Shown: positions 1 through 42,735, counted from the first letter of the stretch. The stretch: 42,735 nucleotides of DNA from Kofleriaceae bacterium (GCA_024762925.1 JANTGM010000046.1:1-42735); one strand, 5' to 3'. The notes: generated by a model not told the origin, from the letters alone. Numbers and translations are program-made.

Positions 1-31
1 TTTGTTCTTCCGTGTATCTCTTCTTGCTCAT
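1..31 (-). CDS. IS3-family transposase OrfA, N-terminal fragment cut by window edge
   Basis: Only the first ten codons are inside the window. The minus strand reads MSKKRYTEEQ from an ATG at 31-29, preceded by the ribosome-binding sequence AAAGGA about seven bases upstream. A (K/R)-R-Y/F-T-E-E-Q start is characteristic of the OrfA helix-turn-helix protein of IS3-family insertion sequences (IS407/IS2-like groups). OrfA binds the element ends, and OrfAB made by frameshifting carries the catalytic DDE domain. The rest of the element would lie to the left of the window. Assignment rests on ten residues only. Confidence 0.6.
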   Translation of the reverse strand, partial: MSKKRYTEEQ

Positions 32-97
32 GTTCTGTCCTTTCAATGTGACAGAACTCTCCAGTTTGATGTGGACCGATTTTCCGATCGCACCTCA
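32..97 (-). mobile_element. Probable terminal non-coding end of the IS3-type element
   Basis: The 66 bases between the OrfA start and position 97 are what is usually found between an IS3-family left end and orfA. Read on the minus strand, the stretch starting at 97 begins TGAGGTGCGATCGG, and IS3-family elements typically begin with TG. The boundary is inferred: the opposite end and any target duplication are outside the window. Confidence 0.3.
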
Positions 98-173
98 ATG
101 GGAAAGGCGCGTGCTTCTGATGACAGAATTTCGGTATGGCTAGCTCGAGAATGAGCTATCGGCAGAAAAACGA

Positions 174-208
174 CAAAAAAAGAGCGCTGGTTCAACCAAC
201 GCTCTTTT
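174..208 (-). terminator. Rho-independent terminator of the small lipoprotein gene
   Basis: A hairpin with stem AGAGCG (181-186) / CGCTCT (200-205), extended internally by TGG/CCA, is flanked on the left by seven A residues (174-180) and on the right by TTTT (205-208). On the minus strand this is a hairpin followed by a U-run, placed about 50 bases after the stop of the gene at 258-515. The T-tract on the plus side means it may also work in the other direction. Confidence 0.8.
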
Positions 209-257
209 CGGTACCTGCAATCTGCAGACATGTCGTATTCGGAAAATTCCCTACTTG

Positions 258-515
258 CTAAGGAGCAGCTGGAACCATTGCCTTCGTCAGGCACTCGGTG
301 AGCTCGCCAAGAACCTTCTTGGCCTCGTCCGTCTCTTTGACGTCTTTGAGCTTCGCCATCTTGTTTGTTACTTCCGTTGCACAAGCCATGTCTTTGCATG
401 CGCATGCTTCGTCTTTGAGTTTCTTGAGGTCGCCAAGGCCGCCATCGCCACAAGCAGAGAGACCAAATGATGCCGTGAGGCCAAGACCTAGGATGAGTGC
501 TTTGAGATTCTTCAT
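258..515 (-). CDS. Small Cys-containing lipoprotein of unknown function
   Basis: This is an 85-residue protein starting at the ATG at 515; a longer frame back to 545 would add ten residues ahead of the signal peptide. Residues 1-21 form a signal peptide ending in the lipobox L-S-A-C with lipidated Cys22. The mature part is only about 64 residues, Lys/Asp/Glu-rich and probably helical. It holds a C-x-C-x4-C cluster (ACACKDMAC) and one further Cys near the C-terminus, so disulfides or metal binding are possible. A strong terminator follows and no operon partner is visible, so it is probably a monocistronic gene. I do not recognise a named family. Confidence 0.75.
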   Translation of the reverse strand: MKNLKALILGLGLTASFGLSACGDGGLGDLKKLKDEACACKDMACATEVTNKMAKLKDVKETDEAKKVLGELTECLTKAMVPAAP

Positions 516-682
516 TGTGTATACGTTCCGTTCTACCTTGGCCAAAAGTGACCGATGCTGAACGATACCGACACAATCCTGGCTTCGTCCACCCTAGCTC
601 CAAGTAGCTGGGGCTTGGCAACAGTGCAAAAGTCTAACTTGAGCGCACGGGCCAATAGTGGCCCACGTTTCTATCTCGAGTC

Positions 683-2086
683 TCAGTCGAGCGTTGTTGG
701 CAGCTCGGCAGGTAGTGTCTCAAACGTGATCGCGATTGATACACCATCGACGAAACGACGATTGCCGTCTTCATCGAGAGCACTTGAGCACTCATCCCCC
801 TCATCGAGAATCACCGTGCCATCCCCATCGACACACCGGTCGACAAGAAACGGCTCATCTTCTGGGGTGGTGTCACAGAACGCTTCAAGACCGTCACCAT
901 CAACATCGATGTCCGGCGTTAGACAGCCCTCACCGGGAGTTCCCGCTTCCGCCTTGCGAAGCCCAAGCAAGACACCGAGGACATTTGCATACATGGCATC
1001 AGCCAATGAGTCTTCTGGACGGAGGCCGATTTGCTCAATGTCCAGACCACGAACTTGGTCCATTGTGTAGGTGTCAAGCACACCCCCGAGACGACCATTC
1101 TGAAGCGTCCAGCCATCTGCCCCTTCCACGAGATCTGCCTCAATCGTGGTTCCGGTGATTCGAAGTTCCAATTCCACACCATCCACAATCGGCAGTACCA
1201 ATGTAAAGAGCGATGGTCCCGACTTCAAGCGAAGTACGCCATCCACCATAGTGACAGTGCCCGATTTGAATGCAATCTGTGGATCGCCAGTGTCGGTGAA
1301 GCTCTCTGGAGTGATGTGCAGTGGATCGAGATCGCTATCGAAAGGTGAACAGTGCGCCTCAGCAGCTCCTACTGTCCAATCTGCAACGCCATCACAGTTG
1401 TTGTCGAGGCTATCGCCACAGGTCTCAGCGTTGCCAGGGAAGATTTTATCGTTGGTGTCATCGCAGTCGCCGTCGGCAAGGGTCACACCGTCTGCATCGG
1501 CATCCGAGACATCATCGGAGGGCGTGACAACGATCGTTCCCTTGACATCTTCTTCAGTTTCATCTGCGAGGCCATCGCAGTCATCGTCGATTCCGTTGCC
1601 AGCAATTTCAGGGAGGCCTGGAGCAGCGGTTGCGAGCAAGTCGTTGCAGTCGCCCCCGTCACGAGCCGTGTCTCTGTCATCACCATCCGCATCGCGTCGG
1701 TACTCGCCTTGGTAGATTGCAAACTTCACACAATCGTCTTCCCCCACAACGGGGAAGTCGAAAAACTCCATAGGAAGTACTAGGGAAAAGTCTTCAAAGG
1801 CCGCGGCAATCGGTTCGGCGGCCAAGCTTGCGACGCCAGCAAACTTGTTGTCTGGCTCACCGTCACCGTCAAGATCAAATCCATCATCCGCTGAGCCGAT
1901 TGCGAGCCCAGAAAACACCATTCGCTGTGAGCCCGAAAGAGCGACAACGCTATCGCCTTCGCACTCAACAGCCGGCTCCGAACCTGGTGCGGCGTCCGCC
2001 TCTGTTGGGTTGTCATCCGAACCACCGCATGCCCCAAGGGCAAAAACGCTGGCAAAAACCATGCAGCATAAGCCATACCTATTCAT
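683..2086 (-). CDS. Lipoprotein with MopE-type metal-binding repeats
   Basis: This is a 467-residue secreted lipoprotein. The signal peptide ends in the lipobox L-G-A-C (Cys20). An acidic linker follows, then at about residues 130-240 two copies of the MopE-like repeat: D-x-D-x-D, then GDC-[DN]-D, then a stretch ending N-x-x-D-[DN]-[DN]-C-D-G. This pattern is widespread in myxobacterial surface proteins and is related to the copper-binding MopE repeat of methanotrophs. Near the C-terminus (about 385-430) are more Asp-rich D-x-D-G-D loops of the thrombospondin type-3/calcium-binding kind. The region between (about 245-380) is predicted beta-rich and has no recognised family. It is a probable metal-binding cell-surface protein with unknown ligand and role, transcribed alone as far as can be seen. 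Confidence 0.85.
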   Translation of the reverse strand: MNRYGLCCMVFASVFALGACGGSDDNPTEADAAPGSEPAVECEGDSVVALSGSQRMVFSGLAIGSADDGFDLDGDGEPDNKFAGVASLAAEPIAAAFEDFSLVLPMEFFDFPVVGEDDCVKFAIYQGEYRRDADGDDRDTARDGGDCNDLLATAAPGLPEIAGNGIDDDCDGLADETEEDVKGTIVVTPSDDVSDADADGVTLADGDCDDTNDKIFPGNAETCGDSLDNNCDGVADWTVGAAEAHCSPFDSDLDPLHITPESFTDTGDPQIAFKSGTVTMVDGVLRLKSGPSLFTLVLPIVDGVELELRITGTTIEADLVEGADGWTLQNGRLGGVLDTYTMDQVRGLDIEQIGLRPEDSLADAMYANVLGVLLGLRKAEAGTPGEGCLTPDIDVDGDGLEAFCDTTPEDEPFLVDRCVDGDGTVILDEGDECSSALDEDGNRRFVDGVSIAITFETLPAELPTTLD

Positions 2087-2305
2087 GCCCGCAGCGTAGT
2101 CGGATGAGGGCGACCATACAAGCGTCAGTTACGACTGCGAGCGATCTAGCGGTTGCGAATTCTCCTGCACAAATTGGCGCCCGAATCGAGTGTGTATGGG
2201 GGCGTAGGGGCAAGGGCGCCAACCATCTAGGAATGCTGGAATTTGCCTCGTAGGCGCCTCACGGTGTCGCTTTTCATACCAATTCGTAGAGCGAATAGGG
2301 CAACG

Positions 2306-4267
2306 TTATTGACAGGCGCCAGTTGTGCAAAGGCATGGGGCCGGTACGCTCTCAAGGCTGCACTCCGATGTGATCATGCCGCCTTTAAGAAAGCCAAAGA
2401 CCTGCCGCTGTACAGCACCCCACTCATGCACATCTTGGTGTGTGCTGTTGAACTCCAAGTCGAGCATCGCATTGCTCTCTGGTGGCACTAGTTCGGGCTC
2501 TTCGTCGTAGATCGTGTAGCCACTTGATACTGCTTCGGTGACTTCTTCAAAGCCAAACGGCACTTTCACACTTGGGCCAATGACGGGCAGGTCCAGCACT
2601 CGTGCCAGGGTATCGGAAGCGGAGTTCGTGACCAGAGCATCGCCAATCGCCATGTAGAGCAAGAGCTGTTTTGCTGGTGTATCGGGAAGAGGATCCGCGA
2701 TGACGCGATGCGCAGTTGTGACTGGATCTACTTTTTCGAAGAGCATGCCCATGAGAGCGACGTTCTGTTGGTAGTCCCAAGGTTCTGGGTACGCACCCTT
2801 CATGGTGATGCGCAGTGGCGGCCAGAAAACGGAGCGCTCAAAAAGCAGCGACCATGGACCACCGGGAACACCGAGAGCGCCTCGGGTAATCACAGGATCG
2901 TAGGCCATGAAAACGCCACCAAGGATTCCACCGAGAGAGGCCCCAAAGTAAGTTATGTCGGCGGGGTCGATCATCGCAGTACCATCGAGTTTGAACTCGT
3001 CAGCGTCAAGAAGGCTGGTTCGAAGGCTGGTTTCCAGGACGATGAAGTTAATGATGGCTTGAGCCATCTTTTCGGTGAGCGCGCGCCCCTTGTTCAGTTC
3101 ATTCATCGCAAAGGCAACGCTGGCAAATTGCCGGTTTGTGAGCCCGATGAAGTCGCTACCAACAAGAATGGTGCACTCTTCGTTTGCGAATCGCTGCAAG
3201 AAGCGATTGTCCAGAGAGTCGACGGCATTGCCGAACATGCCGTGACCAAAGATGACCACGGGCACAGGAAGAGGAACTGTTTCGACACATTTGGGAATAA
3301 CGACACCGATGTTCGCTTCTCCTATCCCGTTGAGTGCTGGCACACCAGCTTCGTCTCGAACCAAGATGGAGTTGTCACGCTCGCCATTGTCGAGAAACAT
3401 GGGCGTGTCATAAACGCCCTCGAAGATGCGCAACACCTCGTCGGGATTGCCGTTGTCCATAGGCGAGAGAGTGTAACTAAGAGTGACCTCTTCCATCTTT
3501 GCGAGGGCCTGCGTGCGCATCGACATGAGATCGCCGGTGAGCGACTCATCCGATGCTGTCACAAAATCCCAAGCTAAGACAATCTCTGATTTTGGAAGCC
3601 CAGCGGTATCGAGGGCGCTAAAGATGTCATCGTAGTTTCCAAGCCGCTCATAGAGAGGATGCTTGATTTCTTTGCCCTCAAGAATCGCCGCGAACCCTTC
3701 TGGAATGGGAAGGTCCGAACCGTCGGCGGCTTTCACCGTGTTGCGAATGCCAACCGCATAGCGAGACGCAGAAGCCATACGAGTCATAGGACGAATGATG
3801 AGGGCGCGCTCTTCGGGAACCGCTGCATTCATGTCGGGTTCGGCAAAGATTGGCAGACGCTCACCGGTTTCCATATTGACTACGACGATGGAGGACGACG
3901 CTTCAAGAGACTGCCCAATATCTGATGATGGAGGCAGGCCATCGGAAGAAACGCCCGTCGGAAAATCGACAAGCATGGGGCCGGCAACCGCGAAGCCATC
4001 ATAGGTGTTAAAGATGTCCGCTTCGATTGCGATGTTGTCGGCGTTTATCGGCATGGCTTCAGCAGGCATATCCACTCGATAGCCGCTCACCGTGCTCGAG
4101 TCTTCGACGAGATAGGCCGACGATGGCCATGGCAACATGCAGGCGGGACCACCGAGCGGATTGCACTCCACACGCTGTGTGTCGGTTTGCCCTTCCGCGT
4201 TATCACCACAAGCCGTGGCGGAAAAAAGTGCGATTGCGAGTGCTGCCTGTATCGTTGAACGAACCAT
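2306..4267 (-). CDS. Alpha/beta-hydrolase-fold lipoprotein (lipase/esterase-like)
   Basis: This is a 653-residue protein with an N-terminal signal peptide and a probable lipidation site at Cys20 (A-T-A-C, a weak lipobox). The C-terminal half has alpha/beta-hydrolase signatures: the oxyanion-type turn GHGMFGN at 341-347, and the nucleophile elbow G-A-S-L-G-G at 442-447 with Ser444 as the likely catalytic serine. A late His in the V-H-E-W segment near residue 620 is a plausible triad histidine. The N-terminal about 300 residues are typical of large myxobacterial extracellular hydrolase-like proteins and may be a beta-sandwich domain. The C-terminus contains several Cys residues. Substrate is unknown; extracellular lipase or esterase is a reasonable guess. 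It stands alone on the minus strand, divergent from serA. Confidence 0.75.
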   Translation of the reverse strand: MVRSTIQAALAIALFSATACGDNAEGQTDTQRVECNPLGGPACMLPWPSSAYLVEDSSTVSGYRVDMPAEAMPINADNIAIEADIFNTYDGFAVAGPMLVDFPTGVSSDGLPPSSDIGQSLEASSSIVVVNMETGERLPIFAEPDMNAAVPEERALIIRPMTRMASASRYAVGIRNTVKAADGSDLPIPEGFAAILEGKEIKHPLYERLGNYDDIFSALDTAGLPKSEIVLAWDFVTASDESLTGDLMSMRTQALAKMEEVTLSYTLSPMDNGNPDEVLRIFEGVYDTPMFLDNGERDNSILVRDEAGVPALNGIGEANIGVVIPKCVETVPLPVPVVIFGHGMFGNAVDSLDNRFLQRFANEECTILVGSDFIGLTNRQFASVAFAMNELNKGRALTEKMAQAIINFIVLETSLRTSLLDADEFKLDGTAMIDPADITYFGASLGGILGGVFMAYDPVITRGALGVPGGPWSLLFERSVFWPPLRITMKGAYPEPWDYQQNVALMGMLFEKVDPVTTAHRVIADPLPDTPAKQLLLYMAIGDALVTNSASDTLARVLDLPVIGPSVKVPFGFEEVTEAVSSGYTIYDEEPELVPPESNAMLDLEFNSTHQDVHEWGAVQRQVFGFLKGGMITSECSLESVPAPCLCTTGACQ

Positions 4268-4447
4268 CTTGTAACTCCCCTTCGAGCGTAGCCCTCACAT
4301 ATCACGTTGCATCTAAGGTCGCGGGGACTTCTGCTCCGAATCCCCACTACATGGAACTTGCTGTTGTCCAAGAACGGGATGGTCAGACCAACCACGATTG
4401 AGAAGCGGAGAGCGGGTGCGAACGCCGGGGTTCTGTAGAATCCCGCC

Positions 4448-5686
4448 ATGTCGAGGCGCCGATCGCAAGCCACCTTTCCCGCGGGTCAAATCAAGGTTGT
4501 TCTCTTTGAGGGCATCCACAACTCGGCAAAGACATTCTTCGAGCGCACTGAGTTCACTGTCGTTGAAGTGAGCGGTGCGCTCCCTGAAGACGAGCTCATC
4601 AAGCATTTGGCGGACGCCCACATTGTCGGCATCAGAAGCAAGACACAGATCACCGCCAAGGTACTTGAGAGCGCACCGTTGCTGCTCTGCGTTGGCTGCT
4701 TCTGCATCGGGACCAACCAGGTCGATCTCGTAAAGGCCAACTCCCTTGGCATTCCCGTTTTCAATGCGCCGTTCTCGAATACGCGAAGTGTTGCCGAGCT
4801 AATTATCGCCGAGATTGTGATGCTTGCGCGTGGGCTTGGTGACCGCGTGAAAGAGCTGCACGAACACAATTGGAACAAGTCTGCCGCGGGCTGTCACGAA
4901 GTGCGTGGCAAAACGGTTGGCGTGGTTGGCTACGGCCACATCGGTTCACAGGTTGGTGTACTCGCCGAGGCCTTTGGCATGCGCGTGCTCTTTTATGACA
5001 TCGCCAAGCGCCTGCCGATGGGCAACAACAAGAGTGTCGATAGCCTCAACACTTTGCTCTCACAGTCCGACTTCGTTACGTTTCACGTTCCGGCAACCCC
5101 TGAGACGCGGGACATGATCCAAGCTGAACACTTGGCGACCATGCAAGCTGGAAGCTATCTGCTCAACGCAAGTCGCGGGTCTGTCATCAATTTGGAAGCG
5201 CTTGCAGACGCAGTGAGTTCTGGACACATTGCAGGAGCCGCGATCGATGTCTATCCAAAGGAGCCAAGGTCCAATGGTGGGGGCTTTGAGTCACCTCTTG
5301 TCGGTCTCCCAAACATCGTTCTAACGCCTCATATCGGCGGTTCTACGGAAGAAGCGCAGGAGTCCATTGGTGAGGAAGTAGCTGCTTCTTGTACGGGTTT
5401 CGTTTCCCAAGGCAACACCAGTACGGCTGTGAATTTTCCCCACATCGAGCAACAGTGGCGCCCGGACCTTCACCGTGTCCTCAACGTGCATCAGAACGTG
5501 CCGGGAGTTATGGCAGAGATCCTCTCGATTCTTGCCGATCACAACGCCAACATTCACGCGCAACAACTTGGCACCGATGACACGATTGGCTACTTGGTAA
5601 CCGATTTGGATCGATCGGTTTCTGACGATGTGAAAGCTGCGATTGCGGCCCTGCCAACGAGCATTCGGACTCGGATTCTTTACTAG
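4448..5686 (+). CDS. serA: D-3-phosphoglycerate dehydrogenase
   Basis: This 412-residue enzyme oxidises 3-phosphoglycerate to 3-phosphohydroxypyruvate with NAD, the first step of serine synthesis in the cytoplasm. Length and sequence follow the E. coli type (about 410 residues, short form with ACT domain). Key features are the IGTNQVD segment at 87-93, the Rossmann glycine motif G-Y-G-H-I-G at 161-166, and the catalytic triad Arg243 (NASRG), Glu272 (P-K-E-P) and His295 (TPHIGGST). A C-terminal ACT domain at about 342-412 (HVNQN-type start, ending RTRILY) normally binds serine for feedback inhibition. The ATG at 4448 fits the family start. The VanZ-like gene begins about 100 bases downstream and seems functionally unrelated. 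Confidence 0.97.
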   Translation: MSRRRSQATFPAGQIKVVLFEGIHNSAKTFFERTEFTVVEVSGALPEDELIKHLADAHIVGIRSKTQITAKVLESAPLLLCVGCFCIGTNQVDLVKANSLGIPVFNAPFSNTRSVAELIIAEIVMLARGLGDRVKELHEHNWNKSAAGCHEVRGKTVGVVGYGHIGSQVGVLAEAFGMRVLFYDIAKRLPMGNNKSVDSLNTLLSQSDFVTFHVPATPETRDMIQAEHLATMQAGSYLLNASRGSVINLEALADAVSSGHIAGAAIDVYPKEPRSNGGGFESPLVGLPNIVLTPHIGGSTEEAQESIGEEVAASCTGFVSQGNTSTAVNFPHIEQQWRPDLHRVLNVHQNVPGVMAEILSILADHNANIHAQQLGTDDTIGYLVTDLDRSVSDDVKAAIAALPTSIRTRILY

Positions 5687-5786
5687 TGATTGCTCCTTTG
5701 TCATTGAGTTCGCGCACTCGGGTTTCCAGCTTCCCCCACGCAATCTCTTCACAAGATTCGACCCCAACGAACCGGATCAAGCCCTA

Positions 5787-7289
5787 GTGTCGGCCTCCTC
5801 AGCTCCCCCCCTCAATTCAGAACGCCTGGTAGCGTGGGTATTTGGTGGGCTCACGTTTCTCTTTGTCCTCTTCATCGTCTACGCGAGCTGGACACCGGCA
5901 GATGGAGTCACTGGTGCTGACGCCCTATTTGACAAGCTCGAGAACCCTCGGGAGATGTTTCGCGGACACAACCTTCGAGACATTGCGACCAATGTTCTAC
6001 TCTACATGCCATTGGGAGTTTTCTTAGCGCTAGCACGCAGCGCTCGTGGTGGTCGATTCCTCAGCCTGTGGCTGCTTGGAGGCTTTGTGGTGAGCCTCAC
6101 GATGGAACTTGGCCAGAGCTTCATCGGTCGCACCCCCGACATGGTGGACCTTGTCACCAATACTACAGGCTATGTGATTGGCTATTGGATCATCGTCGCC
6201 GCAATTCGCTTCTACGGCCTCAATCCGCTGGTCTTCATGGGGTTTCACCCAGGCGAGACACAGGACCGCAAGACTCAGAGCATCGCGGCATTTCGCTTCA
6301 TTGCCGTCTGCGTCTACGTGCTCATCGCACTTCTGCCGTTTGATGTGTCGGTGAGGCTCAGCGATCTCTACGCGCAACTTCAACCTGACGAAACCGGGGT
6401 CCCAAAGATCATTCTCGATCCGCTCTACAGCCTCTCGCACTGGAAGGAGAGTGGATTGAAACTCACCTTCGAGTTGTGGGCGCTTCTTCCTGTTGCAGGC
6501 CTAACCGCCTTCCTCTCCGGCATACGCGGTCGCTTCAGCGTGTTCTCACCGATTTTCGCATGCGTAGCGGTTGCCTTCTGTTGCGAGACGGCCCAGATCT
6601 GCATTCTCTCTCGGCGCACGGATATCGCCATGCTGGGAATCGCGGTGCTTTCCGGTGTACTCGGCTGGGCCCTGGTTCGCACCTGGTTCAAGATTCAAGG
6701 TACCCATGTGCTGAGCGATGGCAGTAGTCCGCAAGTTCGGTGGCAGCAGCTGGCACTGGCAACACTTGGCTACGCCTTTATCATCGGCCTTTTTGCCTGG
6801 TCTCCCTACGAGTTTGAGACCGAGCTTGGAACCGTTCTTGAGAAGATTCGCCATGAGAGCAATCTCATCCCATTCAAGCAGCACTTTTCCACACGCAGTT
6901 TGGGCAGCGCCGTCGACATCGTAAAAGAAGCCGGGCTGTTTTTGCCGCTTGGTCTGCTCTTCGCAACGCTGCTCACCTCGATTCGACCACAGTTTCGCAG
7001 AATACAGACGTTGCTCATTACGGGCTTCTTCTGCGGTTCTATCGCTTGTTTCACCGAGCTTTCCCAAGCGTTGGTCGTGGGCCGCTACATCGATATCACG
7101 GATGTGTTCTTGGGGGCCTTCGGTGGCATCTGCGGAGCGGTAGTGTTGCAGCTTTTCGAAGTGAGGATGCACTCAGGTTCCGCCCAACAACAACACGCCC
7201 AACAACACGCCCAACAACACGCCCAACAACACGCCCAGCCTCGGCGCGCCGAAGTCTACATGCCTCCCGACTCCGAGAAAAACTCTTAG
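5787..7289 (+). CDS. Polytopic membrane protein with two VanZ-like domains
   Basis: This is about 500 residues if translation begins at the GTG at 5787; the frame is open back to 5643, but that would overlap serA and add a non-membrane leader. The protein is strongly hydrophobic with around ten membrane segments. It contains two VanZ-type modules: the first has D-I-A-T-N-V-L-L-Y-M-P-L-G and an E-L-G-Q-S/R-T-P-D-M-V-D core. The second, near the C-terminus, has P-L-G-L-L followed by E-L-S-Q-A and R-Y-I-D-I-T-D-V. VanZ proteins are linked to teicoplanin resistance in enterococci, but homologues are common in exopolysaccharide loci; the biochemical role is not settled. The cytoplasmic or periplasmic tail carries a Gln-Gln-His-Ala tandem repeat. 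The stop overlaps by two bases the stop of the convergent GT2 gene. Confidence 0.85.
   Translation: MSASSAPPLNSERLVAWVFGGLTFLFVLFIVYASWTPADGVTGADALFDKLENPREMFRGHNLRDIATNVLLYMPLGVFLALARSARGGRFLSLWLLGGFVVSLTMELGQSFIGRTPDMVDLVTNTTGYVIGYWIIVAAIRFYGLNPLVFMGFHPGETQDRKTQSIAAFRFIAVCVYVLIALLPFDVSVRLSDLYAQLQPDETGVPKIILDPLYSLSHWKESGLKLTFELWALLPVAGLTAFLSGIRGRFSVFSPIFACVAVAFCCETAQICILSRRTDIAMLGIAVLSGVLGWALVRTWFKIQGTHVLSDGSSPQVRWQQLALATLGYAFIIGLFAWSPYEFETELGTVLEKIRHESNLIPFKQHFSTRSLGSAVDIVKEAGLFLPLGLLFATLLTSIRPQFRRIQTLLITGFFCGSIACFTELSQALVVGRYIDITDVFLGAFGGICGAVVLQLFEVRMHSGSAQQQHAQQHAQQHAQQHAQPRRAEVYMPPDSEKNS
7188..7235 (+). repeat. Four tandem copies of a 12-bp unit inside the VanZ gene
   Basis: The unit CAACAACACGCC is repeated four times without change, encoding (Q-Q-H-A)4, with an extra CAA just before it. 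The repeat is in frame and a multiple of three, so gain or loss of units would change tail length without a frameshift. Perfect identity suggests recent slippage. Confidence 0.9.
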
Positions 7290-8011
7290 GTCTTGCTACG
7301 ACGAAGCTTCCACACCTGGGTAACAGCTTCCAAGAAAATATCACCGCTCATCTTCGACTCGCCTCGAGTTCGATCCGGGAAGATGATTGGTGACTCCACG
7401 ACCCGCAGACCTTGCTTGCAGGCTCGGTACTTAAGCTCCACCTGAAAGCAGTACCCTGTGCTTGAAACCTGCTCTAGGCCGATTCGCTGGAGCGCATCTC
7501 GGCGAAACCCATTGAAGCCACCAGTGAGGTCTCGCACCGGCACCTGCAGGACAACCCGTGAGTACATGCTGCCGCCCCACGAAATGAACCTCCGCGCAGC
7601 CCCCCAGTTTTCGACGCCACCACCGCGAACGCGCCGTGAACCAACAACGACGTCCGCCGAGGAATCGAGCAGCGCAAGAAACGTCGGTAGGTACTCAGGC
7701 TTGTGGGAGAAGTCCGCATCAAACTCAAAGATGAATTCATAGTCGCGCTCAAGCGCCCACTCGAACGCGGCAAGGTAGGCTTTCCCAAGGCCCTTCTTAC
7801 CCTCGCGATGCATTACGTGAATGCGCGAATCTGCGGCCGCCATTTCATCTGCAAGCGCCCCGGTTCCATCGGGCGAGTTGTCATCGACAACCAAGACGTG
7901 AGCGAGGGGAACCGCCTCGAGCACCGCAGGAACAATGAGCGGCAAGTTTTCCCGTTCGTTGAACGTCGGAATGCAAATCACGGCCCCGGCACCTTTTCTT
8001 GGGTCTGCCAT
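7286..8011 (-). CDS. GT2 glycosyltransferase, polyprenol-phosphate mannosyltransferase (DPM1)-like
   Basis: From the ATG at 8011 the product is 241 residues; in-frame alternatives are ATG 8026 and TTG 8053, and none has a clear ribosome-binding site. The sequence is a compact GT-A domain without membrane helices: P-T-F-N-E-R-E-N-L near the N-terminus, V-V-D-D-N-S-P-D-G-T, the divalent-metal DxD in F-D-A-D-F-S-H, and G-S-R-R-V. A D-L-T-G-G-F-N-G-F-R/R-D-A-L block is diagnostic of dolichol/polyprenol-phosphate mannose synthases. It would transfer a hexose from GDP- or UDP-sugar to a polyprenyl phosphate at the inner membrane face. That donor could serve polysaccharide or glycoprotein assembly in this locus. 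It is divergent from the carrier-protein operon. Confidence 0.9.
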   Translation of the reverse strand: MADPRKGAGAVICIPTFNERENLPLIVPAVLEAVPLAHVLVVDDNSPDGTGALADEMAAADSRIHVMHREGKKGLGKAYLAAFEWALERDYEFIFEFDADFSHKPEYLPTFLALLDSSADVVVGSRRVRGGGVENWGAARRFISWGGSMYSRVVLQVPVRDLTGGFNGFRRDALQRIGLEQVSSTGYCFQVELKYRACKQGLRVVESPIIFPDRTRGESKMSGDIFLEAVTQVWKLRRSKT

Positions 8012-8102
8012 AGAGGCCAGCTTCATAGCATAGAGCGATTTGCCTAGGTTCAAGCATATCGAACGAGCCCCGATTTATGGGACACTTACACCCTTTCCAA
8101 AA

Positions 8103-8108
8103 TGAGGA
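8103..8108 (+). promoter_or_regulatory. Ribosome-binding site deciding the carrier-protein start
   Basis: TGAGGA lies seven bases before the GTG at 8116. The upstream in-frame ATG at 8077 has no comparable sequence in front of it, so GTG 8116 is preferred. Confidence 0.6.
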
Positions 8109-8115
8109 CCAACGC

Positions 8116-8358
8116 GTGACCGACGTTCAAGCCATCCAGCATTTGCAAGCCTACTTCGCCAAAGAACAGGGAGCCAAAGACCTGGCACCTGATGATGGTC
8201 TTCTCAGTAGCGGACTGCTCGACTCCCTCGCCATCGTCAAGCTTCTGAGCTATCTCGAAGAGGAGTTCGATGTCGAAATCGATGACTCCGACTTCGATCC
8301 GGAGAACTTCGAGACCATTGCCTCGATTGCAGCCCTAATCAGCACACCGAGCGCCTAG
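8116..8358 (+). CDS. Acyl/peptidyl carrier protein
   Basis: This is an 80-residue carrier protein from the GTG at 8116. It has the four-helix acyl-carrier fold pattern, with the phosphopantetheine attachment site G-L-L-D-S-L at about 33-38; Ser37 would carry the 4'-phosphopantetheine arm. The following helix is very acidic (Glu/Asp-rich), as is usual for discrete carriers. It is the first gene of a packed operon: its stop is one base before the GTG of the dehydrogenase, followed directly by the adenylation-type ligase. This implies that the ligase loads it and the flavoenzyme acts on the thioester it holds. It is not the housekeeping fatty-acid AcpP, because no fab genes adjoin it. Confidence 0.92.
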   Translation: MTDVQAIQHLQAYFAKEQGAKDLAPDDGLLSSGLLDSLAIVKLLSYLEEEFDVEIDDSDFDPENFETIASIAALISTPSA

Positions 8359-8359
8359 C

Positions 8360-9505
8360 GTGGATTTTTCAATCACCCCGGACCAAAAAGCGTTCCGGAG
8401 ATCGGTTGCCGAGTTTGCCAAGCTCGAGCTTCAGGGTGACGTACGAGCTCGCGAGACGAGTGGCGAGTTTTTCTGGGACGGCTGGAAAACGTGCGCAGAG
8501 TTTGGAATCCAGGGCATGCCGATGCCAGAAATGTATGGCGGGCTTGGGCTCGATGTGACGACATGTCTTATCGCAATGCAAGCTCTGGGAAGGCACTGCC
8601 GTGATAGTGGCTTTCTCTTTTCGCTCAACTCGCACATGTGGACGTGCGAGATTCCCATCCTCGACTTTGGCACCGAGGAGCAAAAGTCTCACTACTTGCC
8701 GCGCATGGTTAATGGCTCCCTTGTTGGCGGTCATGCGATGACCGAACCGGGCTCTGGTTCGGATGCCTACAGCATGCGCACCACTGCAGTAAAAACAAAC
8801 GCCGGCTATGTGCTCAATGGCTCCAAGGTTTTCATCTCCAACGCTCCCATCGCCGACGTCTTGCTCATCTTCGCAAGCACCGATCGCGATCTTGGCTGGG
8901 CAGGAATCACAGGGTTTCTCGTAGAGAAGGACAACCCGGGACTTCACGTTGGCAAGCCGCTTAGCAAGATCGGGCTGAAGACGTCGCCAACCGGGGAGCT
9001 CACACTAGAAGACTGTTTCGTGCCTGAGAGCGCCATTCTTGGTCGAATTGGCCAAGGTTCGGCGATCTTCAGTGCAGAGATGGAGTGGGAGCGCTCCTGC
9101 CTCTTTGCCTGTCATCTTGGTGCGATGCAACGACAACTCGACGAGTGTGTGCAGTATGCCAAGGACAGAGAACAATTCGGAGAACCCATCGGCAACTTCC
9201 AGGGAGTCTCGCACAAGATTGCCGACATGCGGGTTCGCATCGAGCTTGGGGAGATGATGCTGCACAAAGTCGCTTGGATGAAGAGCCGCGGCAAGCGCGC
9301 ACCGCTAGAGTCCGCGATGGCGAAGCTTGTGGTGAGCGAGGCCTACATGGCCAGTAGCATCGATGCCCTCCATTTGCGAGGTGGCTACGGCTTCATGAGT
9401 GAGTACGAGGCTGACCGCGACCTGCTCGACGCTGCGGGTGGCAAGATCTACTCGGGTACTTCAGAGATCCAACGGAATATCATCGCGCGTTTCTTGGGGT
9501 TGTAG
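8360..9505 (+). CDS. Acyl-CoA-dehydrogenase-family flavoprotein, likely acting on a carrier-bound thioester
   Basis: This is a 381-residue, full-length acyl-CoA dehydrogenase starting at GTG 8360. FAD-contacting motifs are present: M-T-E-P-G-S-G-S-D at about 127-135, the K-V-F-I-S-N block near 156-161, and the C-terminal G-T-S-E-I-Q-R-N-I-I-A. In the medium-chain enzyme the catalytic base is the Glu of Y-E-G-T; here that position is Ser365 (Y-S-G-T). A Glu-Arg pair (Glu244-Arg245) occupies the helix where isovaleryl-CoA and long-chain dehydrogenases keep their base, so the enzyme should still be active. Family members with this arrangement include the prolyl-carrier dehydrogenases of pyrrole biosynthesis (PltE/RedW type). 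Sandwiched between carrier protein and adenylation ligase, it probably oxidises an aminoacyl- or acyl-S-carrier. Substrate unknown. Confidence 0.93.
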   Translation: MDFSITPDQKAFRRSVAEFAKLELQGDVRARETSGEFFWDGWKTCAEFGIQGMPMPEMYGGLGLDVTTCLIAMQALGRHCRDSGFLFSLNSHMWTCEIPILDFGTEEQKSHYLPRMVNGSLVGGHAMTEPGSGSDAYSMRTTAVKTNAGYVLNGSKVFISNAPIADVLLIFASTDRDLGWAGITGFLVEKDNPGLHVGKPLSKIGLKTSPTGELTLEDCFVPESAILGRIGQGSAIFSAEMEWERSCLFACHLGAMQRQLDECVQYAKDREQFGEPIGNFQGVSHKIADMRVRIELGEMMLHKVAWMKSRGKRAPLESAMAKLVVSEAYMASSIDALHLRGGYGFMSEYEADRDLLDAAGGKIYSGTSEIQRNIIARFLGL

Positions 9506-11122
9506 TTGGCGTTCCTCGTTCACGATCTGTTGCGCAGAAGCGCTAAGAAAACTCCCGACGCTCTCGCGGTCCAGGGGCCCAAGCAGTCGCTCACGTATGC
9601 CGAGCTCGACGCTCAGAGTGACGCACTGGCTCAGCATCTACGAGCAAATGGCGTGGCTACCGGCACTCCTGTCGGAATCGCCATGCACAAGAGCCTTGCA
9701 TCGATAGTCGGGGTCTACGGCATTCTCAAGGCAGGGGCATGCTACGTGCCCATCGATGCATTTGCTCCTGCGCAACGCAGTGCCGCAATCATCGCCAACA
9801 CCAAGCTTCGCCACCTGCTCACAACCGCAGATCGGGTCGCAACTCTAGCGACCGAACTCAAGAGCTGCGAAGAGAGTGCGACGCTTCAGCACCTCTTCCT
9901 TCCAACACCGCCAAAGGCTGGGGTTTTGGCGCCAAAAGGCACCACCTTAACGGTCTGGACTGAGCCCATCGAATCGCCCCCGCTGCCGGCCATCACGGAC
10001 ACTCATGTCGCTTATGTGCTTCACACCTCAGGCTCGACAGGCACCCCAAAAGGCGTCGCCATCACGCACCGAAATGCACTGTGCTTTGTTGAGTCTGCAT
10101 CGCAGTATTGGGAGGTATCGGCAAGCGACCGACTGTGTAGTCAAGCACCCCTTCATTTTGACCTCTCGGTCTTTGACTTGTACGTGGCAGCCCACGCGGG
10201 CGCCAGCATTGTTCTTATTCCCGAGTTCTATGCCGCTTTTCCAAAGAAGATGGCCAGTGCCATCGATAGCCACGAAATCACTATTTGGAATTCCGTCGTG
10301 TCCACACTGACTCTCATGATGGAGCGAGGCAAACCCGAGACCGCGAGTTTTTCGAGCCTCCGCTCAGTGATTTTCTCAGGCGAGGTAATGCCCGCACGAT
10401 ACTTGCGCCGCCTTCATGAGCACATGAAGTACGCTTCCTTCTTCAACGTATACGGCCAAACCGAGGCAAACTCTTCGCTGGTGTACGCGGTCGATAGGAA
10501 TGCGATTCCCGACGAAGACGACTGGAAGGTGCCACTAGGAACAACCCTGCCAAACTTCGATGTCTTCTTGGTCGCGCCCGATGGCACAGAAATAACCGAG
10601 GTAGGTGTGCGTGGTGAGCTCTTCGTTCGGGCCCATACCGTAGCCGCTGGCTATTGGGGGAACCCTGTCCTTAGCAGCGAAAAATTTGTCATGGATCCTC
10701 GCCCCGCGCAGCGAGAAAGTCGTGCATCGGTCTATCGGACAGGTGATGTTGCTTACTGGGGCGAAGATGGCAACTACTACTTTGGGGGTCGCACTGATGA
10801 CATGATCAAGAGTCGTGGCTACCGAATTGAACTTGGTGAAATTGATCTCGCCCTGCTCTCCTGTAGCGGTGTTGAGAGTGCAGCGGCTATTGCCATCCCA
10901 GACGACGAAGTTGGCAACCGAATTCTGGCGTTCGCAACGATTGCCAAGCACAGTCATCTCGATGGCAAGGCAATCCTTGCCCACTGCCGAGGTCGGGTGC
11001 CCAAATACATGATCCCAGAAGTGCTTTACCTCGAGGCGGATCTCCCGCGAACATCCACCAACAAGATTGATCGCAAGGCGCTTAGAGTTCTTGCTCAAGA
11101 GAGGCAGGAGACGAAGGAGTGA
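9506..11122 (+). CDS. Stand-alone amino-acid adenylation-type ligase (ANL superfamily)
   Basis: This is 538 residues, with a TTG start at 9506 immediately after the TAG of the dehydrogenase. All main adenylation cores are visible: A3 H-T-S-G-S-T-G-T-P-K-G (173-183), A4 F-D-L-S-V-F-D (218-224), A5 N-V-Y-G-Q-T-E (314-320), A7 Y-R-T-G-D (410-414), A8 G-R-T-D-D-M-I-K-S-R-G-Y-R (428-440). A10 has catalytic Lys520 in T-N-K-I-D-R-K. Asp219 in the A4 core is the residue that usually binds the alpha-amino group of an amino acid, favouring an aminoacyl rather than a fatty-acyl substrate. Overall resemblance is to DltA and the free-standing A domains PltF/RedM. It would form an aminoacyl-AMP and load the neighbouring carrier. 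The specificity pocket cannot be assigned with confidence by eye. Confidence 0.92.
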   Translation: MAFLVHDLLRRSAKKTPDALAVQGPKQSLTYAELDAQSDALAQHLRANGVATGTPVGIAMHKSLASIVGVYGILKAGACYVPIDAFAPAQRSAAIIANTKLRHLLTTADRVATLATELKSCEESATLQHLFLPTPPKAGVLAPKGTTLTVWTEPIESPPLPAITDTHVAYVLHTSGSTGTPKGVAITHRNALCFVESASQYWEVSASDRLCSQAPLHFDLSVFDLYVAAHAGASIVLIPEFYAAFPKKMASAIDSHEITIWNSVVSTLTLMMERGKPETASFSSLRSVIFSGEVMPARYLRRLHEHMKYASFFNVYGQTEANSSLVYAVDRNAIPDEDDWKVPLGTTLPNFDVFLVAPDGTEITEVGVRGELFVRAHTVAAGYWGNPVLSSEKFVMDPRPAQRESRASVYRTGDVAYWGEDGNYYFGGRTDDMIKSRGYRIELGEIDLALLSCSGVESAAAIAIPDDEVGNRILAFATIAKHSHLDGKAILAHCRGRVPKYMIPEVLYLEADLPRTSTNKIDRKALRVLAQERQETKE

Positions 11123-12189
11123 AGACGAAGATTCGAGAGCTGCGCCCCGAGGACATGCAGAGTTTCGCCGAACTCACAGCTTCTCGAGACAATTTGACCC
11201 GCAAGGAGTCAGATGCGCGAGCTGAGGTCGTCGAATGGGTGGCTTTTCGCAATCCGACTCGAGATGACTCCCCGCACTACTTTGTGGGGGTGCAGGGAGA
11301 CCGAGTCGTTGCTCACCTCGGTCGCATGCCCACGCTGTTTCAAATCGGTGGTACTCGCGAGATGGCCTCGTATTTTCATGATCTGTATGTACATCCCGAG
11401 CTCAGGCAGGAAGGAGCCCAAGGCTTTTTCCTCTCGATGAAGATGTATCGCAAGTGCGAAAAGGCCAGTAAGAGTTTTTCTGCGATGATCTGGACGAACG
11501 AGATTAATATAGCGCTCCAGAAGGCTCGTAAGTACAAACAAATGTGGACCGACAAGCGCGTGATGGTCTTGGGGCTGAGGCAGAAAATTGAGAAGCACGT
11601 ATCGGGCACTGCTGCGGTTCCTGCGGTGAAGGCGGCGCGTGCCTTCATTAGCGCGGGAATTTGGGCCAACAACCTGCGCCTGCGCACGAAAGCGCGGGTA
11701 GAGCGGATTGAGAACTTCGATTCGCGTTTTGACATCCTTAGCGAGAGAGCCGCTCCGAGAATTGGTATCTGCCCGCACAAGAGCAGCGAGTATTTGAACT
11801 GGAAGTATGCGCATCGGCCTCATCTGGACTTTGCAGCATTTGCACTTCACGACGAAGCCGGGCAACTCAGCGGCTTCTGCGTCGTCATCAACCCCGATGA
11901 AACCCACACCGGCTCGATTGCCGAGCTCCTTGTTGTTGATAACGATCGCCCGGGAATCCATGCGCTGCTAGAGCGAGCAGTGCGACATCTAGAGAGTGTT
12001 GGCGCCGAAAGAATCGAGGCGGTTGCCACCAATCCAATCTACAGCCAAGCGCTACACGAACGCCTCTTTCGGCGTGTAATGCGGGTGCCACTCTTCTTGG
12101 CGAAACCGGAAGCTTCACAACATCAGAACTTACTTCTCAGCCCAAGCAATTGGCACATGGGACTCGGCGACTCAGAAGGCCCATTCTAG
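11119..12189 (+). CDS. GNAT-fold acyltransferase, terminal gene of the carrier cassette
   Basis: This is 356 residues. The GTG start at 11119 overlaps the TGA of the ligase (GTGA), and AGGAG at 11106-11110 is a good ribosome-binding site. The N-terminal half is a GNAT domain: the Y-F-H-D-L-Y-V-H-P strand is followed by the pyrophosphate-binding R-Q-E-G-A-Q-G turn at 96-102. The C-terminal part (about 215-330) looks like a second, more degenerate GNAT-like module. GNAT enzymes move acyl groups from CoA or carrier-protein thioesters to amines or hydroxyls. Translational coupling to the ligase suggests it offloads the carrier-bound group, perhaps onto a sugar nucleotide or lipid-linked glycan. 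Acceptor unknown. Confidence 0.85.
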   Translation: MKTKIRELRPEDMQSFAELTASRDNLTRKESDARAEVVEWVAFRNPTRDDSPHYFVGVQGDRVVAHLGRMPTLFQIGGTREMASYFHDLYVHPELRQEGAQGFFLSMKMYRKCEKASKSFSAMIWTNEINIALQKARKYKQMWTDKRVMVLGLRQKIEKHVSGTAAVPAVKAARAFISAGIWANNLRLRTKARVERIENFDSRFDILSERAAPRIGICPHKSSEYLNWKYAHRPHLDFAAFALHDEAGQLSGFCVVINPDETHTGSIAELLVVDNDRPGIHALLERAVRHLESVGAERIEAVATNPIYSQALHERLFRRVMRVPLFLAKPEASQHQNLLLSPSNWHMGLGDSEGPF

Positions 12190-12310
12190 AGGTATCAGTG
12201 ACCGATGAGTTGACAAGAGTATCTGTGCAACAGTCAGCTTCGCTAGTGGCTCTATTGACGCTACAGGCAGCTCGGTGCGCTTCTAACAAAGCGGGCAGGC
12301 CTACAACCTC

Positions 12311-12988
12311 TTGACCGCTCTTCTTCTGCTGCTCGCGGCCATTGGGGTCTATGCCATAGGCACCCGAACGATTGGCAAGTGGGATGGTGGTTTGACACGT
12401 CTTGGGCAAAGCTATGGGCTTCTATTGGAAGCGCCCACCGACGGCGAGAAGAACCGACGAGCTGGAGCGATTCTCGGGGTTGAGCTTCGACTCTGGAGGG
12501 AGACCAACACCTTCTCGCCAGAACAAAGCGGCCGTACGCGTCTTCGAATCGAGGCGCTCGACAACTCTGTTGCGTGGTCCTGTGCCTTCTACAACAAGCA
12601 TGCCGCTGTGCCCAAAGTTGGCACCGAAGTAGCGATTGACGACCCTGTCCTTGGGCGCCACGCCAGATGTGTATCCACAGCGCGGCACGATCCGAACGAG
12701 GGTCTCTCAGAAGAAGTACGACTACAACTATTACAGTGGTTCACTCCGAAGAGCTTTCGACTTCAAAGGCATCTCGTGCGGTGGGTACGCATTGGCGAAG
12801 GCCTCATTGAAGTCGACGCTGTCGGGCACGTCTTTACGGAGAAGTATGTGGAGCAACTGCTGGCGGAGGTTGTTGGTTTCGTCCTAGCCCTTCGAGGCAC
12901 GCCACTGTGTGGAGAGCCACTTGCCGCTCTCCGATCCTCACGTCTCCCGATTGCGCGTGCCCTTCCCAGTAGGTCCGACAAGGACTGA
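12311..12988 (+). CDS. Hypothetical membrane-anchored or secreted protein
   Basis: This is about 225 residues from a TTG at 12311, starting with a hydrophobic segment (T-A-L-L-L-L-L-A-A-I-G-V) that could be a signal anchor. The remainder is a mixed alpha/beta soluble domain with Cys residues (Cys91, Cys119) and no family I recognise. The start is uncertain: a 38-codon frame beginning GTG 12198 ends in a TGA that overlaps this TTG (TTGA), so the true N-terminus could differ. It lies just downstream of the GNAT gene in the same direction and is probably part of the same transcription unit. It converges with the beta-barrel gene, only 40 bases away. Confidence 0.6.
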   Translation: MTALLLLLAAIGVYAIGTRTIGKWDGGLTRLGQSYGLLLEAPTDGEKNRRAGAILGVELRLWRETNTFSPEQSGRTRLRIEALDNSVAWSCAFYNKHAAVPKVGTEVAIDDPVLGRHARCVSTARHDPNEGLSEEVRLQLLQWFTPKSFRLQRHLVRWVRIGEGLIEVDAVGHVFTEKYVEQLLAEVVGFVLALRGTPLCGEPLAALRSSRLPIARALPSRSDKD

Positions 12989-13028
12989 CTGGCCAGCTTT
13001 GGCATCGTCACGTCTGCTGGGCCAGAGG

Positions 13029-14375
13029 CTACTGCTGCTGTCCGCCCGTCGCAGCTGCACCACCATTCGCCGAGCCGGTGGTTTGGCCTCCGCCAAAATC
13101 GCTTGCGCCACTCTCCACCCGATCGCTGGAACGGCGAGGGACCTGTGCGGCAATCGCTGCGGGAAAACGTCCAGTCAAGACCACAAGTCCCTGCGTCTGT
13201 GAGGTGATGGCTTCAAACTGCATCATGTCAGCAAGAACATCATTCTGCGTTTGCTTGCTGGTTTCGAGCCGAAGTCCCAATTGCCAAGCTCGCGTGAGTT
13301 CCATTGCAATACTGAGGTCTGCGCTTGCTCGCTCGGTTGTCCCCCTAGCTTGGTCAAGTGTGACATCGATAATGTCACCGGTCGCGTATGCGGCCGCTAC
13401 GCCCGCAACCATCGGACGCTTGGTGGGCAGTGGCATCGTGACATTGGTAAAGTACTGAGTGTTAACCGTCGTATCACCACCGAAGAGGTTGGCCGCCACA
13501 CCTCGAGTCCAACCGATAGAAGCGCGCCCACGTTCGTGTGAGTAGGTCACTGCTGCCGACGCTCGAGGAACCGTGAGCCCGCGAGCGAGTCTTGGGTACT
13601 CCCCGATCACATCCAAGCCAAGAGAGGCGTTAGTTGAGAACGACGCATTGACATTCCAAGTCCAGAACGCCCCGGGCCCCAATGTGAGCGAACGCTGCAG
13701 ATCAGGAACTTCTTGTTTGTTAAACCCCGTTCGAAAGTCGACGCCTACGAGATGCCTTCGAAACCCGCGCTCTACTCGTATTCTGTGCTCGATATTGGTT
13801 GTCTCACCAGACTGTTCCACACCGCTCGTCGGAATGAATTTGCCCCCAACGATTGAGGTCTCGCCTGTGAGATTCTGCGTGAGCTGATGGCGATACGACA
13901 AGCTCGCGTTGTAGGCGATGAATTCGACGTCGCCATCGGGCAAGAGATCACCTTCTCCCACGACCTCATTGCCAGCTTGATCAAATCCATTCACCCGCCC
14001 CGAGTTGAAGCCAGCTCCCATACGCAAGCTGCCACGCGCCGATGTTGCCAAGATATTCTGATAGGAGAGTGTGTTGTTGTAGGAGTTGGCCTCGCTGTTG
14101 CGAAGAAAAAGCCGGGCCCCAAAAACATAGAGCAGATTGTGGATCCCTCGCCGATGCTCGTATGCCGCAGCCAACCCAGGGGCTAGGTCTGAGAAGCCAT
14201 CGGCCTCGGGCTGCTGGGCTGCGTTGACATCATCGGTTGCAGGCACGCCCAGAATATTTGTCGAGTATCCAGTGCTCGCCGAGCCGGTTGCTACCAAGCT
14301 TGTATCTGCTTGCGCTCCCTGCGTGGCGCACAACACCACCAACAATCCTCCACCGAGCGCTAGCCTACTGAGCAT
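13029..14375 (-). CDS. Outer-membrane beta-barrel protein of a polysaccharide locus
   Basis: This is 448 residues from the ATG at 14375; a leader back to 14399 seems non-coding. A cleavable signal peptide ends A-Q-A before Asp. The rest alternates polar and hydrophobic residues with many Tyr/Trp/Phe at strand ends, short turns and long amphipathic strands, such as the repeated N-A-S-L/S-Y-R-H and A-S-A-A-V-T-Y-S-H patterns. This is typical of a 16-18-strand barrel. The C-terminal tail is Gly/Gln/Ala-rich low complexity. Barrels of this sort (EpsX/WzpX-like) export exopolysaccharide in myxobacteria, and the next gene is a flippase. Assignment to polysaccharide export is inference from context and fold. 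Confidence 0.75.
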   Translation of the reverse strand: MLSRLALGGGLLVVLCATQGAQADTSLVATGSASTGYSTNILGVPATDDVNAAQQPEADGFSDLAPGLAAAYEHRRGIHNLLYVFGARLFLRNSEANSYNNTLSYQNILATSARGSLRMGAGFNSGRVNGFDQAGNEVVGEGDLLPDGDVEFIAYNASLSYRHQLTQNLTGETSIVGGKFIPTSGVEQSGETTNIEHRIRVERGFRRHLVGVDFRTGFNKQEVPDLQRSLTLGPGAFWTWNVNASFSTNASLGLDVIGEYPRLARGLTVPRASAAVTYSHERGRASIGWTRGVAANLFGGDTTVNTQYFTNVTMPLPTKRPMVAGVAAAYATGDIIDVTLDQARGTTERASADLSIAMELTRAWQLGLRLETSKQTQNDVLADMMQFEAITSQTQGLVVLTGRFPAAIAAQVPRRSSDRVESGASDFGGGQTTGSANGGAAATGGQQQ

Positions 14376-14444
14376 GCCCGCATCATAGCGAAAGCACACC
14401 TCATTGACTATGATCCAACACTCACCCGCGGCGCACCTTCTCTC

Positions 14445-15932
14445 TTGTCTCTCGCTAGCACAGCAATAATCGGCGCCGTATGGATGGTGGTCACCAGGCT
14501 TGGTGCGCGCCTCGTCGGATTGCTCGGAACTCTCGTCATCACCCGCTTCCTCTCGCCTGAGGTTATGGGGGAAGTCGGTGTCGCAGTTGTTGCGGTCTTG
14601 ACAGCACAGTTCGCATCCGACTTTGCTTTTGGCCAGTACATCGTCGTCAAATCAAAAGACGATCCGGGTGCGGTCTTTCATGCGTTCTTCTTTAACCTGA
14701 TCTCCACCATTTTGGCGGCTGCGACGCTGCTTCTTCTGGCGGGCCCATTGGGAGACTTGCTCGGCGCCGAAGAAATGGAGCGCTATCTCCCGGTCATGGT
14801 GCTCTCCATGGTTTTTGAGCGCATCGCACGGATCCCGGAATCGATTGCCCTTCGCGAGCTGCGCTTTAAACTCTTCTCGGTTGCTTCTGCGGTCAGCGAG
14901 ATGGCCTACGTTGGCGTTTCGCTTGGCATGGCTGCTGCTGGCTATGGCGGCGATTCCATCGTCTGGGCCAATGTCGCGCAATACGGCATCCGCTTCTTGT
15001 GGCTTGGTGGCGCTGTCGAACGTTCGCTTTGGTTCCACCCGGTGCGCATTACCTGGCGGCAAACCAAAGAGATGTTCCGTTTCGGTATTCCTCTTGCCGT
15101 TGGCAACGTGGCTCACTACTGTTCTACGAGCTGGGACAGACTCGTTGTAACGAAGCTCTTCGGAACCAGCGTGCACGGAGTCTATGCGCTAAGTAAAAGT
15201 CTTAGTTCGGTACCAGCGGACAACATCGGCGATGCGGTTGCCGATGTGCTCATGCCCTCGTTTGTCCGCATGGGTCCAGAGGAAGCTCGTGTCGCTGTTG
15301 TGAGAGCGTGTCATCTGGTCGCTGTCGTCGTGTATCCAATGGCGGCGGGGCTTGCGGCCGTCTCCCCCACCCTTGTCGCCGCACTCTTCAACGCAGAATG
15401 GGCAGGCATCGCCACGCCGCTCACCATACTCGCAGCTGTTTCACTGATTGACCCGCTTGGCGACACGATGGCGTCCTACCTAAAGGCTCGAGACATGCCT
15501 TGGGCTGTGATGGTGGTGCAGATTTCCTATCTAGGAGTTATTCTGGGATCCACCTTCGTGCTTGGCTACTACTATGGACTCTATGGTTCCTGCTTCGGTG
15601 TCGGTGTTGGCATGCTGTACCGGGCCTTGGCTGCCCTATACGCCGCGCATTACTATGACCAGGTGCGCATGGGTGAGATGCTGCTTGGCCTTGTGCGTGT
15701 GGCGCTGGCTGCCGCACTCATGGCGGGTGCGGTTGTGGGAGTCCGCATTCTCTTTACAAGCTCTCTCGAGAGCCCCGCTCTCGCCCTGTGCATTGAGATT
15801 GCAATTGGCGGGATTGCCTATATACCCGCGGTATTTCTCTGCGCCACCCCCATTGCTAAGGGTGTGGTCACCTGGATTCGCGATCGCCGAGCTGGCATCC
15901 ACGATGACGATGACGACGATGACAGCGAGTAG
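14445..15932 (+). CDS. Wzx-like polysaccharide flippase (MOP superfamily)
   Basis: This is 495 residues with about 12-14 membrane helices. The N-terminal helix with W-M-V-V-T-R-L-G and the L-G-T-L-V-I-T-R-F-L-S-P-E segment are typical of the PST/Wzx branch of MOP exporters, which flip undecaprenyl-linked repeat units across the inner membrane. A mid-protein F-R-F-G-I-P-L-A-V-type block and the S-W-D-R-L-V-V-T-K-L-F-G loop are also characteristic. The start is a TTG at 14445; no better start is visible without losing the first helix. The C-terminus ends in seven consecutive Asp codons (15903-15923) after a basic segment. The next gene follows after five bases, so the two form an operon. Confidence 0.9.
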   Translation: MSLASTAIIGAVWMVVTRLGARLVGLLGTLVITRFLSPEVMGEVGVAVVAVLTAQFASDFAFGQYIVVKSKDDPGAVFHAFFFNLISTILAAATLLLLAGPLGDLLGAEEMERYLPVMVLSMVFERIARIPESIALRELRFKLFSVASAVSEMAYVGVSLGMAAAGYGGDSIVWANVAQYGIRFLWLGGAVERSLWFHPVRITWRQTKEMFRFGIPLAVGNVAHYCSTSWDRLVVTKLFGTSVHGVYALSKSLSSVPADNIGDAVADVLMPSFVRMGPEEARVAVVRACHLVAVVVYPMAAGLAAVSPTLVAALFNAEWAGIATPLTILAAVSLIDPLGDTMASYLKARDMPWAVMVVQISYLGVILGSTFVLGYYYGLYGSCFGVGVGMLYRALAALYAAHYYDQVRMGEMLLGLVRVALAAALMAGAVVGVRILFTSSLESPALALCIEIAIGGIAYIPAVFLCATPIAKGVVTWIRDRRAGIHDDDDDDDSE

Positions 15933-15937
15933 ACCTA

Positions 15938-17920
15938 GTGGCAAATTCTGATACGTCAGGCCAGCGACTCCGAGCTATTGCAGCATCCTTCCTCCTTGCA
16001 CTGCGCTCGCTTCTCTGCGGGTTGCTCATACTCGTCCTCTTCGACCTTCTTCAGGTTGGCTGGCACGACCCAGAGGCGTTGCTCAGTCCACATCGATACG
16101 CCGCTGCGGTGCTCCCCGCTTCGATCGTCATGGCCGCCCTCATCGTTGCTCCCTTGCTGGCGATTCGAAATCGCCTTCTCGAGTGGCAGGTTGCCAATCT
16201 CCGAATCGCATTTGCGATTTCCATTGGAGCTCTCCTCACTTGCATCGCAGCTGCGTGGCTCGCATGGACTCGCAATCTCCAGCTTCCAATCGATGCAGCC
16301 TTGGTCGTGGGAACAGGTGCCGCATCCATCATCCTCATGGCCATTGCGATTGTTCGAAAGCGCTGGCCGCCGCAAGCGCTTCTCCTCGCAATGCTCCTAT
16401 GGGGCGCCTACATTGCGATCGGCGCCTACCATCGCATCCTAGCGCAGCACGCACTTTGGCCGGTACTTGCACTGTGGATTGTGGCCGCCACGCTCAAAGT
16501 GCCAAAGCCAAAGCTTGTTGCGGGGGGTGCTGCGCTGCTGAGCGTCCTTGGGCTTGTCGGCTATGAAGCCGATCGTATGACTGTCGCGCGTTTGGTGCAG
16601 CGATCGGTTGTCTCCGCACCTATTGCCGAAGCGGTGCGAGGAATCGTGGACGTTGACGCCGATGGTTATAGTGCGATTCTCGGCGGCGGCGACTGCGACG
16701 ATTTTGATGCCGCCTTGTCTCCCCAAGAACTCGAAGTGGTTGGTAACGGCAAGGACGACAACTGCCTTGGCGGAGATTTGCGATCATTCGAACCAGTTGG
16801 CACTGGCATGGTTGGCGTCTCCTCGCCCGTGAGTCCTCTGCCCGACATAGTCATTCTCTCACTTGATGCTGTGCGTGCGGACTACGCGACCAAGGAGTAC
16901 ATGCCCAATCTTGCACGGTTGGCCAAGCGAGGTCTGCACGCTCCCATTGCCTATGCTGCCGCTCCTCACACTGGTGTCTCCATGGTTGGACTCATGACGT
17001 CTACGGTGGGGATAGACAGCCAGCGGCACGGTCGATTCTTCGGCTACGAGCCGCAGATTGGTATAGTTCTTAGGAACGCAGGATACCAAAGTGTGGCCAT
17101 TCACTGTCTAGCGGATCTCGTCTCCGACATGGTTCAGGGCTTTGACTTTGTCGACAACCAGCTCGGCCCTCGCTGCAAGACCTTTGCGGGCACCACCGCC
17201 AAAGCCATGGGCGACCTTGCGCTTCAGTATCTGCGCCATCGCAAGAGCGACAAACCGCTGTTTCTCTGGGCCCATTTCACCGATCCCCACCTTCCCTACT
17301 TTAGGAGCTATCGCCAAGAAGTAGCCCGCGTAGACGCGGAAGTCGGTCGTATTGTCGATGCGCTCAAACCCAATTCCATTGTTGTCGTCGTATCCGATCA
17401 CGGAGAGTCGTTCGGTTCTCATGGATTCAAAGGGCATATCTGGCGGCTTGATGAGGAGATGATTCGGGTGCCTCTAGTCATCGCCGGGCCCGGAGTTCCC
17501 AAGACCACTATCGCATGGCCCACAAGCCTTCTCGACGTGGCACCAACGCTTACCGACGTTTTGGGGCTAGCCAAACCCGTGGGCTGGCAGGGCGCCTCGC
17601 TTCTCGAAGCCCCCGGCACACGCCCAATTGTCTTCGAATCGGTCTACCGCGGTCTAGTGGACCTCCATGGCATACGTCTGGGCGACTACAAACTCACCCA
17701 CGATCGCCGGCACAACACCTACGAACTCTACGATGTCGTGCACGACCCAGGCGACACCAAGAATCTTGTCGCCGAGGAAGTGAAGCGGTTTCGAGACATG
17801 CGAGAAGAACTCGGCCGAGTATTCGACGAGCTGCACAACGACCAGGGAGTCCTAAGAAAACTTCTACTTCTTGAATCTCGACCCAACGTGATGCCCGATC
17901 ATGTTGGGCCGTTGCAGTAG
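15938..17920 (+). CDS. Membrane-anchored sulfatase/phosphotransferase-family enzyme with a MopE-type insert
   Basis: This is 660 residues with a GTG start five bases after the flippase. Residues about 10-210 hold six or so membrane helices. At 238-276 a MopE-like metal-binding motif is inserted (D-V-D-A-D-G ... G-G-D-C-D-D ... N-G-K-D-D-N-C). The periplasmic catalytic domain starts at about 300: L-S-L-D-A-V-R-A-D (Asp310), A-A-P-H-T-G (Thr345 in the nucleophile position), D-P-H (449-451), V-S-D-H-G-E (Asp487, His488) and F-K-G-H (His500). These are metal ligands of the alkaline-phosphatase superfamily. The nucleophile position is Thr, not the Cys/Ser of formylglycine sulfatases, so a phosphoethanolamine- or phosphoglycerol-transferase-like activity on glycans is more likely than sulfate hydrolysis. 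It is co-transcribed with the flippase. Confidence 0.88.
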   Translation: MANSDTSGQRLRAIAASFLLALRSLLCGLLILVLFDLLQVGWHDPEALLSPHRYAAAVLPASIVMAALIVAPLLAIRNRLLEWQVANLRIAFAISIGALLTCIAAAWLAWTRNLQLPIDAALVVGTGAASIILMAIAIVRKRWPPQALLLAMLLWGAYIAIGAYHRILAQHALWPVLALWIVAATLKVPKPKLVAGGAALLSVLGLVGYEADRMTVARLVQRSVVSAPIAEAVRGIVDVDADGYSAILGGGDCDDFDAALSPQELEVVGNGKDDNCLGGDLRSFEPVGTGMVGVSSPVSPLPDIVILSLDAVRADYATKEYMPNLARLAKRGLHAPIAYAAAPHTGVSMVGLMTSTVGIDSQRHGRFFGYEPQIGIVLRNAGYQSVAIHCLADLVSDMVQGFDFVDNQLGPRCKTFAGTTAKAMGDLALQYLRHRKSDKPLFLWAHFTDPHLPYFRSYRQEVARVDAEVGRIVDALKPNSIVVVVSDHGESFGSHGFKGHIWRLDEEMIRVPLVIAGPGVPKTTIAWPTSLLDVAPTLTDVLGLAKPVGWQGASLLEAPGTRPIVFESVYRGLVDLHGIRLGDYKLTHDRRHNTYELYDVVHDPGDTKNLVAEEVKRFRDMREELGRVFDELHNDQGVLRKLLLLESRPNVMPDHVGPLQ

Positions 17921-17922
17921 CG

Positions 17923-17958
17923 AGTGCGCGATTCATGACTAGTGCGCGATTCATGAAT
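17923..17958 (+). repeat. 18-bp direct tandem duplication after the sulfatase-like gene
   Basis: AGTGCGCGATTCATGACT at 17923-17940 is followed directly by AGTGCGCGATTCATGAAT at 17941-17958, identical in the first 16 bases. The second copy ends in the 10-base palindrome ATTCATGAAT. It begins three bases after the stop codon. Confidence 0.85.
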
Positions 17959-18220
17959 ATAGAACGCGCTCACTCGTCTTCTCGCCGATGGAATGATTTT
18001 CGCTGATGGCAGATCGGTGTGGCATTGGGCCGCGTTCAGCGACAAATCAATGTGGGGACTTGATTGGCATAACTCGTACTCCTGAGAACGGCGAGACCCA
18101 ACGCTCCACGCGCGAGAACGAATGCCCACGGACACACGCCCTAAGGTCAGCATCACTCACGCCTATCCTGTGCTGTGATAGCAAACTTTCTACTCATCGT
18201 GCAGGCGTGTACTCTGTGGC
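17959..18220. other. Intergenic stretch with no recognised gene
   Basis: About 260 bases between the tandem duplication and the next signal-peptide gene. I see no convincing open frame, RNA gene or terminator; it presumably holds the promoter of the gene at 18221. Confidence 0.5.
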
Positions 18221-18754
18221 ATGGCAGCGTTTCGAACCCATCTTTTTCTCGCTGGCACGGTGCTCTTGGGCATGGCGACAATGGCGCAAGCAGAATCGCC
18301 AGAACCTAAGACCGCACCCAAGCCAGCGTGGACGGTCCAGGTGGATCCGCTCACGACAATGCTGGGAATTGGCCATGTGCTCATCGAGCGTCGAGTCGCA
18401 AATCACATCGCAGTCTACGCGGGCCCAAGCCTCAAGCTCTACGACAATCTCTTAAGCGACGATGAAGGGTATCGCGCCGTTGGCATTGAGTTTGGTGCTC
18501 GGTGGTTCTTCTCAGGAACGGCCCCTGCGGGTTGGTGGGCAGGGGGGCGTGCGACGGTCGCGAATGTCAGCCATGACGACGAGAGCCGAGTGGGTGGCTA
18601 CATTAGCGCACTTGGTGGCTACGCATGGATCTTCGATAACCGCTGGGTCGTCTCCGCCGCCATCGGCATTTCCTACTTTGACTACAGTGTGGGAGGCGTT
18701 GGGGTGGATGGAATCTTGCCTGGTGCTCATACCGGAGTAGGCGTCGCATTCTAA
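18221..18754 (+). CDS. Small outer-membrane beta-barrel-like protein
   Basis: This is 177 residues with a signal peptide ending T-M-A-Q-A. The mature part is Gly- and aromatic-rich with alternating strands, such as the W-T-V-Q-V-D-P, A-V-Y-A-G-P-S-L-K-L-Y and F-G-A-R-W-F-F segments, and it ends G-V-G-V-A-F. A terminal Phe is common in outer-membrane barrels recognised by BamA. About eight strands are plausible. It resembles small barrels of unknown function (DUF3575-like organisation), but I cannot assign a family with certainty. It stands alone between two intergenic spaces. Confidence 0.75.
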   Translation: MAAFRTHLFLAGTVLLGMATMAQAESPEPKTAPKPAWTVQVDPLTTMLGIGHVLIERRVANHIAVYAGPSLKLYDNLLSDDEGYRAVGIEFGARWFFSGTAPAGWWAGGRATVANVSHDDESRVGGYISALGGYAWIFDNRWVVSAAIGISYFDYSVGGVGVDGILPGAHTGVGVAF

Positions 18755-18842
18755 GCCACGGCCAGATGTCCTAGAAGTGTAACGCTGGCGAGTTAGAGCC
18801 CCTCCTCAGGCTTTGCTTCATGGGGTACAATGAATCTCTCGC

Positions 18843-19679
18843 ATGAAATTCCTTTTCATACTCGCTTCCATTTCAACACTCGTCGGCTGTCAGTTTGATG
18901 GCTCCAATTTGCGAGGAGCGGAAGACGCTCCCAACACAGAAGTGGATGCGGATGTCGGCAGCGACGGGTCTAGTGGCGATGCGAATGCTCCGACGCCGAG
19001 CTACAGCGCATATTGGAGCTTTGATAACGATGTCTCCGATGCAACTGGTGTGCATGACGGCGTGCTGAGCGGGCCAGCGGCGCTTACCTCCGGGGGACGA
19101 GGATTCGGTGGCGGTGAAGCGCTGGAACTTCTGGCGGATGGGGCACGCATGGACATCTCCAATCCGCGGGAGTTTGACTTCAATAGCGACTTCACCTGGC
19201 ACGCCTACATCAGAACGAACGATGGCTCTGGTGCCGTATTCTCACGAAATCCCCTTGGGTCGGAGTGGAACCAAGGATCAAAGGCTCTCTTTATTCGCAG
19301 CAATGACGTGGATTGGGACACCGGCTGGGTTAGCAATCCACATACTCGAGTCCGAGTCGACGATGGAGAGTGGCACCAGATCATCGCTACCTTTGAAGCC
19401 AACACAGACCGGCTGAATATCTTTGTCGATCCAAGCGTTGGAGATACGAGCGGAAGCTATAGCGACACTCACGATATCAATCGATTCGATGAGCACACGC
19501 ACAATCACCTCTCCGGTATTGCGGAAACGGGGTTTTCCCTAGGCCAAGCGAACTTCACAGGCGGCCTCTCAGACTTGGGGACGCTTGAGGGGCTCATCGA
19601 CGAGGCGGCCATCTTCGATCGCGCCTTGGTCGGTAAGGAGCTTGACTTGCTCATCGCCCAGGGCCCGTCCGCCCTCTAG
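18843..19679 (+). CDS. Lipoprotein with LamG/concanavalin-like lectin domain
   Basis: This is 278 residues. The signal peptide ends in the lipobox L-V-G-C (Cys16). An acidic low-complexity linker to about residue 55 precedes a LamG-type jelly-roll. Its usual landmarks are Y-W-S-F-D at 58-62, then G-V-H-D-G, the F-T-W-H-A-Y-I-R strand, D-G-E-W-H-Q-I-I-A-T, and the closing L-I-D-E-A-A-I-F-D-R-A-L. Such domains bind glycans or proteins at the cell surface. The location in a polysaccharide locus makes glycan binding attractive but unproven. A single-gene transcript is likely. Confidence 0.85.
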   Translation: MKFLFILASISTLVGCQFDGSNLRGAEDAPNTEVDADVGSDGSSGDANAPTPSYSAYWSFDNDVSDATGVHDGVLSGPAALTSGGRGFGGGEALELLADGARMDISNPREFDFNSDFTWHAYIRTNDGSGAVFSRNPLGSEWNQGSKALFIRSNDVDWDTGWVSNPHTRVRVDDGEWHQIIATFEANTDRLNIFVDPSVGDTSGSYSDTHDINRFDEHTHNHLSGIAETGFSLGQANFTGGLSDLGTLEGLIDEAAIFDRALVGKELDLLIAQGPSAL

Positions 19680-19822
19680 ACAACTTGCGACCTGGGTACC
19701 TGGGTATATCCGACATAGGAGCACACTCTCGTGCCTCCAAAGAAACCATGCGAAAGAGACAAAGCAACATTGGCGGTCCTGCGCGTTCGACTTCGTGATG
19801 CGAGCGACTATGCTCGGCGCCA

Positions 19823-20467
19823 ATGCCCTCGGTGCTCGACCTAATTCCCGCTTCAAAGAAACACGTCATCTGGGACTTCAATGGGACGCTTGTTGATGAC
19901 GTGACCTTGGTGCTGAACGTAACCAACGACATTCTTCGAGAACGCGGGTTGCCAGGCATTGATGCGGAGCGCTATCGCAAACTCTTCTCGTTTCCGGTCT
20001 CCAATTATTACGCCAAACTCGGCCTTCCTGGCGAGGGAGAAGCCTTCCGTGCAGTTGCCGATGTCTTTGCCAAAAACTTTGAGTCTGGCATGCACGACTG
20101 TGGTCTGCGAGATGATGCAATGCCGTGCCTATTGGCCCTTCACGAGAGAAACCTCACTTCATCGGTGCTCTCGGCATCTCGCCAAGAATCGCTGGAAGCG
20201 CTCACCGAACAGTTCGGGCTCTCCGAACTCATGACCGAGGTCTGTGGCATTGATGATCACTATGCACACGGCAAGATCGAGAGCGGTCTCAAATGGATCC
20301 AGGAGACCAAGAGGACTCCCGAAGAGTTAATCGTGGTCGGCGACACGGCGCATGACTTCGAGGTGGCAACAGAGCTTGGTGCTTCGTGCATCCTTGTGAG
20401 CTTTGGGCACAGCAGTCGTGACAAGCTCGAGAAGTGTGGCTGTCCAATAGCCGACTCACTGTCATAG
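19823..20467 (+). CDS. HAD-superfamily phosphatase (phosphoglycolate-phosphatase-like)
   Basis: This is 214 residues, with ATG 19823 or GTG 19832 as start. Motif I is I-W-D-F-N-G-T with Asp18 as nucleophile but Asn20 where most phosphatases have the second Asp. An alpha-helical cap follows (about 30-90). Motif II is the S-V-L-S-A-S stretch near 114-119, Lys151 (H-G-K) fits motif III, and motif IV is V-G-D-T-A-H-D (Asp174, Asp178). In HAD phosphatases the second Asp of motif I acts as general acid/base, so the substitution could alter activity. The natural substrate may be a sugar phosphate, given the neighbours; this is inference. Confidence 0.85.
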   Translation: MPSVLDLIPASKKHVIWDFNGTLVDDVTLVLNVTNDILRERGLPGIDAERYRKLFSFPVSNYYAKLGLPGEGEAFRAVADVFAKNFESGMHDCGLRDDAMPCLLALHERNLTSSVLSASRQESLEALTEQFGLSELMTEVCGIDDHYAHGKIESGLKWIQETKRTPEELIVVGDTAHDFEVATELGASCILVSFGHSSRDKLEKCGCPIADSLS

Positions 20468-20483
20468 GCAGCCAATAGCTCTG

Positions 20484-20687
20484 TTAGTCGATCTGGATTT
20501 CACAAGCAACGTGGATTGGAATGTTGAGTTCTTGGTGTTGCACACCAGCCGCCTCCGAGTCGCCACCACAGGTGCTGGTTGCGACTGCCTCGGTTGCCAG
20601 CCATGGAACACTGGTCTCCACATCCTTTCCCTCTTGGCCAACGATGCTGTGCACAACGTAGTTGCGCGTTCTCAAGACCATCATCAT
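20484..20687 (-). CDS. Possible small secreted protein, unrecognised
   Basis: This is a 67-codon frame starting at the first of three ATGs and lying just after, and in the same frame as, the deacetylase stop. Its codons show a coding-like bias toward G in first position. The frame upstream of the ATGs, back to the deacetylase TAG, is hydrophobic (L-A-C-G-T-L-V-A), so a signal anchor with a non-standard start is conceivable. Two Cys residues occur in the C-terminal half. There is no known family and no clear ribosome-binding site. It may be a real small gene of the deacetylase transcript or a chance frame. Confidence 0.35.
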   Translation of the reverse strand: MMMVLRTRNYVVHSIVGQEGKDVETSVPWLATEAVATSTCGGDSEAAGVQHQELNIPIHVACEIQID

Positions 20688-20714
20688 CGCTACCAGCGTG
20701 CCACAAGCCAGGCG

Positions 20715-21767
20715 CTAGAGCTTGTCGAGGCCAAAGCGCGCGAGGGTCTTGCGAATGCTCTCTTCGCGCTCCCGAGGCAAACGGCGCAAGGCTTGGCTCG
20801 CCATTCGAGCAGCAGTGCGAGCCGTCGACTGGGCTATTGGCGGATGCAGTGGCGCAAAATCTCCAACGACGGGCCGAGTGTCGAGATCCAAGAAGCCGAC
20901 AGTTCGAAATCGGCTCCGGTTTGCTGCGAGAAATTCGCAGAGCGCTTCAAAGCGACGAATCACCGACCAGTCTGGGTGCGCAAAGTCCTGTGGCAGTTTT
21001 CGATCGCGCAAGAGCTCAAAGGAGTGCGAGACAATCACAAAGCTGCGCCACGCTTCGGAGTAGGCCTGTTGCATAGCCGCCTGCATTTCCAACGCAGAGA
21101 CCGCGCACAACTGAGCGGGCCGATAGTGGCCTGGATAGTCGCGAAAGCTCGACACCGGATACTCCCAAAGGCCTTCTAGTTGCCGAGGCTGCACCAACAT
21201 CTCACCAATGTCGAGGCCACACTCACTCTCGAGGTATGAGTAGTTGTAGCTTGAATCGTATCGAATGCCGCATTGAGCAAGCGCCTCGAGTGTTTGAAAG
21301 TCTGCTCCAAAGTTTCCTGCACGATAGGCATTCACGTTGTGAGCCCCCGCTGCACGCAAGTTTGCGAGCGCCGTTTCAATCACTACAACTTGGTCTTCAC
21401 GACTCAGCTCTCGAATATTATACGCGCGAGTGCTCCCCAGCAGCGGATCAGACATTTTCTCAAACCACTCTGTGTGAATGTGAAGCTGAACCTCCGAGCC
21501 AGTCTCCTGAATGTCCTCTACAATTTTTGCGAGCGGAGCAATACCGATCTCGCAGGCCATGAGAGCCTCGATAAAGAAAACACCCTTGAGTCCATGTCGC
21601 TTCAGCAGATCAACCTGGTACTTGATGCCAAAGTCGCCATCTGGGGTTGCTCCATAGACATCCCGCGCTAGATCTCCCGCCAGCCCATCGCGCTTCCAAT
21701 CCTCACACCGGGGCCATGCCTCTACATCGACGGTGATCATCACCTCAAGTGGATCTCGCGAAGCCAT
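20715..21767 (-). CDS. Polysaccharide deacetylase (WalW-like, CE4-type)
   Basis: This is 350 residues without a signal peptide. The N-terminal I-T-V-D-V-E-A-W (Asp14) is the metal/catalytic Asp region in the variant form seen in polysaccharide-deacetylase proteins of lipopolysaccharide and exopolysaccharide loci. L-H-I-H-T-E-W (His96, His98) supplies metal ligands, and Y-R-A-G-N-F at 148-153 is the conserved Arg motif. A late S-H-S-F-E-L-L block carries the general-acid histidine. These enzymes remove N-acetyl groups from GlcNAc-like residues on glycans or precursors. The C-terminus is a basic helical extension (about 310-350). The arylamine acetyltransferase-like gene lies just upstream on the same strand. 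Confidence 0.88.
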   Translation of the reverse strand: MASRDPLEVMITVDVEAWPRCEDWKRDGLAGDLARDVYGATPDGDFGIKYQVDLLKRHGLKGVFFIEALMACEIGIAPLAKIVEDIQETGSEVQLHIHTEWFEKMSDPLLGSTRAYNIRELSREDQVVVIETALANLRAAGAHNVNAYRAGNFGADFQTLEALAQCGIRYDSSYNYSYLESECGLDIGEMLVQPRQLEGLWEYPVSSFRDYPGHYRPAQLCAVSALEMQAAMQQAYSEAWRSFVIVSHSFELLRDRKLPQDFAHPDWSVIRRFEALCEFLAANRSRFRTVGFLDLDTRPVVGDFAPLHPPIAQSTARTAARMASQALRRLPREREESIRKTLARFGLDKL

Positions 21768-21816
21768 GGGTGCAGGCTACCAAAAGCTGCACACGCAAAG
21801 ATACGCAACCCACTCG

Positions 21817-22677
21817 CTACTGGGGTAGCAGGGAGTGCTTCCCTGCTAGCGCCATTGCTCGCCTTACCCGCTGCTGCCAGATCAGCCCCCGCGCACGAAG
21901 CTTCTGGAAGAGCTGCTCGGACTTGTTGCTCGGCATCCTTGGCAGGTCGATTCCAAAGGCTTCACGTAGGATCGTCAAGTACTCGCCGTCGGAACCAATG
22001 GTCCTCGCGGGATGGCCCGTCAACTTGTAGGAACCATCGATGAGAGACGCAGTTCCAACCTCGGTTTGTAGGACGCAGATTCGGGCCCTAGTGAACCAAG
22101 AACGGGTACAGGTTTGATGGTGCCTGCACATTGGCTCAAACTCCGACATCTGCCGCGAGACAAGGGAAAGTTCGTAGCCTTTGGACTCTCCATATACGTT
22201 CTCAACTTCGTAAAGCAATTGATCGCCAAGCGAAGCGAGTCGGTAGCTCGCCTCGGAATCGGAGCGAAGAGAGCCAGCCTTCAGTGCCAACGGAAGCGTG
22301 GAGCCATCGCCAAATCCCACATCCACTAGGAATGGCGCGCCGTCGCACCAGACTCGCAGTGCCATATGATCGAAGTTAGCACCAATGCTCGCCGCTCGAA
22401 TCACCCGCGAGGAGAGAAGCTCGACCGAGAATCCAATTTCACGAAGAAGCCAGGCAAAAAGCCCATTGAGCTCATAGCAAAAGCCTCCTCGCTTCCGTCT
22501 CACTATCTTGCGGAACAGGCTCGCGGTATCAAGCTTCAGCGCGACCCCCAGATGGATGTCGAAATTCTCGAATGGCACGGACCTCAGATGTGCTTGGCAC
22601 AAGGCCTCAAGACACTTGAGATTGGGTTGGGCGTGGCCGTGAAAGCCGATCCTGGCCAGGTAGAGGTCCTTGTCCAT
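21817..22677 (-). CDS. nat: Arylamine N-acetyltransferase (NAT) homologue
   Basis: This is 286 residues, normal length for bacterial NATs. The Cys-His-Asp triad is intact: Cys67 in R-G-G-F-C-Y-E, His104 in F-D-H-M-A-L and Asp119 in L-V-D-V-G-F-G-D. The N-terminal P-F-E-N-F-D-I-H motif is also diagnostic. Classical NATs move acetyl from acetyl-CoA to arylamines by a ping-pong mechanism, while relatives such as RifF act as amide synthases releasing carrier-bound chains. It lies directly upstream of the deacetylase gene with about 50 bases between them and probably shares its transcript. Its substrate here could be an amino sugar or an acyl-carrier product, but that is speculation. Confidence 0.93.
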   Translation of the reverse strand: MDKDLYLARIGFHGHAQPNLKCLEALCQAHLRSVPFENFDIHLGVALKLDTASLFRKIVRRKRGGFCYELNGLFAWLLREIGFSVELLSSRVIRAASIGANFDHMALRVWCDGAPFLVDVGFGDGSTLPLALKAGSLRSDSEASYRLASLGDQLLYEVENVYGESKGYELSLVSRQMSEFEPMCRHHQTCTRSWFTRARICVLQTEVGTASLIDGSYKLTGHPARTIGSDGEYLTILREAFGIDLPRMPSNKSEQLFQKLRARGLIWQQRVRRAMALAGKHSLLPQ

Positions 22678-22788
22678 ACTGCGTATACGGAGAAAAACAG
22701 CATAGGTTACAAGGCATTAGATGCATCCAAGATGGACGCAGAGGTCTCACATCGGAACTGACGCGATTGGTAGACGCGCCCAAGCCTC

Positions 22789-23901
22789 TTAGCTTCGGCT
22801 GAGTGCAGCTCGGTAGAGCCCCAAGTACTCGTCCGCCATTCGATCTGCCGAGTAGTCCCGAAGCACCCGCTCGCGTCCGGCAAGAGCGAGCTTGGCGGAC
22901 TCGGCCGGATTGTCGCGTAAGCGAAGCAGTGCTGCAGACATCGCTTTGTTGTCACCTGGAGGAACCAGCACGCCACAGACGTCCGTCTCAATAACCTTGG
23001 AGATACCACCAACATCGGTACTCACCACCGGAACTTGCGTTGCCATCGCCTCGAGAATCACGAGAGGCAGACCTTCGCTCAGAGAGGGAAGAGCAAACGC
23101 ATCGAGTGCCGCGATGATGCGATGTGCGTCGTTGCGTCGCCCGAGAATGTGAATAGCATCAGGGTGAGCACTTCTCGCCCGCGCGTCTTGGAGGGCAGTC
23201 ATCTGATCGCCATCGCCGACAATCACAAGCTGCAGTTTCTCCCCCAAGTTGGCTTCCAAGGCGACAATGAGCGCAGCCTGGTTCTTGTTCGTGTCGCATC
23301 GGCCAACGGTTCCAACAACCCAGGCGTTCTCCGAAATGCCAAGTTCGCGACGGACAGCTTGCCTAGCCTGGGAGTCTGGACGGTGCACGTCAAGACGGAT
23401 CCCGTTTGTAATGATCCTGATGCTATTGGGAAAGGGATAGGCCCACTGTTCTCTCGCGTGCTCAGCAGTTTTCTTAGATACGGCGACGAAGCTATGCACA
23501 AAGGGAGATCCAAAGCGTCGCAGGATTCGCCCCATCCGACTCACCAAGTGTCCCTCGCCATGCTTGGTGTGAACCACAACGTGCCCCGAAAGCCTGGCAG
23601 CGGCGGCGGCATACACAAGCGGCGGCGTGTTGTGGGTGTGCACCACATCGACAGCGAGCCGGTGAAGCACACGTGCCACGTTCCGGGGCAGTCTCCAGTC
23701 CAACCCTGGCTTTTTTGCAATCACCACAACCGGGATCTCCGCCTCGGCAAAGGCCCCAGCAAGCGGACCACCACCCGGATCACCAGAAAGCGAGATCACC
23801 AAGACCTCGTGGCCTTTTGCGCGCTGAGCCGTAGCGAGGTCGAGTGCTACTCGCTCGGCGCCTCCCATCCCCAACGAACCCAAGACGTGTGCGATTTTCA
23901 T
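22789..23901 (-). CDS. GT4-family glycosyltransferase
   Basis: This is 370 residues from the ATG at 23901 (M-K-I-A-H-V-L-G). The frame extends to 24039, but that would overlap the divergent glycosyltransferase, and the family starts with exactly this strand. GT-B signatures are G-M-G-G-A-E-R near the N-terminus, H-T-H-N-T-P-P, and V-G-T-V-G-R at the start of the second domain. The E-x7-E nucleotide-sugar motif appears in S-L-S-E-G-L-P-L-V-I-L-E-A-M-A. It is a retaining GT4 enzyme, probably cytoplasmic or peripheral at the inner membrane, adding a sugar to a lipid-linked repeat unit. It is divergent from the next GT4 gene, with 74 bases between starts that must hold both promoters. Confidence 0.92.
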   Translation of the reverse strand: MKIAHVLGSLGMGGAERVALDLATAQRAKGHEVLVISLSGDPGGGPLAGAFAEAEIPVVVIAKKPGLDWRLPRNVARVLHRLAVDVVHTHNTPPLVYAAAAARLSGHVVVHTKHGEGHLVSRMGRILRRFGSPFVHSFVAVSKKTAEHAREQWAYPFPNSIRIITNGIRLDVHRPDSQARQAVRRELGISENAWVVGTVGRCDTNKNQAALIVALEANLGEKLQLVIVGDGDQMTALQDARARSAHPDAIHILGRRNDAHRIIAALDAFALPSLSEGLPLVILEAMATQVPVVSTDVGGISKVIETDVCGVLVPPGDNKAMSAALLRLRDNPAESAKLALAGRERVLRDYSADRMADEYLGLYRAALSRS

Positions 23902-23975
23902 GATGCATCTGCGCTTCGCGAAATCGAGCGCTCCCAGCGATTGTGTTCGCAGGTCTAACACGTGACGATCGCATC

Positions 23976-25187
23976 GTGCGAGTTCTCCACGTATTGCATA
24001 GCTCCTTGCCAAATCTTTCGGGCTACAGCATCCGAGCAAACTACATTATGCGGTGCCAAGAGGACCTGGGCATGATCTGCGACGTCGTGACTTCTGCCCA
24101 GCATCCCAACGGGGAATCGCTGCGCGAGGCAATCGATGGTCGCAACTACTTGCGCACTCCAAGCCAGCCGGCTCGCAAGACGGGACTTCGCGAACTCGGC
24201 ATGATGCATGCGCTCAAGAACACCATCGAGCGCGCTGTTCGGGAGTTTCGTCCCGATGTCATCCACGCTGCATCACCGGTCCTCGTTGGTTTGCCTGCAC
24301 TTCGCGTGGCACGAAAACACAAACTCCCATTTGTCTATGAGGTTCGCGATCTGTGGGAGAACGCGTCGGTTGATCGCGGCAAGTGGGAGTACGACTCGCT
24401 GCCATATCGTGGAGCAAGAGCCCTCGAGACGATCCTGTTCAAGAAGAGCGATGCAATCATCGCAATTTGCGATGCCCTCCGCGCGGAGATTGCTCCCCGC
24501 ATTGGCAAGAATACGGAGCTGCATGTTGTGCCCAATGGCGTGGAAAGCTCTCTCTTTGTAAGCAGACCTCCCGTTCAATCCGTGCTGGAACAGTGGAATC
24601 TACATGACAAGACTCTGCTCGGCTACATTGGTGCCTTCCAGCCGTACGAAGGTCTGGAAACGCTGATTGCAGCCATGCCGGCCATCGCCAAGGACATTCC
24701 CAATGCCCACCTGATGATCACGGGTGGTGGCAATGCGCTCGAAGCCGAACTTCACGAGCTCGTCCGATCTAAGAATTTATCTAATCTCATTACGTTCACA
24801 GGGCGCGTGCCACACGAAGTCGTTCAAGACATGTACTCGGTCGTGGACCTCATGGTCTATCCACGCATCAGCACTCGTACCACCGAACTCACAACACCTC
24901 TAAAGCCGCTCGAAGCCATGGCGTTGGGCATTCCAGTGATGCTGAGCAGCACCCAGGCAATGCGCGAGCTGGTCCGGACCGGAGACACCGGCTACGCATT
25001 TCCTCCCGGCGATGCCGACAAGCTGGCCGAATCGGCGATTGAAGCACTGAAGAACCCAGAGGAGCGCAAGCGGCGGGCAAAAAACGCACGCCGCTATGTC
25101 GAAGAAGAGCGTCACTGGCCGAGCATTGTGGCGGACTACCAAGCGATTTACGCCGATGCGATAGCCAAGAATCGGCGCCGAACGTAG
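23976..25187 (+). CDS. GT4-family glycosyltransferase, PEP-CTERM/XrtA-locus-like
   Basis: This is about 403 residues from GTG 23976 (GTG 23943 is an alternative adding 11 residues). The N-terminus V-L-H-V-L-H-S-S-L-P-N-L-S-G-Y-S-I-R is close to the glycosyltransferases found beside exosortase-type exopolysaccharide genes. An Y-E-V-R-D-L-W-E motif and a GT-B C-terminal domain follow, with G-A-F-Q-P-Y-E-G-L-E-T-L and L-K-P-L-E-A-M-A-L-G-I-P-V. It would add a hexose or hexosamine to the growing repeat unit. It is followed 33 bases later by wecB in the same direction, so the two likely form an operon. Confidence 0.93.
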   Translation: MRVLHVLHSSLPNLSGYSIRANYIMRCQEDLGMICDVVTSAQHPNGESLREAIDGRNYLRTPSQPARKTGLRELGMMHALKNTIERAVREFRPDVIHAASPVLVGLPALRVARKHKLPFVYEVRDLWENASVDRGKWEYDSLPYRGARALETILFKKSDAIIAICDALRAEIAPRIGKNTELHVVPNGVESSLFVSRPPVQSVLEQWNLHDKTLLGYIGAFQPYEGLETLIAAMPAIAKDIPNAHLMITGGGNALEAELHELVRSKNLSNLITFTGRVPHEVVQDMYSVVDLMVYPRISTRTTELTTPLKPLEAMALGIPVMLSSTQAMRELVRTGDTGYAFPPGDADKLAESAIEALKNPEERKRRAKNARRYVEEERHWPSIVADYQAIYADAIAKNRRRT

Positions 25188-25220
25188 CTCGCGCCAGGGC
25201 TTCACTAGTACACTTGGCGA

Positions 25221-26357
25221 GTGCCAATTAAAGTAATCTGCGTCGCTGGAGCTCGCCCCAACTTCCCCAAAATTGCGCCCATCATGCGCGCGCTTGGGGC
25301 CAAAGAGCGCTTTGAAGCCAAGCTCGTTCACACAGGCCAGCACTACGACGACGCCCTTTCCAAGGTGTTCTTTGATGAACTCGGCATTCCCCGTCCCAAC
25401 ATTGACCTTGGAGTCGGCTCGGGTACACACACCCAGCAGACAGCCTCAGTCATGACGCTCTTCGAGAAGGTCCTTGAAGACGAACAGCCCCAGGTCGTTT
25501 TGGTCGTTGGCGACGTCAACTCAACGGTTGCCTGTTCTCTGGTGTCATCGAAGTTCCGCCTCAAGCAGCCCTTCACTTGCACCCGCGGCACACGCGACCG
25601 ACCAATCATGATTCACGTAGAGGCGGGACTTCGAAGTTTTGACAACGATATGCCCGAGGAAATCAATCGCAAGGTAACGGACTGCCTGAGCGATGTGCTC
25701 TTTGTCTCCGACCCCGCTGGCAACGTGAATCTCGCCAAAGAGGGAACCAAAGCCGAACGCATTTCCTTTGTGGGCAATGTCATGATCGACACGCTGCTCG
25801 CCGCCAAAGAGAAGGCCATGAGCTCCGAGATCCTCTCAACGCTTGGCCTCCAAGAGGGTGGCTATGGACTCGTGACTCTTCACCGCCCAAGCAATGTTGA
25901 CGACCCTGAGCAGCTTGAGCACATCATTGGAGTTCTTGATGACATTGCCAAGCAAGATGTTCCTCTTGTGTTTCCCGTCCACCCACGAACCCGAGCACGT
26001 ATCGAAGACGCAGGCATTGCCATGGACGAGTCGCGATGGTTCATGACGGGCCCTGTGGGCTACCTCGATTTCATGCGCCTGATGGCCGGCGCCAAGGTCG
26101 TACTCTCCGACAGCGGTGGAATCCAAGAAGAGACAACGGTCTTGGGAGTTCGTTGTGTGACCCTTAGGGAAAACACCGAGCGCCCAGTTACCATTGAGGA
26201 AGGCACGAACGTTCTAGCAGGGATTCGTCGAGAGACGATCATGCCAGCGTGGGAGGCAAGCATTGCAGCCGAGCCCTCTGGACGGATTCCACGCTTTTGG
26301 GATGGCAAGTCAGCAGAACGCATCGCCGACTACATGGACGAGATGTTCTCCGTCTAG
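25221..26357 (+). CDS. wecB: UDP-N-acetylglucosamine 2-epimerase (non-hydrolysing)
   Basis: This 378-residue enzyme interconverts UDP-GlcNAc and UDP-ManNAc, giving the ManNAc or ManNAcA donor for surface polysaccharides. Diagnostic motifs are G-A-R-P-N-F-P-K at 10-17, G-D-V-N-S-T at 97-102, H-V-E-A-G-L-R-S at 132-139, H-R-P-S-N-V-D at 221-227, D-S-G-G-I-Q-E-E at 297-304 and R-E-N-T-E-R-P-V-T near 316-324. Residues about 111-128 form an insertion not present in typical family members. The start is GTG 25221 without a strong ribosome-binding site. The TAG stop lies inside the CTAG terminus of the palindromic repeat that follows. Confidence 0.95.
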   Translation: MPIKVICVAGARPNFPKIAPIMRALGAKERFEAKLVHTGQHYDDALSKVFFDELGIPRPNIDLGVGSGTHTQQTASVMTLFEKVLEDEQPQVVLVVGDVNSTVACSLVSSKFRLKQPFTCTRGTRDRPIMIHVEAGLRSFDNDMPEEINRKVTDCLSDVLFVSDPAGNVNLAKEGTKAERISFVGNVMIDTLLAAKEKAMSSEILSTLGLQEGGYGLVTLHRPSNVDDPEQLEHIIGVLDDIAKQDVPLVFPVHPRTRARIEDAGIAMDESRWFMTGPVGYLDFMRLMAGAKVVLSDSGGIQEETTVLGVRCVTLRENTERPVTIEEGTNVLAGIRRETIMPAWEASIAAEPSGRIPRFWDGKSAERIADYMDEMFSV

Positions 26358-26528
26358 TGTGCGGCTCAGAGGAATAGAAATGTGCTGGCGACGGGAGCTC
26401 GTTCTTTGACAAGGCGCGAAGGACGACCTTGCTGGGGCAAGCAAAGGATCTGAGCAACGATGAGCCGAAGGCGTTCAAAGGGCGAAGAACCGAGCCAGGG
26501 CGTTCTATGCCTCTGGATCCCACACTAG
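26354..26528 (+). mobile_element. MITE-like palindromic repeat, copy A (full length)
   Basis: This 175-bp element is bounded by CTAG on both sides. Its ends are near-mirror images: CTAGTGTGCGGCTCAGAGG at the left, and on the opposite strand CTAGTGTGGGATCCAGAGG from the right. Imperfect pairing continues inward (ATAGAA, CTGGC) to a central hairpin CTTGC-TGGG-GCAAG near 26428-26441, so the whole unit can fold on itself. It encodes no transposase. The first 88 bases are identical to copy C at 42640. It fills the gap between the convergent wecB and NHL-lipoprotein genes. CTAG flanks fit either a 4-bp CTAG target duplication (IS5-like) or a TA duplication (IS630-like). Confidence 0.85.
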
Positions 26529-26551
26529 CTTGCGCTATGAATAGATTTGGC

Positions 26552-27751
26552 CTATTCGGGTGCATCAATAACGATGCGCCGAACACGGTGGAAGTTCTCA
26601 TCACCGCCAGCATTGCCGTCAGAGCTGTAGAGGTTTGGAGCAACGAAATCGAGGCCCTCTGCAGAGAAGAGCTGTCCCAAGAGCGGATCGACGTTGTCAG
26701 AAAACCCGGGAAGGCTTCCAGCCACAGTCGTTAAGACATTTCCTGAGAGTTTGCGAATCATCCCGCTGTTGAACTCGCCGATGTACAAGACGTCGTCACC
26801 GTCAAGAGCCAACCCTGAAGGTCGGTTCACGCTTGAGGCAATCGCGACGCCATCAGTGCTCGCTGCCAGGCCATTTCCAGCCACAGTAGTCACCACACCA
26901 GCAAGCGTCACGTGACGAATGCGATTGTTTGGCGCATCAGAAACATAGATGTTGTCGTCGCTCGTTACGACGATATCGCGAATCGTATTGAACTGAGCGG
27001 CAGCTCCTATGCCGTTGCCAAACCCTGCAACTCCCGCTTCGCCCGCAAGAGGTGTGATGGTTTGTAGAACCGGATCATAAATTTTCACGGTGAAGTCCGT
27101 TGCGTCGCCAATGGCAATACGGCCGTCGCTTAAGGAAGCGAGCCCGCGCCATCGCCCTGAGTCATCCACTTCGATGGTTGCAATGCCAGTGACAAGGTCA
27201 ACCTTCCAAAGCGCGCCCGTCTCAGCATCGAGGCTGCTGCGATCGGTCTGCACATAGAAATCGCCATTCGGAAGAAACACCATGCCGAATGGACGATTGA
27301 AACCGGGCTGGCGCACGAGTGTGGTTGTGTCTCCATTTGGCGTGACTTGCCGAATCGCATTGTTGCCAAAGTCCGCTACGAAGATGTCACCTGTGGGGCC
27401 AACGAGCACATTGACGGGGTTACTGAGCAACGCGAATTCTCGGGGACCATTGACCAAGCCCGCTGTGCTATCACCGATGAGCGTGCTGAGGCCATCGCCC
27501 AATGGATCGATTGGATGCGGACCAGCATCGGCAGGAGTTGCATCCGGCCCTGCTGCATCGGGTACGCCTGCATCCGGTGGCTCAGCATCGGGTGGGGGCG
27601 CGTCGGGCACGGGGGGCGTCGCGTCAATTACCGCCGCGTCAATCGGCCCTGCATCTTCTGAGAAGTCTCCAAACCTGCACCCAACAAAAAGCAGTGAGGC
27701 GGTGAGAGCGCACAGAGTTGCCTTCCCAGATATGATGGCCATCGTCTCCAT
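26552..27751 (-). CDS. NHL-repeat beta-propeller lipoprotein
   Basis: This is 399 residues from the ATG at 27751 (ATG 27742 is possible; a longer frame to 27811 only adds a non-signal leader). The signal peptide ends in the lipobox F-V-G-C. An Asp/Ala/Pro linker of D-A-x-P-D-A repeats (about residues 40-80) reaches a six-bladed NHL-type propeller. Its blades show the recurring pattern of P-x-G/L, D-x-x-x-x-x-Y/F-V-A-D and N-x-x-I-R-x-V/L followed by T-T-V/L, for example F-V-A-D-F-G-N-N-A-I-R and Y-V-S-D-A-P-N-N-R-I-R-H. Such propellers mediate protein or ligand binding on the cell surface. No catalytic motif is seen. Confidence 0.88.
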   Translation of the reverse strand: METMAIISGKATLCALTASLLFVGCRFGDFSEDAGPIDAAVIDATPPVPDAPPPDAEPPDAGVPDAAGPDATPADAGPHPIDPLGDGLSTLIGDSTAGLVNGPREFALLSNPVNVLVGPTGDIFVADFGNNAIRQVTPNGDTTTLVRQPGFNRPFGMVFLPNGDFYVQTDRSSLDAETGALWKVDLVTGIATIEVDDSGRWRGLASLSDGRIAIGDATDFTVKIYDPVLQTITPLAGEAGVAGFGNGIGAAAQFNTIRDIVVTSDDNIYVSDAPNNRIRHVTLAGVVTTVAGNGLAASTDGVAIASSVNRPSGLALDGDDVLYIGEFNSGMIRKLSGNVLTTVAGSLPGFSDNVDPLLGQLFSAEGLDFVAPNLYSSDGNAGGDENFHRVRRIVIDAPE

Positions 27752-27825
27752 ATTGTAGCCTGGGACGCTGCGCTTTGGGGCTGTGGTTAGAGAGGTCATG
27801 CCAAGTCTCAAGGAAAACGCGAGGA

Positions 27826-29307
27826 TTAGGGTTCGACTGCGCCGATGCTGATTGCCCCAGAGCGCCGTTTCCCCAAGATGTCCGTGTCTGGTGCCTGATC
27901 GGGGCGTGCCGCTCCTGCGGCAGCTCCATCGCCGGCTGGCACACCATAGCTCTGGACGAGCCGCTCAAATGCGAGACAAATGTCACCTGAACCATCAGCG
28001 AAACGGCCCTCTGCCTCAAGCCATGTTGGCATCACCATCTCTGTGACCTCGATCTTTGGGTCGCCTTCGATCCCCGCGGCGTCATTGCTGCGATTGATGA
28101 GGTCATCGCCGACGGGTATTGCGTCACCTCCATTGTAGTAAAGGTTGTTGTCAATCTCGAAGTCTTCCGTCTCGCCCTCTGGTGTGTCTGAGAAATCTTC
28201 CATACTGCCTGTCGGATCCGACCAGATGTTGTTGTAGAGGGAGATGCCTTGATTGGTGGGGTTGTCGCCTTCTTGATTGAAGCGAAAAGCGAACGCCGCA
28301 CCCGGCATATCACCAACAACAGTGTTGTGTCGAAAAACAACGTCACGACCGCCTTTGATTCCCAGTGGGGCTCGCACTTCGTTATCGCTATTGCCGACGA
28401 GCAAGTTATTCTCAAAGAGGACATCGACAGCTTCGTGATACGAGTTGCCGTCTTCGCCTACCAACAAGAAGTTCGCGCCACTGTTGCCTTGATAGTTCGC
28501 AAAGACGTTTCGTCGTACGGCGATGCGCTCAGCACCTTCATACGAATCGTCGTTGCCGTTCGAATCCTTGATCACGATGAAGCTTGAGGTCTCACCTTCG
28601 TTGGTGCGTCCCGACGCTTCAAAATCGTTGAAGAAGATATTGTCCTGCACTGTGATATCACCAACGCTGTTGATGTCGATGTGTTCGTCACTGCCCTGTT
28701 GGTTGTAGAAGACATTGCGCTCGACAAGAATGTCTCGAGCGCCATTATTGATCTTGAGGAGGTCGTTGTTGTAGCTATCGTGAATAATATTGTTCCTAAG
28801 AGTTATTCGGCTAACAGCATCATCACCCCCCGAATCCCCGATGAGATCTTGGATGTGCACAACCAGAGCACCCGCTCCCGGCCCGTCGTGGGCAATATCG
28901 AAGCCGCTGATTGTGATGCCCTGCCCTTCGTACACGGTAACCACCGTCTCATCGTTGCGGAGACGCGCCTGATACGCTGGTTCTGCCCGCACAACGATGC
29001 CCTGTACAAACTGCGCGTCCAGGCGAATGCGCCCGGTGTAGGTTCCAGGTCCCACGAGCAGCGTTGATCCATCAGAAATACTCTGAACGCCGTGAGAAAT
29101 CGAACCCCATGGAGCTGCCTCGCTTCCGTCACCGCTGTCATCATCGCCATCCACAGACACATGAAAGGTTGGTCCCTCATCGCTCGGGGCCTCACAGGAG
29201 GTTTGCGGAGTATCAGAAAGGCCGCTACCTGGGTCTTTTGCTGATCCACCACAGGCGATGACGTATGAGGATAGAAGGGGGAGAACAGCGCTCCGAAGGC
29301 GAGTCAT
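27826..29307 (-). CDS. Right-handed beta-helix surface lipoprotein
   Basis: This is 493 residues from the ATG at 29307, giving a signal peptide ending V-I-A-C; the frame extends 22 residues further without a signal-like sequence. After an acidic linker come a DUF1565-like opening (D-G-S-E-A-A-P-W-G-S-I-S) and then many PbH1 coils. The coils show N-N-I/V-F and N-x-x-x-x-N ladders such as I-T-L-R-N-N-I-I-H, I-L-V-E-R-N-V-F-Y and I-T-V-Q-D-N-I-F-F. The fold is shared by polysaccharide lyases, epimerases and adhesins. In this locus a glycan lyase or glycan-binding role is possible, but catalytic residues cannot be assigned. It is followed on the same strand by the NHL lipoprotein gene. Confidence 0.85.
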   Translation of the reverse strand: MTRLRSAVLPLLSSYVIACGGSAKDPGSGLSDTPQTSCEAPSDEGPTFHVSVDGDDDSGDGSEAAPWGSISHGVQSISDGSTLLVGPGTYTGRIRLDAQFVQGIVVRAEPAYQARLRNDETVVTVYEGQGITISGFDIAHDGPGAGALVVHIQDLIGDSGGDDAVSRITLRNNIIHDSYNNDLLKINNGARDILVERNVFYNQQGSDEHIDINSVGDITVQDNIFFNDFEASGRTNEGETSSFIVIKDSNGNDDSYEGAERIAVRRNVFANYQGNSGANFLLVGEDGNSYHEAVDVLFENNLLVGNSDNEVRAPLGIKGGRDVVFRHNTVVGDMPGAAFAFRFNQEGDNPTNQGISLYNNIWSDPTGSMEDFSDTPEGETEDFEIDNNLYYNGGDAIPVGDDLINRSNDAAGIEGDPKIEVTEMVMPTWLEAEGRFADGSGDICLAFERLVQSYGVPAGDGAAAGAARPDQAPDTDILGKRRSGAISIGAVEP

Positions 29308-29511
29308 GAGCAATTCTTGCCCGCCTACCGGCTCTTGTCTAGTTCGCCCAAAGTGACGAGTTGTGCTGCGCATAGTTTGCGGCCCCTAGCACACACAAAA
29401 GCTCGCAAGGTATCCCGTTAGTTGTGAGGGTAAGTCCTCATTCGCTCGCGCCAATTGCGGAAAATCGACGCGCTCGGCGCCGTCACCGGCAATGATTTCG
29501 CTAGGCGATTT

Positions 29512-30660
29512 CTAACGCTTCGCTAGGCGATTGCGAACTTCGTTGCGCACGAGTTTACCCAGGCCGACGCCCGTCATACTCAGCTTCTGCAACTTGCTGC
29601 GCAGGGATGGCCGTGAACGTGAGAGGCGCATCAGTGGCCTCACGTTGTTGGCAAGCTGCATCTTGTATCGGGTAGTCCCTGCGAGAAAATCGTAGTGGCT
29701 GTAGCCTGCCTCAATCGATTCACGGATGGCGCACACGTGAATCACCAATCCAGCGCGCACTTTCTTGGGCAGGTCCAGCTTGCGACCACTTTGATAGAAG
29801 CGAACCTGATTGTTCCAAATGATGCTGTAACTGGCGGCCACAGGTTCGCCCTCCACTTCAAGCCAGTTCAGCCAGAGCGCTCCAGCATGAAACAGCTCCC
29901 GCATGGTCTTTCTGTGGAACTCATGAAAGAGCGGCGAAGCAAAGGCGCCACCGTGGCCAACCTCTTGCCAGCGTTCCTCGTGTAGCGCAGAGAGCATCTC
30001 CAACGCAGACTCGAGTTCTTCTTCGCGCTCAACACGCTTGAGCACTGGCGGCCCGCCCGCCCACTTCTCCCAAGCCTTGAGCGAACGACGGATGAGGTAG
30101 CGTCGCGACGAGGGAAGCGAAGCGAGGTAGTCGTCCCATGACGATGGCAAGGTCACAAATGGTGCGCCACCAATCACTTCGTAGAGCGTAGCCTTGCCCA
30201 TCGCTCTGGCGAGTAGGGGTGAAATCACCGCCTCGCTGCTCATTGCCGTGAGATCAATCTCATCCCATGGCGTTATGAGATCACCCTCAAGCGCTTCTCC
30301 AAATGCATTCGCAACGGCTTGCTCATAGCCGCGCTCTGCCAACAGGCCGATGTACTCCGAGCAGGTCTCGTGCTCTTCGTCTTCGCCAGAGCCGAGGAAC
30401 TCAATGCGCTGCATGCTCAGCGGACCAACCCTATGCTTGCACATCGGAGCAAGGCCGACCAAACGTCCATCGAGGTGCATTGCTAAGCTGCACAATTCGC
30501 GACCTTGCTCCTTGCCATACACGCGCCACCAGTTGATGAGCCAAATTGGCCCCTGCATGACCTCGTTGGTTGCGGACTTGGCCAATAGCTCTCCCCAGGG
30601 CTCGCGAAGAGCCTCGAGCTCACTCGAAGTCGAAATGAGTGAAGTTCTTAGAGAAGACAC
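29512..30660 (-). CDS. FemAB/CelD-like GNAT acyltransferase
   Basis: This is 382 residues, GTG start at 30660-30658. The central and C-terminal parts (about 170-340) match the acetyltransferase-6/CelD (BcsL) fold often encoded in exopolysaccharide loci. There is an L-I-R-R-S-L-K-A-W-E-K block, an aromatic W-L-N-W-L-E-V strand, E-G-E-P-V-A-A-S-Y-S-I, and a Y-D-F-L-A-G-T-T-R-Y-K signature near the end. These enzymes move acyl or aminoacyl groups onto sugars or peptides. The G of the start codon is the last base of the CTAG end of repeat copy B. Before the insertion this gene was apparently coupled to the deacetylase gene by a TAGTG stop/start overlap. Confidence 0.87.
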   Translation of the reverse strand: MSSLRTSLISTSSELEALREPWGELLAKSATNEVMQGPIWLINWWRVYGKEQGRELCSLAMHLDGRLVGLAPMCKHRVGPLSMQRIEFLGSGEDEEHETCSEYIGLLAERGYEQAVANAFGEALEGDLITPWDEIDLTAMSSEAVISPLLARAMGKATLYEVIGGAPFVTLPSSWDDYLASLPSSRRYLIRRSLKAWEKWAGGPPVLKRVEREEELESALEMLSALHEERWQEVGHGGAFASPLFHEFHRKTMRELFHAGALWLNWLEVEGEPVAASYSIIWNNQVRFYQSGRKLDLPKKVRAGLVIHVCAIRESIEAGYSHYDFLAGTTRYKMQLANNVRPLMRLSRSRPSLRSKLQKLSMTGVGLGKLVRNEVRNRLAKR

Positions 30661-30833
30661 TAGTGTCGGGTCCAGAATGGTTGATCGACGATCGCGATGG
30701 GAGTTCGCTCACTGGCAAGGCGCGAACAACGAGCTTGCTGGGGCAAGTGAGGCGCTGAGCAACGCAGAGCCGAAGGCGTCCAGAGGGCGAAAGGCCGAGC
30801 GAGTGCGAGCAAGAGTTTTGAATCCGACACTAG
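30660..30833 (+). mobile_element. MITE-like palindromic repeat, copy B (diverged, full length)
   Basis: This is a 174-bp relative of copy A with CTAG at each end and the same inverted-terminal design: CTAGTGTCGGGTCCAGAA at the left, and CTAGTGTCGGATTCAAAA read from the right on the other strand. The conserved core (GCAAGGCGCGAA, CTTGCTGGGGCAAG, GAGCAACG, GCCGAAGGCGT) is shared with copies A and C, but the arms differ more. It separates the deacetylase gene from the acyltransferase gene. Its left CTAG contributes the acyltransferase start codon G and its right CTAG the deacetylase TAG stop. Confidence 0.85.
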
Positions 30834-31867
30834 TATCCCAACTGTGGCACTGCGAGAACGCTTCGAAAGAACGAGCCTTTGTACTCGGGTTCGATCGCTA
30901 TGCGTCTCACATCGTAGCAATCGGGTTCCCCCCAAAGAGGATGTGCTCCTGTGGCATTGGTGAACCCCACCTTGTAGCCAGCATCCCGAAGAGCCTCTTT
31001 GATGGGCCCAAGAGAGGTGAGCGAGCGCCCGATTGGATACGAGATCGAATCTACCGTCTCACCAAGTTCACGTTCCAAGTCTTGCTTGGCTCCTGCTAGC
31101 TCACTTGCGAGTTCTCCATGAGGCACAGTCTGCAAAGCTCGGTGACTTCGCGTATGAGACTGCACATCCATGCCCATCTTTCGGAGGGCGCGAACATCAT
31201 CCCACGTCATCACAAACCCTTCACACATCTCACGCTCAATATCCCGGTTCCATGGAACGCCCAACGCATCCGCCATGCCATCGAGCATGCGCTCGACATC
31301 CAGATCGAACTGAATCTTCATGAGCTGCAAGATCGTTGCAAGTGCCCCTGCACGGTCCCCTTCCAAATCGAGTTCCAAGTGAGCGGGATACGCAAGCGTA
31401 ATCTTCCCCTGCCCGGGCTTGGCATGGTGAAAGAGGTAGTTGATTCGGTCCCACCAGTAGATGCGGCGTTCTTCGATGTAGGAGGTCGCCATGAAGAAGA
31501 CACCCTTCATGCCGTTGTCGTTGAGAATTGGCGCAGCAACCTCAAGGTTATCTAGGTAGCCGTCGTCAAAGCTCACCACTGCGGCGTTCTTAGGAAGCGC
31601 CTCTTCACCAGAGAAGTGCGCGCAGACTTCGTCGATCCCAACAACGTTGAAGTACTTGCCGAGCGTCTTCAGCTGAGCATCGAACGCTTCTGGGCCAACA
31701 TCTATAACGCCTCGGTCAAACGGGTACACCTCGGGTGCATCAAACACACGGTGGTAGGTGAGAACCGTTAGATAGGGACTTCCAAAGCGGGCACGCGCCC
31801 GCAAAACACCTTCTATTAGGCCAACCCGATCGAGAAGAGAACACAAGCGCTGGCGAGAAGAAGACAC
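30830..31867 (-). CDS. Polysaccharide deacetylase (NodB/CE4 domain)
   Basis: This is 345 residues with all CE4 landmarks. T-Y-H-R-V at 37-41 precedes V-S-F-D-D-G-Y-L-D-N (Asp101 catalytic, Asp102 metal ligand), V-Q-S-H-T-R-S-H (His238, His242 metal ligands) and the S-Y-P-I-G motif. There is no signal peptide, so it may act in the cytoplasm or on the inner face of the membrane. The sequence pattern is close to deacetylases of exopolysaccharide loci that contain exosortase-like systems. The stop codon is formed by the CTAG end of repeat copy B. The gene was probably the upstream partner of the FemAB/CelD-like gene. Confidence 0.93.
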   Translation of the reverse strand: MSSSRQRLCSLLDRVGLIEGVLRARARFGSPYLTVLTYHRVFDAPEVYPFDRGVIDVGPEAFDAQLKTLGKYFNVVGIDEVCAHFSGEEALPKNAAVVSFDDGYLDNLEVAAPILNDNGMKGVFFMATSYIEERRIYWWDRINYLFHHAKPGQGKITLAYPAHLELDLEGDRAGALATILQLMKIQFDLDVERMLDGMADALGVPWNRDIEREMCEGFVMTWDDVRALRKMGMDVQSHTRSHRALQTVPHGELASELAGAKQDLERELGETVDSISYPIGRSLTSLGPIKEALRDAGYKVGFTNATGAHPLWGEPDCYDVRRIAIEPEYKGSFFRSVLAVPQLGY

Positions 31868-31975
31868 TGAGCTAGATGCTACCGAAGCCTCTGAGCCTTC
31901 GCAATGTAGCCAGTTATGGGCTGCGGTTTAATCAGAAGCCAGCGTTGAGCCAGCCTTGAGCTGGGCAGAAACCAG

Positions 31976-33673
31976 CTAGCCCTGCTTGCGACGGCGACCA
32001 ATCACGGCAAGTAGCATCAGAAAGAGACCTGAAGCTGCGCCGCCTGTACCACCCGATGTCGAGCAACCACCAACGACGGTGCCAGTTCCCGCTTGTGGAC
32101 CGGTTCCATCATCTTGCCCAGGGCCGTTGGGATCTTCTTCGCCTGGCACTTCTGGTTCTGGCTCAACTTGACGCTCAGGAGCTGGACCACCAACACCAAC
32201 AGCTGCCCAAGCTTCACTCATAGAAATACTCTCAGGGCTACCAGCTCCATATAGATCCTCAGCCGCGAGTTCGGTTGCTGCGCGTGCACCGAGGAAGTCG
32301 GTGTTCACATTCATGTAGTTCGAAAGCGCTCGATAGAAAATCTTCCCAGAGACATCGATTCCAACGCCTTGTACTTGGGTCGTGCTCATACCTCTTGGGT
32401 GAACGCCGCCCTGGGTAGCCAGATAGAATGCGAGGTTGGCGATGCCGGAGTTGAGGTGTACGCCGCCTTCGTCTTCCGTTCCCAGGTAACGAGAAGAGTA
32501 GTGATCGCTGGACCACCCATCTTGCGTTGGGTTGCTTAGGTATCGAATGGCGCCTATGGGAAGGTCTTCTGCCAAGATCCAAGTAGCACTTGAAACGCCA
32601 CCGTTCCCATATGCGTCACAAACTGCAGAGAGAATATCGGACCATGCTTCATTTAGCGCACCTGGCTCGTTTTGATACACCATATTTCCGGTGTACTCCG
32701 TGAGTGCATGACCAAGTTCGTGGGTTCCGATATCAAGCACGGTGAAGTCATCGCCGTAAACCATCTCCGCGCCGTTCCAGAAGGCGTTCTCAAAGCCCAC
32801 TCCAAAGTTGGCAATGCTGACAAGCTCGGCGCCTGCACCATCGTAGGAATCACGTCCAAAGAGGCCTTGTAGGCAGTCATAGGTCTTGCCTGCGGCGTCG
32901 TGAGCTCGATCGACATCCAAGTCGCCGTTTGGTGTGCTGTTCTCTACGCGAGCAACAGTTCCATAGTCCTCGGCTCCACCAGCATCGTATGTGGTGCGAA
33001 GTCGGGCCGAGTGAATGCGTGGAGCACGGTCGGCAAGCTCACCACTTAGCGCGTTGATGTAGACATCATCTTCCACCGGCATTCCCGCACGGTTTCCAGT
33101 GAGAACAAAGTGCCAGGCGAGCTCCGGTGAGCTTCCCTTGGAGCTGGCAATGTACACAAGCTGACCAGAAGAACTCGCATCCGCCCCTTCGGTGATCGCC
33201 ATGGCAGCATCGCGTGCATCGGCCTGCGCAAAGGTCGGTGTAGAGGGAGCCTTGTCTCGAGACCAGCTAGTGCCAGTTGCAGACCGAATCTCTCCATCAG
33301 CATCGCGTGTAATTCGCAAGTCGCCACCAACAACCTCAAGACCATTGCGTCGCTGGCCATAGCGTTCGATCGTTTGTCCAAGCTCATCTTGTTCTGAATT
33401 CTTCAGAAGCAGTGAACCTTCGGCAATCTCGAACGCCGCGCCAACCTGATCAAGCTCGGCACCGAGCTGTCCGGAGACGAAGGCAGTGCGATTTGCTGAG
33501 CCCATCGTTAATCGTTCGACACTGGGAAGCGTACGAAGTGCGGGGTGGGCAGATTCCAACAAACTCTGTTGCTCTCCCACCGAGACCTCCTCTTCAGTGG
33601 CGCAAGCTGTAACTGCTGTCAGAAGCGTTGCAACAAGAAGGGGAGTACGGAGGAAGAAGGAACGAGATGCCAT
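31976..33673 (-). CDS. M4 (thermolysin-family) metalloprotease with MYXO-CTERM-like tail
   Basis: This is 565 residues from the ATG at 33673. The signal sequence ends V-T-A-C (Cys24), a possible lipobox. An FTP/PepSY-type propeptide runs to about 215. The catalytic domain has zinc motif H-E-L-G-H (318-322), third ligand Glu342 in N-E-A-W-S-D, and the catalytic His406 in V-H-L-N-S-G-I. A Pro/Glu/Gly-rich linker leads to G-G-C (Cys537), a hydrophobic helix and a terminal R-R-R-K, which is the layout of the MYXO-CTERM sorting signal processed by myxosortase. The mature protease is therefore likely surface-bound. It is a secreted proteinase, probably transcribed alone. Confidence 0.95.
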   Translation of the reverse strand: MASRSFFLRTPLLVATLLTAVTACATEEEVSVGEQQSLLESAHPALRTLPSVERLTMGSANRTAFVSGQLGAELDQVGAAFEIAEGSLLLKNSEQDELGQTIERYGQRRNGLEVVGGDLRITRDADGEIRSATGTSWSRDKAPSTPTFAQADARDAAMAITEGADASSSGQLVYIASSKGSSPELAWHFVLTGNRAGMPVEDDVYINALSGELADRAPRIHSARLRTTYDAGGAEDYGTVARVENSTPNGDLDVDRAHDAAGKTYDCLQGLFGRDSYDGAGAELVSIANFGVGFENAFWNGAEMVYGDDFTVLDIGTHELGHALTEYTGNMVYQNEPGALNEAWSDILSAVCDAYGNGGVSSATWILAEDLPIGAIRYLSNPTQDGWSSDHYSSRYLGTEDEGGVHLNSGIANLAFYLATQGGVHPRGMSTTQVQGVGIDVSGKIFYRALSNYMNVNTDFLGARAATELAAEDLYGAGSPESISMSEAWAAVGVGGPAPERQVEPEPEVPGEEDPNGPGQDDGTGPQAGTGTVVGGCSTSGGTGGAASGLFLMLLAVIGRRRKQG

Positions 33674-33780
33674 TGCACTAACTACAATCTGCAAAGCGCG
33701 TTCCGGGATTATCTGAAGCTAATGCATTGTTTTAAATGGGCCTACGCTGGGGCCGGACTCTCCACACCGGGGGATTTGTA

Positions 33781-33808
33781 GGTGGTGGGCACCTACCGCC
33801 CCACCACC
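33781..33808. other. Strong hairpin in the intergenic space before nadA
   Basis: GGTGGTGGG (33781-33789) pairs with CCCACCACC (33800-33808) across a 10-base loop. It lies about 140 bases ahead of nadA and upstream of the divergent protease gene. The octamer CCGGACTC occurs at about 33753 and 33808, on both sides of the hairpin. There is no U-run, so it is not a classic terminator; a regulatory or cruciform role is possible but untested. Confidence 0.4.
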
Positions 33809-33946
33809 CGGACTCCATACGTGTGTGATGTCAACCTACTAGTTTTACACGGGATCTCTCCCAAGAGGTTGCCTTGCGAACCAAGATGAGTTCGGGCCCC
33901 TGCTGCCATGTGCGCCGACGATCGGTCTCTGTGGTAGGTCTTTCCT

Positions 33947-34894
33947 ATGAGCAACTTGCCCAGTCCTGACCAGCTTGAATCCGAAATCCTCCGACTCAAG
34001 AAAGAGAAGAATGTTGTCATCCTCGCGCATTACTACCAAGAGTCTGAAATCCAGGACCTCGCCGACTTTGTTGGCGATAGTCTGCAGCTCTCGGTGGAGG
34101 CCAAGAACACAGATGCCGACGTGATCTGTTTTTGCGGTGTTCACTTCATGGCCGAGACAGCAAAAATCCTCAACCCATCGAAGACGGTTGTTGTGCCGGA
34201 TCTCGCTGCAGGCTGTTCACTTGCTGATGGATGCCCAGCCTCAGAGTTTGAAGAGTGGCTCAAGGACTACCCGGACCACACGGTCGTCACCTACATCAAC
34301 GCGAGTGCAGAAGTGAAGGCTCTATCTGACATCACATGCACCTCATCGAACGCTGCCAAGATCATCAAAGCTCTGGGGCCCGATGAGAAAATCGTCTTTG
34401 CTCCTGACAAACACCTCGGCCGCTATGTTGGCAAGGAAAGTGGTCGCGATGACATCGTTCTTTGGCAAGGTAGCTGCATCGTTCATGAGACTTTTTCTGA
34501 GAAAAAGCTTCTCGCGCTCAAAGTTCGTCACCCTGGGGCGAAGATTATTGCTCATCCCGAGTGTGAAGAGTCCATCCTGAAGCACGCAGATTGCATCGCA
34601 TCAACGTCAGGCCTGCTGCGCTTTGTTGTCGAAGACGAAGCAAGCTCATTCATCGTCGCCACCGAAGCGGGCATCCTTCACAAGATGTCGCAGGCTGCAC
34701 CGAGCAAGGAGCTCATTCCAGCCCCGCCCGAAGATGAATCATGCGCATGCAATATGTGCCCATATATGCGCCTCAACACCATGGAGAAGCTCTATTTGTG
34801 CTTGCGCGACCTCGGCCCTGAAGTCGATGTCCCAAAGGCAACCCGCGTACGAGCCTTGCAACCGATCGAGCGCATGCTAGAGATGAGCAAATAG
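33947..34894 (+). CDS. nadA: Quinolinate synthase
   Basis: This 315-residue cytoplasmic iron-sulfur enzyme condenses iminoaspartate with dihydroxyacetone phosphate to quinolinate in NAD synthesis. Three Cys residues in conserved positions should hold the 4Fe-4S cluster: Cys63 (F-C-G-V-H-F-M), Cys177 (G-S-C-I-V-H-E) and Cys271 (C-N-M-C-P-Y-M). The N-terminal L-A-H-Y-Y-Q and later T-S-G-L-L-R motifs also fit. The ATG at 33947 is well placed. No nadB or nadC is next to it; the neighbouring transpeptidase-like gene follows 73 bases later and is functionally unrelated. Confidence 0.97.
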
Positions 34895-34967
34895 CTTGGA
34901 GCGTACATCGCATGGATGAGCTATTCACAGATGGCCGCGTCGCCTGAGATGAGCGTATAGTCTCAGG

Positions 34968-35825
34968 ATGCGAACTTCTTGGCTTCTTGCGGGCAGCCTG
35001 GCTTGCGCATGCAACGCAACGAGGCCAGCCCAGCCCAAGGCGGAGTCTACAGAGGATCCCATGCCTGCCAAGATCGCGCCGACCAAGCCAGCTAGCGCAG
35101 CTTCCCAAACCCCACCCGATGCAGCTGTCCCGACAGGCCCAATCCCCGCTTCATCGACACAGCTCATCGTTTCTCGCAGTGAAGGTTGGCAGGGGACTGA
35201 TGCCACGTTGCAGCGATTTGAGCGCCTTCCAGGAGACGCCTGGCGCCCCGTTGGTGCTCCCATCGCCAGCACTCTCGGTCGCATGGGACTCGGCTGGGGA
35301 CGCGGTTTGCACACAACACCCAGCGGCGACGATCCCATTAAGCACGAGGGCGATGGCCGCAGTCCGGCAGGCGTCTTCCGAATCACCCACTCCTACGGCT
35401 ACGACAACGCTCCCAGTGGCACCCACCTTCCCTTCCAGCAAGTGACCCGAAGTTGGCGCTGCGTCAACGATGCTCAGTCCGAGCACTACAACAAGGTACT
35501 CGACGCCAAGAAGATCGACGTTGATTGGAACGAAGCCGAGCATATGCGTCGTCGTGACCATCTCTATGAACTCGTCATTGAAGTGGATCACAACCATATC
35601 CAGCACGACATCAGAACTCCCGTGCCAGGCGATGGCTCGTGCATCTTCCTGCACATCTGGCGCAGGCCAGGTGTGCCGACAATTGGCTGCACTGCCATGC
35701 CGCTGGACGCTATGCAAACACTGCTCACCTGGCTGAGGCCTAGCGCTCAACCAGTGCTCGTAGCCCTCCCAGCCGCGAACTATGATTCGCTGCGGGAGGA
35801 CTGGGCTCTTCCGACGCTCAACTAA
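34968..35825 (+). CDS. YkuD-family L,D-transpeptidase-like exported protein
   Basis: This is 285 residues with an N-terminal signal peptide containing Cys13 and Cys15 (weak lipobox) and a Pro/Ala-rich linker to about 60. The catalytic domain carries the YkuD signature H-x-x-x-x-x-G-x-x-x-x-G-C-x-x-M: His230 and Cys242 in H-I-W-R-R-P-G ... G-C-T-A-M. L,D-transpeptidases form 3-3 peptidoglycan cross-links or attach lipoproteins to the wall, while some relatives only bind or cleave. The longer G-D-G-R-S-P-A-G-V-F segment is typical of the periplasmic YkuD subgroup. A specific substrate cannot be named. The gene converges with the lipoprotein gene that follows. Confidence 0.85.
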   Translation: MRTSWLLAGSLACACNATRPAQPKAESTEDPMPAKIAPTKPASAASQTPPDAAVPTGPIPASSTQLIVSRSEGWQGTDATLQRFERLPGDAWRPVGAPIASTLGRMGLGWGRGLHTTPSGDDPIKHEGDGRSPAGVFRITHSYGYDNAPSGTHLPFQQVTRSWRCVNDAQSEHYNKVLDAKKIDVDWNEAEHMRRRDHLYELVIEVDHNHIQHDIRTPVPGDGSCIFLHIWRRPGVPTIGCTAMPLDAMQTLLTWLRPSAQPVLVALPAANYDSLREDWALPTLN

Positions 35826-35841
35826 GACATATTCTCAGCGC

Positions 35842-37545
35842 CTACTCACTGGGACACTGTGGTGCTCGAATCAGCTCGATATCATCGAAGAAGGCGTGCT
35901 CGATTCCGCCGAAGCTCGAACAGCTCCCTGAGCCTCCGTTGATCGTCAAGGTCATGGGAGTTGGCCGCTCAGCGTACTCTGGAGGAATGCACAGAACATG
36001 TTCGGTCCACAGACCATTTTCGGGCAATGTGAGAGTCTCGCCACTAAGACGAATCAAGGTCGTCGAAACGGGATTGCCTGGAACATTGGCAAAGACGCGA
36101 ACTGCCGGGCCACCTGTAGCATCTCCACTCAGCGGAATTAGCTGTCGAGTGAGTCGGGCACTGGAACAACGAACTTCGGTCGAGAGATCGAGAACACCGC
36201 TACCTGTGCGAGCAAGCGATGGGTTGCTGATCGCCTCAACGCGAGTTTGGCCGCCATCATTGAGCTGTGTGGCGAACTGGAAGCCTGGCTCGAGAGGCGC
36301 GTACTCAAAGCCCCCATCGACAAGAGCCCCTACGCTACAAGATGGCTCGTCAACAACCCTGAGGTTGTCGATGATAATTTCATTGTTGACTACATCGCTA
36401 CACAGTCCACTGCCGCCACTTGCCCGGATCGAGATATTGCTATTGAGGCCATGGGTACTGCGAGGAAGGCACATGCGTTTCGTCTGGCCTGGCGTCGCAG
36501 GCAGGCCAATGAAGCTCTCGCCATCAAGGGAGAGACTCACAGGGGTGTTTGCGTTTACTTGGTAGTCAAACTCAAGTGCAGGGTTGGCAACACGCTCCGC
36601 TCCAGGAACGAGAAACGAACCTGTCGCGGTGGCTGCACCGCATCGCGTGACCTGGCGAACGCGAAGAGCACGAGAGCCGTCCAAACCAATTCCATCGATG
36701 TACGAGACATCGTTGTTGGTTGCCGTAGACAACGTCCAGTTGTCCTCGTTCTCCATGTCACCATTGGAAACAACTCCCGGCTCGCCACACTCGCCAGGGT
36801 TGGCAGGTTGAATGCGAAGGTAGTCAACACGAATCGTGTCAGGAGCAGCGTCTGGACACCCAAGATTCGGCTTATCGCGCGGAGAAATCGCAACTCGCAC
36901 GGAGCCACCATAGGCAGCATCGCTAAGGCAGAAGCGACGAGTTTCTACGAGGTCGCTGCCAGAGCTTTGGGGGAAGTTGATCCACTGATCGTTAAAGCCA
37001 ACAGAAGGAGGCTGCATCCCGAACATATTGTCTCCATTCACCGCGTACTTGATTTCGGCAACCAATGGCTCGGCGTCCTCGTAGCGCGGCATCTCGATGT
37101 CCTGGAAAAGCACGCCCAAGCCACACATCGCGGCCGAGCTAAACTGGCCTTCGCCAGGATCGGTGATGCCAGGTGCCCCTGCGTTGACTGCCGCTCCCTT
37201 CACTGCCTGCCAAGCGGAGGCGTCATCGAATCCTGGTGAGAGCAAGGTTCCAACAAAGACACAAGGCTCACCCTCGTAGCCGACGACACATTCACAAAGT
37301 GCATCGTCCCCCTCCATGACACATTCTTCATGAAGACCACACTCAGTGGAGTCAGTACATTCTATGATGCCGGGTGTGGCATCAATCGATGCTGCGTCTT
37401 CGTCGATGTCTCCTCCATCTGCAGCCAACACTGTGACCTCGCCACAGGCACTTGCAAACAGCAAGGCTGCAAAAGAGAAGGAGATGAGTAATGTGAGTGG
37501 GCTTTGCGAGCGAGATGTGTTCGTCAAGATAGGAACCTTCGTCAA
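35842..37545 (-). CDS. Lipoprotein with EGF-like module and three jelly-roll-like repeats
   Basis: This is 567 residues. The signal peptide ends F-A-S-A-C. An Asp-rich linker is followed by an EGF-like Cys module at about 62-95 (C-T-D-S-T-E-C ... C-x-C-x8-C). Three related beta-sandwich modules come next, each opening with a pattern like N/G-G-[FD]-[ED]-x-x-x-x-W: around 105 (P-G-F-D-D), 260 (N-G-D-M-E-N-E-D-N-W) and 415 (G-G-F-E). Each also has a late C-L-P/C-I-P segment. The design suggests carbohydrate-binding or adhesive function on the cell surface, but no family is certain. Nothing adjacent suggests an operon. Confidence 0.75.
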   Translation of the reverse strand: MTKVPILTNTSRSQSPLTLLISFSFAALLFASACGEVTVLAADGGDIDEDAASIDATPGIIECTDSTECGLHEECVMEGDDALCECVVGYEGEPCVFVGTLLSPGFDDASAWQAVKGAAVNAGAPGITDPGEGQFSSAAMCGLGVLFQDIEMPRYEDAEPLVAEIKYAVNGDNMFGMQPPSVGFNDQWINFPQSSGSDLVETRRFCLSDAAYGGSVRVAISPRDKPNLGCPDAAPDTIRVDYLRIQPANPGECGEPGVVSNGDMENEDNWTLSTATNNDVSYIDGIGLDGSRALRVRQVTRCGAATATGSFLVPGAERVANPALEFDYQVNANTPVSLSLDGESFIGLPATPGQTKRMCLPRSTHGLNSNISIRASGGSGLCSDVVNNEIIIDNLRVVDEPSCSVGALVDGGFEYAPLEPGFQFATQLNDGGQTRVEAISNPSLARTGSGVLDLSTEVRCSSARLTRQLIPLSGDATGGPAVRVFANVPGNPVSTTLIRLSGETLTLPENGLWTEHVLCIPPEYAERPTPMTLTINGGSGSCSSFGGIEHAFFDDIELIRAPQCPSE

Positions 37546-37949
37546 CAGGGGTATAGGAGGACTGCATCCGTGGTCTTTGGAGCCGAGACACGGATACCAA
37601 GAGAAAGAGCTATTCTTGCACGGACCGTCCCAGAATGAATATACAGAGAAATACTGATCTGGCTAAACTTGTCGCCTCCCGACCTCACCGCGGAGTCTGC
37701 AGACAAGCAATCGAAACCAGACTGGAAATCACCGCGTGAAATGTAGGACCCGCACGTTCAAGCGACTACCCTGGTACCCCAGGCAAACAGACCTGCCCGT
37801 GACATTGGTACGCTCCACTAACGCAAGCAGGCATAAGGTAGCCAGCCCAACGCGACGCGGGCAGCCACTACGGCCCGCTATCGAAGTGAGCCGGCCTCTG
37901 GCAATTCACACGAAACGGCTTGCCTTCCAGGCCGGAGCGCTCGCCTTCA
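37546..37949. other. 400-bp gap without a recognised gene
   Basis: This interval holds the promoter region of the lipoprotein gene at 35842-37545 on its left and the 3' end region of the TonB-receptor operon on its right. A small imperfect hairpin (CCTGG/CCAGG near 37770) is present but has no U-run. A 34-codon frame near 37634 shows no coding bias. I see no tRNA or other RNA gene. Confidence 0.5.
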
Positions 37950-38924
37950 CTACGGCACCACACGCAGGCAACTCTGCACCCAGCTTTGCCCGCCTCTCTC
38001 ATCGCGTTGAATTACGTAGACCGTGATGTCCAGTCCGTCGCCAATCTCCTCAGCCTCGCTTGGCGCCGTCCAACGCGCATCCAACGGAGGCAGCATGCCA
38101 CTGATATCACGTGCGCCACCGGAGCTGCTATTGCCCCATGAACCTTCCGTTGCGTAGAAGCGATAGTTCAAGATCTCGGTAAAACTCCGAACCTCGCCAT
38201 CAAGAGTTGGAACAACATAGTCTTCTCTCACGTCTGGCGGCTCAATGGGCAACAGTTGGAGTTCCTCGCCAGGCGCCACGACCGGAGCGGTAATCGAGCC
38301 ACAGCGGCCAACTGGCAGGTCGAAGCCTTGCCCACCGTCTAGGCGGGTAACTTCGATATTCTCAAGGTTGGGGTTTTGGTTTGGCTCTCGCTCAGCGGGA
38401 AGAGCGGCGCCAAATCGAACCTTCTTGGTAGCGTAGATGGCCTCATCGACGTTGCTTCCCGCCGGCCAAATTGCGATCCCAACCTGGATATCAATAGCCC
38501 CAAATCCGGACAGGCTATCGATAGAAACGGATCGTTCCAGAATTTCTCCCAGACTTGGACTCGGACCGAGAGTTTCGCAAATCTCAACCAGGGCATCGTC
38601 CTCTTCCGGGTCGCCCACCGTTCCGGATCCTAGATTGACTTGAGGCTGGGCCGCTGCATCACAGCGTCCACGGCGATTCTTTGGGCAGGCCACCATCGAG
38701 TACGAGAGCTGTCTTGAGTCGCCAGGGTCTGCGACCAATGCGCAGACTTGAATCTCTGGAAGCGCCATAGAATCGATATCGTCGGGGTTCGTTGGAACGA
38801 GAATCTCTGGCGGTTCGGCAATCGCTCCCAACACCCGCATATCATAGACCAGCGCAGGGTCATCAAAGCTTCCGCACGCAAGCAGGAGAGAAATAAGAAT
38901 TACACTTAGAATGTACACTCGCAT
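37950..38924 (-). CDS. Lipoprotein coupled to the TonB-dependent receptor
   Basis: This is 324 residues from the ATG at 38924. The preceding receptor gene ends TGA overlapping this ATG by one base (TGATG), a classic translational-coupling arrangement. The signal peptide ends in the lipobox L-L-A-C, placing the protein in the outer membrane or facing the surface. The mature protein is acidic and rich in Pro and Asp, with several Cys residues and predicted beta-strands, and no recognised domain. The tight coupling implies a partner of the receptor, for example a surface lipoprotein that captures the ligand, as SusD-like proteins do for SusC. The sequence is not SusD-like, however. Confidence 0.85.
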   Translation of the reverse strand: MRVYILSVILISLLLACGSFDDPALVYDMRVLGAIAEPPEILVPTNPDDIDSMALPEIQVCALVADPGDSRQLSYSMVACPKNRRGRCDAAAQPQVNLGSGTVGDPEEDDALVEICETLGPSPSLGEILERSVSIDSLSGFGAIDIQVGIAIWPAGSNVDEAIYATKKVRFGAALPAEREPNQNPNLENIEVTRLDGGQGFDLPVGRCGSITAPVVAPGEELQLLPIEPPDVREDYVVPTLDGEVRSFTEILNYRFYATEGSWGNSSSGGARDISGMLPPLDARWTAPSEAEEIGDGLDITVYVIQRDERGGQSWVQSCLRVVP

Positions 38925-41632
38925 CAGAACTGCCCTCGCACACCAATGGTTGGAACAAACGGAACACTTGCAATGGGTGACCGTTCGCGAAATCGATAGT
39001 CGTACTGAATTCCCTCTTCGTTCACGGTATTGAGTACGTTTTGAATATCCAAGTAGAGACCAAGCCGCCACGTATCGTAGAGCAGAGTCTTCTCAACACG
39101 CATATCGAGTTGGCGGAACGTCTTACGCCTGCCCGCACGACGCTCCCCCCGAAGTCTTCGATACCCACCCGAATCCGCATCGAAGGTGCCATCGAGGACC
39201 TCGGTGATTGGGCGGCCAGTTGCTAGCCGAAATCGCGCCCCGAATTCCCAATTGTTGTCGGTGCTGTAGCTACTCACGACGTTGAGCGTGTGTCGCTGGT
39301 CAAACGAGGATGGAATGTACTCTTCATCGGGCGTGTCGCGCTGACGTGTCTTGCTGTAGGTGTACGAGGCCCACCCAAAGAGCTTGCGAGTCACCTGCCT
39401 GCGCAGGAGCACCTCTGCACCAATCGTGTCGCCAACCCGTGTGTTTGCCCAAAAGGTGCGCTGGATGTCGCCTGTCTCGGAGTCCACTGTCGCAGCATTC
39501 GTTGCCACGATTTGATTGCTTCGATCGATGAAGTATCCCTCGAAATCCACGTCCCAGTTCTTTGCAAACTGCCACTCGCCTCCGAGTCCGATGTGCACAG
39601 CCTGTTCCGGCTCAACCTCTGGGTTGCCAAACTCTGGATCAAGCGCTTCGGGTTGAGGAGGCTGGTGAAAAAGCCCCACATAGCCTTTGGCAAGCCACTC
39701 CGAAGAAATCTTATATCGCCCGACGAGCCGAGGATCGAGTGTCAGCTGAGTCTGAGACTGAAGCAGGTAGCCATCGAGTCGAACCCCGGGCACAAGGCGC
39801 AGGTTTCCTAGATCCACTGCGAGGTCTGCGTACAGAGCAGCCATATGCGAATCAGTATTGCGAATTAGAAGCTCTGGGGGAATGTCGATGGCATCGTCGA
39901 TGCTGATGTCATCATTGAGGGGGATTAGTAACTCCCAACGAGTACTCCTCGACTCCAGATCGAGGCCTGCGTCCAAATAGAGATGCCTACCAAGCTTGCC
40001 AAAGGTTCTCATGCGGTAGCTCAGAGACCTTGAGACGATGTCGAGCCCCACAAACGCATCATCGTCACCACCAGGTGCCCCAGAGAAACCAATCGAATCG
40101 ACGCCGATTGCGGGCGAGAGGCTCAACCGAAGGTCACCTGCGATGCGGCGTTCGTACTTTCCAATTAGCCGTTGAAAACCGATAGAGCTATTGAGCGCAA
40201 CAGACGAGTCATCCTCTGCGTCTTCGGAAAGCACTTTGAGCACGTCGCTCGAGCGAATGTAGAAGACACTGGCCTTTCCTTGGCGTCCAAAATCATAGTC
40301 CAGTCGTACCTGCTCGTCGTCGTAGACAGGCACAACGATCAGCGTTTGCCCGGGCTCTTGGTCAGGTAAGAAGAACCCCAACATAAAGTCAAGATACGAA
40401 CGGCGTCCAGCGACGGCCATCGACCCTTTCTTTCCGATCGGGAATCGCACGTACCCACCAGCATCGAGAAAATCAATATCGGCCGACCCATGCACGCCCT
40501 CGCTCTTGCTCGAGCGAGTACCAACACCGACGATGCCACCAATGGACCGACCATAGCGAGCGGGAAATCCCCCCGGGTAGAGGTCAATTTTATCGAGAAA
40601 CTCGGCATTGAGTACAGACGGACCGCCCAGGAAGTGAAATAGCAGCGGTACACGGTGGCCATCAATGAAGACGCCGCTGTCATCGGGATTGGATCCGCGA
40701 ATCAAGAGAAAGCCGGTCACAAACGGTGTGCGAGCAAGCCCGGGCAAACTTTGAATGACGCGAATCGGATCGCCAAACGTGCCTGGAACCGTTGTCATCT
40801 GGCGCCGTTCTAGCGTTCGTCGGGTCACTTCAAGAGTCTCGCGCTCGCCCTCAACAACAGTCTCGTAAGGATTGCCCCCTTTCGCGCGCATGTAGAGTTT
40901 CAGCTCGACCGCTTCGTTTTCTCCAAGGTCAAGCTTCCTCCGAAATCGGTCAAAGCGATCATCGATTGCAAGAACCTGATAGCTGCCAGGCGGCACTCCG
41001 TGAAACGCGAAGCGACCGCCTTCGTCGGTGACAACATCCAAGCCTAGTTCGACGATCGAGACGATCACCCCGGCAAGCTTGCGGCGACTCCCCCGCTCAA
41101 GGGCAACACCGGAAATCGACAGAGGCAGACTCGGATCGTTGGTCACCGGCGCGCCTTGAGACCCAGAAGAATTCTGATTCACATCTGATACATTGGGTTG
41201 CGGAGCGAGTAGTTCCTCCTTCTCTTGCTCGAGTACGAAGTGAATGGTGGTGGCAACAACAATTGGCCCAGGAGCGCCATCCCATTCTGCAGGTTTGAAC
41301 CGATACTGTTTGGCGGCGACAATGGCCGCTTCGTCGAATCCCGATCCCGCCGCCTCTACGATTTGTACTGAGGACACAGTGCCATCAGCTTCAATGCGTA
41401 TCTGTACCTTGACCTCCGCCTCAAGACCCTGCGCTGCCGCATCTGGCGGATAGACAGGTGCACTTGCCTCCAAAAGTGTTGGTGGCGCGGTGAGCACTGG
41501 TGCCGCAGTGGGCAGCGCTTCTGCCTCTTCGCGACGAGCCCCATCTTGTGCATGCGCTGCCGAAATCATCAGCACAGTGACCACAACAATCCCGAAGAGG
41601 AGCCTGGTCGGTTGTGAAAGCGTGTACGACAA
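38924..41632 (-). CDS. TonB-dependent receptor with N-terminal TonB-type domain and carboxypeptidase-like domain
   Basis: About 902 residues if started at the TTG at 41632, which puts a signal peptide (hydrophobic core ending A-H-A-Q) at the N-terminus; the frame is open to 41749 but that leader overlaps the divergent gene. After the signal (about 1-29) comes a TonB C-terminal-type domain at about 50-135 (P-V-Y-P-P-D-A, V-x-I-x-I-x-A-D-G-T-V, F-x-P-A). A carboxypeptidase-regulatory/CNA-B-like module follows at about 165-255 (L-A-G-V-I-V, D-E-G-G-R-F, V-P-P-G-S-Y), then the plug (I-R-G-S-N-P-D-D-S-G-V-F-I-D-G) and a 22-strand barrel ending in Phe. The expected substrate is an iron chelate, vitamin or glycan. 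It is coupled to the lipoprotein at 37950. Confidence 0.9.
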   Translation of the reverse strand: MSYTLSQPTRLLFGIVVVTVLMISAAHAQDGARREEAEALPTAAPVLTAPPTLLEASAPVYPPDAAAQGLEAEVKVQIRIEADGTVSSVQIVEAAGSGFDEAAIVAAKQYRFKPAEWDGAPGPIVVATTIHFVLEQEKEELLAPQPNVSDVNQNSSGSQGAPVTNDPSLPLSISGVALERGSRRKLAGVIVSIVELGLDVVTDEGGRFAFHGVPPGSYQVLAIDDRFDRFRRKLDLGENEAVELKLYMRAKGGNPYETVVEGERETLEVTRRTLERRQMTTVPGTFGDPIRVIQSLPGLARTPFVTGFLLIRGSNPDDSGVFIDGHRVPLLFHFLGGPSVLNAEFLDKIDLYPGGFPARYGRSIGGIVGVGTRSSKSEGVHGSADIDFLDAGGYVRFPIGKKGSMAVAGRRSYLDFMLGFFLPDQEPGQTLIVVPVYDDEQVRLDYDFGRQGKASVFYIRSSDVLKVLSEDAEDDSSVALNSSIGFQRLIGKYERRIAGDLRLSLSPAIGVDSIGFSGAPGGDDDAFVGLDIVSRSLSYRMRTFGKLGRHLYLDAGLDLESRSTRWELLIPLNDDISIDDAIDIPPELLIRNTDSHMAALYADLAVDLGNLRLVPGVRLDGYLLQSQTQLTLDPRLVGRYKISSEWLAKGYVGLFHQPPQPEALDPEFGNPEVEPEQAVHIGLGGEWQFAKNWDVDFEGYFIDRSNQIVATNAATVDSETGDIQRTFWANTRVGDTIGAEVLLRRQVTRKLFGWASYTYSKTRQRDTPDEEYIPSSFDQRHTLNVVSSYSTDNNWEFGARFRLATGRPITEVLDGTFDADSGGYRRLRGERRAGRRKTFRQLDMRVEKTLLYDTWRLGLYLDIQNVLNTVNEEGIQYDYRFRERSPIASVPFVPTIGVRGQF

Positions 41633-41710
41633 GCGTTGATTGACGCACAGGATTGCTCGTGGGTCTGTGTGTGTGCGTGACTTTTTTGCTAGCACACATG
41701 CAGCTAAAGG

Positions 41711-42643
41711 TTGGCAACACAAGCACCGATGCCCAATACTGGAAGGCAAGGGGGACAGGTGCTCGACTACATTGGACGCGACAGACGACGACTACGGCAG
41801 CGAAATCGCCCATTTTCGCGTACCGTCGACAATGGCGATGTGCGGGTCTTTGTCGATCATGGCTTTCAATGGGATGGATCGCGGAATGTGTGGTTGACCC
41901 GTGCGAGAGCCAGCTATGTCGTTGAATCCGGACCTGTCTTCGAACTGCGACCCAGGGCGCTGCTTGCCCGAGTCACGGGCATTCTCGGGGGCGCCTCCTC
42001 TGGCGATGCGTGCTTTGATGACTTTTTCTATGTAAAGACTGCAGCGCCTGAAGCTACCTGGAGTGCCCTTACCACTCGCGCTCGCTCGCTCTTGGCAAGC
42101 CACTTTGAAGACGCCAAGCTCGTGAGTGATGGTTCATCCATCTGTCTTTGGCGTGAGGGTGACTTTGGCCTTGAGTCGGATGCAGATGTAGCCGTCGAAG
42201 TCGTGAGTGAAATCGCTCGCCATCAAACCGCTTGCCTCGATGTGCTGCGCGCATTGCCGGGCGCAATTCCCTATAACGCTCACGGACCTTGGGACCGACG
42301 ACATGCGCCTGGCGTGACTGTCATGACGCCAACTCCCGTCCACATCGAGCCAAAGCGTGGCCAGTGGGGAGCTTGCATGCGCGCATGGTCGGAGTGTGGG
42401 CAGAACATCCCAAAGTTTGCAGTGAGCATCGATGGTGTGGGCCGCATGCATGGAGACTCAAGTCGGTTGCCTGAACACGCTCGATTTGCCACGGATAACG
42501 CCGATGGGTTGGGAGCCTGTGCGATTGCCTGTGATGGCCAGCGCGTTTGGCTGCGCTGGCTGGAGCTTGAGCGCTCGGGGGCACAGCTCCTCGAAGGCGC
42601 GCGCCTGGTGGCATCGTTAAGTCAGCTGCCAGGTCGCTTCTAG
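41711..42643 (+). CDS. Hypothetical protein, unrecognised
   Basis: Up to 310 residues from TTG 41711, or about 304 from ATG 41729; the N-terminus is uncertain. For the first 150 bases all three forward frames look protein-like, so a frameshift or later start near the G-D-V-R-V-F-V-D-H segment is possible. The body contains L-R-P-R-A-L-L-A-R-V-T-G-I-L, a Cys-containing D-A-C-F-D-D-F-F-Y motif, and alternating alpha/beta segments, with no signal peptide or membrane helix. No family is recognised. It is divergent from the TonB receptor, and its TAG stop is in the CTAG end of repeat copy C. Confidence 0.65.
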   Translation: MATQAPMPNTGRQGGQVLDYIGRDRRRLRQRNRPFSRTVDNGDVRVFVDHGFQWDGSRNVWLTRARASYVVESGPVFELRPRALLARVTGILGGASSGDACFDDFFYVKTAAPEATWSALTTRARSLLASHFEDAKLVSDGSSICLWREGDFGLESDADVAVEVVSEIARHQTACLDVLRALPGAIPYNAHGPWDRRHAPGVTVMTPTPVHIEPKRGQWGACMRAWSECGQNIPKFAVSIDGVGRMHGDSSRLPEHARFATDNADGLGACAIACDGQRVWLRWLELERSGAQLLEGARLVASLSQLPGRF

Positions 42644-42735
42644 TGTGCGGCTCAGAGGAATAGAAATGTGCTGGCGACGGGAGCTCGTTCTTTGACAAGG
42701 CGCGAAGGACGACCTTGCTGGGGCAAGGAAGGATC
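42640..42735 (+). mobile_element. MITE-like palindromic repeat, copy C (cut by window end)
   Basis: The first 88 bases (42640-42727) are identical to copy A at 26354-26441, then the two diverge by a one-base or larger difference (AGCAAAGGATC versus AGGAAGGATC). The CTAG terminus gives the stop of the preceding gene. The right half lies outside the window. Near-identity with a copy 16 kb away suggests recent spread or gene conversion. Confidence 0.85.

Follow-up and report, generated by a model that had tools for sequence, protein, structure and literature searches.

The window, the whole 42,735-nucleotide stretch of Kofleriaceae DNA that was analysed (GCA_024762925.1 JANTGM010000046.1:1-42735), contains four genes that encode, in order, a free-standing carrier protein (PCP), an ACAD-family aminoacyl-carrier dehydrogenase, a free-standing adenylation ligase and a tandem-GNAT N-acyltransferase (Table 1). 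An earlier, sequence-only reading had described these genes as packed without spacing, which is exact to the base: a single base separates the PCP stop codon (TAG, 8356-8358) from the GTG start of the ACAD gene at 8360, the ACAD stop codon (TAG, 9503-9505) abuts the TTG start of the ligase gene at 9506, and the ligase stop codon (TGA, 11120-11122) overlaps the GTG start of the GNAT gene at 11119 in the tetranucleotide GTGA. For the PCP, the GTG at 8116, with GAGG upstream, is preferable as a start codon to the ATG at 8077, and the phosphopantetheine attachment residue Ser37 shows no variation across 10 aligned cassette carriers. The same PCP-ACAD-ligase-GNAT order, for which that reading had suggested a neighbourhood search, is found in two further genomes of the window's genus and in Polyangiaceae (L081, L164), with junctions in the recurring cassettes that are mostly of 0-5 bp or a 4-base overlap. 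Given that the order recurs in other genomes, the four-gene arrangement is not a matter of chance. The order is rearranged in Woeseiaceae and Desulfobulbaceae; in both, and also in Ignavibacteria, a GNAT gene adjoins the cassette.

Table 1. Features of the window, with positions counted from its first nucleotide
Feature	Position	Strand	Evidence and remarks
MopE-motif protein (second)	683-2062
Protein with two VanZ domains	5643-7289		C-terminal HAQQ repeat run; SerA-VanZ-GT2 order conserved in L079
GT2 glycosyltransferase, directly upstream, divergent	7286..8053	-	PF00535 108 bits
PCP, free-standing carrier	8116..8358	+	PF00550 39.9 bits; attachment Ser37 in GLLDSL
ACAD-family aminoacyl-carrier dehydrogenase	8360..9505	+	Acyl-CoA_dh N/M/C; catalytic Glu244; clade-specific Ser91, Glu240
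Adenylation ligase, free-standing	9506..11122	+	PF00501+PF13193; TIGR01733 362 bits; pocket DLFNISVSS; relative PltF 6o6e
Tandem-GNAT N-acyltransferase, NMT-like fold, proposed off-loading enzyme	11119..12189	+	weak PF00583, 28.5 bits
Possible 225-aa gene 3' of GNAT	12311-12988		no Pfam match; absent from that place in L078
Wzx-type flippase of neighbouring glycan locus	14484..15932	+	PF13440 158 bits
Sulfatase-family protein	15938-17920		MopE-type metal-binding motif
Polysaccharide-deacetylase-like gene, adjoins NAT	20715..21767	-	PF01522 20.8 bits, below cut-off
NAT (arylamine-N-acetyltransferase family)	21817..22677	-	PF00797 191 bits; Cys-His-Asp motifs intact
GT4 glycosyltransferase	22789-24039	-	PF00534/PF13692
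GT4 glycosyltransferase	23943-25187	+	PF00534/PF13692
UDP-GlcNAc 2-epimerase WecB	25221-26357	+	PF02350; wecB TIGR00236 289 bits, above cut-off
FemAB-like (Acetyltransf_6) protein	29512..30585	-	PF13480 89.7 bits
Polysaccharide deacetylase	30830..31747	-	PF01522 65.8 bits

Relatives of the cassette

ACAD homologues at 1e-92 occur in 25 of 379 genomes sampled from the phylum, mostly adjoining a ligase and a PCP. A class-wide search located the cassette in G335 and in three genomes each of two genera: the window's own, where these are all the genomes sampled, and one other (G584-G586). No other genus of the family that includes the window had it. A scan of ~85,000 species genomes returned 80 loci, with G335 recovered once more, and identities of 81% in Kofleriaceae, 72% in Woeseiaceae, 64% in Polyangiaceae and 56-60% in Geobacteraceae. 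In an IQ-TREE phylogeny of 99 ACADs, the 15 loci with re-specified pockets form one clade (support 100/99) that is hosted by Myxococcota, one Woeseiaceae gammaproteobacterium and Geobacteraceae and sits nested among cassettes with a prolyl code. G584 and G586 are two more members, with ligase pocket motifs as in the clade and, in G584, an ACAD with Ser91 and Glu240.

Several related loci were observed in addition. Prolyl-code cassettes outside the clade (L091-L117 and other loci) occur widely in Chloroflexota, Acidobacteriota and Planctomycetota and often adjoin hexapeptide transferases, halogenases, sulfotransferases or GT4s; pyrrole decoration of glycans is a possible role for them. The cassettes L050 (G200) and L144 carry other non-prolyl codes, DMFKLGFGS and DMQYGAFVC, and re-specification may therefore have arisen more than once. 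Elsewhere in the genome of the window, L055 (G000:C204, 266-6448) is a second carrier-ligase cassette, which combines a GNAT relative, an NAD-synthase-like gene, an asparagine synthase, a ligase (28.5% identical) and a PCP without an ACAD, and L075 (G000:C22, 8254-10083) holds a further ligase paralogue (34%) adjoining a 78-aa gene. The Geobacteraceae loci L082 and L085-L090 have an arginase-family gene between PCP and ACAD plus a GNAT of 209-216 aa, Geomonas/Citrifermentans cassettes have an additional Cys-rich 218-aa protein, and two recoded cassettes share a protein of 366-376 aa without a Pfam match (L122:4721-5851 and L083:20044-21141, 37% identity).

Specificity residues of the ligase and the dehydrogenase

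The sequence-only reading took the ligase to be of the amino-acid type and named a fatty-acid-specific pocket as the outcome that would speak against it. The ligase scores above the cut-off (317) of the amino-acid adenylation model TIGR01733 and retains Asp235, and both findings support the first assignment and reject a fatty-acid ligase. Broad AMP-ligase and ACAD homology would allow a fatty-acid ligase to act with a beta-oxidation-type ACAD in lipid or fatty-acyl modification, but this scenario is scarcely credible given the adenylation model, Asp235 and the best matches of the ACAD, which are prolyl-carrier dehydrogenases: its closest PDB entries are AnaB (4irn, 396 bits) and PltE (312 bits), well above fatty acyl-CoA dehydrogenases. 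Its top NCBIfam models are PigA (435 bits, cut-off 500) and prolyl-PCP dehydrogenase (419 bits, cut-off 650), both below cut-off, and its Glu244 aligns with the catalytic Glu of PltE/AnaB, the residue altered in 6af6, and is conserved in all rows checked. PltF (6o6e) is the closest single-domain structure to the ligase, so that the activities of the PltF/PltE/PltL type that had been proposed are borne out. Judged by sequence, the three-gene part is placed in the prolyl-carrier oxidase superfamily, with AnaB, PltE and PltF as its closest solved relatives, and the cassette descends from proline-to-pyrrole machinery.

The proline analogy holds for superfamily and activities but not for the specificity residues. 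The nine-residue adenylation pocket, read from an alignment of 86 ligases with PltF (DLLYLALVC) as reference, is DLFNISVSS in the window and does not match the prolyl pattern DL[LF]YLALVC that most of 67 related cassette ligases carry. The window and its closest relatives have DLFN[ILH]S[VIG][ST]S, with DMFNLAMSS in one member. Tyr278, Ala301 and Val330 are present in 67/67 of the other cassette ligases and Cys331 in 65/67, whereas the clade has Asn278 (13/13), Ser301 (12/13), Ser or Thr330 (13/13) and Ser331 (13/13); the flanking sites His173, Met197, Gln318 and Ala321 are also fixed or near-fixed clade differences (13 versus 67 sequences). In the ACAD, Ser91 together with Glu240 is present in all 15 clade members and absent from the 84 others, which have Ala91 (83/84) and Ser or Ala240 (83/84), AnaB and PltE being Ala91/Ser240. 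By the general fold of ACADs, position 240 would lie one helical turn ahead of the catalytic base and position 91 would correspond to the acyl-pocket region of medium-chain ACADs.

As read from these alignments, both substrate pockets have been rebuilt together across the clade. If the carried substrate had changed, the ligase and the downstream dehydrogenase would be expected to change jointly, and that substrate is most likely an amino acid other than proline. It is possible that the module is an ordinary prolyl-to-pyrrolyl one despite its code, with pyrrole-2-carboxyl put on a glycan, as the proximity of the ACAD to AnaB, PigA and PltE and the nesting of the clade would allow. Two points make this unlikely: first, four ligase pocket residues and two ACAD positions set all, or almost all, clade members apart from the prolyl cassettes. 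Second, the ACAD falls short of both equivalog cut-offs (435 of 500; 419 of 650). For the non-proline substrate preferred here, a small polar alpha-amino acid or a hydroxylated proline is a tentative guess. The A-domain codes of free-standing ligases are poor predictors of substrate. The combination of Asp235, Leu236 and Asn278 with Ser301 resembles Cys/Ala codes (PMC12283262), which serves as a hint only, and no substrate is claimed from it. The arginase-family link seen in Geobacteraceae was considered as a clue and rejected; the genome of the window has no arginase-family homologue at 1e-5, and we therefore make no claim of a basic substrate.

The free-standing PCP, A-type ligase and Glu244-type ACAD are shared with PltF/PltE/PltL (pyoluteorin), RedM/RedW/RedO and PigI/PigA/PigG (prodiginines) and AnaB/AnaC/AnaD (anatoxin-a); ChmJ/ChmH/ChmI (chalkophomycin) is a prolyl-carrier oxidase module of the same composition (PMC10849742). 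The window differs from the prolyl-carrier modules in its ligase pocket (DLFNISVSS, theirs DLLYLALVC) and its ACAD residues (Ser91/Glu240, theirs Ala91/Ser240), in having no polyketide or peptide partner and in the GNAT of the operon. A precedent for such a change is LmbC (lincomycin), the pocket of which, according to two reports, was re-specified from an L-proline ancestor (PMC3874040, PMC5730197). A ligase and carrier that serve cell-envelope polymers are also known from the exosortase-A ligase (TIGR03098) and DltA/DltC (D-alanylation), but these systems have no ACAD, and membership in either was rejected on scores far under the cut-offs (TIGR03098 308 bits of 592; DltA 259 of 560; DltC 30.7 of 52 and 37 of 68).

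The GNAT acyltransferase and its linkage to the cassette

The predicted structure of the GNAT (AF2, pLDDT 91.6) has two GNAT domains in one chain, in an N-myristoyltransferase-like arrangement. Its similarity to NMTs (Foldseek E ~1e-13; VIA Z 22.6 over 309 residues to 1iyl) is one of fold only and does not imply function. The CoA loop (R/QxxGxG/A) reads RQEGAQG in the window, QASGAG in G584 and is canonical in L098, L125 and L081.

That the cassette ends in a GNAT transferase had been noted previously, and this link is conserved across loci: a GNAT or NAT lies within 2.5 kb in 13 of 14 non-window clade loci compared with 4 of 84 other cassettes (Fisher p 6e-12, a value that ignores kinship). 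Because the first GNAT count was seeded from clade sequences, an unbiased Pfam control count was made on 97 neighbours of other cassettes, in which GNATs occur in at most 4 and hexapeptide transferases, Trp halogenases, GT4s and sulfotransferases stand near the top. In Geobacteraceae cassettes two other GNAT families replace the window-type GNAT. The cassette of G335 is without an adjoining GNAT, a homologue being encoded elsewhere in that genome, and beyond G335 and G051 a phylum-wide search for this GNAT gave weak relatives only. In the Polyangiaceae MAG locus L081, a DNA photolyase gene (L081:13859-15289) begins 15 bases past the GNAT.

Given that glycan loci commonly hold GNATs, that motif A is canonical in the nearest relatives outside cassettes and that the G335 homologue lies away from the cassette, the GNAT might be an independent acetyl-CoA sugar N-acetyltransferase, with the three-gene module serving something else. 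This is very unlikely in view of the translational coupling through GTGA, the co-occurrence in Myxococcota, Gammaproteobacteria, Desulfobacterota and Ignavibacteria and the altered R/QxxGxG loop of the window. As the proposed off-loading enzyme of the module, the GNAT would take the acyl group directly from the PCP; it could also use acyl-CoA as donor.

Glycan neighbourhood and proposed pathway

The cassette had been described as embedded in a polysaccharide locus, and glycan genes are indeed adjacent, but they do not form one operon with it. The divergent GT2 gene has a homologue at the corresponding position of both L078 and L079 (82-85% identical), while the flippase, deacetylases, GT4s, WecB, FemAB-like protein and NAT lie 2-20 kb downstream. 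Homologues of the flippase and of the deacetylase at 30830..31747 are found near the cassettes of L098 and Woeseiaceae, and the deacetylase-NAT-GT4 order (20.7-24 kb) is conserved in G428. The Woeseiaceae order is FemAB, GNAT, NAT, PCP, ACAD and ligase, with the NAT homologue thus placed between GNAT and PCP and with a deacetylase, a Wzx flippase and GT4s within ~15 kb. A FemAB homologue adjoins the cassette in L122 and another is present in L085. The NAT, which is single-copy in both genomes examined, is probably an associated acyltransferase of the cassette; NAT-family amide synthases such as RifF take carrier-bound acyl groups. The FemAB-like protein is possibly an associated acyl or aminoacyl transferase, and the deacetylase-like protein from the gene adjoining the NAT might unmask the amine that accepts the acyl group.

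From this neighbourhood, a glycan, namely an amino sugar of the adjacent polysaccharide, is the likely acceptor in the window's genus. The attachment to a glycan that had been suggested earlier is plausible there and in Woeseiaceae and some Geobacteraceae (the L085 and L090 cassettes sit in amino-sugar polysaccharide clusters), but glycan genes were not found near the cassettes of G335, Polyangiaceae and Geomonas. Among cassettes generally, glycosyltransferases are modestly enriched (near 25 of 83 loci and 2 of 20 controls). This raises the possibility that the same re-specified module serves a GNAT whose product is an unattached small molecule (an N-acyl amine), the glycan genes being mere neighbours, given that the cassettes of G335, of Polyangiaceae G584/G585 and of Geomonas are instead accompanied by a Ser/Thr kinase, by FIST and photolyase, and by arginase-family and purine permease genes, respectively. 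Such an outcome is somewhat unlikely, as the cassettes of Woeseiaceae, of L085 and L090 and of three genomes in the window's genus have glycan genes close by, and NAT, FemAB, deacetylase and GT families recur beside the cassette across phyla.

In the pathway proposed for transfer to a glycan, the ligase would activate an alpha-amino acid, probably not proline, and load it onto the PCP, where the ACAD would desaturate it with Glu244 as the base. The oxidised acyl group would then be passed on to an amine by the tandem GNAT, possibly assisted by the NAT and FemAB-like proteins linked to the cassette; in the window's genus, this amine most likely sits on an amino sugar of the neighbouring Wzx-type polysaccharide, where a deacetylase would have freed it.

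In clorobiocin biosynthesis, CloN2/CloN7-type enzymes transfer the acyl group to a sugar hydroxyl. A carrier-bound oxidised amino acid that ends up on a sugar is common to the proposed pathway and the CloN3/N4/N5 pyrrole module, in which the ACAD is CloN3 (PMC10849742), but the transferase in the window is a GNAT, perhaps with a NAT, and in clorobiocin the substrate is proline and the product a small molecule rather than a polymer. In the lincosamide synthetase, CcbC/LmbC and a carrier provide an amide bond between amino acid and amino sugar by NRPS-type parts; that step is reported to differ in having no ACAD on the carrier and a different condensing enzyme (PMC4351081, PMC3874040, PMC5730197).

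The operon is real and conserved, and its carrier oxidation module is coupled to a GNAT. The general inference of the earlier reading, that a dehydrogenated amino-acid-derived group is made on the carrier and passed to a glycan or its precursor, stands, with the glycan as a likely acceptor. With families, catalytic residues, operon, clade, joint pocket re-specification and GNAT linkage read from sequence, the locus may well encode a module for carrier-tethered amino-acid oxidation and N-acylation with a likely non-proline substrate. More tentatively, the clade could represent a monophyletic, newly recognised module family, jointly re-specified off proline, that delivers unsaturated aminoacyl groups to GNAT/NAT N-acylation of surface glycans. 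For antibiotics and pigments, thiotemplated amino-acid oxidation is an established step, and it has been treated as proline-to-pyrrole chemistry. That both gatekeepers changed together in one clade speaks for a new substrate; the GNAT-type partner, constant across several phyla, speaks for a new use, which may be on surface polysaccharides. With its four genes, the operon is of a size that allows reconstitution in vitro. Searches of the open-access literature brought up no account of a glycan modification of this kind and, if the proposal is true, glycan N-acylation by re-specified modules would be a modification without prior description.
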